From Lonicera japonica (taxonomy: Eukaryota > Streptophyta > Magnoliopsida > Dipsacales > Caprifoliaceae), in contig CM038467.1 in NCBI GenBank assembly GCA_021464415.1, positions 27,893,248 to 27,957,247 of the forward strand: DNA of 64,000 nucleotides, given 5' to 3'. Below the pieces are notes generated by a model. It made no database searches and had not been told where the DNA came from. It was given only the letters and a program-made list of their open reading frames with translations. The position numbers were made by a program, and so were the translations under genes. Of the stretch, positions 1 to 64,000 are shown piece after piece; positions within the stretch are counted from its first letter, which is position 1, and the number at the start of each line of letters is the position of its first letter.

Positions 1-836
1 ATGATCATACAACATATTTATATGGTTCTAGAAAGCTTGTAGTCTTTTCCCCCATTCATGGAGTTTTTGACCTTTTTGTAGGAATTATAAATAGTTCATA
101 AAACTCCATAGATGGATTATAAATTTGTTAGCTTATCTTTGATTCATTTATTGATATATTGAGTGCTTCTTACACTTTATGTGATACTTAGACTCTTTAT
201 TTTCTACCATGAGTGATAAATGATGAGATGACAAATTTATCCCATAAACCTCATTCCGTTTCGTTGTTAGGATTCACTTTCTAATTTTCATTCTTTAAAT
301 CATGAGATATCATACACTCGCTTTATGTTAAATCTTTTTATGATGAGTTTGTCATATCTATCTCGGATTAGCTTCATCGGGAATGGGTTGCCTTGCTTCA
401 CACCCGTAGCTAAGAGGTAGGAATGATAACCTCGTCTTTGGTGGAATGTCGTTTGTCTCTTTCTTGATATAGCTTCAATCCGGGAATGAGTCGCCTAGCG
501 TCGCACCCTTTGCTATTGAGAGATACACCAACATTCCTCATATCTCGAGAAACCTTGTGTTGAAATCTTTGTATGAGCTAGTGATCACCGTCTCTTAAAT
601 CGTAACTAACCTCCACCTACCTTAGTGCTTTCTTATTAATTTTCACAACTGTTTTACATTTACGTTGTTCTACAACAAACCCAACTCACACAAAATCTGA
701 AAACCGTAAAATCCGTAATCCATTCCATTCCTTTTCACTTATCCCTGTGGTTCGACACTCGGACTTCCGAGACTATATTATAACTTGACGTGCCTGCACT
801 TGGGCTATAACACAACGCGCTATTTTGGCGGCGTCA
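1..836 (+). repeat. 5' LTR of the Athila element, 3' half only
   Basis: This matches 10358-11194 of the 3' LTR and so is the second half of a roughly 1,670-bp LTR. It ends in TCA, and the primer binding site follows after six bases. The half that carries the palindrome cluster in the 3' LTR lies to the left of the window. Confidence 0.95.
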
Positions 837-842
837 AGTTTT

Positions 843-860
843 TGGCGCCGTTGCCGGGGA
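843..860 (+). other. Primer binding site (tRNA-Asp type)
   Basis: TGGCGCCGTTGCCGGGGA starts six bases after the LTR end. It is the complement of the 3' terminus of plant tRNA-Asp including CCA, the primer type usual for Athila elements. Minus-strand DNA synthesis would start here. Confidence 0.9.
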
Positions 861-1056
861 CTAAGGCAAAACGCGGATCTCGGGTTTTGTATAAAACCAT
901 TCTCTGTGAGTATCTCTCCATTTCATTAATTTATTTTGCTCCCTTATTCTTGTTTGATTTTATAGATTTCCCAAGGAGCTATTCGAATCGTTTTCCAAGC
1001 CCATGCAAGGGCGATTGTTCGTGGATATTCGAATTAGCCCTCCCACATCTCCAAGA

Positions 1057-2319
1057 ATGGCAAACCAAGGAAGAGCAACGGATCACGAAAGCGATAATGA
1101 AGGGGAAGGTGCCAACAATGTTCCTCCTGTTAGGACAATGAGGGACTACCTTCAACCACCTCGAGCAACTTCAAATTCGTGCATTGTGCTTCCCGCTGGC
1201 CAAGCGGGAGCGTTCTCTTTCAAACCGGGTTTGCTTCAACATATCCCTTCTTTTCATGGTATGGAGTCGGAAAACCCATACTTGCATTTGAAAGACTTTG
1301 AAGAAGTCTGCTCCACATTTCGTGAGGCAAATGTTAACGATGATGTCATGCGTTTAAAACTCTTCCCTTTCTCCCTTAAAGATAAAGAAAAAATTTAGCT
1401 AAATGCTCAAAGACCGCAATCAATTCGGTCTTGGCAAGAGCTTCAAGCGGAGTTTCTAAAAAAATTCTTTCCCGTTCATAGAACCAATGCTTTAAGAAGG
1501 GCGATATCCAATTTTTCGCCAAAAGACAACGAAACTTTCTATAAGTGTTGGGAAAGATACAAGAAACTTCTAAACGCATGCCCTCATCATGGTCACGAAA
1601 CTTGGAGCCTTGTTAGTTTCTTTTATGAATCACTCACCCCTGATATGCGTACATTTGATGAGACCATGTGTAATGGTCAATTCTTGAGTAAGAATTCCGA
1701 TGAGGCTTTATTGTATTTTGATGAATTAGCGGAAGGTGCTTAAAATTGGAACACCTATTCCGAAGAACCCAAAGCCAAAACTCAAGGAAGGGGTGGGTTG
1801 TGCCAAGTGTCCAATGAGGATGACATGGGTGCGAGGTTATTCCAATTGTCTAAGAAAGTAGAGGCAATGGAAGCAAGTAAGCTTAAGGAGGTCAACGTAG
1901 TATCCTCGAGTCAGTTGTGTGTCATTTGTGAAAATTCGGGACACACTACCGAGGATTGTCCTACCATTCCCGCTTTCCGGGAAGTCCTCAAAAATCCCGT
2001 CCAAGTCAATGCTTTACACCAGTACAACCAAAACCGAAACCAAAACGATCCCTATTCTCAAATGTACAATGAGGGATGGAAGAATCACCCCAATTTCAGT
2101 TGGGGAGGAAACCAAAGTCAGAACCACAACCAATATCATCAAAACCAAAGGCAACAACAACAACCTCAAAACTCTTTTGTTCCACCTCAAAATCAAAATC
2201 CCAACCAAAACTTGGAAGCTTTGTTGAGATCATTTGTGGACAAAACGGATCGTGATGTAGGTGAGTTAAAAACTCAAATGTCTAAACTCACCACCGCCCT
2301 GGTTACCCAAGAGAAATGA
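1057..2319 (+). pseudogene. Athila gag, interrupted by three in-frame stops
   Basis: This encodes the capsid/nucleocapsid polyprotein. I chose the ATG at 1057; an in-frame ATG at 1003 is also possible. The retrotransposon-gag core spans about 1230-1735. A CX2CX4HX4C zinc knuckle lies at 1918-1959, followed by an Asn/Gln-rich stretch at about 2025-2205 that is characteristic of Athila Gag. Stops occur at 1396 (TAG, where the family usually has Trp), 1741 (TAA) and 2317 (TGA). The frame never shifts, and it continues through 2320-2421 into protease, so gag and pol form one reading frame. Confidence 0.88.
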
Positions 2320-2421
2320 AAATTCCCCTCTCAACCTTTAGTTAACCCTAGAGGTCAAGTTCAAGTTATAGAGGGAGGAGAGTCTAGCACCAAGTTAGAA
2401 GAACTCAAATCTATCACAATC

Positions 2422-5088
2422 TTGAGTGGAAAGGAGGTAGACAAAACTATTGTTCCTAAAACCCCCAAGGTGGCGGACATAGTTGAGGCCACGAAGGTTG
2501 AGGAGGTTGTGAGTGAAGAAAAGAAGAGAGAGGAAGAGAAACAAGGAAAAGAGGATCTCGAAAAAATCAAAAATGGGATCAAAGTTCCATTTTCGGAGAG
2601 ATTGAACCAACCGTCCAAATCTAATACCGAGATTTTGGATGTTTTTAGGCAAGTGAAAATCAACATTCCATTGTTTGACGCGGTCAAGCAAATACCTTCG
2701 TACGCTAAGTTCCTCAAGGACTTATGTACTACCAAACGAAGGTTGAATGTCAAGAAAAAGGCCTTTATGGCGGAGCAAGTGAGCTCCATCATGCAAGGCA
2801 CGAGAGCCCCCAAGTTCAAAGACCCCGGGTGTCCCACAATTTCGTGTGTCATAGGAAATTGTAGGATAAAGAACGCATTATTAGATTTGGGAGCAAGTGT
2901 TAATGTGCTCCCATATTCGGTTTATCAACAATTGGGGCTGGGTGAGTTAAAACCCACGAGAGTCACGATTCAATTAGCGGACCAATCCGTTAAAATTCCA
3001 AGAGGAATAGTCGAGGATGTACTTGTCCAAGTTAACAAGTTTTATTTTTCGGTTGATTTCATCATCCTCGACATGCAACCAGTGTTGAATCCCGCTAACG
3101 AGATTCCGGTTATCCTCGGACGACTATTTCTTGCCACTTCTAATGCTATAATAAATTGCAAGAACGGAATCGTGAAGTTAACTTTTGGAAACATGACTCT
3201 CGAGCTAAACGTGTTCTCTTTGAGTAATAAAAAAGATGATGATGATGAAGAGGAAAATGAACACGTGAACATGATAGAGTCGTGTATCCAAGACCACTTT
3301 GTGGCAAATTTCGAATCGGAGTTAACGGAAGGTTATCTAACCACTTCCGATGAACCCGAGGATTGTATGCAAGTGTTTTCTTTGTCTGACAAACAGGTTG
3401 GATTCTCGGAGAAAGAGGAAAACACATCATCGTCCACCAAAAAACTTGAAGGACAAATGGATCTCAAGCTATTGCCTAGCAATTTGAAGTATGCCTTCTT
3501 AGGAGCTTCAGATACTTACCCCGTCATCATCTCGTCCGAACTTTCAGATGACCAAGAAGGAAGGTTAGTTCATTTGCTTGGTAAATATAAAAAAGCTTTT
3601 GGTTGGACTCTTGCCGACCTCCAAGGAATAAGCCCTTTGATTTGTACACATAAAATTCACTTAGAGGATGGGGCAAAAACATCAAGACAATTTCAACGCT
3701 GGTTGAATCCTAACATGCAAGAAGTGGTTAGGAACGAGGTGTTGAAATTGTTGGATGCAAAGATCATCTATCCAATCTTGGATAGTAAATGGGTTAGTCC
3801 AACTCAAGTGGTACCGAAAAAATTGGGTCTTACGGTAGTCAAGAATGAATCAAACGAGTTGATTCCACAAAGAGTCACCACCGGGTGGCGAATGTGTATT
3901 GACTACCGTAAACTTAATGAGGCAACCCGTAAAGATCATTTCCCACTCCCCTTTTTGGATCAAACTGTATAAAGGGTAGCGGGCCATGAATATTACTCGT
4001 TCCTCGATGGTTTTTCCGGGTACAATCAGATTGAGATTGACCTAGATGATCAAGAAAAGACCACATTTACATGTTCTTTTGGCACCTTCGCCTATCGAAG
4101 AATGCCCTTTGGTCTATGTAATGCACCTGCCACTTTCCAACGGTGTATGCTAAGTATTTTTAGCGATATGGTGGAAAGGACTTTGGAAGTTTTTATGGAT
4201 GACTTTACCGTCTATGGTAAGTCATTCGACAATTGCTTGACTAACTTGGAACAAGTCTTGGGAAGATGCGTGGAAAAACAATTGGTATTGAATTGGGAGA
4301 AGTGCCATTTTATGGTTACCAAGGGAATTGTTTTGGGGCACATCATTTCTTCAAAAGGAATCGAAGTGGATAAAGCCAAAATCGAATTGATTGCCAAACT
4401 TCCTACACCCAAAAATGTCAAAGATGTCCGATCCTTTCTAGGACATGCTGGGTTTTATAGGAGGTTTATCAAGAACTTCAGTTCCATTTCCAACCCGATG
4501 TGTAATCTACTTCTCAAGGATGCACCCTTTGAGTGGGATGTCAAGTGCGAGGAAGCCTTCGTCTCTCTGAAGCATAAGCTCACTACTGCGCCGATTATGC
4601 AGACACCGGACTGGAGCTTGCCATTCGAGCTCATGTGCGACGCAAGTGACTACGTAGTGGGAGCGGTTCTTGGTCAACGGAAAGACAAGAAACCGGGTGT
4701 GATATACTATGCAAGTAGGACTTTGAATGATGCGCAAATGAATTACACCACGACAGAGAAAGAGCTTCTAGCAATTGTCTTCGCCCTAGACAAGTTTAAA
4801 TCCTATTTAATAGGATCGCCAATTGTGATTTTCACGGATCACGCGGCGTTGAAGTACCTATTCACAAAGAAAGATGCCAAGCCGCGGCTTCTGAGGTGGA
4901 TACTCTTATTGCAAGAATTCCATTTAAGCATCAAGGACAAAAAGGGAGTCGAGAATGTGGTGGCCGATCATCTGTCTCGACTCACTTTTACGAACAACAT
5001 TGAAGAAAGTCCGATCCAAGATTCGTTTCCAGATGAGCAATTATTGGCAATCTCGACGCTCCCATGGTATGCAGACATTGTAAATTAG
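2422..5088 (+). pseudogene. Athila pol: protease, reverse transcriptase and RNase H, with stops
   Basis: This continues the gag frame. The aspartic protease active site DLGAS is at 2884-2898. RT starts near 3600 and shows the fingers motif WRMCIDYRKLN near 3885, the palm motif FMDDF at 4192-4206 (Athila has Phe where many RTs have Tyr) and the connection [16 protein letters not shown]. RNase H shows its Asp (CDAS, about 4640), Glu (TEKELLA, about 4756) and Asp ([10 protein letters not shown], about 4836). TAA at 3970 breaks RT between motifs, and TAG at 5086 ends this segment just after RNase H. Both stops are single-base changes with the frame otherwise kept. Confidence 0.92.
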
Positions 5089-5142
5089 CTTGTAACTGAC
5101 AAGATACCAAAGTCATGGGGCGCATAAGACAGAAAAAGGTTT

Positions 5143-6351
5143 TTGACAGAAGTGGGTCGATTCTATTGGGATGAACCGTACCTGTTTAAGTATTGTGCGG
5201 ATCAGATTATCCGGCAGTGCATCCCAGAGGAAGAAGTGGAGAGAGCTCTATCCTTCTGTCATTCTGAGGCTTGCGGAGGACACTTCTCGGCAAAGAAAAC
5301 TACCGCGAAGATTTTGCAAAGTGGATTGTATTGGCCATCGCTCTTTAAGGACACACAACGTTTTTGCAAGGCATGTCCAAGATGCCAGATGCTTGGAGGG
5401 ATCTCTAAGAGGAACATGATGCCACTCAATCCCATCCTGATGATTGAAATCTTCGATTGCTGGGGCGTCGACTTCATGGGACCGTTCCCATCCTCCTACG
5501 GTAACCTTTACATTTTAGTTGCCATAGATTATCTTTCAAAATGGGTGGAAGCCCAAGCGTGCAAGAAAAATGATCACAAAGTGGTGATCCGATTTCTGAA
5601 AGAACACATTCTTGCACGTTTTGGCACTCCTAAGGCAATAATTAGCGATGGCGGTACTCACTTTTGCAACAGACCATTTCAATCATTAATGCAAAAGTAT
5701 GGTGTAAACCACAAAGTATCGCTCGCTTATCATCCTCAAACTAATGGTCAAGCCGAGTTGGCAAATAGGGAGATCAAACAGATTCTAGAGAAAACGGTAA
5801 ACCCGAACCGCAAGGATTGGTCGTTAAGACTGACCGATGCACTTTGGGCTTACCGTACTGCGTATAAAACAACTCTAGATATGTCTCCTTATCGCATTGT
5901 GTACGGAAAACCATGTCATTTGCCAGTAGAGTTGGAACACAAATCATACTGGGCAACTAAGATGGTTAACTGTGATTTGAAAAAAGCCGGGCTTGACCGT
6001 AAGTTGCAAGTGGATGAAATTGAGGAATTAAGAAGAGATGCTTATGACAATGCAAAGATAAGCAAGGAACGTGCCAAAATTTTTCATGATAAATCCATTT
6101 TGAGAAAAGAATTCAAACTTGGGCACAAAGTTCTTGTTTATAATACTCGTCTGCATCTCTTTCCGGGAAAGTTAAAGTCTCATTGGACCAGTCCCTACAT
6201 TGTCCATCACATATTTCCTTTTGGGGCTGTGAATGTTGAGGATCCCAAAACCGGCTACATTTTCAAAGTGAATGGTCAACGCCTTAAGCCGTTTTTGGAA
6301 TTCCCACTTCGAGAGGAGTCCACCCCTCTCGAAGACCCGACTTATGCCTAA
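5143..6351 (+). pseudogene. Athila integrase
   Basis: This is in the same frame as the rest of pol but separated from it by TAA at 5125. An HHCC zinc-binding domain spans about 5260-5400 (HSEACGGHF...CPRCQ). The DD35E triad reads D at 5470, D at 5647 and E at 5755, with 35 residues between the last two as in active integrases. The C-terminal part contains the [16 protein letters not shown] module typical of Athila. From 5143 to the stop the integrase is uninterrupted, so it is the best-preserved part of the element. Confidence 0.92.
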
Positions 6352-6450
6352 AAGGCATGGGTCAATTTTGTAAATAATGTTTTTTGTTAGTATTTTTGAG
6401 TTTCAGGAATTGGCATCGGAGATTCGGGTGTCATTGAGTCTGAACGGATC

Positions 6451-6464
6451 AAGTTGAGGGGAGC
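6451..6464 (+). other. Internal copy of the polypurine tract, just after pol
   Basis: AAGTTGAGGGGAGC matches the terminal polypurine tract at 9511-9524 in 13 of 14 bases. It lies 100 bases after the integrase stop and upstream of the palindrome cluster. A third, looser copy (TTGAGGGGGG) is at 8451-8460. It may be a fossil of an earlier pol-LTR junction or an internal priming site for plus-strand DNA. Confidence 0.6.
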
Positions 6465-6519
6465 TATAAGGTGTTTTGGTGCAAAGAGGGCAAAGAAAAA
6501 AAAATTCTGGCAGATTAGT

Positions 6520-6687
6520 CCATGATCGATCATGGTGAAAAATTTTTCTCAGCCAGTCAGAAGCATGATCGATCATGGGATTCCATGATCGATCATGGAA
6601 GAAGAGCATTTGGGTAGAAGGCAGCATGATCGATCATGGGTTGTACAAAAAATCAATTTGGGCAGAATGACCCATGATCGATCATGG
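6520..6687. repeat. Five copies of a 16-bp palindrome upstream of the envelope-position ORF
   Basis: CCATGATCGATCATGG, or the same with G as first base, occurs at 6520, 6563, 6583, 6624 and 6672. The 14-bp core CATGATCGATCATG is perfect in all five. The same palindrome occurs four times in the LTR (9780-9881), and the flanks partly match: CAGAAGCATGATC precedes a pair in both places. No clear TATA box follows; TAATAAAA at about 6692-6699 is the nearest candidate. Confidence 0.95.
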
Positions 6688-6983
6688 TCCCGTAATAAAA
6701 CAGGGGAGCCGTTTCTAAACCCCTATTTCTCACTTCTCCTTCTCCCAAATCCTCTCCAAACCCTAGCCCCTCTTCCCCCATTGATCCCAAACCTTCCCCA
6801 AGCACCATTTCCAACCTTCCCCACCTAGAATCAACCATCAAATCTTCTAATTTTCGAACCCCAATCATCAAACCCATCCCAAAAATCCCCCTTTCTCTCT
6901 ATCCTCACCAATTTCGAGCCCTACCAAATCAAATCTCGAAATTTCTCATCTCTCCCTCCTCTTAAGCGTCACATTACTCTTTT

Positions 6984-8180
6984 ATGGCTTCCTCTAACCC
7001 TCCTACTAAGCCGCTTGTCATTGAAGCCGTAAGGGGTGGCTATCGTGGATTTCGAAGCCGCCAAGAATTTGAATGGTAGAACTACGCCTTCAAGACGAGG
7101 ACGGTGGTGATAGAGAGGCCGATCTACATTGGTACGCTGGACGATTTCCCCCAAAGAACAACGTTTGAGCGATATCCAGAATGGATTACTTACTTGCGTG
7201 AACAAGGTACTCAATGTAATCTCTCCATTTGTCGTGAATTTGTTGCAAGTTTAATCCCAGTTCCAAATACCCCGTATGCATATGTTGCTCATGTTCGAGG
7301 GAAAATGGTCCATTTTAACCTCGAGGTTTTGAATGATATTACGGGAATCCCGGCTTTGCCACCCAATGCTCATGACCTCCCCTACTCGGATGGTACCCCT
7401 TATGTAGAGCCAACGGCTAATGATTTAGCCACATTTCTAACCGGTGAACCGAGGGAATGGATTGGGAATCAATTGGATAGGAATAACATACTTGAGGCCT
7501 TTAGGACTCTTTGGCTAGTAGTTGCCAACGCTTTGGACCCGACTTCACACACCCAACACCTGTACCCTTCTCAAGCGTATGTACTATACGCTATTGCAAC
7601 AAACAAGCGCATTTGTTTGCTTCGTCACATCATTGGGCGAATTGCTAGAATCATAGACTTGGTCGCCCACAACGAAACAATCAAATTTGGGTCTTTGATC
7701 ACTAAGGTATGTTTGCGAGCGGGGGTAACTGAGAGAGATGAGGATGTGAAGAAAATGCCTCGAGCACCACTTAACTGATCTACCCAAACTCGAGCTGCTG
7801 GTCAATTGAGGAACCGGCCAAGTTCTTCAACCGCACCTCCTTAAGTAGAGTCTGAAGAAGAGGGGGCAGAAGAAGCAGTAGCAGATCTCCCAGGGCCCTC
7901 AAGGCAGAGAAGACGGGCAAGCTCTGGGCCGGTAGATGACACGAGGGAATTCATAAGAGAGCAGTTTGAGCAGATGACTGCTTTGATGCAGACTGGGTTT
8001 ACTAGCATCAATGAGAGGGTTGAGATTATGGTATTGCGTCAGGACCGTTTGGAGGCAAATATTGCAGCTCAGGTCGAGGCACGAGTTGCAGCTCAGATGG
8101 CGACCCAGCAGGAGTTCATATGCCAGCAGTTCGAGGCGTTGTATGGTCGTTTTCCCCCACCCCCACCTCCCGACATGTGA
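6984..8180 (+). pseudogene. Athila envelope-position ORF, with stops
   Basis: This second ORF of Athila elements lies between integrase and the 3' LTR. Its core (about 7100-7740) resembles the protein family annotated in plant databases as putative plant transposon protein and found in this position in Athila elements. The C-terminal 70 residues look like a coiled coil with heptad-like Leu/Ile/Val and Gln/Ala, ending in a proline run. I see no signal peptide or convincing membrane span, so a true envelope function is not supported here. Stops are at 7077 (TAG), 7776 (TGA) and 7842 (TAA); the frame is continuous otherwise. The ATG at 6984 is the first in frame. Confidence 0.75.
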
Positions 8181-9510
8181 TGATACTTGCTAATCCTAGA
8201 AACTCTTATATTTATGCTTAGTTTTATATTATTTCTTTTGGGTTGTATTAAAGTTCAGACATGATGTTAACTTTAGAACTTGGTTTTAATAGTTGAATGT
8301 TATGGTTTTTGCTATTAGATTCTAATTCTAACCCGTTTTGTGTATAGTTGTTGTTTATCTCTTATTTTTGTCTCATGGAAAGCAAAGCCAAAGTAGCCCT
8401 CCGTGCATTTTTATTGTTCTCTTTCCATTGAGGACAATGTTTCTTTCAAGTTGAGGGGGGTACGTTATTTTGTGTTTATTTTGTTTTGGCTTGCTATTGT
8501 TTATTTCCATGAGTAGAAAAGATGTGTTCAAATTTTTTTTTGAGAAGTTTGAAAATTGATGAATGATTGGTTGATATTTTGTTCGATGAAGACTATTGTG
8601 TCATTAGCTTTTGGCTTGAATTCTTTGATTTAGATAGGAATTTGAATGATAATCTAAATTGCCTTGCTTCAATTAGTCTCATATCCCGTCATATTTGCCT
8701 GTTCTGCATGCTAGATTGATTTGGTTATTCCCAATTCGGTTGTAACACTTCGATTTATTTTCATTGAGAGAAGAGAAATTTTTGTCCAAAAATGATGGAA
8801 ACTCTTTCGAAAATATCCTCCAATGAGAGGACAAAAGCATAGCACTTTGATAACTTGGATGACTTTTATCCTAATATTGACTTAAAGCTTCACTTGACTA
8901 AATCTTAAGTCTCTTTGTCTAATATTACGGATGGGTAAAGGTTACCATATGGGAAAGGGTGAATAGCTTCCTTCGAGCTCCAATGAATGAGCAGAATTTT
9001 GAGAAAATTTCATAAGTGAGACCGCTGCCCCCCATAGAGATGAAAACCGCCCTGATCTAATTTAGCAAAAATTTCCAAGAAAACGATAAAGAAAGTGCTT
9101 AGAATTGACAAATCTTTGAGCTTTTGTTTTTGAAAAAGTTCTCTCTTCCTTCTCGAATGATTATGACTCTTTGTGTTTATATTGAATTGCTTGAATCGAA
9201 ATCTAGGATGTGAGCATTGGAGAATATGGGATTGGGTTCTAAAGGAGATAGGCGAATTAGATGATCATTCAAAAGTCCGTCGTTTTGGAAAATTGATAGT
9301 AATGCCTCTTGCTTTGAAAATTGAAACTTGAAACTTCATTCTCATCGTTCATCATGATCAAACTTCTAATGTTTGTAGGTACCATTTCTAAAAACCTTCA
9401 CGAGATGCAACTCGTCTTCTTTGGGAACTTAGAAGTTAACATATTTTTGTATAGTATATTAATTTTTGTAATTATATACTTTTTATCTTGCTAAGGGACT
9501 AGCAAGAGAT
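8181..9510 (+). other. Athila 3' non-coding region
   Basis: AT-rich sequence between the last ORF and the 3' LTR, with no supportable ORF. It holds a polypurine-like run at 8451-8460. Long non-coding stretches in this position are usual for Athila. Confidence 0.7.
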
Positions 9511-9524
9511 AAGTTGAGGGGAGT
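9511..9524 (+). other. Polypurine tract
   Basis: AAGTTGAGGGGAGT directly abuts the TG that opens the 3' LTR at 9525. This is the plus-strand primer of reverse transcription. Confidence 0.9.
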
Positions 9525-11194
9525 TGATAAACGCATAATATTGTCATGTATAAGCTCTTTCCCGAAGTCGCTTGACGCGTTTGTTGCTTTAATTCTGCCT
9601 AATTATCCTCTTATCTCAAGATTAGTGTCTTAGGGAGTTTTGTATCTAACATCGTCCCGCTAGGTGTGCTTTTGTTGTGTTTCTATGTGTTTATAGGCAT
9701 AGGATGCAATGGCGTTCGAAGAATTGAGCAAGCGCTAGTCAAAAGCTCGCAAAATGCTGATCTGAGGAATTTCCCAGAAGCATGATCGATCATGGGTATA
9801 CCATGATCGATCATGGTGCAAATTGGCCTTCAGAGCAGAGGACCCCATGATCGATCATGGTAGACCCATGATCGATCATGGCCTGGCAGGGACATTCACC
9901 AACTCCTGCTTTTAGCCTTATTTTGGGGGTTTTGGTTCCTAGATATTTCTTTTTGTTTATTTTATTAGTTTTTGTACTCCTTTAGCTATTGTTTTAGTCT
10001 AAGGGAGGAGATATAGATCATTATCTAGGAGACACACTTGGAAGTTCTAGAGAGAAGGAAGAGCTAAAGTTGTATTGTTCTTCATTTTTCCTTGTAAGTG
10101 TTTTGATTTGTAAGAATGATTTCTTCTTCTATAATATTTGTTTTTGCATCTATTATGGAGTAGTCTCTTACTAAGGTTACGGAGGTTGATTGCGATATGA
10201 TTTTTGGTGATTAATGGCTCAATCCATATTTAAAGTTTGATAAATATTTGTGAATCTTCTTCTTTTTCATCATATCATCCATTCTTTCAAGCTTTCTAGG
10301 TATTTTCATGATAAGTTAAGACTTTATATGCCTTGTATATTTAGTTCTTGGTTGTTAATGATCATACAACATATTTATATGGTTCTAGAAAGCTTGTAGT
10401 ATTTTTCCCCCATTCATGGAGTTTTTGACCTTTTTGTAGGAATTATAAATAGTTCATAAAACTCCATAGATGGATTATAAATTTGTTAGCTTATCTTTGA
10501 TTCATTTATTGATATATTGAGTGCTTCTTACACTTTATGTGATACTTAGACTCTTTATTTTCTACCATAAGTGATAAATGATGAGATGACAAATTTATCC
10601 CATAAACCTCATTCCGTTTCGTTGTTAGGATTCACTTTCTAATTTTCATTCTTTAAATCATGAGATATCATACACTCGCTTTATGTTAAATCTTTTTATG
10701 ATGAGTTTGTCATATCTATCTCGGATTAGCTTCATCGGGAATGGGTTGCCTTGCTTCACACCCGTAGCTAAGAGGTAGGAATGATAACCTCGTCTTTGGT
10801 GGAATGTCGTTTGTCTCTTTCTTGATATAGCTTCAATCCGGGAATGAGTCGCCTAGAGTCGCACCCTTTGCTATTGAGAGATACACCAACATTCCCCATA
10901 TCTCGAGAAACCTTGTGTTGAAATCTTTGTATGAGCTAGTGATCACCGTCTCTTAAATCGCAACTAACCTCCACCTACCTTAGTGCTTTCTTATTAATTT
11001 TCACAACTGTTTTACATTTACGTTGTTCTACAACAAACCCAACTCACACAAAATCTGAAAACCGTAAAATCCGTAATCCATTCCATTCCTTTTCACTTAT
11101 CCCTGTGGTTTGACACTCGGACTTCCGAGACTATATTACAACTTGACGTGCCTGCACTTGGGCTATAACACAAAGCGCTATTTTGGCGGCGTCA
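9525..11194 (+). repeat. 3' LTR of the Athila element
   Basis: The LTR is 1,670 bp, begins TGATAAACGC and ends GGCGTCA. From 10358 it matches the window start. The first 360 bp hold four palindromes (9780-9881). Compared with the 5' LTR over 836 bases there are 8 substitutions and a one-base indel. Confidence 0.95.
9780..9881. repeat. Four copies of the 16-bp palindrome in the Athila LTR
   Basis: Copies start at 9780 (first base G), 9801, 9845 and 9866, forming two pairs each spaced 21 bp start to start. They lie in the probable U3 region. Each contains one central CG within ATCGAT. Confidence 0.95.
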
Positions 11195-12863
11195 ATTAAT
11201 ATTTTAGTGTGTTTGACAGTCCTGCTTACCATGTCACAAATCTAAATTTGTTGCCATTAATGGCCTTAGTAAGAAGCTATATGTATGTATGTCTCTGTAT
11301 CTAAAACCTCTTCAATCTGTACACCCTCAACCTCAAATATAAGAAGAATAATAAGATCAGGAATCATTAGTACATGACAGAGGCTAATTCCCATGCATTG
11401 ATCGTTCGATTGAATAACCCAAATACCCATGAGATCAACCTGACCCCCAAAATTAGTTTTGATTAGAAAAAAACTAAGGTCAATAATGGAGGTAGGAGAC
11501 GAGGGGACGGAAGATATCTTTGGCTGAACCCCATCTTGGGCTGTTGAATTGCTAGTATTGTTTCGGTCATGGTCGTTTTTGGGTTTTCCATATTCTTGGA
11601 AGGGTGAGAGTTTGTGAGAGAGTGAGCCAGTGAGCGACTGATGTGAGAGAGAAAGAATTTATATATTTTGAGCAATTCATAATTTCATAATAAGTAAAAA
11701 CTTATACTAAGACTAATAGATCGATTTAATTATAAAGTATATATATATTCGGCTGATCAGTATATACTAGATATTGGCCTAAATAAAATGGACTTGACTC
11801 CCCTCCATTACACCTTCCATCCAATGAAATTTAATTGGAAGTTTAAATGGATGATTTTTTTCTCGAAACTTGGTGGACGTGATTTTTGTATTGAGTAGAT
11901 CATCTCCACAAAATTTCATCAAGGAATTCAGACCGGAAGGGGGTGTACTAAAATTTTAATACATATATTCATTTTCAACTATTAAAATTTTAAAAGATCA
12001 TCTCACCACTTCCGATTTGAATTTCTTGATGAAATTTTGTGGAGATGATCTACTAATTGTAGAGATCATCTCCACCAAGTTTCGTGAAAAAATTCATCCG
12101 TTTAAATCTTCAACTAAATTCCATTGGACAAAATTGAATGGAAAATGTAATGGAGCAGAGCCAAGTTCAAACAAAACAACAATACCAATAACAAGTTTGG
12201 TTGGTAACCGATCAATCGGTTACCAACTAAACATTATCGGTTTGGTTATCAACCAAATACGGTTAGTTCAATCAGTTTTCAAAGTTTAAAAATGTTATTC
12301 CCTAATAAGTTGTATCTTCAAAAAACACAACATATTAAAGCAAACAGCTTACTGCATGTACACGCTCCTAGTATGTATGAATGGTTATTCACGCTAGTTC
12401 ATTAATAATAAAAAAAAATACACATACCAGTAATTAAAAAATAAGAATATTTTCTTTTACAATCAAAATTTTCTTAAAACATAAAAAAATACACTCGGCA
12501 TTAATAATTGGTCATTTACACATGGTGCATTGAAAAGCTTTCTTTCATAATGCATATAACTTATCAAAATGTATCAACGCACAATATAAATAACCGATAA
12601 GAATACCTTCTTCAACAGCAAAACGTTTATTTCAAAAATAGAAAACATAAGCAATGTAGAATACATAATAACAAGTGGAGTTCATTTCTTATTTATTGCA
12701 AATACAGTTACTGTTACACACTATAGTACTAAAGCAGTTTAACATTAATTGTACATCCAATGAAAGAGCTTGCCCGATTTATTGCAAATATATACAGTCA
12801 CGTACTGTCACACGTGGTAGTACTTAAGCAGTCTAACATTGCACATCTCATACATTTGGAAAT
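11195..12863. other. AT-rich spacer
   Basis: No supportable gene. It contains the foldback MITE at 11790-12168. The remainder is low-complexity AT-rich sequence between the Athila element and the 3' end of the beta-glucosidase remnant. Confidence 0.6.
11790..12168. mobile_element. Foldback MITE with arms of about 160 bp
   Basis: The left arm from 11790 is an imperfect inverted copy of the right arm ending near 12168. Paired landmarks include CTCCATTACA with TGTAATGGAG, and GTAGATCATCTCCAC with GTGGAGATGATCTAC. The loop between the arms is short (about 11945-12005). There is no coding capacity. I could not settle the target duplication. Confidence 0.7.
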
Positions 12864-13268
12864 TCAATTCACACCACAATTAAAATATGTGGTATTGAAA
12901 TTAAGAGGTTGTTTTGATCCAAGAAAATTTTTGAACCATTTGGCTGAATTTTTGCAAGCACAAATCAATGTATTATTCTGGTGATCCACGTAAATCAGCC
13001 CGAAATTAACAGTGTATCCATCGCACCATTCGAAATTGTCCATGTAAGACCATACAAAGTATCCCTTAACATTTATACCCTTTCTGCATGAAAATTCAAC
13101 CATTGTATAAATCAAGGGAGCGAGAAAATGAATGAGGGAAAAAGTGTTTCTGTGAGTGAATTTTTTTTACTAACTCGATCACTTTTGGGAGCCATGCCAA
13201 ATGATTCTTATGGTAGTCTCTTCTCAATAGATCATCAGGGTCGTGACCTTGATTTTCCCTGTCGACAC
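12864..13268 (-). pseudogene. Beta-glucosidase last two exons (C-terminal part)
   Basis: Exon 13171-13268 encodes the DPDDLLRRDYHKNHLAWL segment, which corresponds to the family's helix before the last conserved block. Exon 12864-13083 encodes [19 protein letters not shown], matching the conserved GH1 block NVKGYFAWSLLDNFEW that lines the sugar-binding site, followed by [10 protein letters not shown] and the stop. The intron (13084-13170) begins GTAAAA and ends CATGCAG, but joining these sites leaves a one-base phase error, so either a splice site is misassigned or the gene is broken here. Cys replaces the usual Asn after NFEW. Confidence 0.78.
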
Positions 13269-13352
13269 CTAGAAAATATGACACAATTTGGAAGGGTTAT
13301 GTGTTGTCTAAAGGTAAAAATATTTACTACAAACTGATATACTTAAATGATC

Positions 13353-14010
13353 CACTATGCCCAGCGGGAGTTTAGGCGACGTACACTGTACGTCACTTAA
13401 GTAAAACTTGTTCGTCACCTAAGCTTTAAGCGACGAACCTCGTGTCACCTAAGCTCCGTCACCTAAGTCGCGTGGCATATAGTTTAGGCGATGTACAATG
13501 TGTACGTCACCTAAGTGATTCATAGGCGACGTACACATTGTAGGTCACTTAAGTGATACTTAGGCTTCGAACGTATAACCTGTCGCCTAAGATTCACTTG
13601 TTCGTCGTATACGTTTTACACTTAAGCGACGTAGAGTTTGTGTTTGTCGCCTAAAGATATATCTTAGGCGACATACCTTTTTATGTTCATCACCTATGAT
13701 TATCTTTTATGCGACGTACTCTTTATGTTCGTCGCCAAAAGGTACATCTAAGGTGACGTACGATTTTTATGTTCGTCACCTATAAGTATATTTTATGCGA
13801 CGTACTCTTTTATGTTCGTCGCCTAAAGGCACATCTAAGGTGACATACCCTTTCTATGTTCGTCACCTATAAATTTCTTTTATGCGACTTACTTTTTTAT
13901 GTTCGTCGTCTAAAGGTATATCTAAGGTGACGTACCCTTTTTGTGTTTGTCGCCTAAGTGGGAGAACTAGGAGACGTACATGGTTTAGGTACGTCGCCTA
14001 AGTGGAAAAT
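13353..14010. repeat. CACTA left terminus and subterminal repeats
   Basis: This holds more than a dozen degenerate copies of TTAGGCGACGTAC or its complement GTACGTCGCCTAA, spaced about 25-50 bp. In En/Spm such repeats are bound by TnpA. They alternate in orientation, so the arm could form hairpins. Confidence 0.85.
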
Positions 14011-14296
14011 CATAATTGGCAAATCTGCTGAAAATTACAGTAATCCCTCCAGCCGAAACTGCATTTTAAACACAAAAACTTGCACTTTATATCACAAGCT
14101 GTAATCCCAAACAAATAATTCTAATACACACTGGTTCACAAACATATAATTCTCATTATCTAATAAAATTTTGAAACTTCATTTACATAAGATCTAAAAT
14201 ATACAAAATATATACAAGGTAAAAAAATTTTCAAAGCTCATAAAAATAAATAAAAATATTCAATATTCAAGTACAAAAATAAAGTAAAATAAACGC

Positions 14297-15977
14297 CTAT
14301 GGCTGCTTGTCGGTAGAGGAACCACCGGCAGTATCCCGTCGAAGAAGCTCAAGGACCTGACGTTGCAAGTCGGCTATATCCCGTCGGAGCCCTTCGTTGG
14401 CTTCCATTAACCTTTCAACAGTGGACCGGAGATCCCCGTCGTTCGCAGACACCGGCAGTGCTTCGCCTCTCGTCTGTGGGTCCCTCTTATACCCTGACCC
14501 CATGCCGCGAATGACCGTCCCTCTTAGAACACCGACCTTTCCCTAAAGAACCTTGATCTGTGTCTGGAGAGGGAGGACGATCGATGCCGATTGAATCAGG
14601 TCCGAGCCATCTTCCATGGGCGGTGGCGTGGGATTTGAGGATTCGAAGCAGGCGATGGAAGCTTTCGCCGCGAACCTTATAGCATCCTACAAATAAACAA
14701 TAAGAGCTAACAATTAATCAGTAATTCAATATCATACTATAAACAATAAGAAATCAACAAACAATTAATAAACTATTATCGCTTTATCCGGGGCGTTCTT
14801 CACATAGGCGTTCGCCCAGGCATTTAGAATAGGGGCTTTATCCCTTTTTTCCTTCAGCTTCTTCGCTCGGTAGGCGAAGGGCACCGGTCTCGAGGTGTGG
14901 TCCACCTTATTTTGAGACGCCCGAATCTCCTTTATTCTTTAGGATAGGGCCTGCAATGCGAACTTTAAAGTTAGTAAAAATTCTAAACGAATTCGAAATG
15001 ACGATAATAAAAATAATAATAATAATAATAATTGTAATAGTAATAGTAATAATAAGATAGATGCAAATGACAGACAATATTTACCTTATCCTCCTTGATC
15101 GAAAAGTGCTCCGTCAGCCACGTCTACTACTCCACACGGTGGATGAACTCAAGTGGAATCTCCAAACTGTGTGTCTCGAAGTGGGACCTACAATCTGACA
15201 TCCAACCTTTGTAGCGCAAAGCTGCTAATGTCTAGATGTAGTCGAACAGCGCATCATGCTCGGGGCTGATGCCATAGTAGGTCTACAAAAGAAAAAAAAA
15301 TAGGTAAGTCAAACACATTGAATACACACGCAAATAATAAAAAAAATAGAAGTAACTATATCAGTACTTACATAGATGTTGTTGAAGATAATCATCTGAT
15401 CCTCTTAAGGCAGCTTCCAATATGAAGTTGACCTCATGGGGACAGAGTCTCTCACTATACTGCCTATGTCGCGTGAGAGGCGAGCCTGATATTGCTCGTC
15501 CGACGGTAGCTTTAGCTCGTCGGACCAGGGGAAGGTAATCTTCTTCCCCATCTTCCGCACCTCCTCGTGTGTCTTCTTACACACGCATATGCCATGGGTG
15601 CGAGTGGAGGAGGTGGAAATGGAAGTGGAGGCCGAGTCACCTATAGGATAAAATATACATTATAATTAGTAACATTTTAGTATTATAAAGCAAAAAAATA
15701 GAAAAAATATATATTAAAGATGTAAATAATCACCTCTACTCTTGCAGCGAATGCTACAAGAAAGCGAGCGCTCGGTGGTGGTGGTGCTTGCGATGGTCGA
15801 CTGCTCTGTAGCAATTGGAGTTGCAGTAGCTGGCAGTATCTCCAATGGAGGCGGTGCAGCATCATCGTCCACGGGAGCTCCTGTGGGAGCTGTTGTAGGC
15901 GCAAAGCGCTATGTAGCGACCTCGTGGAGAGAAGCTCGTGTGGCCGCAGATGAGGGATGTCTTCTCTCGGGAGGCAT
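14297..15977 (-). pseudogene. CACTA TnpA-like protein (plant transposase_24 type), degenerate
   Basis: Read from the ATG at 15977, the N-terminus is low-complexity (Pro/Ala/Thr/Ser-rich). It is followed, across probable introns, by a segment with KITFPWSDELKLPSDEQY (about 15490-15560) and then RSTSYWKLP. A charged coiled-coil tail ends at 14297 and includes VERLMEANEGLRRDIADLQ. The order of basic central part plus C-terminal coiled coil fits the plant transposase_24 family that partners TnpD. Stops inside the reading (for example at about 15911) and unclear splice sites mean I call it degenerate. Confidence 0.55.
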
Positions 15978-16149
15978 AATCTAATATTTGTAGAGCTACA
16001 TAATTATAATTAAAGGAAATGAAAGGAGCCACTACAAAAATAAATAAAGAAGATACAGAGAGAAAAGTGACTAGTAGTATTATGTTAAGCATTGCTATCA
16101 AATAATATTTCAATATATCTCACTATTTTAGTTAAAGTAGAAATTGCTC

Positions 16150-16489
16150 AAGACATGCTCAAACCCAATCTCTTCCGGATATTTTTTACTTCTTTGTAGG
16201 ATCGAGGATGCTTGTTTTCGTCGGGTAACAAACTCTTCGAATACTTTAACCATAAGTCGTAGGCTTTTATCGTCAATTTATTCTCGGTTTTAATCTGCAT
16301 CGACTCAATGATGGCACCCAACACACTCTAATCTCTACCATCGGTTATTGGTGTCTGTGCTTTGGCTAAAAGAGATCGATAGTGCTCCACGACAGTAGGG
16401 TCAACATGAACTCCAGTGTTAAAATCGTTCATGCCATCGTAAGAAGCTGCAAAATTGCACGGATCACGAAACGGAAAAGTATCGCCTAG
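16150..16489 (-). pseudogene. CACTA TnpD N-terminal region, part after the insertion
   Basis: This segment continues, in phase, the Transpos_assoc reading frame that stops at the insertion point on the other side of the retrotransposon (34717). It contains YDLWLKYSKSLLPDENKHP, similar to the region that precedes the catalytic domain in plant TnpD proteins (a leucine-rich helix followed by LLP and a KNIRKRLGL-type motif). The DDE domain that should follow is missing; the TnpA-like gene begins about 170 bp downstream. There is at least one in-frame stop near 16330. Confidence 0.5.
16485..16489. other. Target site duplication CCTAG, left copy
   Basis: CCTAG precedes the left LTR, and the identical CCTAG follows the right LTR at 34709-34713. 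This proves the ends of the nested retrotransposon. Confidence 0.9.
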
Positions 16490-18073
16490 TGTGAGAATCC
16501 GCAAATGCGACCCCCGGGTCTCGTCCCCGTTTGTTTAGGCGTCTGAAACGTCAGAACGGATTCCGTCGTTCCTTTTGCTGGAGTATCTTGGTTGATGGTT
16601 CACATCTGGTGTTCCTAGGTTCTATTTCTAGATGCAAGGGGTTCATTCAGAGTCGCCAGTACGTTTTACGAGAAAACGGACAAAAGAGGTTGTGTAAGAG
16701 GAAAGGCTACAGTTAAGCCTTTCTTTACACGTTTGTCTACGAAACCAGGATTCTATAGGGTTCGGAAACTATATTACGGTTTGGGAAGGTGTTGAGCACC
16801 CATTCCGCCCTTTCGGTCTCTAGTGGTCTTTTATATGTTTATTCTATGTTGAAAAACTTAGATGCTTTTACTGACAGTCTACTACTTTCTAAGTGAAAAC
16901 CCTAATTTTTGGAAAAAGCGAGAAAAGTAATAAAAACCTTTGTATTCCGAGATCCGATGTTTTTATTATTTTGAAAGATGTAAATACAAGTGATAAAAAT
17001 TGTTTTATTTTGAGAGAGAGAGTTTCCCGTATTATTTCCTCGAATAACGATGGTTTTCTCGTATTGTGATTACTTTTGTAAAAGTTCGGATCTTGTATCG
17101 GGACTAATTTAATATGGAATTAGAACTTTTTAGGGGAATTTTATTAGACACGTCGTAGTCTAAAAAGACAGGATATATTGATGTTAATTCCTAGATAAGT
17201 TTTATCAGTCCGGATTTTAAAAACAGGATTTTGTCCGGACGATAATGTACTTATTCTTCTGATTTTGCAAATGATTTTATCAGGGTCTTTTTGTTTTGAA
17301 AACAGCAGACTACTTTGTAACTTGGCAATAAGTTTATTCAAATAAAATGTGGAGTGAATAACAGAAGTAATACAAGTACACAGATATATAATTTAAATAC
17401 TAGAAGAGATTTTCTTTACCTTCCCGACGAGAATAACAATAAGAAAGAAAATATAATACGGTAGAGAGATCTCCGGCAATAATGATCTTTTCCTTCTTTA
17501 AATATTTTCGAGAATTCAATTCCAGAGACGGGACACGTCGAGTGTCATGAATAGATCCGATAATTCTTCAGAAATAAGATTATAACATAAAATACTTGAC
17601 GAAAGACTAGAAAATCAGATATAAGCCAGTAATTCTCCAATTCCCAGTTGTTGTCTTTGAACCCTTGGGGGTGTTGGCCTATTTATAGTGCTCGGGAAAG
17701 ATTGTCGCGCGACACTTCTCCAAAAAGGGCATATGTCGCGCGGCAATGTGTCCAATGTCGCGCGACAAACGGCTAAAGTGATGTTTCTGACAGACTGATT
17801 TGTCAGAGAGTGGATGGTCGGGGTCAGAGGGGTTTGTCGCGCGACACAGAGGTGATTGTCGCACGACATATCAGTGACTGTCGCGCGACATATCAGTGAT
17901 TGTCGCGCGACACACTGATATGTCGTGCGACAATCCCTCTTAAAAATAGGTTTGTTGGCCAACAAACCCTTTCGAGGTAGTTTCGGGTGCTCGGGTGGGT
18001 CTCGGATTCCAAAAATAGTAGTTCTCGAAGGTCGTTAGGGTTCTTGCGGGGGTCACGGATCGGGGTGTCTACA
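16490..18073 (-). repeat. 3' LTR of the Tat element
   Basis: In element orientation it begins TGTAGACACC (18073) and ends CTCACA (16490) next to the target duplication. It carries a TATA box read on the - strand (17680-17687) and eight copies of the 12-bp palindrome. A sequence like the usual Tat primer binding site (TGGCGACTCTG on the - strand, 16648-16658) lies about 160 bp inside the LTR end. A purine-rich tract (GAGAGGGTC on the - strand) abuts the inner edge. Confidence 0.92.
17703..17932. repeat. Eight TGTCGCGCGACA palindromes in the left LTR
   Basis: Perfect copies start at 17703, 17756, 17835, 17879 and 17901. One-mismatch copies start at 17734, 17857 and 17921. Spacings are 31, 22, 79, 22, 22, 22 and 20 bp. 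The right LTR has the same layout with one 22-bp unit fewer. A 20-bp perfect palindrome GGTTTGTTGGCCAACAAACC follows at 17949-17968. Confidence 0.95.
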
Positions 18074-18281
18074 GACCCTCTCGACTCAAGTTTCTTGCTT
18101 GCAAGGAATTGAGGCGACTGGAAGAGACCATGATTCATGGCTCCCGCAAGAACTCTAAGGAAGTGCGTGTATGCGAAAAGTGTTCGTGAATGCCTCCGGA
18201 GAGGGCTTTGTGTTTGGTTTTACCTCCGGAGAGGGCTTCTGTTACCTCATTGCCTCTTTCGAGGATTTTTATTTTGCTCCA

Positions 18282-18842
18282 CTTGCCTCAGATGGGAGGA
18301 CTACCATTACTCCACTATGCCTCTCTGGGAGGGCTTTGTTCTTCTCGCCTCAGGTGGAAGGACTACCATTGCTACACTGTGCCTCTCTGGGAGGGCTTTC
18401 GATCTTCTTGCCTCAGTTATGAGGACTACCATTGCTACACTGTGCCTCTCTGGGAGGGCTTTCGATATTCTCGCCTCAGGTGGGAGGACTACCATTGCTA
18501 CACTGTGCCTCTCTGGGAGGGCTTTCGATCTTCTCGCCTCAGGTGGGAGGACTACCATTGCTACACTGTGCCTCTCTGGGAGGGCTTTCGATCTTCTCGC
18601 CTCAGGTGGGAGGACTACCATTGCTACACTGTGCCTCTCTGGGAGGGCTTTCGATCTTCTCGCCTCAGGTGGGAGGACTACCATTGCTACACTGTGCCTC
18701 TCTGGGAGGGCTTTCGATCTTTTCGCCTCAGGTGAGAGGACTACCATTGCTACACTGTGCCTATCTGGGAGGGCTTTCGATCTTCTCGCCTCAGGTGGGA
18801 GGACTACCATTGCTACACTGTGCTTCTCTGGGAGGGCTTCGC
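18282..18842. repeat. 63-bp tandem array, about nine copies
   Basis: The unit contains CTCTGGGAGGGCTTTCGATC, CGCCTCAGGTGGGAGGAC and CACTGTGCC. The period is exactly 63 bp (21 codons), so several frames on both strands stay open across it. The array lies just inside the 3' LTR of the Tat element. I regard the open frames as by-products of the period. Confidence 0.93.
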
Positions 18843-19764
18843 TCTGAAAAAAGGAAAGAAAATTGCCTCTGGGAGGGCTTTTGTGAGTATTTTTGCTTTG
18901 GCGAGGGCTTGTGTTTGTGATTTGCCTCGAGGAGGGCTTGTGTTGTATTCCGGTGATGATGGTTGTCTCTCTTAGACTGCTAGAGTAAGAGAGAGAAATT
19001 TTAGTGAGAGTGAAAAGAGCTTCTCGAGGTCTAAACTTTATCTGGATGTCCGTTTTCCTGTATCTTTCTGAATTTTATTCTCATGTTTTCCTCGAATGAG
19101 GATATTTCTCTCAGAAGAAAGTTTTTGGATTTCTTTTGCTCTCCGCAGAGTGATGATTCGAGGTTTTCCAAACCATCTCTCCTATATTATGCTGAAAAGA
19201 AAATTTATTTGAAAGTTCAATCTCTGATCTCTGTTCTCTTCTTAGTTTTCTCTTTTGGTGGGCCCACATCGTATTCTGTTTTTTGATGCCCTTATTTCTC
19301 CCTCTTTTGGGAAAGACTTTTCCTGGCCTTCTCTGTTTTTGATCAGTTTTTTATCCCTTTGTCGTGATCAGGAGCCTTACTTACCCAAAACGAAGCCCTG
19401 AGCCGGTTTTGGCCTAACTGTCACTTTTGGTGCGGCTCTCCCTGTCACTCTGCATTTCTATTTCTCTCGCTCGCTTTGGGCACTCATGCGGGCTCTTTCT
19501 CTTTTCTACTTTTTCAATTTTTTCTTATTCCCATCTTATCTTGCTATTTTTCTCTTTCTCATTGATGGTCTCGGAGATCAGAGATTACTTTAATCATTGT
19601 ATTTTGTTCTCATATTTTTCGGAGAGATGATTTAGAAGTCTTTCCTCGAATTTTTCATACTGGGTGTGCGATTTTTAGCAAGTTTTTTGAAAACTGCTTC
19701 TCTGGAGTACCCCTGCAGGAGATAAAATGAGACAAAAGTCAAAAAATCAGGGGGAGGATCAATG
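18843..19764. other. Tat 3' non-coding region between array and antisense promoter
   Basis: Pyrimidine-rich sequence on the + strand, with no supportable ORF. It ends at the first palindrome of the antisense promoter module. Confidence 0.6.
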
Positions 19765-19848
19765 TGTCGCGCGACACTTCGGTCTGGGGCTCTTTGTCGC
19801 GCGACAATGTGCCCATTTGTCGCGCGACAAACAGCTTCACTATATAAG
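19765..19848 (+). promoter_or_regulatory. Antisense promoter 1: three TGTCGCGCGACA palindromes and a TATA box
   Basis: Perfect palindromes start at 19765, 19795 and 19818 (spacings 30 and 23 bp). TATATAAG follows at 19841-19848, and the start codon of the plant-mobile-domain gene lies at 19986. The stretch is homologous to the LTR cluster read on the + strand: palindromes separated by about 31 and 22 bp, with matching CACTTC, CAATGTG and CAAACGGCT/CAAACAGCT flanks. The LTR lacks a + strand TATA at the corresponding place. Confidence 0.8.
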
Positions 19849-19985
19849 TCCCTTGCTGAGCTCATTCCACCTCATTCTCTCATTTCTCTTTCTTTCTCTA
19901 GCTTTCTTTCTCTCTTCTCTCAAGCGCGGAAGCCCTGCCGCTTTTCTGATTTTTTTGACTTTCTCACTACTCTCCATATACACAG

Positions 19986-22900
19986 ATGGATCCTGCATAG
20001 CTGGATCGACTCGAGGGTGACCAGGAGGAGGTCACTTTTATCGACGCTCAGGGCGTTCTTCGTTGCAGTCCTCATCATGACGATTGGGAGGACCTCGACT
20101 GGTACGGTGAGGATAGGGTGGACCGCGGTCGGGCGGTGGTCTACCGTGACGTCACTCGGGATGCTCCAGTCCCGAATGTTCCGTGGCTCTTGATGGAGCC
20201 CGTTTCTCATGAGATCCGTCGACGGTCTCTGGTATGTCTTCTTTTCGTGTATTTATCTGTTTTGTTATTTCTGTCGTTTCCTGGATGTATTTTAAACAAT
20301 GTTAGTATGCATATCTGCCTAGAAATAACGTCCGATTTAGTGAACACATACTTTTTACCTGTGATACCTCTTAGGTTATGGAAAATTACATAATGTACCC
20401 TTATAGCCCTATATCTCTCATAATTACACCAAAGTACCCGCAGGTTTGAAAAATTACATATTTTACCCTTATAACCCTATATCTCTCATAATTACACCAA
20501 AGTACCCTCAGGTTTTGGAAAATTATATAATTTACCCCTATAACCCTATATATCTCATAATTACACCAAAGTACCCTCAGGTTTTGAAAAATTACATATT
20601 TTACCCCTATAGCCCTATATCTCTCATAATTATACCAAAGTACCCTCAGGTTTTGGAAAATTACATAATTTACCCCTATAGCCCTATATCTCTCACAATT
20701 ATACCAAAGTACACTCAAGTTTTGGAAAATTACATAATTTACCCCTATAGCCCTATATCTCTCATAATTACACCAAAGTACCCTCAGGTTTGGAAAATTA
20801 CATAATTTACCCCTATAGCCCTATATCTCTCATAATTACACCAAAGTACCCTCAGGTTTGAAAAATTACATAATTTACCCCTATAGCCCTATATCTCTCA
20901 TAATTACACCAAAGTACCCTCAGGTTTGGAAAATTATATAATTTTACCCCTATAACCTTATATCTCTCATAATTATACCAAAGTACCCTCAAGTTTGGAA
21001 AATTACATAATTTTATCCCTATAACCTTATATCTCTCATAATTACACCAAAGTACCCTCAGGCTTGGAAAATTACATAATTTTACCCCTATAACCTTATA
21101 TCTCTCATAATTACACCAAAGTACCCTCATAATCATGTACTCATTCTTTTGTTTGCAGTGGGTTGGCTGTGGTTGGGGTTCTCCCAACACCATTTCTTTA
21201 GAGCGGCGACAGGCACCGGCCCCTGTCTAGGAGTTGCTCCTTGCGACTCCTTTCGGTTCTTTCTTCGATGCCCTCCCGGAGCGGGTATCTAGGGCAGCTG
21301 TGTTGGTGTCGGCTCTGGCCTATCACTGGTGGGACACCACTCATACCTTCCACTAGAGCTGGGGGGAGATGACGATGACCCCGTTAGACCTGTTTGCCTT
21401 GACCGGGATTCCTTCAGGGGGTGTCCCTATCCAGATTGACGTCCCTTTGCGTCTGACGGTAGAGGGTATAGTCAGTGAACTAGGATGGTTTCCGGAGCGA
21501 CGGAGTTCCGGTGATACGATTCCTCGGGCTGTTTTGGTCACGCGCCTAGTGACAGAGAGAGCCAGATTGATTGCTTCAGGGGCGCCGATGACCCTCCAAG
21601 AGGCACGTCAGTATGCCCGCGTCCTCCTCTTACTGACTCTCCACGATTTGTTCGAGGCCCGTGGGGGGGACCCGGCCCATCTCTGGTGGCTTCCCTATCT
21701 TCGTGATTTCAGTATTATGTTCGACTACGACTGAGGTGGTTTTATTCTTGCCGTCCTCTATGATGCTATAGACCAGGTTTCTCGCCACTTACCCCTGAAC
21801 CTCAAGGGCTTCTCTTTGCTGTGGGAGGTATACACTTCTGTTCCCTTATCTGTGCTTTTGGTCTTTTTATCTGCTGATTGTTGCTAATGTTTTTTATGTC
21901 TCTTTTTCCAGAGTTGGTTCATGGCTTATACCCGTCTGGGTCGCGCCCAGGTGGATCTCCTCGTTGAGAAGGAGGATCAGTTTCCCCTTCTCCCTCGATT
22001 CATCGCGGGGAACTACAGGGCTCCATATGTATACCGGACTCGGGAGACCGGAGCTGCTGCCGTCCATGACCTGCTGGAGGAGCATGTAAATATCTTAGTA
22101 TTCTTATTTTCAATAAATAAATAGTAAAATAAAATATAAATAATTGAAATAAAATTTCGTTCTCTTTTTAGGTTGAGTGGGCCCCCTGGGGTGATATGGT
22201 CCTTCATTTCGGGTATGGCCTTGCTCTGACCGCCTCGAGGACCAGGCGGCTTATCAGGAATGAGTACGGCCTTCACTTCTATTTGGGTGAGAGAGTTATC
22301 CGCCAGCATACCCCGGCCCAGTGGCCTAGAGTTCCTTTGTTTCCATCGGTTCTGATGAGGCAGACGGGTGAGATTGACCCGGTGACGGTGCATGCGTTGA
22401 TCGACAGGCTCGATTTTCATACATTCACCGAGGAGGGAGATTATGCTATCTTCGCTGCCTGTTACTTGATGAGGGAGCCGAAGGGGACCCGAGGACGAGT
22501 CTTCTATGAGAGATACCGGGCGTTGAGGGGTGATCCTAACTATATACGAGGACAGACTCATTTGTCCTGGGTGATTCCCGGTCAGCTGCCGCATGTCCCT
22601 GATCAGAGGGACAATATTTTGGATTCTGACGATGATGACCCTGAGGGATAGAGGGACATCCCTACTGGTGCTGAGAGAGGCGATGATAGGCCCGAGGGTG
22701 GTGATGATAAACCCGAGGGCGGTGAGGGAGGCGGAGCAGCGGCTGTTCCAGAGCAGCCTCCTCAGACGTCGCCTAGAGAGGAGCAGCCTGTCGAGGGTTT
22801 TGAGTTCCTTACTGGTCCATCGGTATCTCCGGGGATAGTTTTTGATGCTGTGGAGGCCGCTGAGGGAGGGGCGGTAGATTTTTCAGAGCGATCCTGGGAG

Positions 22901-23764
22901 CCTGCGGACTTCGGGGTCGACTATGAGCAGTTTGGGCGGATCCCTCCTGCTGCTGTGACCACTCCTTCTAGCGGGGTCCCGCCTCTGAGAGCGACGGCCA
23001 TTGTGGATCCTCCGGGCGTCCGTACTTATGCTACACTGACTCCGCTTCCATCGGCTGCTATGGGCCCTCCGGCCCGATCTCTAGGTTTCGGAGGTTTTTC
23101 TTCCTGGCCTCCCCTATTCCCGATCCGTGAGGAGGGTGGGTCCACTTCTGCTGCTGTACCGGCGGGTTCGTTTGTTCATCCGATAAACCTGCCACCACTT
23201 CCTTGGGATATCTCTTATATTGGCGCCGGTCTACGTCGATATACGGTGCCTGGGTATCCTCTTCCTGAGGATACATTCGATTACTTGGGTGGTCGTTCTG
23301 ATGATGAGGTATAGGTTTTATCTTCCCTTAATATCCCTTCATATCCATGTTCATTTATCTTTACTGTGCTGATTATTTCCTTTCTGTTTTTGCAGCGGGT
23401 GAGCTTGCGTGTGGCGGATCTGAGGGCTTGGCACTCCCAGTATCTATATAGCTGGAACCTGCTTCAGTACGTTGGTCGAGACCCTACGATTTATATGCGC
23501 GACTACCAGAGGGCGATCGATGTTTCCCTGCGGGCGGATGACCCTTTGTCTTCCTCTCGTGCTAGGACGGAGTCTCGGCGGAGTACCAGTCGGACCTCTA
23601 AGCGATCCCGGTCTTCGGTGATTTGCCCTACGGCGCCGATCCAGTCGTCGGGGCCTTCTCAGGCAGCAGTTCCTTCTCACCCGGATGTCCCAGTGGTAGA
23701 TCCTACGCCGGAGGAAGGTTCTGGCGATAGTGGTAGCGTGTCGAAGCGCACTAGGATATATTAG
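19986..23764 (+). pseudogene. Antisense plant-mobile-domain gene of the Tat element, five exons
   Basis: Exons 19986-20231, 21159-21827, 21912-22085, 22172-23308 and 23396-23764 join with GT-AG introns, all in phase 0, for about 865 codons. Exon 2 has the plant mobile domain (aminotransferase-like PMD) signature THTFH.SWGEMTMTPLDL followed by FALTGIPSGG. The C-terminal exons are acidic, Pro/Gly-rich and end in a basic SRRSTSRTSKRSRS tract that could be a nuclear signal. Cellular PMD proteins (MAIN/MAIL family) act in gene and transposon silencing; what the retrotransposon copies do is not established. Stops at 19998, 21228, 21354, 21732 and 22649 break this copy, though the splice frame is intact. 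Confidence 0.75.
20381..21131. repeat. 68-69-bp tandem array in intron 1 of the antisense gene
   Basis: There are about eleven copies of a unit containing TATATCTCTCATAATTACACC and variants, with a period of 68 or 69 bp. The array fills most of the intron 20232-21158. Because 69 is divisible by three, short ORFs appear on both strands; they have no family resemblance. Confidence 0.93.
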
Positions 23765-24083
23765 TTTTCTTTTTCCTGCATTTAGTTAGTTTAGACAGAT
23801 ATGTACATGTTTAGACATAAATCTAGTTTTGAAAACTGTTCTTTTATTGGATTTATGAAAAATCTTTATTTGTGTCTGATGATGTATTTTTTCCTTATCT
23901 GCGATGAAAAGATAATAATTTACGTGAATCGATCATTTAGGAGTCATACCTTTGTGATGTGGCAGTACTTAAGGTTCCTACAAAAGAACAGAGTGAGCAC
24001 AAAATGCATCCAGAAGTGATTCTTTTGGCAAGAATAACTCCTATGTATAAGAAAAGCAAAAATAGGGTGACACCAAAGGGGAT

Positions 24084-24161
24084 TGTTGCGCGACAATCCC
24101 TCCTGGACATGGGTTTGTCGCGCGACAAACAGGCACAGGACCCTCTTTTTTGCTATAAATA
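24084..24161 (+). promoter_or_regulatory. Antisense promoter 2: two palindromes and a TATA box
   Basis: TGTTGCGCGACA (one mismatch) starts at 24084 and a perfect TGTCGCGCGACA at 24116. TATAAATA follows at 24154-24161 and the start codon at 24201. The first palindrome's flank GCGACAATCCCTC and the GGTTTGT that follows match the far end of the LTR cluster (17921-17955). So this module derives from a different part of the LTR cluster than antisense promoter 1. Confidence 0.78.
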
Positions 24162-24200
24162 CACCCATCTTCCTTCCTTCATCCCCACACCTTTCCCAAA

Positions 24201-25456
24201 ATGTCTTCTTATCGTACAAACTTTGATTTTTCTTACGTTAATGCTCGAGATGCTCTAATATCTTCTGAAAACGGCTTGAATTTTGGTACTTTTAGCCCTT
24301 TAGCAGGCTGGTGCCATCGTCCTATAGATTTTTCCTTTTTTGCTAGGCGCTTTGTATTTTTGGAGCCCTGCGGATCATCTTTTTCGTTTTGGGCTAGATG
24401 AGCTCTGCCCGACTTATGAAGAGTTCTCCTGGTTGTTGCATTCTGATGTTCGTCTTCTGATGGCTGTTCCCATAGAAGAAATCGGTCCTCGAGATATGCT
24501 GATTGCTCTGTTGGCTATTCCCCAAGCGGCCTGTGATGGTTTTATTGTCGACGGGCTTCTTGACCTCCATAAAATAGTGAGTTTTTTTCATCATTATGAA
24601 GAGAGAGCTTCTTATAGTGTGGGGCGTACTGCGGCGGCCTTGATCTATCTTATTTCCGATATGTTACTGGTGACGGGCTCTTCCTGTATTGATCCGACTA
24701 TTCTGAGTCTGATTTACCATGTTAGGAATGGGGAGTCCATAGTGCCTATCGTTCTTGCAGAGACTTTGAACGGCCTAGATGATCTCCAAAGGGGAGCCTC
24801 ACCCTTTTTCAAGGGAAGCCCTCATTTGCTGTACATGTGGTTGTTGGAGCATTTCCGATCGGTGGGTTTCAACGGGGTGCGACTTGACAACCCGACACAC
24901 TTTTTCTGTCGTTCTCTTTGGTGCTTTGACCATGTCTTCCTCTGATTGGACGGTGTGGTTTTTGGAGAACTTTCGGGCTATCCTGTGGAACATTCCTTGG
25001 TGGAAGCTGAGGGCGATGGTGCTTAGTACAGGGGGTCAGAACTATGTTCGGCTCCGTGGACTCTGGTTTACCTCTTTTTATCTCCCAGGACGTCTTCTTC
25101 GGCAGTTCAACGTTCCTAAGGATATTCTCCTTGGTCTGAACAACTTCTCCTCTGAGTCTAAATTTGTGACCCCGTATGTTTCTTTATCGGTAGAGAGGAT
25201 GTGGCGTGCTCGACTGACTCGTCAGTTCAACTATGCCCGTTTCGATATTACCAGGCCCCTCCGGGCTGACATCATCTGTTCTCGTTGGGGGTCTTTGGAA
25301 GGGGAGCTAATTGATGATCCCTTCCAAATGGAGTGGTTCCAATTCATGAATTCTGAGCCTACAGAGAAGAGTATTGTCCTTGCGTACCAGATCTTTGATG
25401 AGGCTCGAATTGACTTGGCTACTGAGGACCCTGCTTGGCCAACCCCTAGGGATTAG
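24201..25456 (+). pseudogene. Antisense DUF7745-like ORF of the Tat element, two frameshifts
   Basis: The single exon starts at the ATG at 24201 and ends at TAG 25454. It resembles the plant family DUF7745, often annotated next to gypsy elements; the telling part is DELCPTYEEFSWLL near 24400. I know no established function. The reading shifts frame around 24330-24360 and again around 24905-24945, so about 418 codons are split over three frames. The frame is otherwise clean and the conserved core readable, so decay is recent. It converges on the integrase end (25677) with about 220 bp between. Confidence 0.65.
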
Positions 25457-25676
25457 GTTTTTCTGTATGCTGTATCTCCTTTATAACTTTCGGTGTTCTG
25501 AACCACCTTAATAATGTATGAAGGACTATTCTATGGGAAATAAATTTCTTTACAAAGTTTAAACCGAGCCTGAAGTCACTTCTCAGGTTGCCTACGTTCC
25601 CCTTTTTGATTTTACAAAGAACAAAAGTTTGAGTTGGGGCTCAGGTTTACGTATTTCTTATCTATTCACGTTACAT

Positions 25677-26810
25677 CTATTGATAATACTTCTTCAGATG
25701 ATCTATGTTGACAGGTGAATGCAGTAACTGTCCGTCTAAGTCAATGAGTATAGCGGCACCCCTTGTATCGATCTCTTTGACGATGTACGGCCCTGTCAAC
25801 TTCTGTCCAAACTTTCCCCTTGGGTTCCTGGCTGACTCTCGAATTTCTTTCAATACGATATCTTTCTCATTGATACCCCGAGTCTTCACTTCCTGGTTAA
25901 ATGCTCGAGCAATTCTCTTCTGATACCCTTGGTGGTGGTACGCGGCTTTCAATCTTTTTTCATTAAGTATGGCCAGCTCATTATAACGTGCCTAGACCCA
26001 CTCCAGTTCATTGACTTGATTCTCTAGCATTACTCTGAGAGAGGGGACCTCTAACTCAACAGGGAGGACTGCTTCCATCCCGTATGTAAGAGAAAACGGG
26101 GTTACCCCGGTGGAGACCCTCTCGGTGGTGCGGTATCCCCACAATGCGTATGGTAATTTCTCTGGCCAGTCCCAGCAGGTGTCGGTCATCTTGCTTAGGA
26201 TATTCTTCAGATTCTTGTTGGCGGCTTCAACTACCCTATTGGTTTATGGTCTATACGGCGAAGATCTGTGTTGGGTAATACCGTATTCCTCCATGACGGA
26301 ATTAGCCTCTCCTTCGAAGTGAGTGCTGTTGTCCGAGATGATCTCGTGTGGGACCCTATACCGACATATGATATTCCGTCTGATGAATCGGGCAACTTTT
26401 CTGGCGTCAAGGGTTTGGAAAGACTCGGCTTCTACCCATTTGGTGAAGTAGTCGATATTCACTAGTATGAATTCATGGCCGTTACTAGCTTTGGGCGGAA
26501 TCTTCCCAATAATGTCGATTCCCCAGTTTGCAAAAGGCCAGGGAGCAGTCATGTTGTACAATTCTTTCGGGGGGAGCTTCTGGGATTTGGCATAGATTTG
26601 GCACTTGTGGCAACGGCGCACGTGGTTAACGCAGTCGTTCTGCAGGGTAGACCAGTAATATCCTTGCCTGATGATTTTACGAGCGAGTGTATGACAGCTC
26701 ATATGAGGTCCACAATCACCCCCATGTATCTGATCCATCACTTTGACGGACTCTTCTTTAATGAGACATTTAAGATGGGCTCCGTCGTAATTTCTCTTGT
26801 ATAGCCTCCC
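25677..26810 (-). pseudogene. Tat integrase
   Basis: On the - strand an HHCC domain (HGGDCGPHM ... CHKC) lies near 26600-26735. The catalytic core shows WGIDIIGKIPP, EIISDNSTHF and VVEAANKNL, supplying the D, D and E. The C-terminal module ends with HLKKYYQ at the stop 25677. Two in-frame stops split the core, one just before the catalytic Glu (near 26240) and one near 25990. Confidence 0.88.
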
Positions 26811-26918
26811 GGTGCAAAGTATGAATCTTGATCCTAATCTCCTAAGCGTAACCCGGGTTCTCTTATCTGCTTGCTCGGGATACCGACGGTTTTTTAGCAG
26901 GTTCCAAATGTCGTAAAA

Positions 26919-27425
26919 CTAGGCGGTTAAGTTCCTGTTTTCTTCATTCTCTACCTCAAGGGTCATGCAGTGTGCTGGTCCCGATTTTCTTTGTACTGTA
27001 AGAGTTATTTCTTCCATCCCCTCCGGGATATCGATCATAGATGCCAGGGTTGCTAATGCCTCAGCAAAACTGTTTTGTGACCTGGGTATATAGTAGAACT
27101 TCGAATGCTCAAATCTTCCGGTGACATCCTCCAGCCGGGCAAGGTAAAGGACTAACTTTTCATCTCTGATCTTCCATTCCTTTAGAACTTGGTGGACCAC
27201 TAATGCCGAATCTCCGTACACTTGTATTCTCTTTATACCCTTTTGGAGTGCGATATCTAACCCGATTATACAGGCTTCATACTCGGCCATGTTGTTGGTG
27301 CAGAAGAAGTCTAATCGATACGATACCGGGGAGTGAGTTTGGTCTGGAGAGACTAACAGGATGCCTATCCTATTTCCGTTTTGGTTGGCGGCCCCGTCAA
27401 AGTACAGTTTTCAGTCTTCATCGAT
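26919..27425 (-). pseudogene. Tat second RNase H (archaeal type)
   Basis: The domain starts with YFDGAANQNGNRIG, then NNMAEYEACIIGLDIAL, GDSALVVHQ and SQNSFAEALA. These supply the Asp, Glu, Asp and final acidic residue of an active RNase H of the archaeal/plant-cellular type. This additional domain between RT-RNase H and integrase marks the Tat lineage. A TGA precedes YFDGA, and a TAG ends the segment at 26919. Confidence 0.85.
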
Positions 27426-27575
27426 CTTGACATTCATGATAGTTTCGTCCGAGAATTCAGCTTCTTTTAGCATGTCTCCCAATATCGAATTGTGGGCCAG
27501 GTAATCAGCTATGATCTTGCCTTTGACTGCCTTCTGGGTCATGTAGGTGATGTCAAATTCGGAGAGTAAGAATAA

Positions 27576-28940
27576 TTATTTTACCATGCGGTTCGAGAGA
27601 GCCGGTTTCTCGAAGAGATATTTCAATGGATCAATTCGTGATGCCAAGATGACCGAAAAAGCCAGCATGTAATGCCGTAATTTCTGTGTTACCCAGATGA
27701 GGGCGGCGCATGATTTCTCCAATGGTGTGTAGTTTATCTCAAATGGGGACAATTTCTTGCTGATGTAATAGATGGCCTGTTCTTTCAGTGTATCGGTCAG
27801 ATGTTGGGCTAGCATGGCTCCTACGGCCGAATCAATGACGGTCAGGTATAGAATTAGTGGCAGTCCAGTCTGTGGCGGGGCTAATACTGGGGGTTTGAAG
27901 AGGTAGTCTTTTATTCTATCAAAAGCTTCCTGGCACTGACCGTCCCATTCTCCTGGTGAAGACTTCCTCAGGAGTTTGAAGATGGGTTTGCAAGTTTGAG
28001 TAAGCTGAGAGATGAACCTGCTGATGTACTGCAAATTACCCAAAAATCCCTGGACTTCTTTCTCGGTACGAGACTCGGGCATGTCTCGGATAGCTCAAAC
28101 TTTGGCAGGATCTACCTAGATTCCCTTTTTACTGACGACATAGCCTAGGAGCTTTCCTTTGGTCACCCCGAACACACATTTTTGCGGATTAAGTCTCATC
28201 TGGTACTGGCGGAGGCGGTCAAAAAAGGCTCGTAAGGCTGGTACATGGCCTTCTCTTTCTTTTGACTTGATTATCATGTCATCCACATACACTTCTACTT
28301 CTTTGTGAATCATGTCGTGGAAGATAGCGGTTGCTGCCCTCTGATATGTTGCTCCGGCATTTTTCAGCCCGAATGGCATAACGGTGTAGCAGTATGTTCC
28401 ACACGGTGTGATGAATGCTGTTTTCTTTTGGTGATCCGGATGCATTTTGATTTGATTATACCCGGCGAAACCATCTACAAATGACTTCAAGGCATGGTTG
28501 GCGGTATTATCCACTATCAAATCAATGTTGGGTAATAGGAAATCGTCTTTCGGGCAAGCTTTATTGAGATCTCGGTAATCTACGCACATGCAGACTTTCC
28601 CATTTGCCTTTGAAACGGGCACAATGTTGGCTAACCATGAAGGGTATTCGATTACCCGCAAGAACCCCACACTCAGTTGTTTCATCACCTCTTCTTTCAT
28701 TTTCAGGGACCATTCTGGCGTAAGTTTTCTCAACTTCTGCTTGACGGGCCTAAATTCCAGCTTAGTGTGTATCTCGTGCATGATTATCTGGCTGTTCAAA
28801 CCTGGCATATCTTCATAGGACCAGGTGAAAATATCCACGTACTTATTTAAAGTTTGTGTGAATTCCTCTCTTTCTGTCTCACTTAGACTTGCCCCAATAC
28901 GGACCTCTTTTCTTTCCTCTCCTGTCCCTAGGTTAATCAC
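27576..28940 (-). pseudogene. Tat reverse transcriptase with its own RNase H
   Basis: RT motifs are CVDYRDLNKACPKD, GFAGYNQIKM, MPFGLKNAGATYQR and YVDD (28278-28289). The connection GFLGNLQYISRFI follows, then the first RNase H with NYTPLEKSCAALIWVTQKL. This RNase H seems to have lost part of its catalytic set: the first Asp position reads YLTVIDSAVGAML, and SRIDPLKYL stands where TDHxxLKYL is usual. In-frame stops fall between 28082 and 28116 and at 27576. Confidence 0.88.
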
Positions 28941-29908
28941 AAGAGTGTCTCCTTCCTCGGTCTGTATACGCTGCTCCTCCCATTCAGGGTGTTAGTTTAG
29001 TTTTTCCAACTCCATATAAGCAATTACAGAATTAAAATCAACAAGATAACGCAAAATAGAGTTTTCTTCATTGATAATAGCGTTTACAGGTACAAGTTTA
29101 AACAGTAAATCTAGGAGTGACTCCTCCCTAGCCTTACCCTCACTCTTGTCTCTCACCCTTACAATTTCACTCCTTCCCCCTTTTTCTTGGTAATCTGGAT
29201 CAGCGTGTATCAAGTGTACAGGATCGTCTCTTGGCTAATTATCCCCTAGAGCCATGATGTCGAAGAGATCTCCAATCATTTCTTCCTCTTCATCTTTCTT
29301 GTCTTCATTTTCTTCTCTTGGACCGATTGTTAACTTGGTGGAGAAGCTGTGTATAGTGTTTTCCTTGATATAAAGGTCCTCTTTGTAGAAGATTTCCCAT
29401 CTTGGAAGGTTATCTCCGTCGCTGTTTCTCCAAGGCTCCTAAAAGCCGCAAAAGGGGAAGTCCTCTCCGTCTTTGACAAAAAATCCATTCAGAGAGTTAA
29501 AACTCGGATACTGATGCCCTCGACCCTTTTTCTCTTGGTTGTCCTCTTCGGTGCGTTGGTACTCCAACTTTTCTCTTTCATGCCTCATTACCGGTACTAA
29601 GGCCTGAAGTAACCCTGGCTGCCCTATTCCTAGACTGGCTCCAGGTAAATATTTCATCATTCTAGCATATTTGTGATCTTGGTGCTGAGACCGGGGATAT
29701 TGTCAGGGGGTAGATACTCGATTCTTTGGGTGGTGAGAGCTTGTACTTGAGGCCCGTAAGAAAAGCTTCCCAGCTGTATGCTCTGACTCTCGATGTCCAA
29801 TACAGGTAACTCCAGATCCGTCAAGGTCCTTTCAGGATCTCATTGGACGGTGATTATATTCCCTTCGAACGGTATCTTGATCTTCTGGTGTAAGGAAGAG
29901 GGGAGTGC

Positions 29909-31100
29909 TCATATGTCGTGTAGCCATGTTCTTCCCAACAGGAGGTTAAAATTAGAGAAAATGTCTATGATTTGAAAGTCGGCTGGAAAGTTCCCGGGAC
30001 CGACCATGAGATCTAGCTTTAAGGAACCCAGAACGGCCCTTCTGATGTTGTCATAGGCTCTAACGGTCACAGCTGACGGAGAAAGTTCTGAGTCTAAGAT
30101 ACCCAGACATTTGGCAGTTTTCAAAGGGCAGACATTTATGGTTGACCCGTTGTCGATGAGGACCTACGGCAGGATTTTCCCTCGGGTCCGGACAGTAATA
30201 TGGAGGGTCAGACTGTGTTTCTTCCCTAATGGAGATAAGTCTTCATCTGAAAATGACAGACTTTTTTAGATTGTAAGGGACCCGATCATGTTTGGTAGTT
30301 GTTCTGGTGTGGAATCTGGTGATATGATGACCTCGTCTAGGAGTTTGATGAAGGCGGTCCTGTGAGGTTTGGAGGCAACCAAGAGGCCCCAAATGGTGAT
30401 GTGTGCCTGAGTTTTCTTCAACTGTTCCAGTACTTGATCTTCTCCTATTTCCTTAGGAGGTGGTGATTTCTCGGCATCCCTTGGCGGTGGCTGGTATAAC
30501 CTTCCTGAACGGGTAATTTGTTGTTTCCAAAGGGATGCTGGGTCTGATTCATCTGAGATTTTTGATGACTCTGGCTCTGCCAACCAACTGAAAGTTTCGG
30601 GGGAGGTTTCTGTCATACAGATTGTCTCCTTGGGGGGGTCTCGGGGCTTCCACGGCGGTTTTTTCTTGTCATGGGTTCATTCTATCCCAGATTTTCCGGG
30701 ATTGGTTTTGATTATAAGTGGTTGTGAGATCCCCTGATTGGCCTTTCCTAACCCCTGCCCGGGTAGGAAGTTCATTTTAGCTATCCATTGGTCAATTATC
30801 GGATTGAGGCCTGGGGCCACTTAAGCCTTTGCTAGCAGTACAATGGGCGCCTTGTAGGCTGGGTTATCTCGAATGAGTCCTACGGGATCAAAGCCTTCTT
30901 TATCAGTGGTTAAGGCGTTAATCCCCGCAGGTGGAGCATGGTTAGGAAGGGGGTTGTTGGTAACATTGGATACGATGGTTTCGGCTTCAATGAGGTCCTA
31001 GATATGATGGCGAAGAGCAAAGCAGCGGGCCATGACTGCCAAGCAGCGTTCCGTGTCATGGCCCGCTGTTTGATGGTATGCACAGTTCTCGTTCATTTTC
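29909..31100 (-). pseudogene. Tat nucleocapsid knuckle, G-patch-like segment and protease
   Basis: Read on the - strand, a CX2H-type knuckle (CAYHQTAGHDTERC) lies near 31041-31092. A glycine-rich MNFLPGQGLGKANQG segment resembling a G-patch lies near 30728-30790. The aspartic protease active site DNGS is at 30142-30153, and the flap/end region NLLLGRTWLHDI is at 29909. DNGS in place of DTGA or DSGS is usual in Tat elements. Several stops interrupt the segment (for example near 30160, 30266 and 30680). Confidence 0.75.
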
Positions 31101-31161
31101 TAGGTGTTGGGAATAGGGTTTGGTGGGGGCACGGGTTGAGTGGAGTGATCAGTCCGGCCTT

Positions 31162-32666
31162 TCAGAGTAGTTCCAGGCTTTTGACCAGGGTAGTGAGAAG
31201 GGTGCAGAAGTTTCTTCTTTTCTTGGCCTCGGTGCTCAAAAAATCTCCTTGTGCAGGCCAACTCATCGAAGGGGCTTGTTGTGACTGTTGGAAGGGATTT
31301 TGTTGATAGGGGTATGAGCTTAGTTGATTCACAGCTGGAGTGGCTGTCTTTCTCCCAGTGTATGAGGCTTTCTTGGTATTAGTCTCTGCCTTTTTGGCCA
31401 ATTCTTCCTCTACTTGCGACCCCATACTCAACAGGGTTCTGAAGTGTGGGAACACATGCTTTCCCATGCAACTCAGTACAGCTGGGGTGAAATTCTTCTG
31501 TATGATCTCCAACTGCTCTTCTTCATCGGGTCGTTTGGACATTTGGGAGGCCATCTCTCTCCAGCGTGTGACGAAGTCGCTAAAGCTTTCTTTCTCGCCT
31601 TGCTTGGACATTTCCAAGTGTTTACGGGTAATTTCCAAATCCTCGTTGGACCCGTATTTGGTCATGAACTCCTTGACGATATCCCCCCAAGTTTTTGTGT
31701 GGTGTCTCTCCAAATCGAAAAACCATATCAGGGCGGCACCTGTGAGAGTCATATAAAAGGCTTGAGCCAACTCCGGCTCTCCGCAATCGGACACTTGCAT
31801 AGATCTGATGTAGGATTGGAGGTGAATTTTCGGGGGTGTGGTTCCTGTGAATTTGGTGATGGAAGGGAGCTTGAATCCCTGGGGTAATCTTGCTTCTGGA
31901 TAGAGGGAGAAGGCATTCTATCTGTAATTTCGTCTGGCCCTTTTATTAGGGAAATTCCCCTTTGCAGAATTTTCATCTGCTCTTTTAGTTTTTTCATTTC
32001 TTCACTTTCTCTCGAGACCTTATCGGGCTGTTCCCGAGCTATAACCGATTCTGCATACACTGCCCGAAGTCGGTTGATGTCTGGGTACTCATTAGGAGGG
32101 GCTACCGGGGCCGGTGGTGGAATAGGTCTTGCGGGGACTTGTGGCCATGGCTGGTATTGGGGATCAAGGCCTTGCTGAGGTTGTGGCCAGATGATGGGTG
32201 GCTCCTGTTGTTGGTAAGTGGGGCCTGAATCAAGGGCCCATTAATTTTGGTTATTGGGATCAGTCTAAACGGGACCGAGTGGGATAGGACCCGTTTGCTG
32301 TGGGTTGGTTCCTTGAACCGGGGGAAGTACTTGCGATGATTGCCCTTGATTCTGATCTCGATTTGGTGGTAGTCGTTCAAACCCCGGTGGTGCGGCCCGT
32401 CCGGCTGACAACTCTTCTACTCGAACTCGGGTACTCTGTTGCTCGTTCGTGAGGTTTGCTAGACTCATGCTGACGGTCATTAGCAAACGATGCATCTCGG
32501 CTAAAGTTGGCTGAGGTGCAAACGCCTCGGCAAAGCTCTGATCTGTCTCTTGATCCTCGCGTCCATCGTCCATTTCGGGTGTGATTGGTCTTACTAGTCT
32601 TTCGGTATGATCTTGACCGGCCCAACCTTCCAGACTGTCGTTGTTTATGGCTGTAGACGAAACCAC
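31162..32666 (-). pseudogene. Tat gag
   Basis: The N-terminal part (from the ATG at 32666) is low in structure and Gln/Pro-rich. The conserved gag core lies at 31350-31800 and contains LTGAALIWFFDLE, ITRKHLEMSKQGEKESFSDF and RWREMASQM. A one-base frameshift near 31885-31900 separates the two parts, and stops occur at 32265 and shortly after. The core is the retrotransposon-gag fold of Tat elements. Confidence 0.85.
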
Positions 32667-33143
32667 GTGGCGAAGATGAAGGAAGGCTACGATGCGACTC
32701 GATTTTTGCCAAAAGAACCAATAAAAATTGCCGAAAAAAGACTCAGGTTTTAAAAAGGTGTTGTAAAGTAAGCCGTAAGGTGGTACATCCCCTATGGCTA
32801 TTTGACAAGTGTTTTAGTCGACTCGATCTTATATGCAGCGCAGGTGTACGAACGGTTAAGGCTTCAAGCTCCCTCCTATTTGGCAAGACCTTACGATATA
32901 CCCCAGGGGCGGGTACGTGCAAGAGTCTTTTGATATACTTCCCGGGTACGTGAGTGTTCTCGTCACTTGATATACCTCGGGGGCGTACTTAGCCAAGGAG
33001 AGTGGAAGTAAATGCTTTCGGTTTATGTTGGCCCAAGCAAGCCAACTCCCTACTCACTTATAATACTTCCGAGGGTTTGGGGTAAATTCACACTCGTAGA
33101 ACCAATGCATGATTTGTGAAAGTGTGTGCAAAGTTCGAAAGGT
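32667..33143 (-). other. Tat leader between 5' LTR and gag
   Basis: There is no ORF of note. Three degenerate repeats of about 45 bp (GATATACnnC...GGGTACGTG type) lie at 32892-32995. No good primer binding site is seen directly next to the LTR edge at 33144. Confidence 0.55.
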
Positions 33144-34708
33144 TGATTTCAGAATCCGCAAATGCGACCCCTGGGTCTCGTCCCCGTTTGTTTGGGCGTC
33201 TGAAACGTCGAAACGAATTTCGTCGTTCCTTTTGCTGGAGTATCTTGGTTGATGGTTCAATCGGGTGTTCCTAGGTTCTATTTCTAGATGCAAGGGGGTT
33301 CATTCAGAGTCGCCAGTACGTTTTACGAGAAAATGGACAAAAGAGGTTGTGTAAGAGGAAAGGCTACAGTTAAGCCTTTCTTTACACGTTTGTCTACGAA
33401 ACCAGGATTCTATAGGGTTCGAAAACTATATTACGGTTTGGGAAGGTGTTAAGCACCCATTCCGCCATTTCGGTCTCTAGTGGTCTTTTATATGTTTATT
33501 CTATATTGAAAAACTTGGATGCTTTTACTAACAGTCTACTACTTTCTAAGTGAAAGCCCTAATTTTTGGAAAAAGCGGGAAAAGGAATAAAAACCTTTGT
33601 TTTCCGAGATCCGATGTTTTTATTATTTTGAAAGATGTAAATACAAGTGATAAAAGTTGTTTTATTTTGAGAGAGAGAGTTTCCTGTATTATTTCCTTGG
33701 ATAACGACGGTTTTCTCGTATTGTGATTACTTTTGTAAAAGTTCGGATCTTGTATCTGGACTAATTTAATATGAAATTAGAACTCTTGAGGGGAGTTTTA
33801 TCAGACACGTTGCAGTCTAAAAAGACAGGATATGTTGATGTTAATTCCTAGATAAGTTTTATCAGTCCGGGTTTTGAAAACAGGATTTTGTCCGGACGAT
33901 AATGTACTTATTCTTCTGATTTTGCAAATGATTTTATCAGGGTCTTTTTGTTTTGAAAACAGCAGACTACTTTGTAACTTGGCAATAAGTTTATTCAAAT
34001 AAAACGTGGACTGAATAACAGAAGTAATACAAGTACACATATATATAATTTAAATACTAGAAGAGATTTGCTTTACCTTCCCGACGAGAATAATAATAAG
34101 AAAGAAAATATAATACGGCAGAGAGATCTCCGGCGATAATGATCTTTTCCTTCTTTAGATATTTTCGAGAATTCGATTCTAGAGACGGGACACGTCGAGT
34201 GTCATGAATAGATCCGATAATTCTTCAGAAATAAGATTATAACATAAAATACATGACGAAAGACTAGAAAATCAGATATAAGCCAGTAATTCTCCAATTC
34301 CCAGTTGCTGTCTTTGAACCCTTGGGGGTGTTGGCCTATTTATAGTGCTCGGGAAAGATTGTCGCGCGACACTTCTCCAAAAAGGGCATATGTCGCGCGA
34401 CAATGTGTCCAATGTCGCGCGACAAACGGCTGAAGTGATGTTTCTGACAGACTGATTTGTCAGAGAGTGGATGGTCGGGGTCAGAGGGGTTTGTCGCGCG
34501 ACACAGAGGTGATTGTCGCGCGACATATCAGTGATTGTCGCGTGACACACTGATATGTCGTGCGACAATCCCTCTTAAAAACAGGTTTGTTGGCCAACAA
34601 ACCCTTTCGGGGTAGTTTCGGGTGCTCGGGTGGGTCTCAGATTCCAAAAACGGTAGTTCTCGAAGGTCGTTAGGGTTCTTGCGGGAGTCACGGATCGGGG
34701 TGTCTACA
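33144..34708 (-). repeat. 5' LTR of the Tat element
   Basis: It matches the left LTR from 33151 onward; the first seven or so bases at the inner edge differ. It starts TGTAGACACC on the - strand at 34708. The old-looking primer-site sequence TGGCGACTCTG (- strand, 33305-33315) is inside it. It contains seven palindromes, one 22-bp unit fewer than the left LTR. Confidence 0.92.
34337..34567 (-). promoter_or_regulatory. Tat LTR promoter: seven palindromes upstream of a TATA box
   Basis: On the - strand TATAAATA (34337-34344) is preceded by palindromes starting (+ coordinates) at 34360, 34391, 34413, 34492, 34514, 34536 and 34556. The last two have one mismatch. Gaps are 31, 22, 79, 22, 22 and 20 bp. 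The nearest palindrome lies 15 bp upstream of the TATA box. This is the promoter for genomic RNA. Confidence 0.8.
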
Positions 34709-34713
34709 CCTAG
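34709..34713. other. Target site duplication CCTAG, right copy
   Basis: Identical to 16485-16489 on the other side of the nested retrotransposon. Confidence 0.9.
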
Positions 34714-34716
34714 GAG

Positions 34717-35036
34717 CTATATGGTAGGATCAACATTGCTACTCGAAGATGCCCTATTTTGTAGATAAGCCTTCGTCATATCCCACGTCGTAGGTGTATT
34801 TGAAACTTCATTGTGATGGACCCATACAGTATAGTTATGCATTATACCGTGTCTGACCAAGTGATAGTACATATCAGTTTCGTTTAGCCAGTTCTTTTGG
34901 TTCAGACAACTATTGCACGGCACTGATACAATCTGCTCGTTGAGTTTGCATTCTCTCTCGCGAACTCTATGAATGCTAGTACCTCTGACATGAACTTATC
35001 CGATCTTTTACTACACTGCATCCAAGACTTGTCCAT
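34717..35036 (-). pseudogene. CACTA Transpos_assoc domain (start of TnpD), one frameshift
   Basis: The ATG at 35036 opens MDKSWMQCSKRSDKF, the typical start of the plant transposase-associated domain. It continues with VPCNSCLNQKNWLN, MYYHLVRHGIMHNYTVWVHH, which carries the family's Cys/His zinc-binding pattern. A one-base frameshift lies in a GA run near 34956. The frame stops at TAG 34717, four bases before the retrotransposon target duplication, and resumes on the far side at 16489. Confidence 0.7.
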
Positions 35037-35141
35037 TTCCCTACCATACGAGAAAATTATATAAAATAGGGGCATCAACTAACGCTATAGCTATATTTTC
35101 AACACTAAACCTACAATTTTAACAGTAGACATTAAAGTCTC

Positions 35142-35317
35142 GTTTGATTCGGATATTAAAAAATGGGATGAGATTATTAATACCACTTTTTTTTAAAATA
35201 CCTTGTTTAGTTCACAAAAATGTGTGGGTATTACTAATATCGGGACTAACTTAATAACACAAATAGTGGTATTAAGAAAAAGAAACCATATATTTTCAAA
35301 AATGCCATTATTATTAT

Positions 35318-35366
<49 letters not shown>

Positions 35367-35368
35367 TA

Positions 35369-35418
<50 letters not shown>

Positions 35419-35440
35419 TGTTAAATGAATCAAACGAGGC
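35142..35440. mobile_element. MITE with an internal ATA/TTA hairpin microsatellite
   Basis: The ends CTCGTTTGATTC and GAATCAAACGAG are inverted repeats, flanked by TTA on the left and TAA on the right. The centre (35300-35416) is (ATA)n followed by (TTA)n, so it can fold on itself. There is no coding capacity. Confidence 0.6.
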
Positions 35441-35769
35441 CTAAGTAATCAACAATAAATCCAAAATTTCGTAACAAATTGATATGATAAACTTAGATTA
35501 TAGTAGCATAAATATCAAATAGGGGCAACAACTAACACTAAAACTATACAAATTACATAAATATACAAATTAGATAAACAAATTTCGACACTAAACCTAC
35601 AAATTAGAATCATTAAGAAAGATTACACTAACCTTGAAATCAAGTAGGAGATACGATCGAACCCTTAGGAGATAGGAATGACCAAAATCGCCCAAAATTA
35701 ACTCTCCTCACTTTTCACCACAATTTTCTTGAATGAAGGAGGAGCAGTTGTTTTAAAGGCACACTGGAC

Positions 35770-36301
35770 ACTTAGGCGACGAACATTTAAGAGTTCGTCA
35801 CCTAAGTGGCACTTCAGGCGATGTACATTGATCAATGTTCGTCGCCTAAAGTCTAGGTCACCAATTCAAAAATGCGACCGTTGGGGAAACTTTACGCAAC
35901 ACACATTTAACAATGTACGTAGCCTAAGGTTAAATCTTAAGCGACGTATTCTTTTATGTACGTCGCCTAAGAACAACATCCTTTCACCAGATCAAACGTG
36001 ACGTACATTATAGTGTTCGTCGCCTAAGTTCAACTTTAGGTGACGCACATGTTTGTTCGTCACCTAAGTTCAACTTTAGGTGACGCACATGTTTGTAAGT
36101 CACCTAAGTACAACTTTAGGTGACGCACATAGGTGACTTACAAACGTGTGCATCACCTAAAGTTGCACTTAGGCGACTTACAAACGTGTGTGTAACCTAA
36201 AGTTGCACTTAGGTGACGTATTTTGATGGTCGTCGCCTTAATATATCTTAAGCAACGGACCCTATTAGGGTACATCGCCTAAACTCTTGAAGGGTACAGT
36301 G
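35770..36301. repeat. CACTA right terminus and subterminal repeats
   Basis: Repeated GACGTACATT/CACCTAAG and GGCGACGAAC-type motifs in both orientations, ending in the terminal inverted repeat. Three near-identical CAACTTTAGGTGACGCACAT units lie at 36030-36130. Confidence 0.85.
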
Positions 36302-36523
36302 ATTTATCTATCTCCTATACCACATAACAAGTGAGAAACTTTCACGCGGTGAGTGAAATACGTAAGTTGATAATAAATAAAATGTTATACCAAATGGTTT
36401 TCTCTTTTACTATGAATATGAGTATGGAAGTATTAATGTACAATTGTAATAGTATTATTTTTTTTATAATAATTTATTGGAAATTTCATAATTGCTTCAA
36501 CAATAAGTATAATTATTTTACAG

Positions 36524-36704
36524 CAAGTGGACTGCCCTAGTTTGGAGAAGCACTCGCTTGGATTTAAGAGTTCATGTTTGAGTCTCACCAGGGAGTTTGG
36601 GAAATTTTAGTTGTTGTCGTTAGAACTTAGAAGAAGAGACTTGGAAGAAGAATAGAAGAAGTTAGAGACTTAGATATTTCTTCTTTTTCTAAAAAAAAAA
36701 GGCG
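36524..36704 (+). mobile_element. tRNA-derived SINE with target duplication
   Basis: A box-A-like start (CCTAGTTTGGAGAAGC), a box-B-like GTTTGAGTCTCACC, a T-rich end and an A run (36691-36700) are flanked by TAATTATTTTACAG and TAATTATTTTATAG, a 14-bp duplication with one mismatch. It lies in the beta-glucosidase intron, next to the CACTA element. Confidence 0.7.
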
Positions 36705-36984
36705 TAATTATTTTATAGGGATATTTCCTTTAGGGAGCTATGTAAATGATGCATTGATTGAGTTGCATATTATATTTTAAGGATGATAGATGTATTGCTT
36801 CTCCAAAAGATAAATTTGCTTTTGCAATAATACTAATTTACTTAATAACCTTTCCTTTGTTCAAGATTTTGCGCATATATTCTAAGAATGTTAAATTAGA
36901 TATTTCAGTTATAAGTCGTACGAAGATGAAAATCATATGAACTCATTTGTTTGTTGAAAGTAGAACTTTATATGTGAAATTAAA

Positions 36985-38090
36985 AAAAATTAGGTACATT
37001 ATTTTTTACTCACTTGAACTATTGTTCAAGTAGTATTTTATCTAAAAACTATTAATTTTAGTAATTTTTATTACAAACTACTGATTTTTTTGTATTTTAT
37101 CTCAAATCACTAATGGGATTAAAAACATATAGAATTTGAAGGCAAAATTGAAAATTTAGAAAATATAAATTGCACTTTGCCCATCTTGAACTATTGTCCA
37201 AGTAGTAATTTTTATCACAAACTGTTGATTTTGTTGTAATTTATCCCAAATTGTTGACATGATTAAAAAAACAGACAGAATTTGAAGGCAAATATAAAAA
37301 TTTACATTAAATAAACATCATCCTCTCTATAGAGAGTCAGAGACCTTTATGGTGATTTTTCTCTCTATGCACCATCTCCTTCACAACTTTCTCTCTACGA
37401 ATCACTGTATCTTCCTATCTTACCGGCGATTTTGTCACATCCATTAATGACGACTACAATGGGGAATCATATCTGAACTCATTTCCTCAAATTTTCTTTA
37501 ATTTAATACAACAAACCTAAGCTCTTTTTTCTTAAAACAGATCAAAATCCATTAAATATGTAAAATTGATTTTATTCTCTAATTCATAAACTCACCTCCT
37601 TTAGTTCCTTGGAGACCTTCTCTCTCTGTTACCAGTGACTCCTTTTCTCTACGCACCAGTGCACCACCCCTCCATTATTTTCTCTAACTATATCCACAAA
37701 ACCTACAAATCTTTACCTTCCATTTCAAATTCCTCCATTTATTATCTGTATTTAAATGGACCAAAAAACAAATGACGTCATTTGTTTTTTTAACTATATG
37801 AGGATAAACTGTAACAAAATTTGTTGTTTATAGTAAAAAATGATAAAATCAATAGTTTAGTATGTGGAGTGCTACTTGGACTACAGTTAAGGTCGGCAAA
37901 CTGTAATTTTTCCTTAGTAAAATTTTAATTTTGCCCTCAAATTTTGGCTATTTTTCAACCCCATTAGCTATTTGAGGTCAACTGCAACAAAATCAATAAT
38001 TTGTAGTAAAAATTGCTAAAATTAATAGTTTTGTAGGCAAAGTGCTACTTGGATAATAGTTTGGATGGGCAAAGTGTAATTTACCCTGAA
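36985..38090. repeat. Nested foldback element
   Basis: The left side has two successive copies of an arm (about 36985-37155 and 37165-37320) with motifs CTTTGCCCATC and ATTGTCCAAGTAG. The right side has two inverted copies (about 37775-37920 and 37960-38090). This looks like one TIR element inserted inside a relative. The centre (37320-37770) is non-repetitive and I see no gene in it. Confidence 0.55.
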
Positions 38091-38166
38091 ATTTTATTGT
38101 AAAAACAAGAATTGAATTAAATAAGTAGTAAATGTAATGTAAACATACATAAAAGCGATTGATTAC

Positions 38167-39972
38167 CATTTTCAGTGATGTAGATGACTGGATTGTTATA
38201 CATGCGCTGTCCGTACCTTAGAATATCTTTTATTCCCTCAGGATAAACATAGAGCCACTCTAAATAAGTCTGCAAATTAAATGACTTCATATGTAGGATC
38301 CAAACACATTTATATATAACAAGAGTAGATCTGGCAATGGGTGAGTTCGAGTCATATTTGTCTCATGTTTATTATGTTTCGGGTATTATTAATTTGGGTT
38401 TAAATATGTGACTTTTTTATTATATGAAAATATCATATCCAAACCTGATTCGTTATATTAATAAATAATCTTAGTTCTCAAAAATTTAGTATCCATTTTA
38501 TGCTCTTAAATTTTTTTTGGATGCGGTCCATGTTCCTTTTTTATTAAACCTTGTGGTTCCTTCTTTTTTAAAGAAATTTGGTATTTATGATTTCTTGATC
38601 ACAGGTACATTATTTGTCACACTTAAATCGAGATTTTTTTATCATAGATAATGTATATATGTGACCGAGAAATCACAGAAGTACTATATTTGTGTATTTG
38701 AATCTTTGCCAGATATATGTAGATATTATACTTGAGTGACCGTAATTCTTTTTTTTAAAAGTTAGTGGGCCCACATCCAAATTCCTTTGACAAGGACAAG
38801 ATATTGCAATGTACACACCCACTTGAACTTGGGAGAGATCCCAAGTTAAGAGTTTCAACGGGGCAGGAGTTTGGGGAAACTTTTCGATATTTGTAGTTAA
38901 AGGAAAAAACTTAGATCATCCTCCTTATTTAAAAAAGAAAAGAAAAACATTTATAAAATTATAGACCTATATATAATGTTATAAATTGCATACTAAATAT
39001 ATTGACAGACTTATAATATCCATACATATAATATTATACAAATATAAAATTACGTGTATGTATCTATTGTTAATGTTAATGAATATTAATTAACCTAACT
39101 CGTTATTTTTTTTTTTGGGGTCAGCACCAAGATGACTCAAAATTGTTAAACTTAATCCATTAACTTATAATTTCATGCTGTATTATCTTGTCTTGTCCCA
39201 GGTCTAAAAAATATGATATTTAGAAATGAATTTCACAGAAATTCACCAAAATTTTCAAAAATTAAATTTATAAAATTATTTTTTCAATGATATAACTATA
39301 ATATGTACGTAAAGTTATAGATTGTTTTGATATATAAAGTCTTAAACTTTTGTTTTTCATTTTTAAACGCATCGATCATATGTATATATTATTTTATACA
39401 CTTTTAATTTACTAAAAAAAATCTAGGATGTATAAAATATGGCTCTAACCCTTCGTAACTCGCCTCTCGATCTCTCCTATCACACGTATTATTAGCGGAG
39501 CCAATATTTAAAAAGACTAGCCCAAGCTAATGATAGTGTACTTAATTTTATAATTAAAAAAATTTTGATGAAGTAAATTTAAAGATGATATGATTTATTT
39601 TAACATAGCAAAATATTTATCCAAAAAATAGCAAAATAATTATAAAATGATTGAAACACTTCTAGAAGATTTTGTAACATTTTTGAAGGAAAAGACTTTA
39701 AACCCTCCCTTTAAAATAATATTTCAATTTTGTTTATACTCGTGCAAAAGAGGCCTGATTGAACAGACTCCGGTCCAAATCAAAAACAAAATTACCCTAT
39801 TAACCATATGTTCAAGATAAATTATATATATATATATACCAACGTACTTTAACTCTCTCTTGTATTAAAACTCCGTTCCACGCTTGATTATGTTAGCATA
39901 AAAAGAAAATATTTTAGAGTTTGTCAACTCAAATTCATACCTTGTTGCCAATTGCTTCTCCCGTTGCCGATT
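38167..39972 (-). pseudogene. Beta-glucosidase exons with the catalytic nucleophile
   Basis: The 32-bp exon 39941-39972 encodes SATGEAIGNK. The 103-bp exon 38167-38269 encodes [17 protein letters not shown] and [11 protein letters not shown]; in GH1 enzymes the Glu of TENG is the nucleophile. Both are bounded by AG/GT and joined in frame. The next exon on the - strand is at 13268, beyond the CACTA element. I searched to about 43 kb for exons with NEP or GxNYYT motifs and saw none. Confidence 0.75.
38800..38945 (+). mobile_element. Possible second copy of the SINE, degenerate
   Basis: AAGTTAAGAGTTTCAACGGG and GGAGTTTGGGGAAACTTTT resemble the middle and 3' part of the SINE at 36524, and an A-rich end follows. 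No target duplication was found. Confidence 0.4.
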
Positions 39973-41287
39973 CTGAATCAACAACAATTAACAATCACTT
40001 CATTATAATTTATAAATTAAGGAAAATAATAATTGAAAAAGAAAAAATAAAATGGCTACGTTCCCAGTTAGGGGGATTTGGTATAATATTATAACATACT
40101 CGTTAAATTTATTAACATGGTTTAATTTGAATTTTTGGTGTCATTTTAAAAATCAAATTAAATAATTAATTCAAATCAGTTAACTATTTTTATATTCAAG
40201 CAAATAACATACATATATCTGAAGATTAATAAATAAAGAGAGTTGTGTGAAGTCGATCGAAATAGATAAGAGAAAACGAAGATTATAGTGAACAGAGAGA
40301 ATGGAGAAAATAGAGAGAGATGGGTAGCTCCGTGGATGGTACTTGGTAAATTACTAAACCCTAAAGTTACTAAAAACTAAAGATCACTTAGATTATGTAA
40401 TTTGGGCTGTCCGTTATGTCATGTATGTGAAGTTAATTGTGGGATATTTGATCGGTACTTTGGTAGTATTGGTACAATTTGGTATGGCACTGTAGGGTAT
40501 ACCATGGTAATACAATTATTTTGACACAGTATACTAACGGTATTGATTTTCAGTACGAATATTGTACCATAATATTTTAGTACAGTACCGATCGATATTG
40601 TACCATTAACAAACATCAATACAATTTGGTAATAGTATAGTATGGTAGGGTAATTATGGTATAAAATGCCACCCCTAGTTCAAAGTTGCTAGTAGTACCA
40701 ACAACTTTGAATGGCTTACAGACACGAAATCATATATTAGACGGCTTGTGCACGTGCTATATTATATATGTCAACATAAACTACTTGCACATTTATAATT
40801 TGAATAGAAAAATTTAACAAAATTCAAAAGACCTCCAAAGTGACTAAACATGAGTGTAGATTGTTTAGCAACGAATCTTTAATTCACGTCGCAAACAAAA
40901 TATTGAATGTTTCAAAGATTCTACAAACTTTATGTTTGAAATTTTAGAGAAACTAAGCAAATACATTCATTACATCCCACGATTAATCTTAGAGCGACTC
41001 ACACTATGTATTTTAGAAATCTTGTACGTATTTTATGAGTTAATTTGAAAAGTTTTCATTAAAAAACTGTGTTTCTCTCCCGCTTCTTTTCCATTTGTTG
41101 AGAAAATTTTCATTAAAACTCACTTTCTTTTTATCTCTCATTTTATCTTGTGTTCTCTCCTTTTAAAACTTCTAAACGAGAGAAATTCTAAACTTTTTGT
41201 CTTTGTGTTCTTTTCTCTTCAAATTAGAACTCCCAACCACAACGTCAAAAATTTGACTCAAAGAAGTGATTTAGATGGTGTAGTATC
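39973..41287. other. AT-rich spacer
   Basis: I see no gene. 40440-40660 holds a GGTAC/GTACC-rich imperfect self-complementary stretch of unknown origin. Confidence 0.5.
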
Positions 41288-42700
41288 CAGAGCCAAACCT
41301 GGCCATTTTTATGGCCCTCTTATAAATAAATATATAAATTTTTATATTAAAACCCAATTAATTTTTATATTCCACTAAAAACACATTACAATTAAGAATT
41401 CAAAGTGTTTACAAGCTTCATGTCAAAATGTATGAGTTTATACGCCTTCAAAATCAATACAACAATAATTCAAGTACCTATATGCTTCATCTTCACCCTT
41501 CATATGCATTTTCATCTTCCAAAAAACTTTTAGATGCTCCAAAGTGACGCCAACAGGGCAATAGGACTGCAAAAGAAAGAGCTGGAGATTGAAGAATAAT
41601 AAAAGAAGGGAGTTCTTAAATAAACCCACATAATCCATCTTCTTACCATAATAAGGGAATACTTTCTTCTCACCCCACTTATTTTTTAAAAAAACTTTCA
41701 ATTCACCCCAATGGTGGGTGGGTTTACTGAATGCACTATTGGGACGTTAATTTCGTCGTCGCTAAAACTAAAACATGAAAATCATATATAAATCCATAAA
41801 AATATTTTTTATCCAAAACATTCACCTACCCCATCTTTTTTATATATGCTAACAACATACCACCTCTTTTTTATAAGTCAAATAATAAATTTATTTTTTT
41901 ATTGCACATCCACAAAATTTATTATTGACCTCAAAAAATTCCTAATTAGAGATAGGGTCAAGCCCCATAAGTGACAATTTCAAAGACAGTAAAGTGTAAA
42001 TTTGAAAAATAAAATTAGCAACAATAATAGTTTGACTTTTAGGAGACCAACTGTTTAAAATGAAACACCTGATCAAAGTAAAAATTAATTAGTTAACACA
42101 AGATAGTTTTCTCGACCGTTTTCACTAGCTAATAATAAAATTTCAATCTTCGAAATATTATTGTCTCCTATACAGCTGTATCTAATGAATTGAAAAAATA
42201 AAATATTTTTTATAAAAATAAATCATTTATTAAAATATTTTGGAACTAGAATTGTAGAATTATTTGTTGGAAAGAATGGATCTTTTTAATTTTAAAAAAT
42301 TTAAATGACTGAGAAGATAAATTAGTGACAATTTTTTCAAGCACATAAACTGGGTGAGAAGAAAGAATCTTACGTTATTTTTTAGGTTAAGATTGACGTA
42401 ATATTGACTTTTAGTGAGGTGAGAAGATAGATTATGTGGGTGTATTTAAGAACACCCTAAAAGAATAGACGTAGCTCTGTTTTTCTTAATTTTGGTCAAT
42501 GAAAAAGAGGTGAGACCGACTTTGAAAATTTGCGTCATTTTATTGGAAAGTTACTTTATTAAACAAATATTTTTGGAAAGATATTTTATTTATTTAATAT
42601 TTTTTAACACATATATACATATATATAAAAAATTGGTGCCCCGTCTCACTTTTGAGCGCTGGTCAGTCGTGTTGCCTATCCTACCCCAAGGCCGGCCCTG
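41288..42700. mobile_element. Possible non-autonomous hAT element
   Basis: The right end, read inverted, is CAGGGCCGGCCTTGGGGTAG, a common plant hAT-type terminus, with GGGGCACC following. The left end CAGAGCCAAACCTGG is a weaker match (10 of 15). I could not find an 8-bp target duplication. The interior is AT-rich and non-coding. Confidence 0.35.
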
Positions 42701-43219
42701 GGTAAAAGTCAGTGGCACACTCAAATTTGCGAGTAGGAATTAGTCAAAGTGTATGATATATAACTGGTCCAATCTTAGGTCAAAGAACAAGAGAGAGCGC
42801 ACCATAGGGAATTTGCGATTTTGGGGTTTTCTTGTAAACATGCTTTTTTTTTTGTTAGTTTTTTTTTTATGTTTTGTGTAAAATACATTAAAGCCCTTTA
42901 ACTATTGTACTTCTTTACTTTACTCCCTTATTTATAAAGTTAACATTAAACCCCCTAACCTATTATCCATTCTCACTTTACTCTCAAAATAACATAATTA
43001 CCCCCGTACAAAGTTTAAAAAAAATTATCTAAAAAAAAGGAGAGAAAGAAAATAAAAGGTGATCGATTTGGAGTGAATAAAGTCTTCCTAAAATATCAAG
43101 GCACTATTTGGAGTTAATGATGTCTTTCCAAAATATCAAGGAAGGAAGGGCATTGAGTGGACAATAATAATTCAATAATTTGATAGGTACAATGGTTTTG
43201 GTACTTTCACGGTAAGTAC

Positions 43220-44930
43220 ATTTATTTCTTTTTTTTGGTTAGAAAGGGAAGAAAGAAAACAAACAAAACAACTACTCTCCACGACGGTATGCAATTCCTT
43301 GCATATCCGTTTTGAGCAACATTCCTAATTCAGTGGTTGGCACCATCACCTTCATGGCTTGCTCTCCTTGAATTCTCCCAAGTTTAGACATGTAGTCCGC
43401 ACACTTGTTCCCTTCCCTCACCACGAGCGTAAGTTCCAAGCGCATAGCTTCCTTCAAAGTCCTGCAGTCTCTCTTGTCTGGATGATTTTCAATATCATCT
43501 TTGTTTATCAGGTTCACTGCATTAATCGAGTCCGTCTCCACGATAACTTCCAGCCAATCTCTTTCATTCGCCAATTTCATAGCCCGCCGTATTCCCCATA
43601 ACTCCGCCTGAAGGGGTGTTGCATATCCAATACGTCCACAGAATTCCTCAATCCATCTACCATAGCTGTCACAAGCAAGATCGCCATATGCTGCCCATCC
43701 GTACTCACCAAAAGTGCTTTCGTCTGAATTAATCTGTATGGTACCCGCCGGAGGGAAACACCACTTGATAAATTTGCAATTTTGTTTTGTTCTTTGATTA
43801 CTATTAAAATTAAAAGCATGGAACGTTTCGAGTGCAAGCGTGCGGCTCCTTAAAGCAATGTTTTCGGTTTGTATAGTAATATTATTGAAAACTCTATCAT
43901 TTCTACATTTCCAAAGCGTCCAGATAGTGGAAGTGAACACCGTAGTCCACGGGATTCCTAAATTAAATTTCACATTGTTATCTTTGATATTACTTTCAAG
44001 CCAGTTATTAAAGCCACCAACTGTGGGAATCCAACTAATATCATTTGTTAGCTTATCTCACGTATTGACAGCAATAGAACAATTCCTAAAAATGTGCTCG
44101 ATAGATTCAATTTCACCGCAAAACCCACAAAAAGCATTCTAAGAAATATTTCTAGTCACGCAAGCTTCATTTATAAGTATTTTCCCATGTTTAAGTCACC
44201 ACAAAAAACTTATAATGCTTTGAGGAGCCTTCAATTTCCAAAGCCATTTCCAATTTTCACCACCCGTAGAAACGGTACCATTTTCAATAAGACTATTCTC
44301 ATAGAAATTAGAGATAGAAAACTTCCCTGAACCTGTGCCGCTCCATGAAGGTGAGTCCTGCAAATTTGAAACTAGAGGCATAGGGACACTATAAATAGCA
44401 TCAGTTATTTGGGTAGGGAAAGTGTTATCAATCAAAACATTATTCCAAGGCCCATTATTATCTAATAAAGTAGCCACATTCACATTTGCCACATCAAAGT
44501 TTCCAGAACCAAGATTTCGTATAGGCTCCTGCCCACACCACCAATCGTTTAGAATATAAATGCCATTTCCATTCCCCACGATCCATTTCGTACCCAGAGC
44601 AAGAACATCTTTAGTGTGGTAAATGGATTTCCAAATGTGAGAGGATGCGGGTTTCCTAGCCCAATCTCTTGGGTTAGATCCATATCCATACTTGTCACGT
44701 AACAATTTGGCCCACAGCCTTCTAGAACCATTCATAATTTCCTACCCGAGTTTAGCATTTATGGCAATGTTGTTATCACAACATTTCCTTATGCCAAGGC
44801 CCCCGTGCATTTTAGGCTTACAAACCGTATCCTAATTGACAAGGTGGACCTTCTTTTTAGCACCAAATAAGATTGTGAATTCTCTGAAAAACAATTCAAA
44901 AAGCCTTTATTTCACCAAATAAGATTATGA
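43220..44930 (-). pseudogene. LINE (L1-type) 3' part: RT C-terminus, zf-RVT and RNase H
   Basis: On the - strand the readable order is KKVHLVN..PKMHGGLGIR (end of the RT thumb), then the zf-RVT region with KLLRDKYGYG, WKSIYHTKD and WIVGNGNGIYILNDWW, then IWTLWKCRNDRVF. An RNase H domain (43272-43740) follows with INSDEST, TPLQAELWGIRRAM, VETDSINAVNLI and REGNKCADYMSKLG, ending at 43272. Stops near 44190, 44080 and 44740 break it. The 5' half is absent, as is usual for truncated LINE insertions. The break point lies close to a triplet microsatellite. Confidence 0.85.
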
Positions 44931-44965
44931 ATTCTCTAAAAAAACAATTCAAAAAGCCTTTACAC
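44868..44965. repeat. Tandem duplication of about 57 bp
   Basis: CAAATAAGATTGTGAATTC through CAAAAAGCCTTTA occurs twice in a row at the 5' edge of the LINE fragment, directly before the microsatellite. Confidence 0.75.
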
Positions 44966-44968
44966 GAC

Positions 44969-44969
<1 letters not shown>

Positions 44970-45052
<83 letters not shown>

Positions 45053-45053
45053 A

Positions 45054-45103
<50 letters not shown>

Positions 45104-45168
45104 TTATTACTCTTATTATTGTTATTATTTTTATACTATTACTACTACTACTATTATTACTGCTATTA

Positions 45169-45232
<64 letters not shown>

Positions 45233-45235
45233 CTC
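44970..45235. repeat. Compound triplet microsatellite, block 1
   Basis: (TTA)n, then (CTA)n at 45052-45104, then a mixed linker with CTCTTATTATTG, then (TTA)n. Confidence 0.95.
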
Positions 45236-45524
45236 TTGTATTAAAATCATTAATAGATATTTGTTTTATGTTTTTATTTTTTAAAGTTTTCGAGTATATA
45301 ACTATTTTAAAATTTTCTAAATATATATATGTTTTATATTTTTGTTCCTATTTTCAGTTTTATAATTATAAATATAAATTTATTAAAATCACTAATATAC
45401 ATATATGTGTGTGTGTTTACGTTTTTACTTTTATTTTCAATTTTATGATTGTACATATAACTCTTTTGAAATCATAATATATATATATATATATATATGT
45501 GATGGTATGTGCATAAAGAGTACT

Positions 45525-45698
45525 TTTATTTTAATTAAAAATTTATCCCAACGTATTATATTAGGTACTCCTTTTCTAAATCTTATAGAACCTTTTACTA
45601 AAGATGAAAGAGGACTTGTTACACAATTTGATAATAGAGAAATTTTATTTAAATTTATTACTAAACCTCGTATTAAGGAAATTAATTTATTTGTTTAG
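45525..45698 (+). pseudogene. Fragment resembling a pararetrovirus polyprotein
   Basis: A short open stretch with SQRIILGTPFLNLIEPFT and EILFKFITKPR resembles the segment at the end of the protease domain in polyproteins of endogenous plant pararetroviruses (Caulimoviridae). Only about 55 codons can be compared and no RT motif follows before the stop at 45698. It lies between two triplet microsatellite blocks. A gypsy-type protease end is the alternative. Confidence 0.4.
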
Positions 45699-45869
45699 GT
45701 TCATTGTCTTAAATATATTAATGCTATTATAATGATTTGTACTAGTTATTTATTTTATTAGTATTTAATCTTGGAATTTTATATACTTCAATGTACCATT
45801 AGTTTTATCGCTTTCTAATCTATAATTTTAGTGTGATTTTATATAATACTTTTCATTTATAATAATAGT

Positions 45870-45872
45870 TTC

Positions 45873-45921
<49 letters not shown>

Positions 45922-46007
45922 ATACTACTACTACTACTATTATTACTCTTATTACTGTTATTATTTTTATACTATTACTACTACTACTACTATTATTACT
46001 GCTATTA

Positions 46008-46064
<57 letters not shown>

Positions 46065-46065
46065 G

Positions 46066-46121
<56 letters not shown>

Positions 46122-46127
46122 GTTCTT

Positions 46128-46220
<93 letters not shown>

Positions 46221-46222
46221 TC
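45870..46222. repeat. Compound triplet microsatellite, block 2
   Basis: (TTA)n, (CTA)n, a linker almost identical to that of block 1, then (TTA)n, (CTA)n at 46062-46120, (CTT)n at 46122-46156 and (ATT)n. Shared linkers show that blocks 1 and 2 are duplicates. Long poly-Asn/Ser reading frames across it are artefacts. Confidence 0.95.
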
Positions 46223-46981
46223 AAAGAGAAGAAAATATGAATTTTGAAAGGATAAATCTCTTTTAAATAATAAATTGTCAAATAATATTTGATTAGTTTT
46301 TAAGTTCACTTTACATATACCATAGGTTATTCCATTTAATCGAATTACTTTAAAATTTATTTGGGGTATATATGTGCAATAATACAACTTTCTATATCTC
46401 TTGATGGTTTGGTGGTAGATTCTTAACCATTGAAAAGTTGATTTTATTTCTATTAGCGATTTATTGCAGTTTATCCACCCTTAATTTATGAAATTTTTTA
46501 CCCTTTTAAAAATTGAGAAGTATATCCACCAATTAAAATTAAATTTTCATTGTAATTTTTTAATTTTAATTTAGATTCCTAATCAAATTTGACTTCCATA
46601 TTAATTTTTTTCCTATTTTCCTTTTAGTTTTTAGTTTTTTTTATTTATATCTTTTATTAAAAACACTAGATTAACACTTATCAGTTGTTTGATCGATGAA
46701 AATATAAACATAAAAATATATCATATTAGTTTAAGCGTACAATATTGAAAGATTTTTTGCCAACGAGAGAATTGAACAATATTTTGTAACACGAAGAAAA
46801 TTTCACAATATAATGGATTAGGCATTGGAAGTTGAGAAAAAAAATATGAATTAGTGTTAATCATGGTTAATTTCAATCGCAATCCTCTAATAGAGCAAAG
46901 ATTGGGCGTTAAATGGTGTGTTCAATGTAATTTTGTTTTTTTTATAAATTTATACTTAAAATCATATTCTTATTTGAGGTC
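46223..46981. other. AT-rich spacer
   Basis: No gene or clear repeat seen. Confidence 0.5.
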
Positions 46982-47300
46982 CGGTAAAAAACTTAATTTC
47001 AGATACAACATTAAAGCTTCAGCAGAACTTCACTTAATATCCAATGTTGGATCCAAAACTAATATGTTGTCTTTGTTAAATCTATATAATACAAAAATTG
47101 CTTCGTAAAAAAACTTAATTTTAGTTACAACATTATCAACCCCAGCAGAACCTAACATAATATATAATGTCATATCCAAAACTAATATGTTGTTTTGATA
47201 AGATCTGTATAATAAGAAAATTGAATGGTAGAAAAAGTTAACTCCAGTTATGACATTACAAACTTTAGCAGAGTTAAAAGATGAAGACCCATCTAAAAAG
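46982..47300. repeat. Degenerate tandem repeat, period about 122 bp
   Basis: Three copies begin at about 46982, 47104 and 47227 with GGTAAAAAACTTAATT-like starts, AACATTA, AGCAGAAC and CCAAAACTAATATGTTG motifs. Confidence 0.75.
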
Positions 47301-48851
47301 GTTCGTACCGAAAATTGTTGGGCGGAAAAGGAGAACTAGTAGATGAAGTGATGGAGGAAGTTGTTTACTTTTTGCCTTTCACCATTACTAACCCTAATTT
47401 TACTTTAACTTTTTAGAATGTAATATTTTTATGTACTTAATTAAAGTTGATGTACTTATTAATTTAGTGAATATTTTAATATTAAATTATTATTAAAATA
47501 ATATTTATAAAAATCAAATCAATAATTTTTTGTAAGTCTCTCTACGCTCGCGGATTAATTTAATAGGCAATACAGATTAACTGAATAACGTAGGTTGACT
47601 GTAAGAAATCCCAGATAAAAATAAAATCACCCCCTTGAAATCCCTACACAATATTTCTCTAAAATCACTTTCTCCACTTTTATTTCATTTTACTAGTGCT
47701 AAAAGGTTATTTTATTCAAATTCAAACCCAACCGAGACGGTTTTTAACTTAAAAACTCGGCTTGAATAAAAAGATAACATGGCCCAAATGCACCATGTTT
47801 AGGCCGGGTTAAAAGCTCACATAGTCAAGCCATTCCAAACCACCCCCCACCCCGGGATAAAGAGTTAAGTTTAAGCGTATGCATTATTTAAATGAAGAGA
47901 GTGAAATGGGCAAGATGGGGGTGGTGGCCGACAGTGGAGTGGGCCGGAGTAAGAGATGGTGACTAGATATATATATATATATATATGGAGGAAGTTTGCT
48001 ATACGGATTGAATCCGTACGAACTAGGGAAAAAAGCGGAAGAACCTTAACTTCCACCAAAGTTATTCTTGTATCTAAACACCACTTAAAACTAAAGGAAA
48101 GCATCCTAGTTCTTTTTCTCTCGCTCTTCGTTGTTGATGTTCTTTCTTCTTTCTCTAAGATGATTGCATCTAATCTCACTATAAACTACAACTAAAACAA
48201 GAATAATCAGGGAAGAAAATTTTGAACCATACAATTTCAAACCATTACAAAGAAACCCAAATTAAAAAGCCCTTGAACGATCTAAAACTCCAAAAAGAGT
48301 GCGAGAGCCACTTACACATTACTGAGCTTCGTTGATAGAAAATAATGAACGAATAGAGGGATGGAGAGAGAGAAAGACCGATTGTAAGAGACGCTCACCG
48401 AAGTCTTAATCCATGGTTGCTAGTATTTGATGGGTTTAAAGTTTCAGAGAGGGGGATTATCCTTTGTAATTATGTAAATATGTGTTTTCAATTTATAATA
48501 CCAAAATTACCCCTCAAAATACAAGCATATGGACAGCATTTGACTATTTCATCTATATTTGTAATGGACATTGACTTTTGGATGAGCGTGAGACGCCCTC
48601 TAAACTTTTGGTGTCCCTTTAGGTAAAAACAAATTCAAGATGACCATGAAAAAATGAGCAAACTTTAAGGGTCAAAAGTGCTAATTACCCTTAATAACGA
48701 GAGGGTAATTAACTTATAATAGTATTTTTTAAAAACATTCAAATATTTTTTAAAAAATTAAATTTTTTTCCTTCTTCTTCGTCATCAATCTTCTTCAATA
48801 TTTTTCTTCTTCTTCAATCTTCTTCGTCATCAATCTTCTTCCATCTTCCCT
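47301..48851. other. Spacer with decayed transposon-like sequence
   Basis: No supportable gene. (AT)n lies at 47967-47986. AGCACTTTTGACCC-like sequence (inverted) at about 48655-48710 has a related, same-orientation copy at 49330-49385. Confidence 0.45.
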
Positions 48852-49079
48852 TCAATCATCGGAGGAGGCAGCTCTGCCGAAAAACAAGGAGTTCCGATGA
48901 ATGGATGGCGAGCAAGAGAGACGAGGCATAGAATAGGAAGCATTATCGACGTCGAACCGGCAGTAAGAAAATCTATTATAACTCTCAAACTCACTCACAT
49001 CATCACTTAGGCTATAACTTCCACAATATTCACTATGTAGGTCGAATTCGTCTTCTTCGGATGAAATTTCACTAGCCAA
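48852..49079 (-). CDS. Small ORF, unrecognised
   Basis: A 75-residue frame starts MASEISSEEDEFDL. It is Ser/Asp/Glu-rich in its first half and Arg/Ser-rich at its end. Composition is more protein-like than its surroundings, and it might be a first exon captured by a transposon, since microsatellites and repeated flanks surround it. I know no matching family. Confidence 0.2.
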   Translation of the reverse strand: MASEISSEEDEFDLHSEYCGSYSLSDDVSEFESYNRFSYCRFDVDNASYSMPRLSCSPSIHRNSLFFGRAASSDD

Positions 49080-49140
49080 TTAATTGATTATGATTTATGA
49101 TGATGAATTTAAGTGGTGGTAGCGAATACTGGGAGATCTT

Positions 49141-49262
49141 TTAGATGAAGAAGATGAAGAAGAAGATGATGATGATGATGATTGAAGAGGAAGAAGAAAA
49201 GAAGAAGAAGAAGAAGATGATGATGATGATGATGAAGAAAGATTGAAGAAGAAGAAAAAAAG
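49141..49262. repeat. GAA/GAT triplet microsatellite
   Basis: Imperfect (GAA)n and (GAT)n runs. A CTT-rich counterpart at 48766-48845 on the other side of the small ORF makes an inverted arrangement. Confidence 0.85.
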
Positions 49263-50126
49263 GGCATTTTCGTTATTATCAATGAAACTTTACGGAAATA
49301 GTTAACTGTTGCAATCTCAAAGGATTAAAAACATAGGGTGCAAGTTCAAATTAGGGGTCAAAATGTAGGGTGCAAAGTCCAAATATCCCTTTTTAAAACT
49401 ATTATTTTTCTACTATATAATCTGGCAAATATGTTTTAAAACATAATAATACACAAATATTATTATAAAAATAATTTATTCAATAAAAAAGAATCTACTA
49501 TAAATATATTTCGCTTAAGACCCCAAATACTCTTGGGACGCATCTACATGTCTTCTTACTTTGTAACTTTTTTTATGGAAATATTTTTTTTATAGTTGAG
49601 GAAGAAATTTTTTTCATTAAAAATAATTAAAGATAGAGAACGATACTCATAAAAATGAGTATGAGATGGAGAATAAAAAAATAGGATTATTAACCATTCC
49701 AAGAACAAACCAAAACTCAAATCAAACGAACACAGAAAATTCATCTTTAGTGCCCTGGATACAAAATTTGGCTGATCATTCACATCATCTACGCAGTAAA
49801 TTTGGAGAATAAAAAAATAGGATTATTAAACGAACAGATAAAAATAACGATAAACCTTCAAAGGCAACTGCAAGGTTCTCAACAATAACAATTGAAAAGG
49901 CGTGCATTAATTACACATACCACTTTATTCAGTAGTACTTATTCCATCAAGTATATACACACTATATCGGTGCAATAGGGCATAGTTATTGTTAGGAACA
50001 AAAAAAATTGCGGGCCTAATAGCACCAATTACGTGCACGCTACCTCATTTCAAATAGGCCGAGGCAATGTTGGAGTGTTAGAGTGTGTTTTGGTGTATGT
50101 AATTAGCTCTGCCCATTGAAAATTCA

Positions 50127-50725
50127 TCCATTTCCACATCCAAGCTCGAAGATTGAGTCAGGGTGCCTATTTAGAGCATTTCCAATGCAACCATGAATGG
50201 GTGAAAATGAGATGTCACATATAATTGATGGACAAGGAGCTAATAAAATGCTCTCCAATGCAATCATCCATAATGACCATGAAGATGATGTAGCAAAAAT
50301 GAAAACAGACATTGTGAGGATGACCCTCTACTTCTAGAGGGTCTCTTAGACAATGTCTTAATGTCACATCATCATTTTTGTTTACATACTTTTGTTTTTT
50401 AAACATTCAAATATTTTTATTGTAAATTTATAATTTATTTATTAATAAAAATTACATATTAAAAAATTATGAATTTAGACCGATCAAACAAGAAGAATTT
50501 TATATATAAAATTATTAATTTATTTTGTATGAATTCATTAATAGACAATCTCTTGAGCAATCCCATTGAGGATAGCTTTTGTAAGACTTGCCCATCAAGA
50601 GACTTTTTTATGCCACATAAGAAAGACATACTTATATGTCTATGGTTAAGATGTATCTAATCCATTTTTACATTTGAGATGTTCTTAGTCCGTGGTAAAA
50701 AGTAGAGAGGACCAGTCCACTAGCA
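50127..50725 (-). pseudogene. Methionine S-methyltransferase exon fragment, interrupted by a MITE
   Basis: Read on the - strand, 50725-50688 gives DWS and, one base out of frame, STFYHG. After the MITE and one target copy are left out, LNRHPDSIF and then ELGCGNG follow. Plant MMT has DWSFTFYEGLNRHPDSIF, then about six residues, then the SAM-binding ELGCGNG. The missing residues, the shift and the stop right after GNG show decay. This would be the exon after the one at 52751-53001. Confidence 0.6.
50174..50684. mobile_element. Tourist-like MITE with TTA target duplication
   Basis: Ends GAGCATTTCCAATG and, inverted, GAACATCTCAAATG, with TTA on each side (50171-50173 and 50685-50687). It sits inside the methyltransferase fragment. 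No coding capacity. Confidence 0.7.
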
Positions 50726-51762
50726 TAAAGAGCAAAAAGAATTAAAATTAGAGTAAGGTGACTCTAAATTTGAGATAAATTAATGAACACAAAGATCAAA
50801 ATAAATCAAGATGGGAAGCACAATCAACCGAACATGTTACGCTTTTACACGAAATAAAGGATACGCTATGAGTTTAAATATTTATTTTATTGCATCATTC
50901 CTGAAAAATGAATAAGAGGCATCTAGAAATTACACAATTAGTCAAGTACAATTACGCGATTAGTCTAGTAGCACTAGATACTAATTAACACGGATTATGA
51001 CCATGATAATTAGAATTTCTAGTGTACTCATTGCCTATAAATATATATGGAGTCCGTTGTTTGCTTCAAAGTTAATTCATGTAAGAAGCCTTTTTTCGTG
51101 AGTGAAAGCTCTACAACCCCTTATACGCGTGCATCGCCTTCCGATTATGGTGGCTGCTCTCGATCTCCTAGCCTCGCTCTGCTACTCCATCAAACCTACA
51201 TCCTTGGGTCTATCTGGGATAAGTGTTACAGTCATAAGAAGATGCATTTGTTCCGATGTGCATCTCAACGAGTCACCTCAGTTGGAAAATAGACTTTCTT
51301 ACAGCAACTTATCCGCATTATCCTTTGGGATTGACAATTTTGACACTCAAATTGAAATCTAGTTGAGACTCTCAATAATGGATGGATTGGAATTGAGACA
51401 TTTAAGCTGCAGTGCCATAAGATGATCTTTTAAGGGGTATTTTTTGGCAGCAATTGAAAATGTATCTTTGGCATTTACTATGTTGCTTTAGGTACGGTGG
51501 GGGAACTGAATCAGGCTGCCCAGTGCATCTGCCAGTAGGACGACGATGCAGTTGATCAATAATCTTTTGTGCAATGTATAGTGGTGGGACTGCATGAATT
51601 GTGGCCTTTTCTTCTTCTTCTTCCTCTAAGAAGGGGATTATATTGGCATTTACTGATGACACTGTTTAAGGTATAAGAAACACTAAAAATGAATGGATAT
51701 TTTTGCATTCCTGAAGAAAAAGAGCATCTATAAACATATCCAGAAATAAAATCAGAAATACG

Positions 51763-52690
51763 AACAATTATCATCTGAATGAGCTCTATTTTTAATTTCA
51801 AAATTCATACTACGTTTTGCATCAATATTTTCGGTAAAAGCCCCACTCTATTATTTTGCAGAGTAGCCTATGTTGATAATAATAATAATACATGGTAAAC
51901 GAATGATAATATACACTAATTTAAAGTTCTAAATTGAGATTCAAAGTGATATAGAAGGTAGACCTTCATGTTGCTCGAGATATATGTCATCGATTCTGAA
52001 ATGGTAGGTTTCAAGGCAATCAGAAATAGATCCTAATATACAATACCAGCTTTAGCTTCCCAATTATCATCTGAGCAAGCTCAATTTCCAATTTCAAAAT
52101 TCAGACTACATTTTGTATCAAAATTCTCCAAAAAGTCCCATTCTACCTAATCTAAGTACAAAGCAGCTTGTGTTTCATAATCATACATAGTAAAATACTA
52201 AATTCCAAATACGCACTAATTAAAAGTTCTAATATGAAATTCAAAGTGACAGAGAATACCTGCTTCACCTTCCAAGTTATCTGAGCAAGCTCATTGTCCA
52301 ATTTTACATCTCGTACAACCATTTCTAAATGCGCAGCAGCTGGTGCTTCATAAGCATGGACAGTAAAATGATAATTGGGGGTCATTCAATTCGGTTATGA
52401 GCCAAGGTTTGAACCTACAACTTCTTGATTAATAAAAATGATTTTTATTTTTAATTTTTTTTTTTCATTCTAACCTAAATCAATGTAAATGCATGGAAAT
52501 CAGACGTACGTGCCCGTACTGCTTGCACAAGTGCGTGGATTCACCTGTGCCACTGGCACACAGTAATGATATTGTCCCAATTAAGCCACAGGTATGGAGG
52601 TTTACTAAACTATGTGGTGACACTAGCCAACCATTCTCAACATTAAAGGCCTTCAAATTGCTTGAGGTAAATGTCATCGACTCTGATAAT
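51763..52690. repeat. Tandem rearranged copies from the methyltransferase region
   Basis: A segment with TTATCATCTGAGCAAGCTC and following sequence recurs at about 51763, 52063 and, more diverged, 52272. The end of MMT exon 1 recurs at 51968-52024 (reading DCLETYHFRIDDIYLEQH) and more degraded at 52646-52690. So the tail of exon 1 plus intron sequence has been duplicated at least twice. The short frame YEAPAAAHLEMVVRDVKL at about 52290-52350 is unrecognised. Confidence 0.6.
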
Positions 52691-52750
52691 TGACGGGAAA
52701 ATGATTATATACACCAATTAAAAGTTCTAAACTGAAATGATAAGTGATAC

Positions 52751-53001
52751 CTTTGTGTTGCTCGAGATAAATGTCATCGATTCTGAAATGGTAAGCATCA
52801 AGACATTGATCTAGAGATTGCTCTGAATCGAAGCGTTTCTTAAGGTGAGAAAAGCAGATCCGAGCTTCGATCAGTTCGAGTGGATTCATCTTCAAGCCTC
52901 TCGAGCAGTGATCTTAACGCAGTGTAAGCTGCACAGTCACCGGATTTCTCGCAAATCTCCAAGAACTCATCTAGTGAACCAAACAACCCCTTCACCGCCA
53001 T
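52751..53001 (-). pseudogene. Methionine S-methyltransferase first exon, one frameshift
   Basis: The ATG at 53001 opens MAVKGLFGSLDEFLEICEKS, then CAAYTALRSLLERLEDE, matching the start of plant MMT, the cytosolic enzyme that makes S-methylmethionine from Met and SAM. After a one-base shift near 52870 the other frame gives ARICFSHLKKRFDSEQ and AYHFRIDDIYLEQHKG, the end of the same domain, then GT at 52750. The shift and the lack of the downstream exons to the left of 50127 make this a pseudogene. Confidence 0.65.
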
Positions 53002-53034
53002 TGTTATCACCTTTGCTTTGATTCCCAAACACAC

Positions 53035-53039
<5 letters not shown>

Positions 53040-53071
<32 letters not shown>
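53040..53071. repeat. (GA)n microsatellite
   Basis: About 15 GA units just upstream of the methyltransferase start codon, in the position of its 5' untranslated region or promoter. Confidence 0.9.
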
Positions 53072-53073
<2 letters not shown>

Positions 53074-54523
53074 GTTACAGAGTTCCCGGTCTTTTATACA
53101 ATAAAAGTGTTGACACAAAAATATCAGTGATATAAACGCTCCATAAAAATTGAGTAACACTAACTAAAGCATTAAGAAAGATCTCATAAAAAAATATCCT
53201 AAACATTATTTTAGATAACTAGAGTATTTTTATAAAATAATAATAACTACGTACACTCGTAAAATTAATTTGTTTTATTTTTTGAAAATGATTGTCTTTT
53301 ATTAGTAACATTGTAATTTAATATTTAGAGTGTTACTTTTTTTTATTATTATTATTATGTACAGACACTTTATTTACATTTGTCGTAGACTTTTGAGTGT
53401 TAAAAGACATTTTTGGAATGCCAGGCTTAATAGGTGTATCCAATTTTATGTGTATGTTATTATTAAAAATGGATACCGTTATTAACACTCAAAATGAGTA
53501 TTTTAGTACCATAAATTATTAGGCCTATGGTTTCCACTAAGAAACAGATTTTGAGTGTAGTCCATAACTACACCCTTAAATCATTAAGCATATGGTGTGA
53601 TTCTTACACTATCTATTTTTTGTGATTATTTTATTCATTTAAGATAAATTTCAAATGCAGAAAAATTCAGTACTTCTGTAGAATTACGTTATTCTCTAAT
53701 GTTTAAGTCAATCAAGTACTAAAAAAAAAAGTACTAAAATCGTATTAATCCTAAAATAAAGAGGATTTGAAATAGGCGGGGAGGAGTCATACATGAATTC
53801 GAAGCTTATTAATATAGCTGAAAGAACAAATCATAATTCATACAGATAAATTTTATTCATGAAAGATATAAAAATGTACAAAAGTAGTAGGTGAGGCTGA
53901 CTTTCGAATGAGACCTATTGTCATTTGTTTCTTTTCCCTTTTTTGAAATAATAATAAAAAAAAGGGGTCATTTGTTTCTGTTTTGCCTACGTATGGTTCT
54001 ACTTTAATATGACAATTGCAAATCCACTTCTAATTTTATATTTTTTTATGAGGTTGAAGTTGCACCCAGTTTTAATACTCCAACACTTCTAAATTTATCA
54101 TAGCATCAAGAATGGCTTAATGGTCACGATACTAAAATTAATTTTAGGTTCAACTTACAATTTCTTATGTTGAATTTCAGTAACTATAAAAACCTCTGTT
54201 GGTCAGTATTATAATATTCCATGACATAGACAAAATATATATATATATATATATAAAGTCTATTTCTGATACGGATTGTGACTTTTTACGACGTTTTTTC
54301 GTCGTAGATATATTGGGGATGTGTTTACAACGAAAAAATGTTGTAAAAAAAATCAACTCGTACAGATCGACCCGCATTTGAAAATTTATGTATATATATA
54401 TAGACAAATGATGTTACTAAATATGACATTTATAGGAGGTTTGAGAATTTTTTTACATTTTAAATAGAATGTTGACTTGTCGACTTTTGGTTTCCTTTGA
54501 TTTGATGGAATGAAGTTACAACC
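53072..54523. other. AT-rich spacer
   Basis: No gene seen. (AT)n microsatellite at 54235-54255. Confidence 0.5.
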
Positions 54524-55762
54524 TTAATTAAGGGTGGTGCTATTTCCACCCCACAAACTACTTGCTTCCACTCCCACCAAAAAAAAGTTCTAAACTCCTA
54601 TTTCCACCCCACTCAATTAATCATTTTCAACCAACTAATTACTCATTAACATTAATTACTATTCATCATCATCTTCATCTTCTTCTTCTTCTTCTTCTTC
54701 TTCTTCTTCTTCTTCTTCCTCTTCCTCTTCATCTTCTTCTTCTTCATCTTCATCTTCCTCTTCTTCTTCTTCTTCTTCTTCTTCTTCTTCTCTATGATTT
54801 TTACTCAATGATTAATAATTAACAAAAATTCAGATCTAATTAACACATTCTATCGCATTCAATTCATTTCAAAAGCCAACAAAAATTCAAAAGTAACTCA
54901 CAAAAACACACAAAATCTCCATTAATGTCACACAAAAAAAAACCTTAAGTTGTAGAGAATGGTAGAGAATAGCAAATTAAGGATTATCAAAGTAGAAAAA
55001 CCTAATGAAAGAAAGATATGTTTGTTTTTATTATGTTTAATGTTTATTTTCTTTAGTTAATATAAAAAAAAATTTGTACCAACAAAGCGAATTAGAGCAT
55101 TAGAACAGGTTACCTCGGTTACGGGAAACCAAAATTTAAGCACTTATTCGGTTTTCGGTGACCGAATGTGTAATTTGATTATATTTCAGACAATTTCGAT
55201 CCTAGGAGACCGAGCAATTTGATGAATTTCGGTCCTATGAAACCAAAATTATTCAAAATACTCGATTGTTAAAGACCGATGTAAGGTCCCGAGAGCTAAA
55301 AATATAGTCCAGAATACTTCGGTTATGAGGGATCGAGGAAGTGGATGAACCTCGGTCATAGAGAACCGAAATTGTTCTCAATACTCGATTTTTAGAGGGC
55401 GATGTAAGGTCCCGAGAGCTAAAATATGATACAAGGAGGCCACGGTTGTAAGGGACCAATGAGTAGATGGATGCAAAAATTTAAAAACCATTGTTGAGAA
55501 GAAGAAGAAGAAGAAGAATAAGAAGAAGAAGAAGAGAAGGAAGAAGAAGAAGAAGAAGAAGAAGAAGAAGAAGAAGAGAAGGAAGAAGAATTAATGATTT
55601 ATTATAATTAGTTTGTGTTGCATTAAGGGTTAAATGAATGTAAAATTTTAGAAACCATTGTTGAGAAGAAGAAGAAGAAGAAGAAGAATTAATGATTAAT
55701 TATAATTAGTTTGTGTTGCATTAAGGGTTAAATGAATGTAAAATTTTAGAAACCATTGTTGA

Positions 55763-55797
<35 letters not shown>

Positions 55798-56007
55798 AGA
55801 AGAAGAAGAAGAAGAAGGAGGAGGAGGAGGAGGATTAACGATTAATGGTTAAATGTAATTAATCATTAATCTATGTGTATTAAAATGGGAGTGGTAAAGG
55901 AAGTAGTGGGAGTGTTAATGAGTAAAAGAGAGTTGGTGGGAGTGGTAGTGAGAGTGGGAGTGAAAGCAAGTAGTTTGTGGGGTGGAAATAGCACCACCCT
56001 TAATTAA
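54524..56007. mobile_element. TIR element with mirrored CTT and GAA arms
   Basis: The ends are inverted: GGGTGGTGCTATTTCCACC from 54532 and its complement ending at 55999, with about 45 bp of good pairing. TTAATTAA stands outside both ends and may be the target duplication. Inside, (CTT)n at 54679-54790 faces (GAA)n at 55499-55582, 55663-55690 and 55765-55818, so the element could fold over most of its length. The centre (55080-55470) holds CGGTnnnnnnACCGA-like units, and the segment CGATGTAAGGTCCCGAGAGC occurs twice. Confidence 0.7.
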
Positions 56008-57400
56008 CACCCAACCTAGTGAACCTATTTTAGATAAAGTAAGCATTTCCAACCTCACAATTAGCGGCGGAGCCACCTTAAAGATCGAGGACGTGATAAA
56101 CGCTTATTTTAATTTTTGAAATATGTTCAATTAGTTAAAATATTAAAAATAAAAAATATATAAATTTAGTTGGTAATAATTAAAATTTGTCCACCTAATT
56201 ACATTATCATTAATATGGGACGATATAATAGATATCATCCCATATTTCAATAAGGTTTAACTATGTAATCGTTCAAAAGGACGATTCTTTGTTCGTTAAA
56301 AAATTGACATTCTTCTAATAACTACAACAGTTATTCATATAACTAATTTTATAGCCCATGTGTGATGCACGGACATTTTGTAAATTAGTAATTATACATA
56401 AAATATTTTTAAATATATACTTTACATAAAATAAATAATTCTAGTCGTAAATATTTGTTGTGAATATTAGATGAAGAAAGATTATAGTTGAATGATAATT
56501 ATAAGCAATTGAAGAATTAAACAACGTAGAATAAAATATTTCAAGATAAAAAAAACTTTCAATTTGCTTATAAAAGACAGTTATTAGTATTTTATATCCA
56601 TATCCATAATACTGATATGATACTTGATAGTATAAACATACAATGAATGTTAATCCTACGAGATAAAAGAAAAATATCTGCTCATAAATCGTCCACTCCA
56701 TCACAACTAATAGTAACTTTGCTAATAAGAAAGTCGGATTATTAATTTTATATATTGCAAAAATGAAAGTTGTTCTATTAATTTGAGATAGATTAGTATA
56801 TTTTTTGATACATTTTGACAAAGTGTGTCTCACAAACAAATTACATTTCAAAAGGTAACTTGTTTTATTTGTTGTTAGTTTTATTTTTTTTATGTGGTTC
56901 TTGTTTAGCCAAAAACAGAATAGACAACCCGAAAACATTAGTAATTACCGCTTAAACAAAATAGTTTAAACATTCTACAGTTGTCTGTTGATTAAATTTC
57001 AACTTTCAGTGCTCTTTGGGCATAAGCAATAACTATGTATGCGTTCGGCTCCGTGACGTTACTTATGAAATAGACGAAAGAGGCTTGCACAAATGCGCAA
57101 TTCTAGAACTGTGTTTTGAGTATAAGAAGTTGTAAAGGTTTAAATTAATGTGCACTTTTTTTCTTTAACATACATCATTGTAAAAGTTGAACACTTCAAA
57201 TTAATGTAATGGAATAATTCAAAATATGAAGTCGTGGAATTGAAAAAAAAAATTGTACGAAAATACACCCCACTTGATAACTGCAGTTGCATAAACATTA
57301 AAAGTTATACAATTATGAACAAAAATTGGATTTATATGTTGATAAAATAACTAATTAATAATTTGGATGGGAAAAACTAATTAACAAAAAATTATCAAAT

Positions 57401-57449
<49 letters not shown>

Positions 57450-58559
57450 ATAAATTAACAGAGACAGAAAATAGAGAGAAGGTTGTATAGTTGCGTACAT
57501 AAGAATCTGCAGAAAAAACTATTTTCGATTTTTTGCGATAAATTAAGAGGAGACTGAATTAATGGGAATTGTATGCCCTAAAAAAGAGAGAAAGTGAACA
57601 AAATGTTTCCCTTGCAGTTCCTGAAACATGAAAATCAAATATATATATATACAATTATGTAAATGAACTAAATGACTGGAAATAAATGCTACCCAGGAGA
57701 TTACATATGAAATTTTACATGCAATAAAAATTTGCAATCCCTAATGGTTTAGCAACACAATTTGTATTGATGTCATAACTAATATGCTTACAATTTAGTT
57801 CTTTTATCAAAAAATTGAAAATAAATGTTGAACTAATTGATCTGGTCAAGCTACTCCATGAATATATATATATATATATATATGTTGAATTGATTAATTT
57901 GGTTTAAGCCATTCCTAATTTGGTGAGGCATTCAAATAAGAATACATGTCAACATAGTAATCATGAAAAGGCAAAAATGAACACACAGAGATATAAAGAG
58001 TAATAAGGATTAAGAAAACTCACATTGACAATTGAAGCACCATTAAAAATATTTCATCATATGAATGAATGTCTTGAATTGGTCTATAATTCGTTGACTT
58101 CCCTGCAAAACCAAAGTATACTACTACTAATCACTTACAATATTAATTTATATCTTTAGGGAATTTGGTCAAACAGTTGATTTGCATAATCCCTAATGGC
58201 CTAACCATAAGAGCAAATTAACAGATGTCAACACAAAGTTTATATAGAAATTAATTGTAAGTTCCATCTTATAATTCTCTTGGGTGTACATATAGAGACG
58301 GAGAAATAGAGAGAGGTGTGAATAACATAGCATAAAATTGGTATTAAAAGGGAGAAAAAGTGATAATTGGTTATTGACAATTGCAAGGAAAGATGGAAAA
58401 CTAAACCTACATGAGAAGAATAGATGAAAAGTGAGGGACGGGAGAGAAACAAAGAATACAGGAATGGGAATTTGTATCTTGCATATTAAACGTACTTATG
58501 GCCGAGTACGTGCCAATGATAACGTCCAAATTAAATAGGTGTTAATGATTGAAGATGAA
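56008..58559. other. AT-rich spacer
   Basis: No supportable gene. (GA)n at 57401-57447 and (AT)n near 57862-57882. An open frame at 56441-56938 on the - strand is AT-rich with no family resemblance. Confidence 0.5.
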
Positions 58560-58850
58560 GGCTCCGTTTGATTGCAAAGATGGAAAAGGAAAATAAATTT
58601 AGTTAGTTTGTGTGAAAAGATAGAAAATAAGGTGAGAGATGTTACTCATTTTATGAGTATATATCCTCCATCTTTTAATTTTTTGGTGGAAAATTTTTAC
58701 TCACCACCAAGCAAAAAAAATTTCTTCATGGAAAAACTTAAAAATCAAGAGGATATCACCTCTCTCACTCAACTTATTTTCCATCTTTTCACCAAAACTA
58801 ACTCAATTTATTTTTCTTTTCCACCTTGCAATTAAACGCAGCCGAATAGT
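58560..58850. mobile_element. MITE with inverted arms of about 90 bp
   Basis: GGCTCCGTTTGATTGCAAAG at the left pairs with CTTGCAATTAAACGCAGCC at the right. Pairing continues through TAAATTTAGTTAG and GTGAAAAGAT. No coding capacity. Confidence 0.75.
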
Positions 58851-59090
58851 GGAATTCCTCGAAGCCATGAATGGATCCAGACGCAGAAGATTCATACAGC
58901 CTAAACTATATTAATAGGAATAGAGGGGAAGGGACATCGGCGGTCGGAGACAAAACGGTTAAGAAGAGGTTTTTGTTTTGAACGGCTGAAGAAAGAAGTT
59001 AAGGTTAAAGAAGAAAGAGAGGAAGGGCCACGTGTTAAATATAGGTGATGTCACATGTCACAATATGATGAAGTTCTTCCATTACGTATA

Positions 59091-59379
59091 TACTCCCTCC
59101 ATCCTAATTTAATTGTCCATTATTCTATTTTTGGATGTCCCAAAATAATTGTCCACTTTTTATATTTGGCAAGTCATTAATTAGAGCACTTTCTATAATT
59201 TCCTATATTACCCTTTAAGTTGTCACCACTTTTTTTATTGTGAGTCCCGCCACCTTCTTTTATTAAAGGAAAAGTAAAAGATATTTTTGGAAATAAATAT
59301 TTTCTCTTAAAGTAATAATTATGTTTCCTTAAATTTTAGTTTTTTAAAATTGGACAATTAAATTGGGACGGATGTAGTA
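59091..59379. mobile_element. Stowaway-like MITE
   Basis: CTCCCTCCATCC at 59093 and, inverted, CTACATCCGTCC ending at 59377, each flanked by TA. Inner arms ATTTAATTGTCCA and TGGACAATTAAAT pair. Typical of Tc1/mariner-derived plant MITEs. Confidence 0.85.
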
Positions 59380-60787
59380 TTAGTTATATGATATAATTAG
59401 TATTTACAACTTACTTTTTTTTAATTATCTTAGAAAAGCTACAATTATATACAATATGTGACATTTTAATAATTAAATTGTAATTAAAAACTACAAATAT
59501 AGTTAGAGAAAGCTTAGATAAATTAATAAGGTTGGTACCACAGAAAATTATTAATTTAGCGGGATTGTTTAATTTAGAAAGAATTTTATGTTCGATATGC
59601 ATCATGTACATAAATAGTATACCAACAATTTGATACACGCATCAAATCAAAACATACACAAAAAAATAAACAATTCCATAAAAGATTTAGTGTTTCAAAA
59701 TTAAATTCCATAGAAGATCAAATGTGTGGAGATGTTACATGCTTATGAATTGAGCAATCATCTGTTAAATACAATCGTCGTAAACATAATTTAGTCTTAG
59801 ACTCAAAATCATAGTAATTTTCATATACTTCTTGCACCTATCAATGGTGTCTCATTTGAAAGGGAGAAAAATTGGCTTCAAAATTCAAAAAAGTGAATTT
59901 ATGAGCTTCAAAATTTAAAAAAGTCACATTTTCATAATAATTAAAATAGGGGATTCGTAAGGAGTGATTTAGGTTTAACTTGTGATTGATTGTGAAAGTT
60001 TATTTGGGATTTTTTTATTGGGAATAGTTAATTTGATTATGGTCTGGTTTAGTTAATTGATCATGACGTGATATGGGGCACTCAATTTAACTTTGCCTAA
60101 TTAAGTGATTGAATTTTTTTCAATTTAACTGAAGGTGTACAATTTTTATATATGCAATTTAGTCATAATAGACCACTTCTATGAAACTAAAATAATAAAT
60201 ATTTTTTTGTTGAACTATTTTTAGAAAGATTAAAATCATTTTCTACTATCTATTTAAACTAAGTAAAATGTACTTAGACGAGCAAATAAAACAAGCCCTT
60301 ACCTTTAACAAATTATTACGAGAGTTTGTGTTACTTCAATAAAAACAATATCCCTTCGCCTTATGCCATCTTTGAAAATCTACAAAAATACAAGACAACA
60401 AAATTAGTTTTTGTGCTAGATTTAGTTTATACCTACAAAAATACAAGAAAAAATAACTGCATATTCTAAAGAGTTTCATAGAACCATCGATAATTAAGTC
60501 AAAATTTTACTTTTAAACTGAGAAATATAGTTGCGTATACATGAAACAGTAAAAATCTTTTTTTTAATGTGCAAGAAAGAATAAAGTTGAAATTATTTAA
60601 AAAAAAAAAGTTACAAAGGATTTGATTTAAGTTTAAAATGAGTCAACATTACTGATATCATATATGACATATACTTCTTTTTTAGTTAATTGTAATGATG
60701 AGAAGTGAATCTTAAAAGCCAGCCAACACTACCACTATGTTATTGGCTTCTTTATAAAAGTAACATTGAATTGAAATATTATATGAC
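59380..60787. other. AT-rich spacer downstream of the resistance gene
   Basis: No gene seen. It includes the 3' flank of the TNL gene. Confidence 0.5.
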
Positions 60788-63700
60788 TTACATACCTTCC
60801 CATGTGACGTGGGCCCCAAATAGTTCTCCAAACCAACTGTTGCTTATTGGTGGATCAATGTAATAAAAATACCAACAATGATGGCATAAGAAGAAGGCTC
60901 GTGGGCTCATAAATTGATAATTTGACAAATCTCCACCAATGACTTCTCTACTGTTGTTGTAATGAGGACTCGCTTTCATTTCTTCCTCCTTTTCCTCTTC
61001 ATCACCCCAAACAAAGTTTATACCAAATTCTTTCACCTCTAATGCTTCACTACAAATTACAGAAACATCAATTTCATCGCCTCTGTCCAATTGATTCCCC
61101 AACTTCCAATGGCTTAACCAAACAAACTCTTCTTCTTCCTTCCTCTTTTCTGGAATTGCTATAGCCACGGGACTGTATATCCACTTAAGGTCCTTGCTCT
61201 TATTATTAATCTTAGTAAATAATAGAAACTGATGTTCAGTTTTATAAATGTTGGAGAGTTTGTACACAGAGTAAACATTCAGTCCTCGAATCCTAAGACT
61301 AGTATGATGTGAAGGTACAACAAAAGGTCTTGAAGATGATGATGAACCCTTATTATCATTTCTATCACCACACCAACTTGGAATCTCTTCCCGTCGGAAA
61401 AATGTGCTGAATATACCAAATTCATATAGTCCCTGTGACCACATGATGAACCATAATTAATAACCCAATTTTAAGGATTCATTATAAAGTTGGGGAAATA
61501 CACTATGCACTATATGTTTAGACACACACACACACATACATATATCTATATTAAGAGAGAGAGAGAGAGAGTGCACCTGACGGGTATTTTCCTCGATCCC
61601 AAAGTTATAGGGTGCGTTAATTGCATAGCTCAACCTAAGGTTTCCAATTAATTCAACACCGTATAAGCCTAAATTATCAAGTATTTCTCTACTAACTTTT
61701 TCTAGGGGTTCAAGCTTAAACATACTTTGAACCTCTTTTAGTTTTCCACAAGAATCTCGTGTAATGCCAGGCCTAGTTAAAGCTGACTGGTATGATATAC
61801 TTTCCAATAAACTACACCCAGACACTTCCAAAAACGTTACTTTCGGCAGGCCCGAGATGGAATGCAGTTCTTTGCATGAAGTTAAGTAGAGGTGTGAAAG
61901 TTTACGAAGACTACCAACGCATTGTGGCAGGGTAAGAAAATGATTGTAGCTTAAATCTAACATTTTCAACATGGATAGATTACTAAAATCCAAGGGAAGA
62001 TCATCATCTGATAGATCACAATTTTCAAGACTAAGAGATACTAAAGAGCAAGGGAAAGAAACATGAATGTCTTGTGGGTTTTTCAATATCGGTTTTGACA
62101 CCCATGGTTGAAAAAATGTTTGGTATAGTTTGACATGATGATTTTTGCGGATAGAGGTCAATGGGTAAATGGTGACTTCATTAACATTAAGCACTTTTAA
62201 TGACTCCATATTCTTCAAATCCATTGGAAACTCACGAATATTTGAGCAACCATCGAGTACTAATGTTTGAAGAGATTTTAGCATGCTAATGTTTGGAAAC
62301 TTCCTTAGACTTTTGCAATTCTTGAGATTCAGTAAATTAAGCCTCTCTAGGTTTCCAATTGTATCAGAAACCTCAACTAACTGTACGCAACCTTCGAGGA
62401 TCAATCTCTCAAGACTGAGGAGTCCTTTAAAGTTGGGTGTTTTAATAAGCGTTTGAGAATTACTAAGATTAAGGATCTTCAATGATAATAGAACCTGTTT
62501 AATACCAAGAAAAAATACCATTAGTCAAAAAATGGAAATAATATAGGTATTAAAGGAAAAATGTAGTTGGTTGCTTTAAGTACCTTATTTCCGGTCCAAA
62601 CATATTCTAATTTGCTGTAACTCATGTCAAGAAACACAATATTTCCCAAAGGCAAGTCATATGGTATAGATTTTAAAGGAAAACCATGCCAACACAACCA
62701 TCTTAAACCTTCAGGAAACATCTCACAACGTCCACTCAGCTTTGCGTAATTTAGTTTTAAGATTTTTAGTCTGTCCATCCTTGAAAATGCATCATAGTTG
62801 AAGTCTACATCATGTGATGGTTCTGAAGAGAGGAAGTTAAAATAGCGACTTCTAAATGAACTGCCTTGATTTGATGATAAAGACGTGCTGCAAAATTCGT
62901 CATATAGGTGTTTTTTCCCTTTCCTAACATTATGAGCATCGTCCTTGTACATTTTCATGTCAAGTACGAGACCTTCAATTGTTTTGGTACCCTAATATAT
63001 AAAGAAAAGAGATCAAAGGTAAATAAAAAGCATCATATAACTTATGAGCATATATACAAGAGCAAAGAAAGATACACTTCGTATAAATAATTCTTACCGT
63101 TTTCTTATCCACCACCATGTAGCAGTCCTTGGGACGCCACAATCTACTACGTCTCCCGGGCTCATTTGGTGACTCTTGGTCAACTATTTGCCTTCCCATG
63201 TCTTGAAGCAATTGATGCATTATTAGCTTATTGCGATAGTCAGTGGAAATGAGACATCTGTCAATGAGATTTTGAATTCCACATAACGGAAAGAAATCAC
63301 AAGCTTCTAATATTTCAATTGTTTCGTCTTTTCCGTGTCCAACAAAGAAACAAGCAATATGCAAGAATAAGTTTCTGTCATGGTCGTCTTGCAAGGAATC
63401 AAAGCTTATTTTCAGTACATTTAGTATTCTAGTTTCAGGAATTGCTTCTAATTTCTCCAATGTACTTGCCCACACTTTTGTACTCTTTCCTGCTAAAGAA
63501 GAACCGAGAATCTTGTGAGCTAGAGGAAGCCCTCCACAATGATATACTGCCCTTTTTGATTGTTCCATGTAACCTTCAGCGGGGCGTTCTTTTCCAAAAG
63601 CATGCCAACAAAATAGCGCCAAAGATTCATCATCATCTAATTTTTCAACTGCATGAAGTTTATGAACTTCATGAGCCTTTAACACCGACTTGTTCCGAGT

Positions 63701-64000
63701 TGTTATAATAATTTTACTTCCCGGATAAAACTCTCGTGTTCCAAGCAATACCTCTAATTCTTCCACTTCGTCAACATCATCTAAAACAACAAGAATCCTT
63801 TTACAACCTATTACTTCATTGATCTTATTGATACCATCATCAACGTCAAAAATTTCTTTTCTCTTCCCCTTCAGAATACTTGAAAGAAGTTGTTCTTGTA
63901 AGTTAACTAAGCCCTTGGGTTGCTGAGACTTCGCTTTAACTGATGCAAGAAAGCAACTTCCCTCAAATCTTTGAAAGTTCAAATTATAAACAAATTTTGC
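60788..64000 (-). CDS. TIR-NBS-LRR disease-resistance protein, 3' part
   Basis: Four exons on the - strand: 63098 to beyond 64000, 62584-62991, 61577-62494 and 60788-61432, all GT-AG. Exon 1 holds the NB-ARC domain without its P-loop: kinase-2 RILVVLDDVD (final Asp as in TNLs), GSKIIITTRN, CGGLPLA, the TNL-type FLHIACFF and MHQLLQDMGRQIV. Exon 2 starts GTKTIEGL, the TNL linker into the LRRs. Exon 3 encodes LRRs such as LKILNLSNS, LERLILEGC and LQTLVLDGC. Exon 4 starts GLYEFGIFSTFFRREEIPSW, the post-LRR (C-JID) domain, and ends at 60788. No stop or shift is seen. TIR and P-loop lie outside the window. Such receptors detect pathogen effectors and trigger cell death. Confidence 0.92.

What the first reader, a model, noticed from the sequence alone, without database searches (positions are those of the whole stretch)
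16490..34708. One retrotransposon, three promoters, one shared palindrome
TGTCGCGCGACA, a perfect 12-bp palindrome, occurs about 20 times in the Tat element (14 perfect, 6 with one mismatch). I find it only in three settings: 7-8 copies upstream of the LTR TATA box, three copies 11 bp upstream of TATATAAG before the antisense plant-mobile-domain gene, and two copies upstream of TATAAATA before the antisense DUF7745-like ORF. Adjacent sites are mostly 20-23 bp or 30-32 bp apart. The antisense modules share flanking bases with two different parts of the LTR cluster, so they look like LTR-derived promoter copies. Seen: sites, spacings, TATA boxes. Inference: a common DNA-binding factor, possibly element-encoded, coordinates sense and antisense genes.
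Basis: partly seen in the sequence, partly recalled or inferred. Interest (0 to 1): 0.92.

Follow-up and report, generated by a model that had tools for sequence, protein, structure and literature searches.

The report
Retrotransposon promoters sharing a private palindrome
A large plant retrotransposon carries the same short mirror-like DNA word in front of its main promoter and in front of two backwards-running genes of its own, and a sister family keeps the same layout with a different word, as if each family had its own private switch and perhaps its own protein to work it.

Summary
Confirmed: 20 copies of TGTCGCGCGACA (14 perfect, 6 one-mismatch) lie only in three promoter settings of a minus-strand Tat-like element (16491-34708). 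The host assembly holds 49,456 against 219 for the reversed word. Of 20 relatives chosen by the antisense DUF7745 protein, 19 carry the site. Sites are kept better than spacers despite three CpGs each; pieces of both antisense genes show dN/dS 0.16. Beyond the finding: a sister family (RT 78% identical) has the same layout with another palindrome, CCGTACGG, in LTR, PMD-gene and DUF7745-gene promoters (one copy read throughout; before the DUF7745 gene in 20 of 20 further copies, against 0 of 20 in the first family). An Athila-like element in the window has a third palindrome in U3 and before its extra ORF. The array was copied, not the core promoter: TATA boxes lie on opposite sides. Best reading: family-private operators read by one trans-acting factor, probably element-encoded, as with VANC of VANDAL transposons. 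Binding and transcription starts are untested; a recruited host factor remains possible.

The parts
16491..34708 (-). Tat-like Ty3/gypsy retrotransposon
   Evidence: LTR pair, gag/RT/RNaseH/integrase on the minus strand, 5-bp duplication CCTAG at 16486-16490 and 34709-34713
16491..18073 (-). 3' LTR
   Evidence: blastn to 5' LTR, 95.0% with gaps; 57 mismatches in 1560 aligned bases
33147..34708 (-). 5' LTR
17703..17968 (.). U3 operator array of the 3' LTR: 8 sites plus variant palindrome 17949-17968
34360..34603 (.). U3 operator array of the 5' LTR: 7 sites plus variant palindrome 34584-34603
17680..17687 (-). 3' LTR TATA box (TATAAATA on the minus strand)
34337..34344 (-). 5' LTR TATA box (TATAAATA on the minus strand)
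19765..19829 (.). P1 array: three perfect sites, 30 and 23 bp apart
   Evidence: same triple in other copies
19841..19848 (+). P1 TATA box TATATAAG
19986..23764 (+). antisense plant-mobile-domain gene, broken in this copy; introns inferred by eye from GT-AG borders only
   Evidence: open pieces; Pfam PMD only E 0.2 here, but the family B counterpart (pieces 43-57% identical) has E 6.4e-23
24084..24127 (.). P2 array: two sites, 32 bp apart
   Evidence: 20 other copies
24154..24161 (+). P2 TATA box TATAAATA
24201..25456 (+). antisense DUF7745-like gene, broken by frame changes in this copy
   Evidence: homologues P0001-P0013; family B counterpart PF24924 E 3.8e-6
28119..28940 (-). reverse transcriptase piece
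   Evidence: PF00078 E 7.8e-28
26922..27290 (-). additional RNase H-like piece between RT-RNase H and integrase
   Evidence: PF13456 E 5.1e-18
26247..26741 (-). integrase piece
   Evidence: PF00665 E 1.3e-9
31165..31800 (-). gag piece
   Evidence: PF03732 E 6.2e-11
6521..6686 (.). second element: five CATGATCGATCATG palindromes between pol and the extra ORF
7080..7778 (+). second element: extra ORF with Transposase_32 domain, sense orientation
   Evidence: PF20167 E 2.2e-21
9781..9880 (.). second element: four CATGATCGATCATG palindromes in the presumed 3' LTR U3 (LTR start near 9525 judged by eye)
   Evidence: LTR body 10358-11195 matches window 1-837 at 98.9%

Best explanation
The palindrome is the operator of a small element-borne regulon. 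A dimeric sequence-specific protein binds the arrays in the LTR U3 and upstream of the two antisense genes, and so switches genomic-RNA synthesis and the accessory genes together. Because each site is symmetric the array can work towards either side, which is how the same module serves a leftward LTR promoter and rightward antisense promoters. The most likely binder is an accessory protein of the element itself (the PMD protein, the DUF7745 protein, or both), acting as activator or anti-silencing factor, so that accessory genes and LTR form one feedback loop; site and protein change together between families. Shown: sites, settings, conservation over spacers, purifying selection on pieces of both antisense genes, a different palindrome in the same settings of a sister family. 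Inferred: dimer, binding, identity of the binder, activation rather than repression.
For: Enrichment 49,456 versus 219 in the assembly. 19 of 20 copies chosen by protein carry the site before the DUF7745 gene, 18 of 20 with TATAAATA 26-27 bp beyond. Sites versus spacers: P1 97.2% versus 72.2% in 6 copies, P2 95.0% versus 82.0% in 5 copies; P2 96.7% versus 81.5% in 16 distinct copies. Sister family B: CCGTACGG in LTR, before PMD and before DUF7745, 18 of 20 matches at up to one mismatch in the three settings, a TATA word after both antisense arrays. Reciprocal control on 20 plus 20 copies: two or more CCGTACGG in 20 of 20 B copies and 0 of 20 A copies; TGTCGCGCGACA in 19 of 20 A copies and 0 of 20 B copies; B total 77 against 3.1 in shuffles. 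Accessory proteins diverge much more than pol between families (PMD pieces 43-57%, DUF7745 38-40% and one 26-residue piece 69%, against RT 78%, INT 76%; gag 44%), yet dN/dS within family A is 0.16 for a piece of each (RT 0.12, INT 0.10). Many listed copies keep open frames of 431-449 aa (A) and 436 aa (B). A third palindrome in the same layout in an Athila-like element. VANC proteins bind short motifs amplified as tandem repeats in their own transposons (PMC5735166, passages).
Against: No binding or transcription data. PMD proteins are not shown to bind DNA in the passages read (PMC7156037 and PMC9899485: direct or indirect action on the DOWN motif left open). AlphaFold model uninformative (mean pLDDT 44.7); no solved relative of the DUF7745 profile. 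Because modules are shared between LTR and antisense promoters, one host factor could also give one word in all three places. In the window's P2-like LTR pair, sites (18 of 24) are no better kept than the spacer (14 of 20). Gag diverges as much as the accessory proteins, so fast change is not theirs alone.
Confidence: 0.55

Rival explanations
1. The arrays bind a host transcription factor recruited by the element (from recall: TGTCGCGCGACA resembles E2F-type TTTCGCGCGAAA and holds auxin-response-factor half-sites TGTC; CCGTACGG holds the GTAC core of SBP/SPL factors). Different families recruited different host factors; the antisense genes use the same factor because their promoters were seeded with LTR modules.
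For: Common way for LTRs to gain promoters (recall); shared modules between LTR and P1/P2 are shown, so one word in all three places needs no element protein.
Against: Needs another word in three promoters of one family while the layout is kept. No motif library of host factors was on hand, so this rival was not tested directly.
Confidence: 0.3
2. Passive repeats: the palindromes are remnants of a tandem or LTR-derived duplication with no regulatory role.
For: 22-bp tandem units in the LTR, 30- and 32-bp unit gains in some copies.
Against: Spacers between sites are at 31-32% identity within the window while the 12 bp are at 96% (sites chosen by motif); sites beat spacers in copies chosen by protein; the P2 arrays sit before a TATA box in 18 of 20 A copies and 16 of 20 B copies.
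Confidence: 0.07
3. RNA- or DNA-structure role (packaging, dimerisation, strand transfer, recombination) of palindromes in the genomic RNA.
For: Palindromes occur in the U3 part of genomic RNA; symmetric differences leave GGTTTGTTGGCCAACAAACC a perfect palindrome.
Against: A loop-less 12-bp palindrome is a poor RNA hairpin (reasoning, not folded here); the arrays sit directly upstream of TATA boxes, two of them for antisense genes.
Confidence: 0.05

Closest known systems
VANDAL transposons with VANC anti-silencing proteins (PMC5735166, passages; PMC10398659, abstract)
   Same: Short motif specific to one TE family, amplified as repeats in non-coding DNA of the element, differing between related families together with a fast-changing element-encoded protein.
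   Different: VANDALs are DNA transposons; the VANC21 motif YAGTATTAY is not a palindrome and no LTR or antisense gene is involved; binding is shown there, not here.
Antisense accessory ORFs of Retand, Grande and RIRE2 (PMC11963269, parts 1-3 of 5 read; PMC7264820, passages)
   Same: Antisense ORFs between pol and 3' LTR; Grande gene23 has its own promoter and a nuclear product; a regulatory, DNA-binding role has been proposed.
   Different: PMC11963269 names TRP28 as the usual domain of Retand, which was not found in the pieces scanned here; the text read mentions no operator shared by LTR and antisense promoters.
Plant mobile domain proteins: MAIN/MAIL1 (PMC7156037, PMC9899485, PMC8616336, passages) and PMD in plant Gypsy elements (PMC9289625, passages)
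   Same: PMD family, presumed TE-derived; PMD inside plant Gypsy elements is already known; [quoted passage not shown]
   Different: MAIN/MAIL1 are cellular genes linked to the DOWN motif (example CATGCAGTTT), not to an element-private palindrome.
Retroviral regulators and antisense genes (HTLV HBZ, TAT; as discussed in PMC11963269)
   Same: Element-encoded regulators, some from antisense genes.
   Different: Unrelated proteins (recall); a palindrome shared by three promoters is not part of that account.

Membership tests
Tat clade of Ty3/gypsy | gag-RT-RNase H-integrase order with a second RNase H | tested here: met
   Retrotrans_gag, RVT_1, RT_RNaseH, RVT_3, rve in order on the minus strand
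Tat clade of Ty3/gypsy | antisense ORFs between pol and 3' LTR | tested here: met
Tat clade of Ty3/gypsy | position in an RT tree | not tested
Retand lineage | TRP28 domain (PF04195) in an antisense ORF | tested here: inconclusive
   no TRP28 in 10 antisense pieces of the window copy nor in 3 pieces of family B; copies broken and the whole region was not scanned
Plant mobile domain family (PF10536) | Pfam match above the curated cut-off | tested here: met
   family B counterpart 81.9 bits, cut-off 34.9; the window piece itself only 11.2 bits
DUF7745 family (PF24924) | Pfam match above the curated cut-off | tested here: met
   family B counterpart 26.6 bits, cut-off 26; the window piece itself only 12.9 bits
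VANC-type anti-silencing system | element-private motif repeated in non-coding DNA, different between related families | tested here: met
VANC-type anti-silencing system | element protein binds the motif and removes DNA methylation | not testable with these tools
   needs binding and methylome data
VANC-type anti-silencing system | VANC homology of the protein | not tested
   no VANC sequence was compared; Pfam gives PMD and DUF7745

The most novel reading that the evidence does not exclude
Plant Ty3/gypsy elements of at least two lineages (Tat and Athila) run private, swappable transcription circuits: each family has its own palindromic operator in the LTR U3 and before its accessory gene(s), and the accessory protein (PMD, DUF7745, Transposase_32) is the matching DNA-binding factor, a retrotransposon counterpart of VANC; host PMD proteins such as MAIN and MAIL1 descend from such factors and inherited DNA-site recognition.
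Probability: 0.4. Interest if true: 0.93.

Novelty: new variant of a known kind. Interest (0 to 1): 0.86.

Why it matters
The function of antisense accessory ORFs in plant LTR retrotransposons is stated to be unknown in the two papers read on them (PMC11963269; [quoted passage not shown] This gives a concrete, falsifiable link: a defined 12-bp probe, a matching pair of candidate proteins, and a natural swap experiment (family A word and proteins against family B word and proteins) in one genome. If right, retrotransposons evolve private regulators much as VANDAL transposons do, and a host silencing family may trace to a transposon-encoded site-specific factor.

Tried and rejected
Bacterial and viral collections: the paired word gave 8 bacterial stretches (only their base composition and site context were looked at), none in viral contigs, and two viral stretches with a looser word, not read further; protein scans of viral contigs found no relative. 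Structure: AlphaFold on an 11-row alignment gave mean pLDDT 44.7, so no fold search was run. PDB by sequence: one chance-level match (2m1b, E 0.31) for the Transposase_32 piece, none for DUF7745. Helical phasing: most spacings in the window are near whole turns, but 79 bp is out of phase and the usual 19-bp spacing of family B is 1.8 turns, so phasing is not claimed. LTR-LTR comparison cannot test selection: 2 mismatches in 96 site bases against 55 in 1464 others. The PMDa row (dN/dS 0.6) compares stretches that are out of register, because tblastn splits the match there; it was dropped. Rfam: no match at the gathering scores. P1 in 8 stretches placed by distance: 5 hold the whole array, 1 is cut at its edge after the first site, 2 have none.

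A third Tat-like region in the C3 block (about 63-77 kb) has 18 matches to GATTNNCCGTACGGNNAATC at up to 3 mismatches, but its borders and genes are unresolved; kept as a lead only.
Full report
WHAT IS THERE. The element is a minus-strand LTR retrotransposon at 16491-34708, flanked by CCTAG duplications, with gag, RT, RNase H, a second RNase H-like piece and integrase. Its LTRs differ at 57 of 1560 aligned bases. Between pol and the 3' LTR lie two genes in the opposite direction. TGTCGCGCGACA occurs 20 times with at most one mismatch, all in the element, against 0.44 expected even at two mismatches. Eight sites are in the 3' LTR, seven in the 5' LTR, three before the first antisense gene (P1) and two before the second (P2).

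WHAT WAS COPIED. P1 matches the three TATA-proximal LTR sites in order, including the letters between sites (5 of 20,000 random draws score as high; the best wrong order scores -10 against 5), and P2 matches the distal end of the LTR array (14 of 20 spacer bases, 3 of 20,000). Both modules keep the LTR's plus-strand order. The LTR promoter runs leftward from the left side of its array, P1 and P2 run rightward from the right side. So the array is shared and the core promoters are not. Symmetric sites make this possible. The LTR counterpart of the second P2 site is a different perfect 20-bp palindrome, GGTTTGTTGGCCAACAAACC. Which copy came first is not known.

CONSERVATION. Within the window, non-homologous sites agree at 95.9% while the 8 bp on either side agree at 31-32% (random 25%; 59 pairs; the sites were chosen by the motif, so this alone is circular). 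The host assembly of 886 Mb has 49,456 forward matches at up to one mismatch against 219 for the reversed word. To avoid choosing by motif, 20 copies were taken from the 150 scored matches to the DUF7745 piece (3398 candidates) and the DNA upstream was read: 19 of 20 hold at least one site with at most one mismatch, 16 hold two or three, 32 bp apart, and 18 of 20 have TATAAATA 26-27 bp beyond the last site position. In the 16 distinct rows that could be anchored (14 of the 20, plus the window and a block copy; 6 of the 20 lacked the 10-bp anchor and were dropped), sites agree at 96.7%, the spacer at 81.5%, upstream 81.1%, the TATA and leader side 89.8%. For P1, six copies (four of them found through the motif, two not) give sites 97.2%, spacers 72.2%, upstream 66.1%, downstream 88.3%; for P2 five copies in the same call give 95.0%, 82.0%, 69.6% and 92.5%. 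The one-mismatch sites carry C-to-T or G-to-A changes at CpG; sites with two or three mismatches have others as well. Of 8 stretches placed by distance from the DUF7745 match, 5 hold the whole P1 array (one with an added 30-bp unit and so four sites), 1 is cut at its edge, 2 hold none.

THE ANTISENSE GENES ARE REAL GENES. In the window copy they are broken and score below the Pfam cut-offs. Their counterparts in a sister family are above them: PMD E 6.4e-23, DUF7745 E 3.8e-6. Between the window copy and another family-A copy dN/dS is 0.16 for a DUF7745 piece (162 codons) and 0.16 for a PMD-gene piece (157 codons), close to RT 0.12 and integrase 0.10. Open frames of 431-449 aa (family A) and 436 aa (family B) recur in many of the listed copies. 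Homologues at 74-79% identity over 62-65% of one PMD-gene piece are annotated in Lonicera macranthoides.

THE SWAP. A 100-kb block taken without regard to its content (C3:40000001-40100000; a second block, C2:30000001-30100000, held no TGTCGCGCGACA or CATGATCGATCATG at one mismatch) holds a sister family, here called B, with 98.5% identical LTRs. RT is 78% identical to the window's, integrase 76%, gag 44%, PMD pieces 43-57%, DUF7745 38-40% apart from one 26-residue piece at 69%. It has no TGTCGCGCGACA at up to two mismatches. It has CCGTACGG in the LTR (4 and 4), before the PMD gene (3, one with a mismatch, 19 bp apart, TATAAAT following) and before the DUF7745 gene (7, three with a mismatch, TATAAAT following); 18 of 20 matches at up to one mismatch in 8 bp fall in these settings. 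Of 20 further B copies chosen by protein from 115 scored matches (7 at 95-97%, 13 at 88-92% identity), 20 have two or more such sites upstream; 48 of 57 spacings are 18-20 bp, 8 are 13 and 1 is 56; 0 of 20 have TGTCGCGCGACA; 16 of 20 have one of four TATA words looked for, 19 bp (13 copies) or 38 bp (3 copies) beyond the last counted site. The sites total 77 against 3.1 in shuffles, and the 20 family-A stretches have none. The same layout with another word is the result that goes beyond the finding. P1 and LTR of family B were seen in one copy only.

A SECOND LINEAGE. In the same window an Athila-like element (lineage named from recall; plus strand; RT, RNase H and integrase) has nine perfect CATGATCGATCATG: five between pol and an extra ORF with a Transposase_32 domain (E 2.2e-21), four in the U3 of the 3' LTR. 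Its flanks beyond the site agree at 26-35%. In a search of the 64 kb for palindromes of 10 to 16 bp with at least four copies and some G+C, these two words and their extensions were the only ones. In this element the extra gene runs in the sense direction, and no clear TATA box was found. Its genome-wide count could not be had (server busy).

HOW IT MOST LIKELY WORKS. A symmetric site, repeated at family-typical spacing upstream of TATA boxes, kept while spacers drift, and different as a set between families, is best read as an operator for a dimeric factor that ties LTR and accessory genes together. An element-encoded binder is favoured because the accessory proteins change fast between families while staying under purifying selection (gag changes as fast, so this is not unique to them), and because VANC proteins give a worked precedent (PMC5735166, passages). 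A review has suggested that transposons may make PMD proteins to counter silencing (PMC8616336, passages), and DNA binding has been predicted for the TRP28 antisense proteins of Retand (PMC11963269). Module sharing between promoters means that a recruited host factor cannot be excluded.

PRINT. The exact words were searched in the held library: TGTCGCGCGACA occurs in one paper on a chicken gene, ATGATCGATCAT in three on yeast VDAC and leopard DNA, listings only. Searches on plant mobile domain with retrotransposon and antisense, on antisense ORFs of Tat and Retand (20 of 52 listed) and on palindromic LTR sequences with antisense promoters listed no title or abstract start that reports such shared arrays; most subscription papers and bioRxiv preprints are not held.

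Noticed in passing
window 1-837, 2320-11195: Athila-like element, LTR parts 98.9% identical, with nine perfect CATGATCGATCATG palindromes in U3 and before a Transposase_32 ORF: same layout as the Tat element with another word.
   Followed up: partly
L045-L054 (C3:40063684-40077338): A third Tat-like region with 18 matches (up to 3 mismatches) to the 20-bp palindrome GATTNNCCGTACGGNNAATC, several within repeated stretches; borders unresolved.
   Followed up: partly
L035-L044 (C2:30036239-30036838): Eleven TAAATGCATTTA palindromes 41-104 bp apart, and TCAGTCGACTGA twice 40 bp apart at 30044043; element context not examined.
   Followed up: no
window 18285-18839 and 20365-21129: Tandem arrays of 63 bp (8.8 copies, near the 3' LTR) and 69 bp (11.1 copies, in the presumed first intron of the PMD gene).
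   Followed up: no
window 33120-33147: No TGGCGACTC-type primer-binding site directly after the window copy's 5' LTR, whereas family B has TGGCGACTC directly after its LTR; a TGGCGACTC lies inside the window LTRs instead (by eye).
   Followed up: no
window 18123-18161: Inverted copy of the LTR end (34667-34705, 79% over 39 bp) just inside the 3' LTR border.
   Followed up: no
window 23553-23760: Carboxy-terminal stretch of the PMD gene product is rich in R/K/S (RRSTSRTSKRSRS), like a nuclear localisation signal (by eye).
   Followed up: no
window 60788-62991: Minus-strand open frames with leucine-rich repeats resembling a plant resistance-type gene (by eye).
   Followed up: no
window 43272-44741: Minus-strand open frames resembling the RNase H end of a LINE-type element (by eye).
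   Followed up: no
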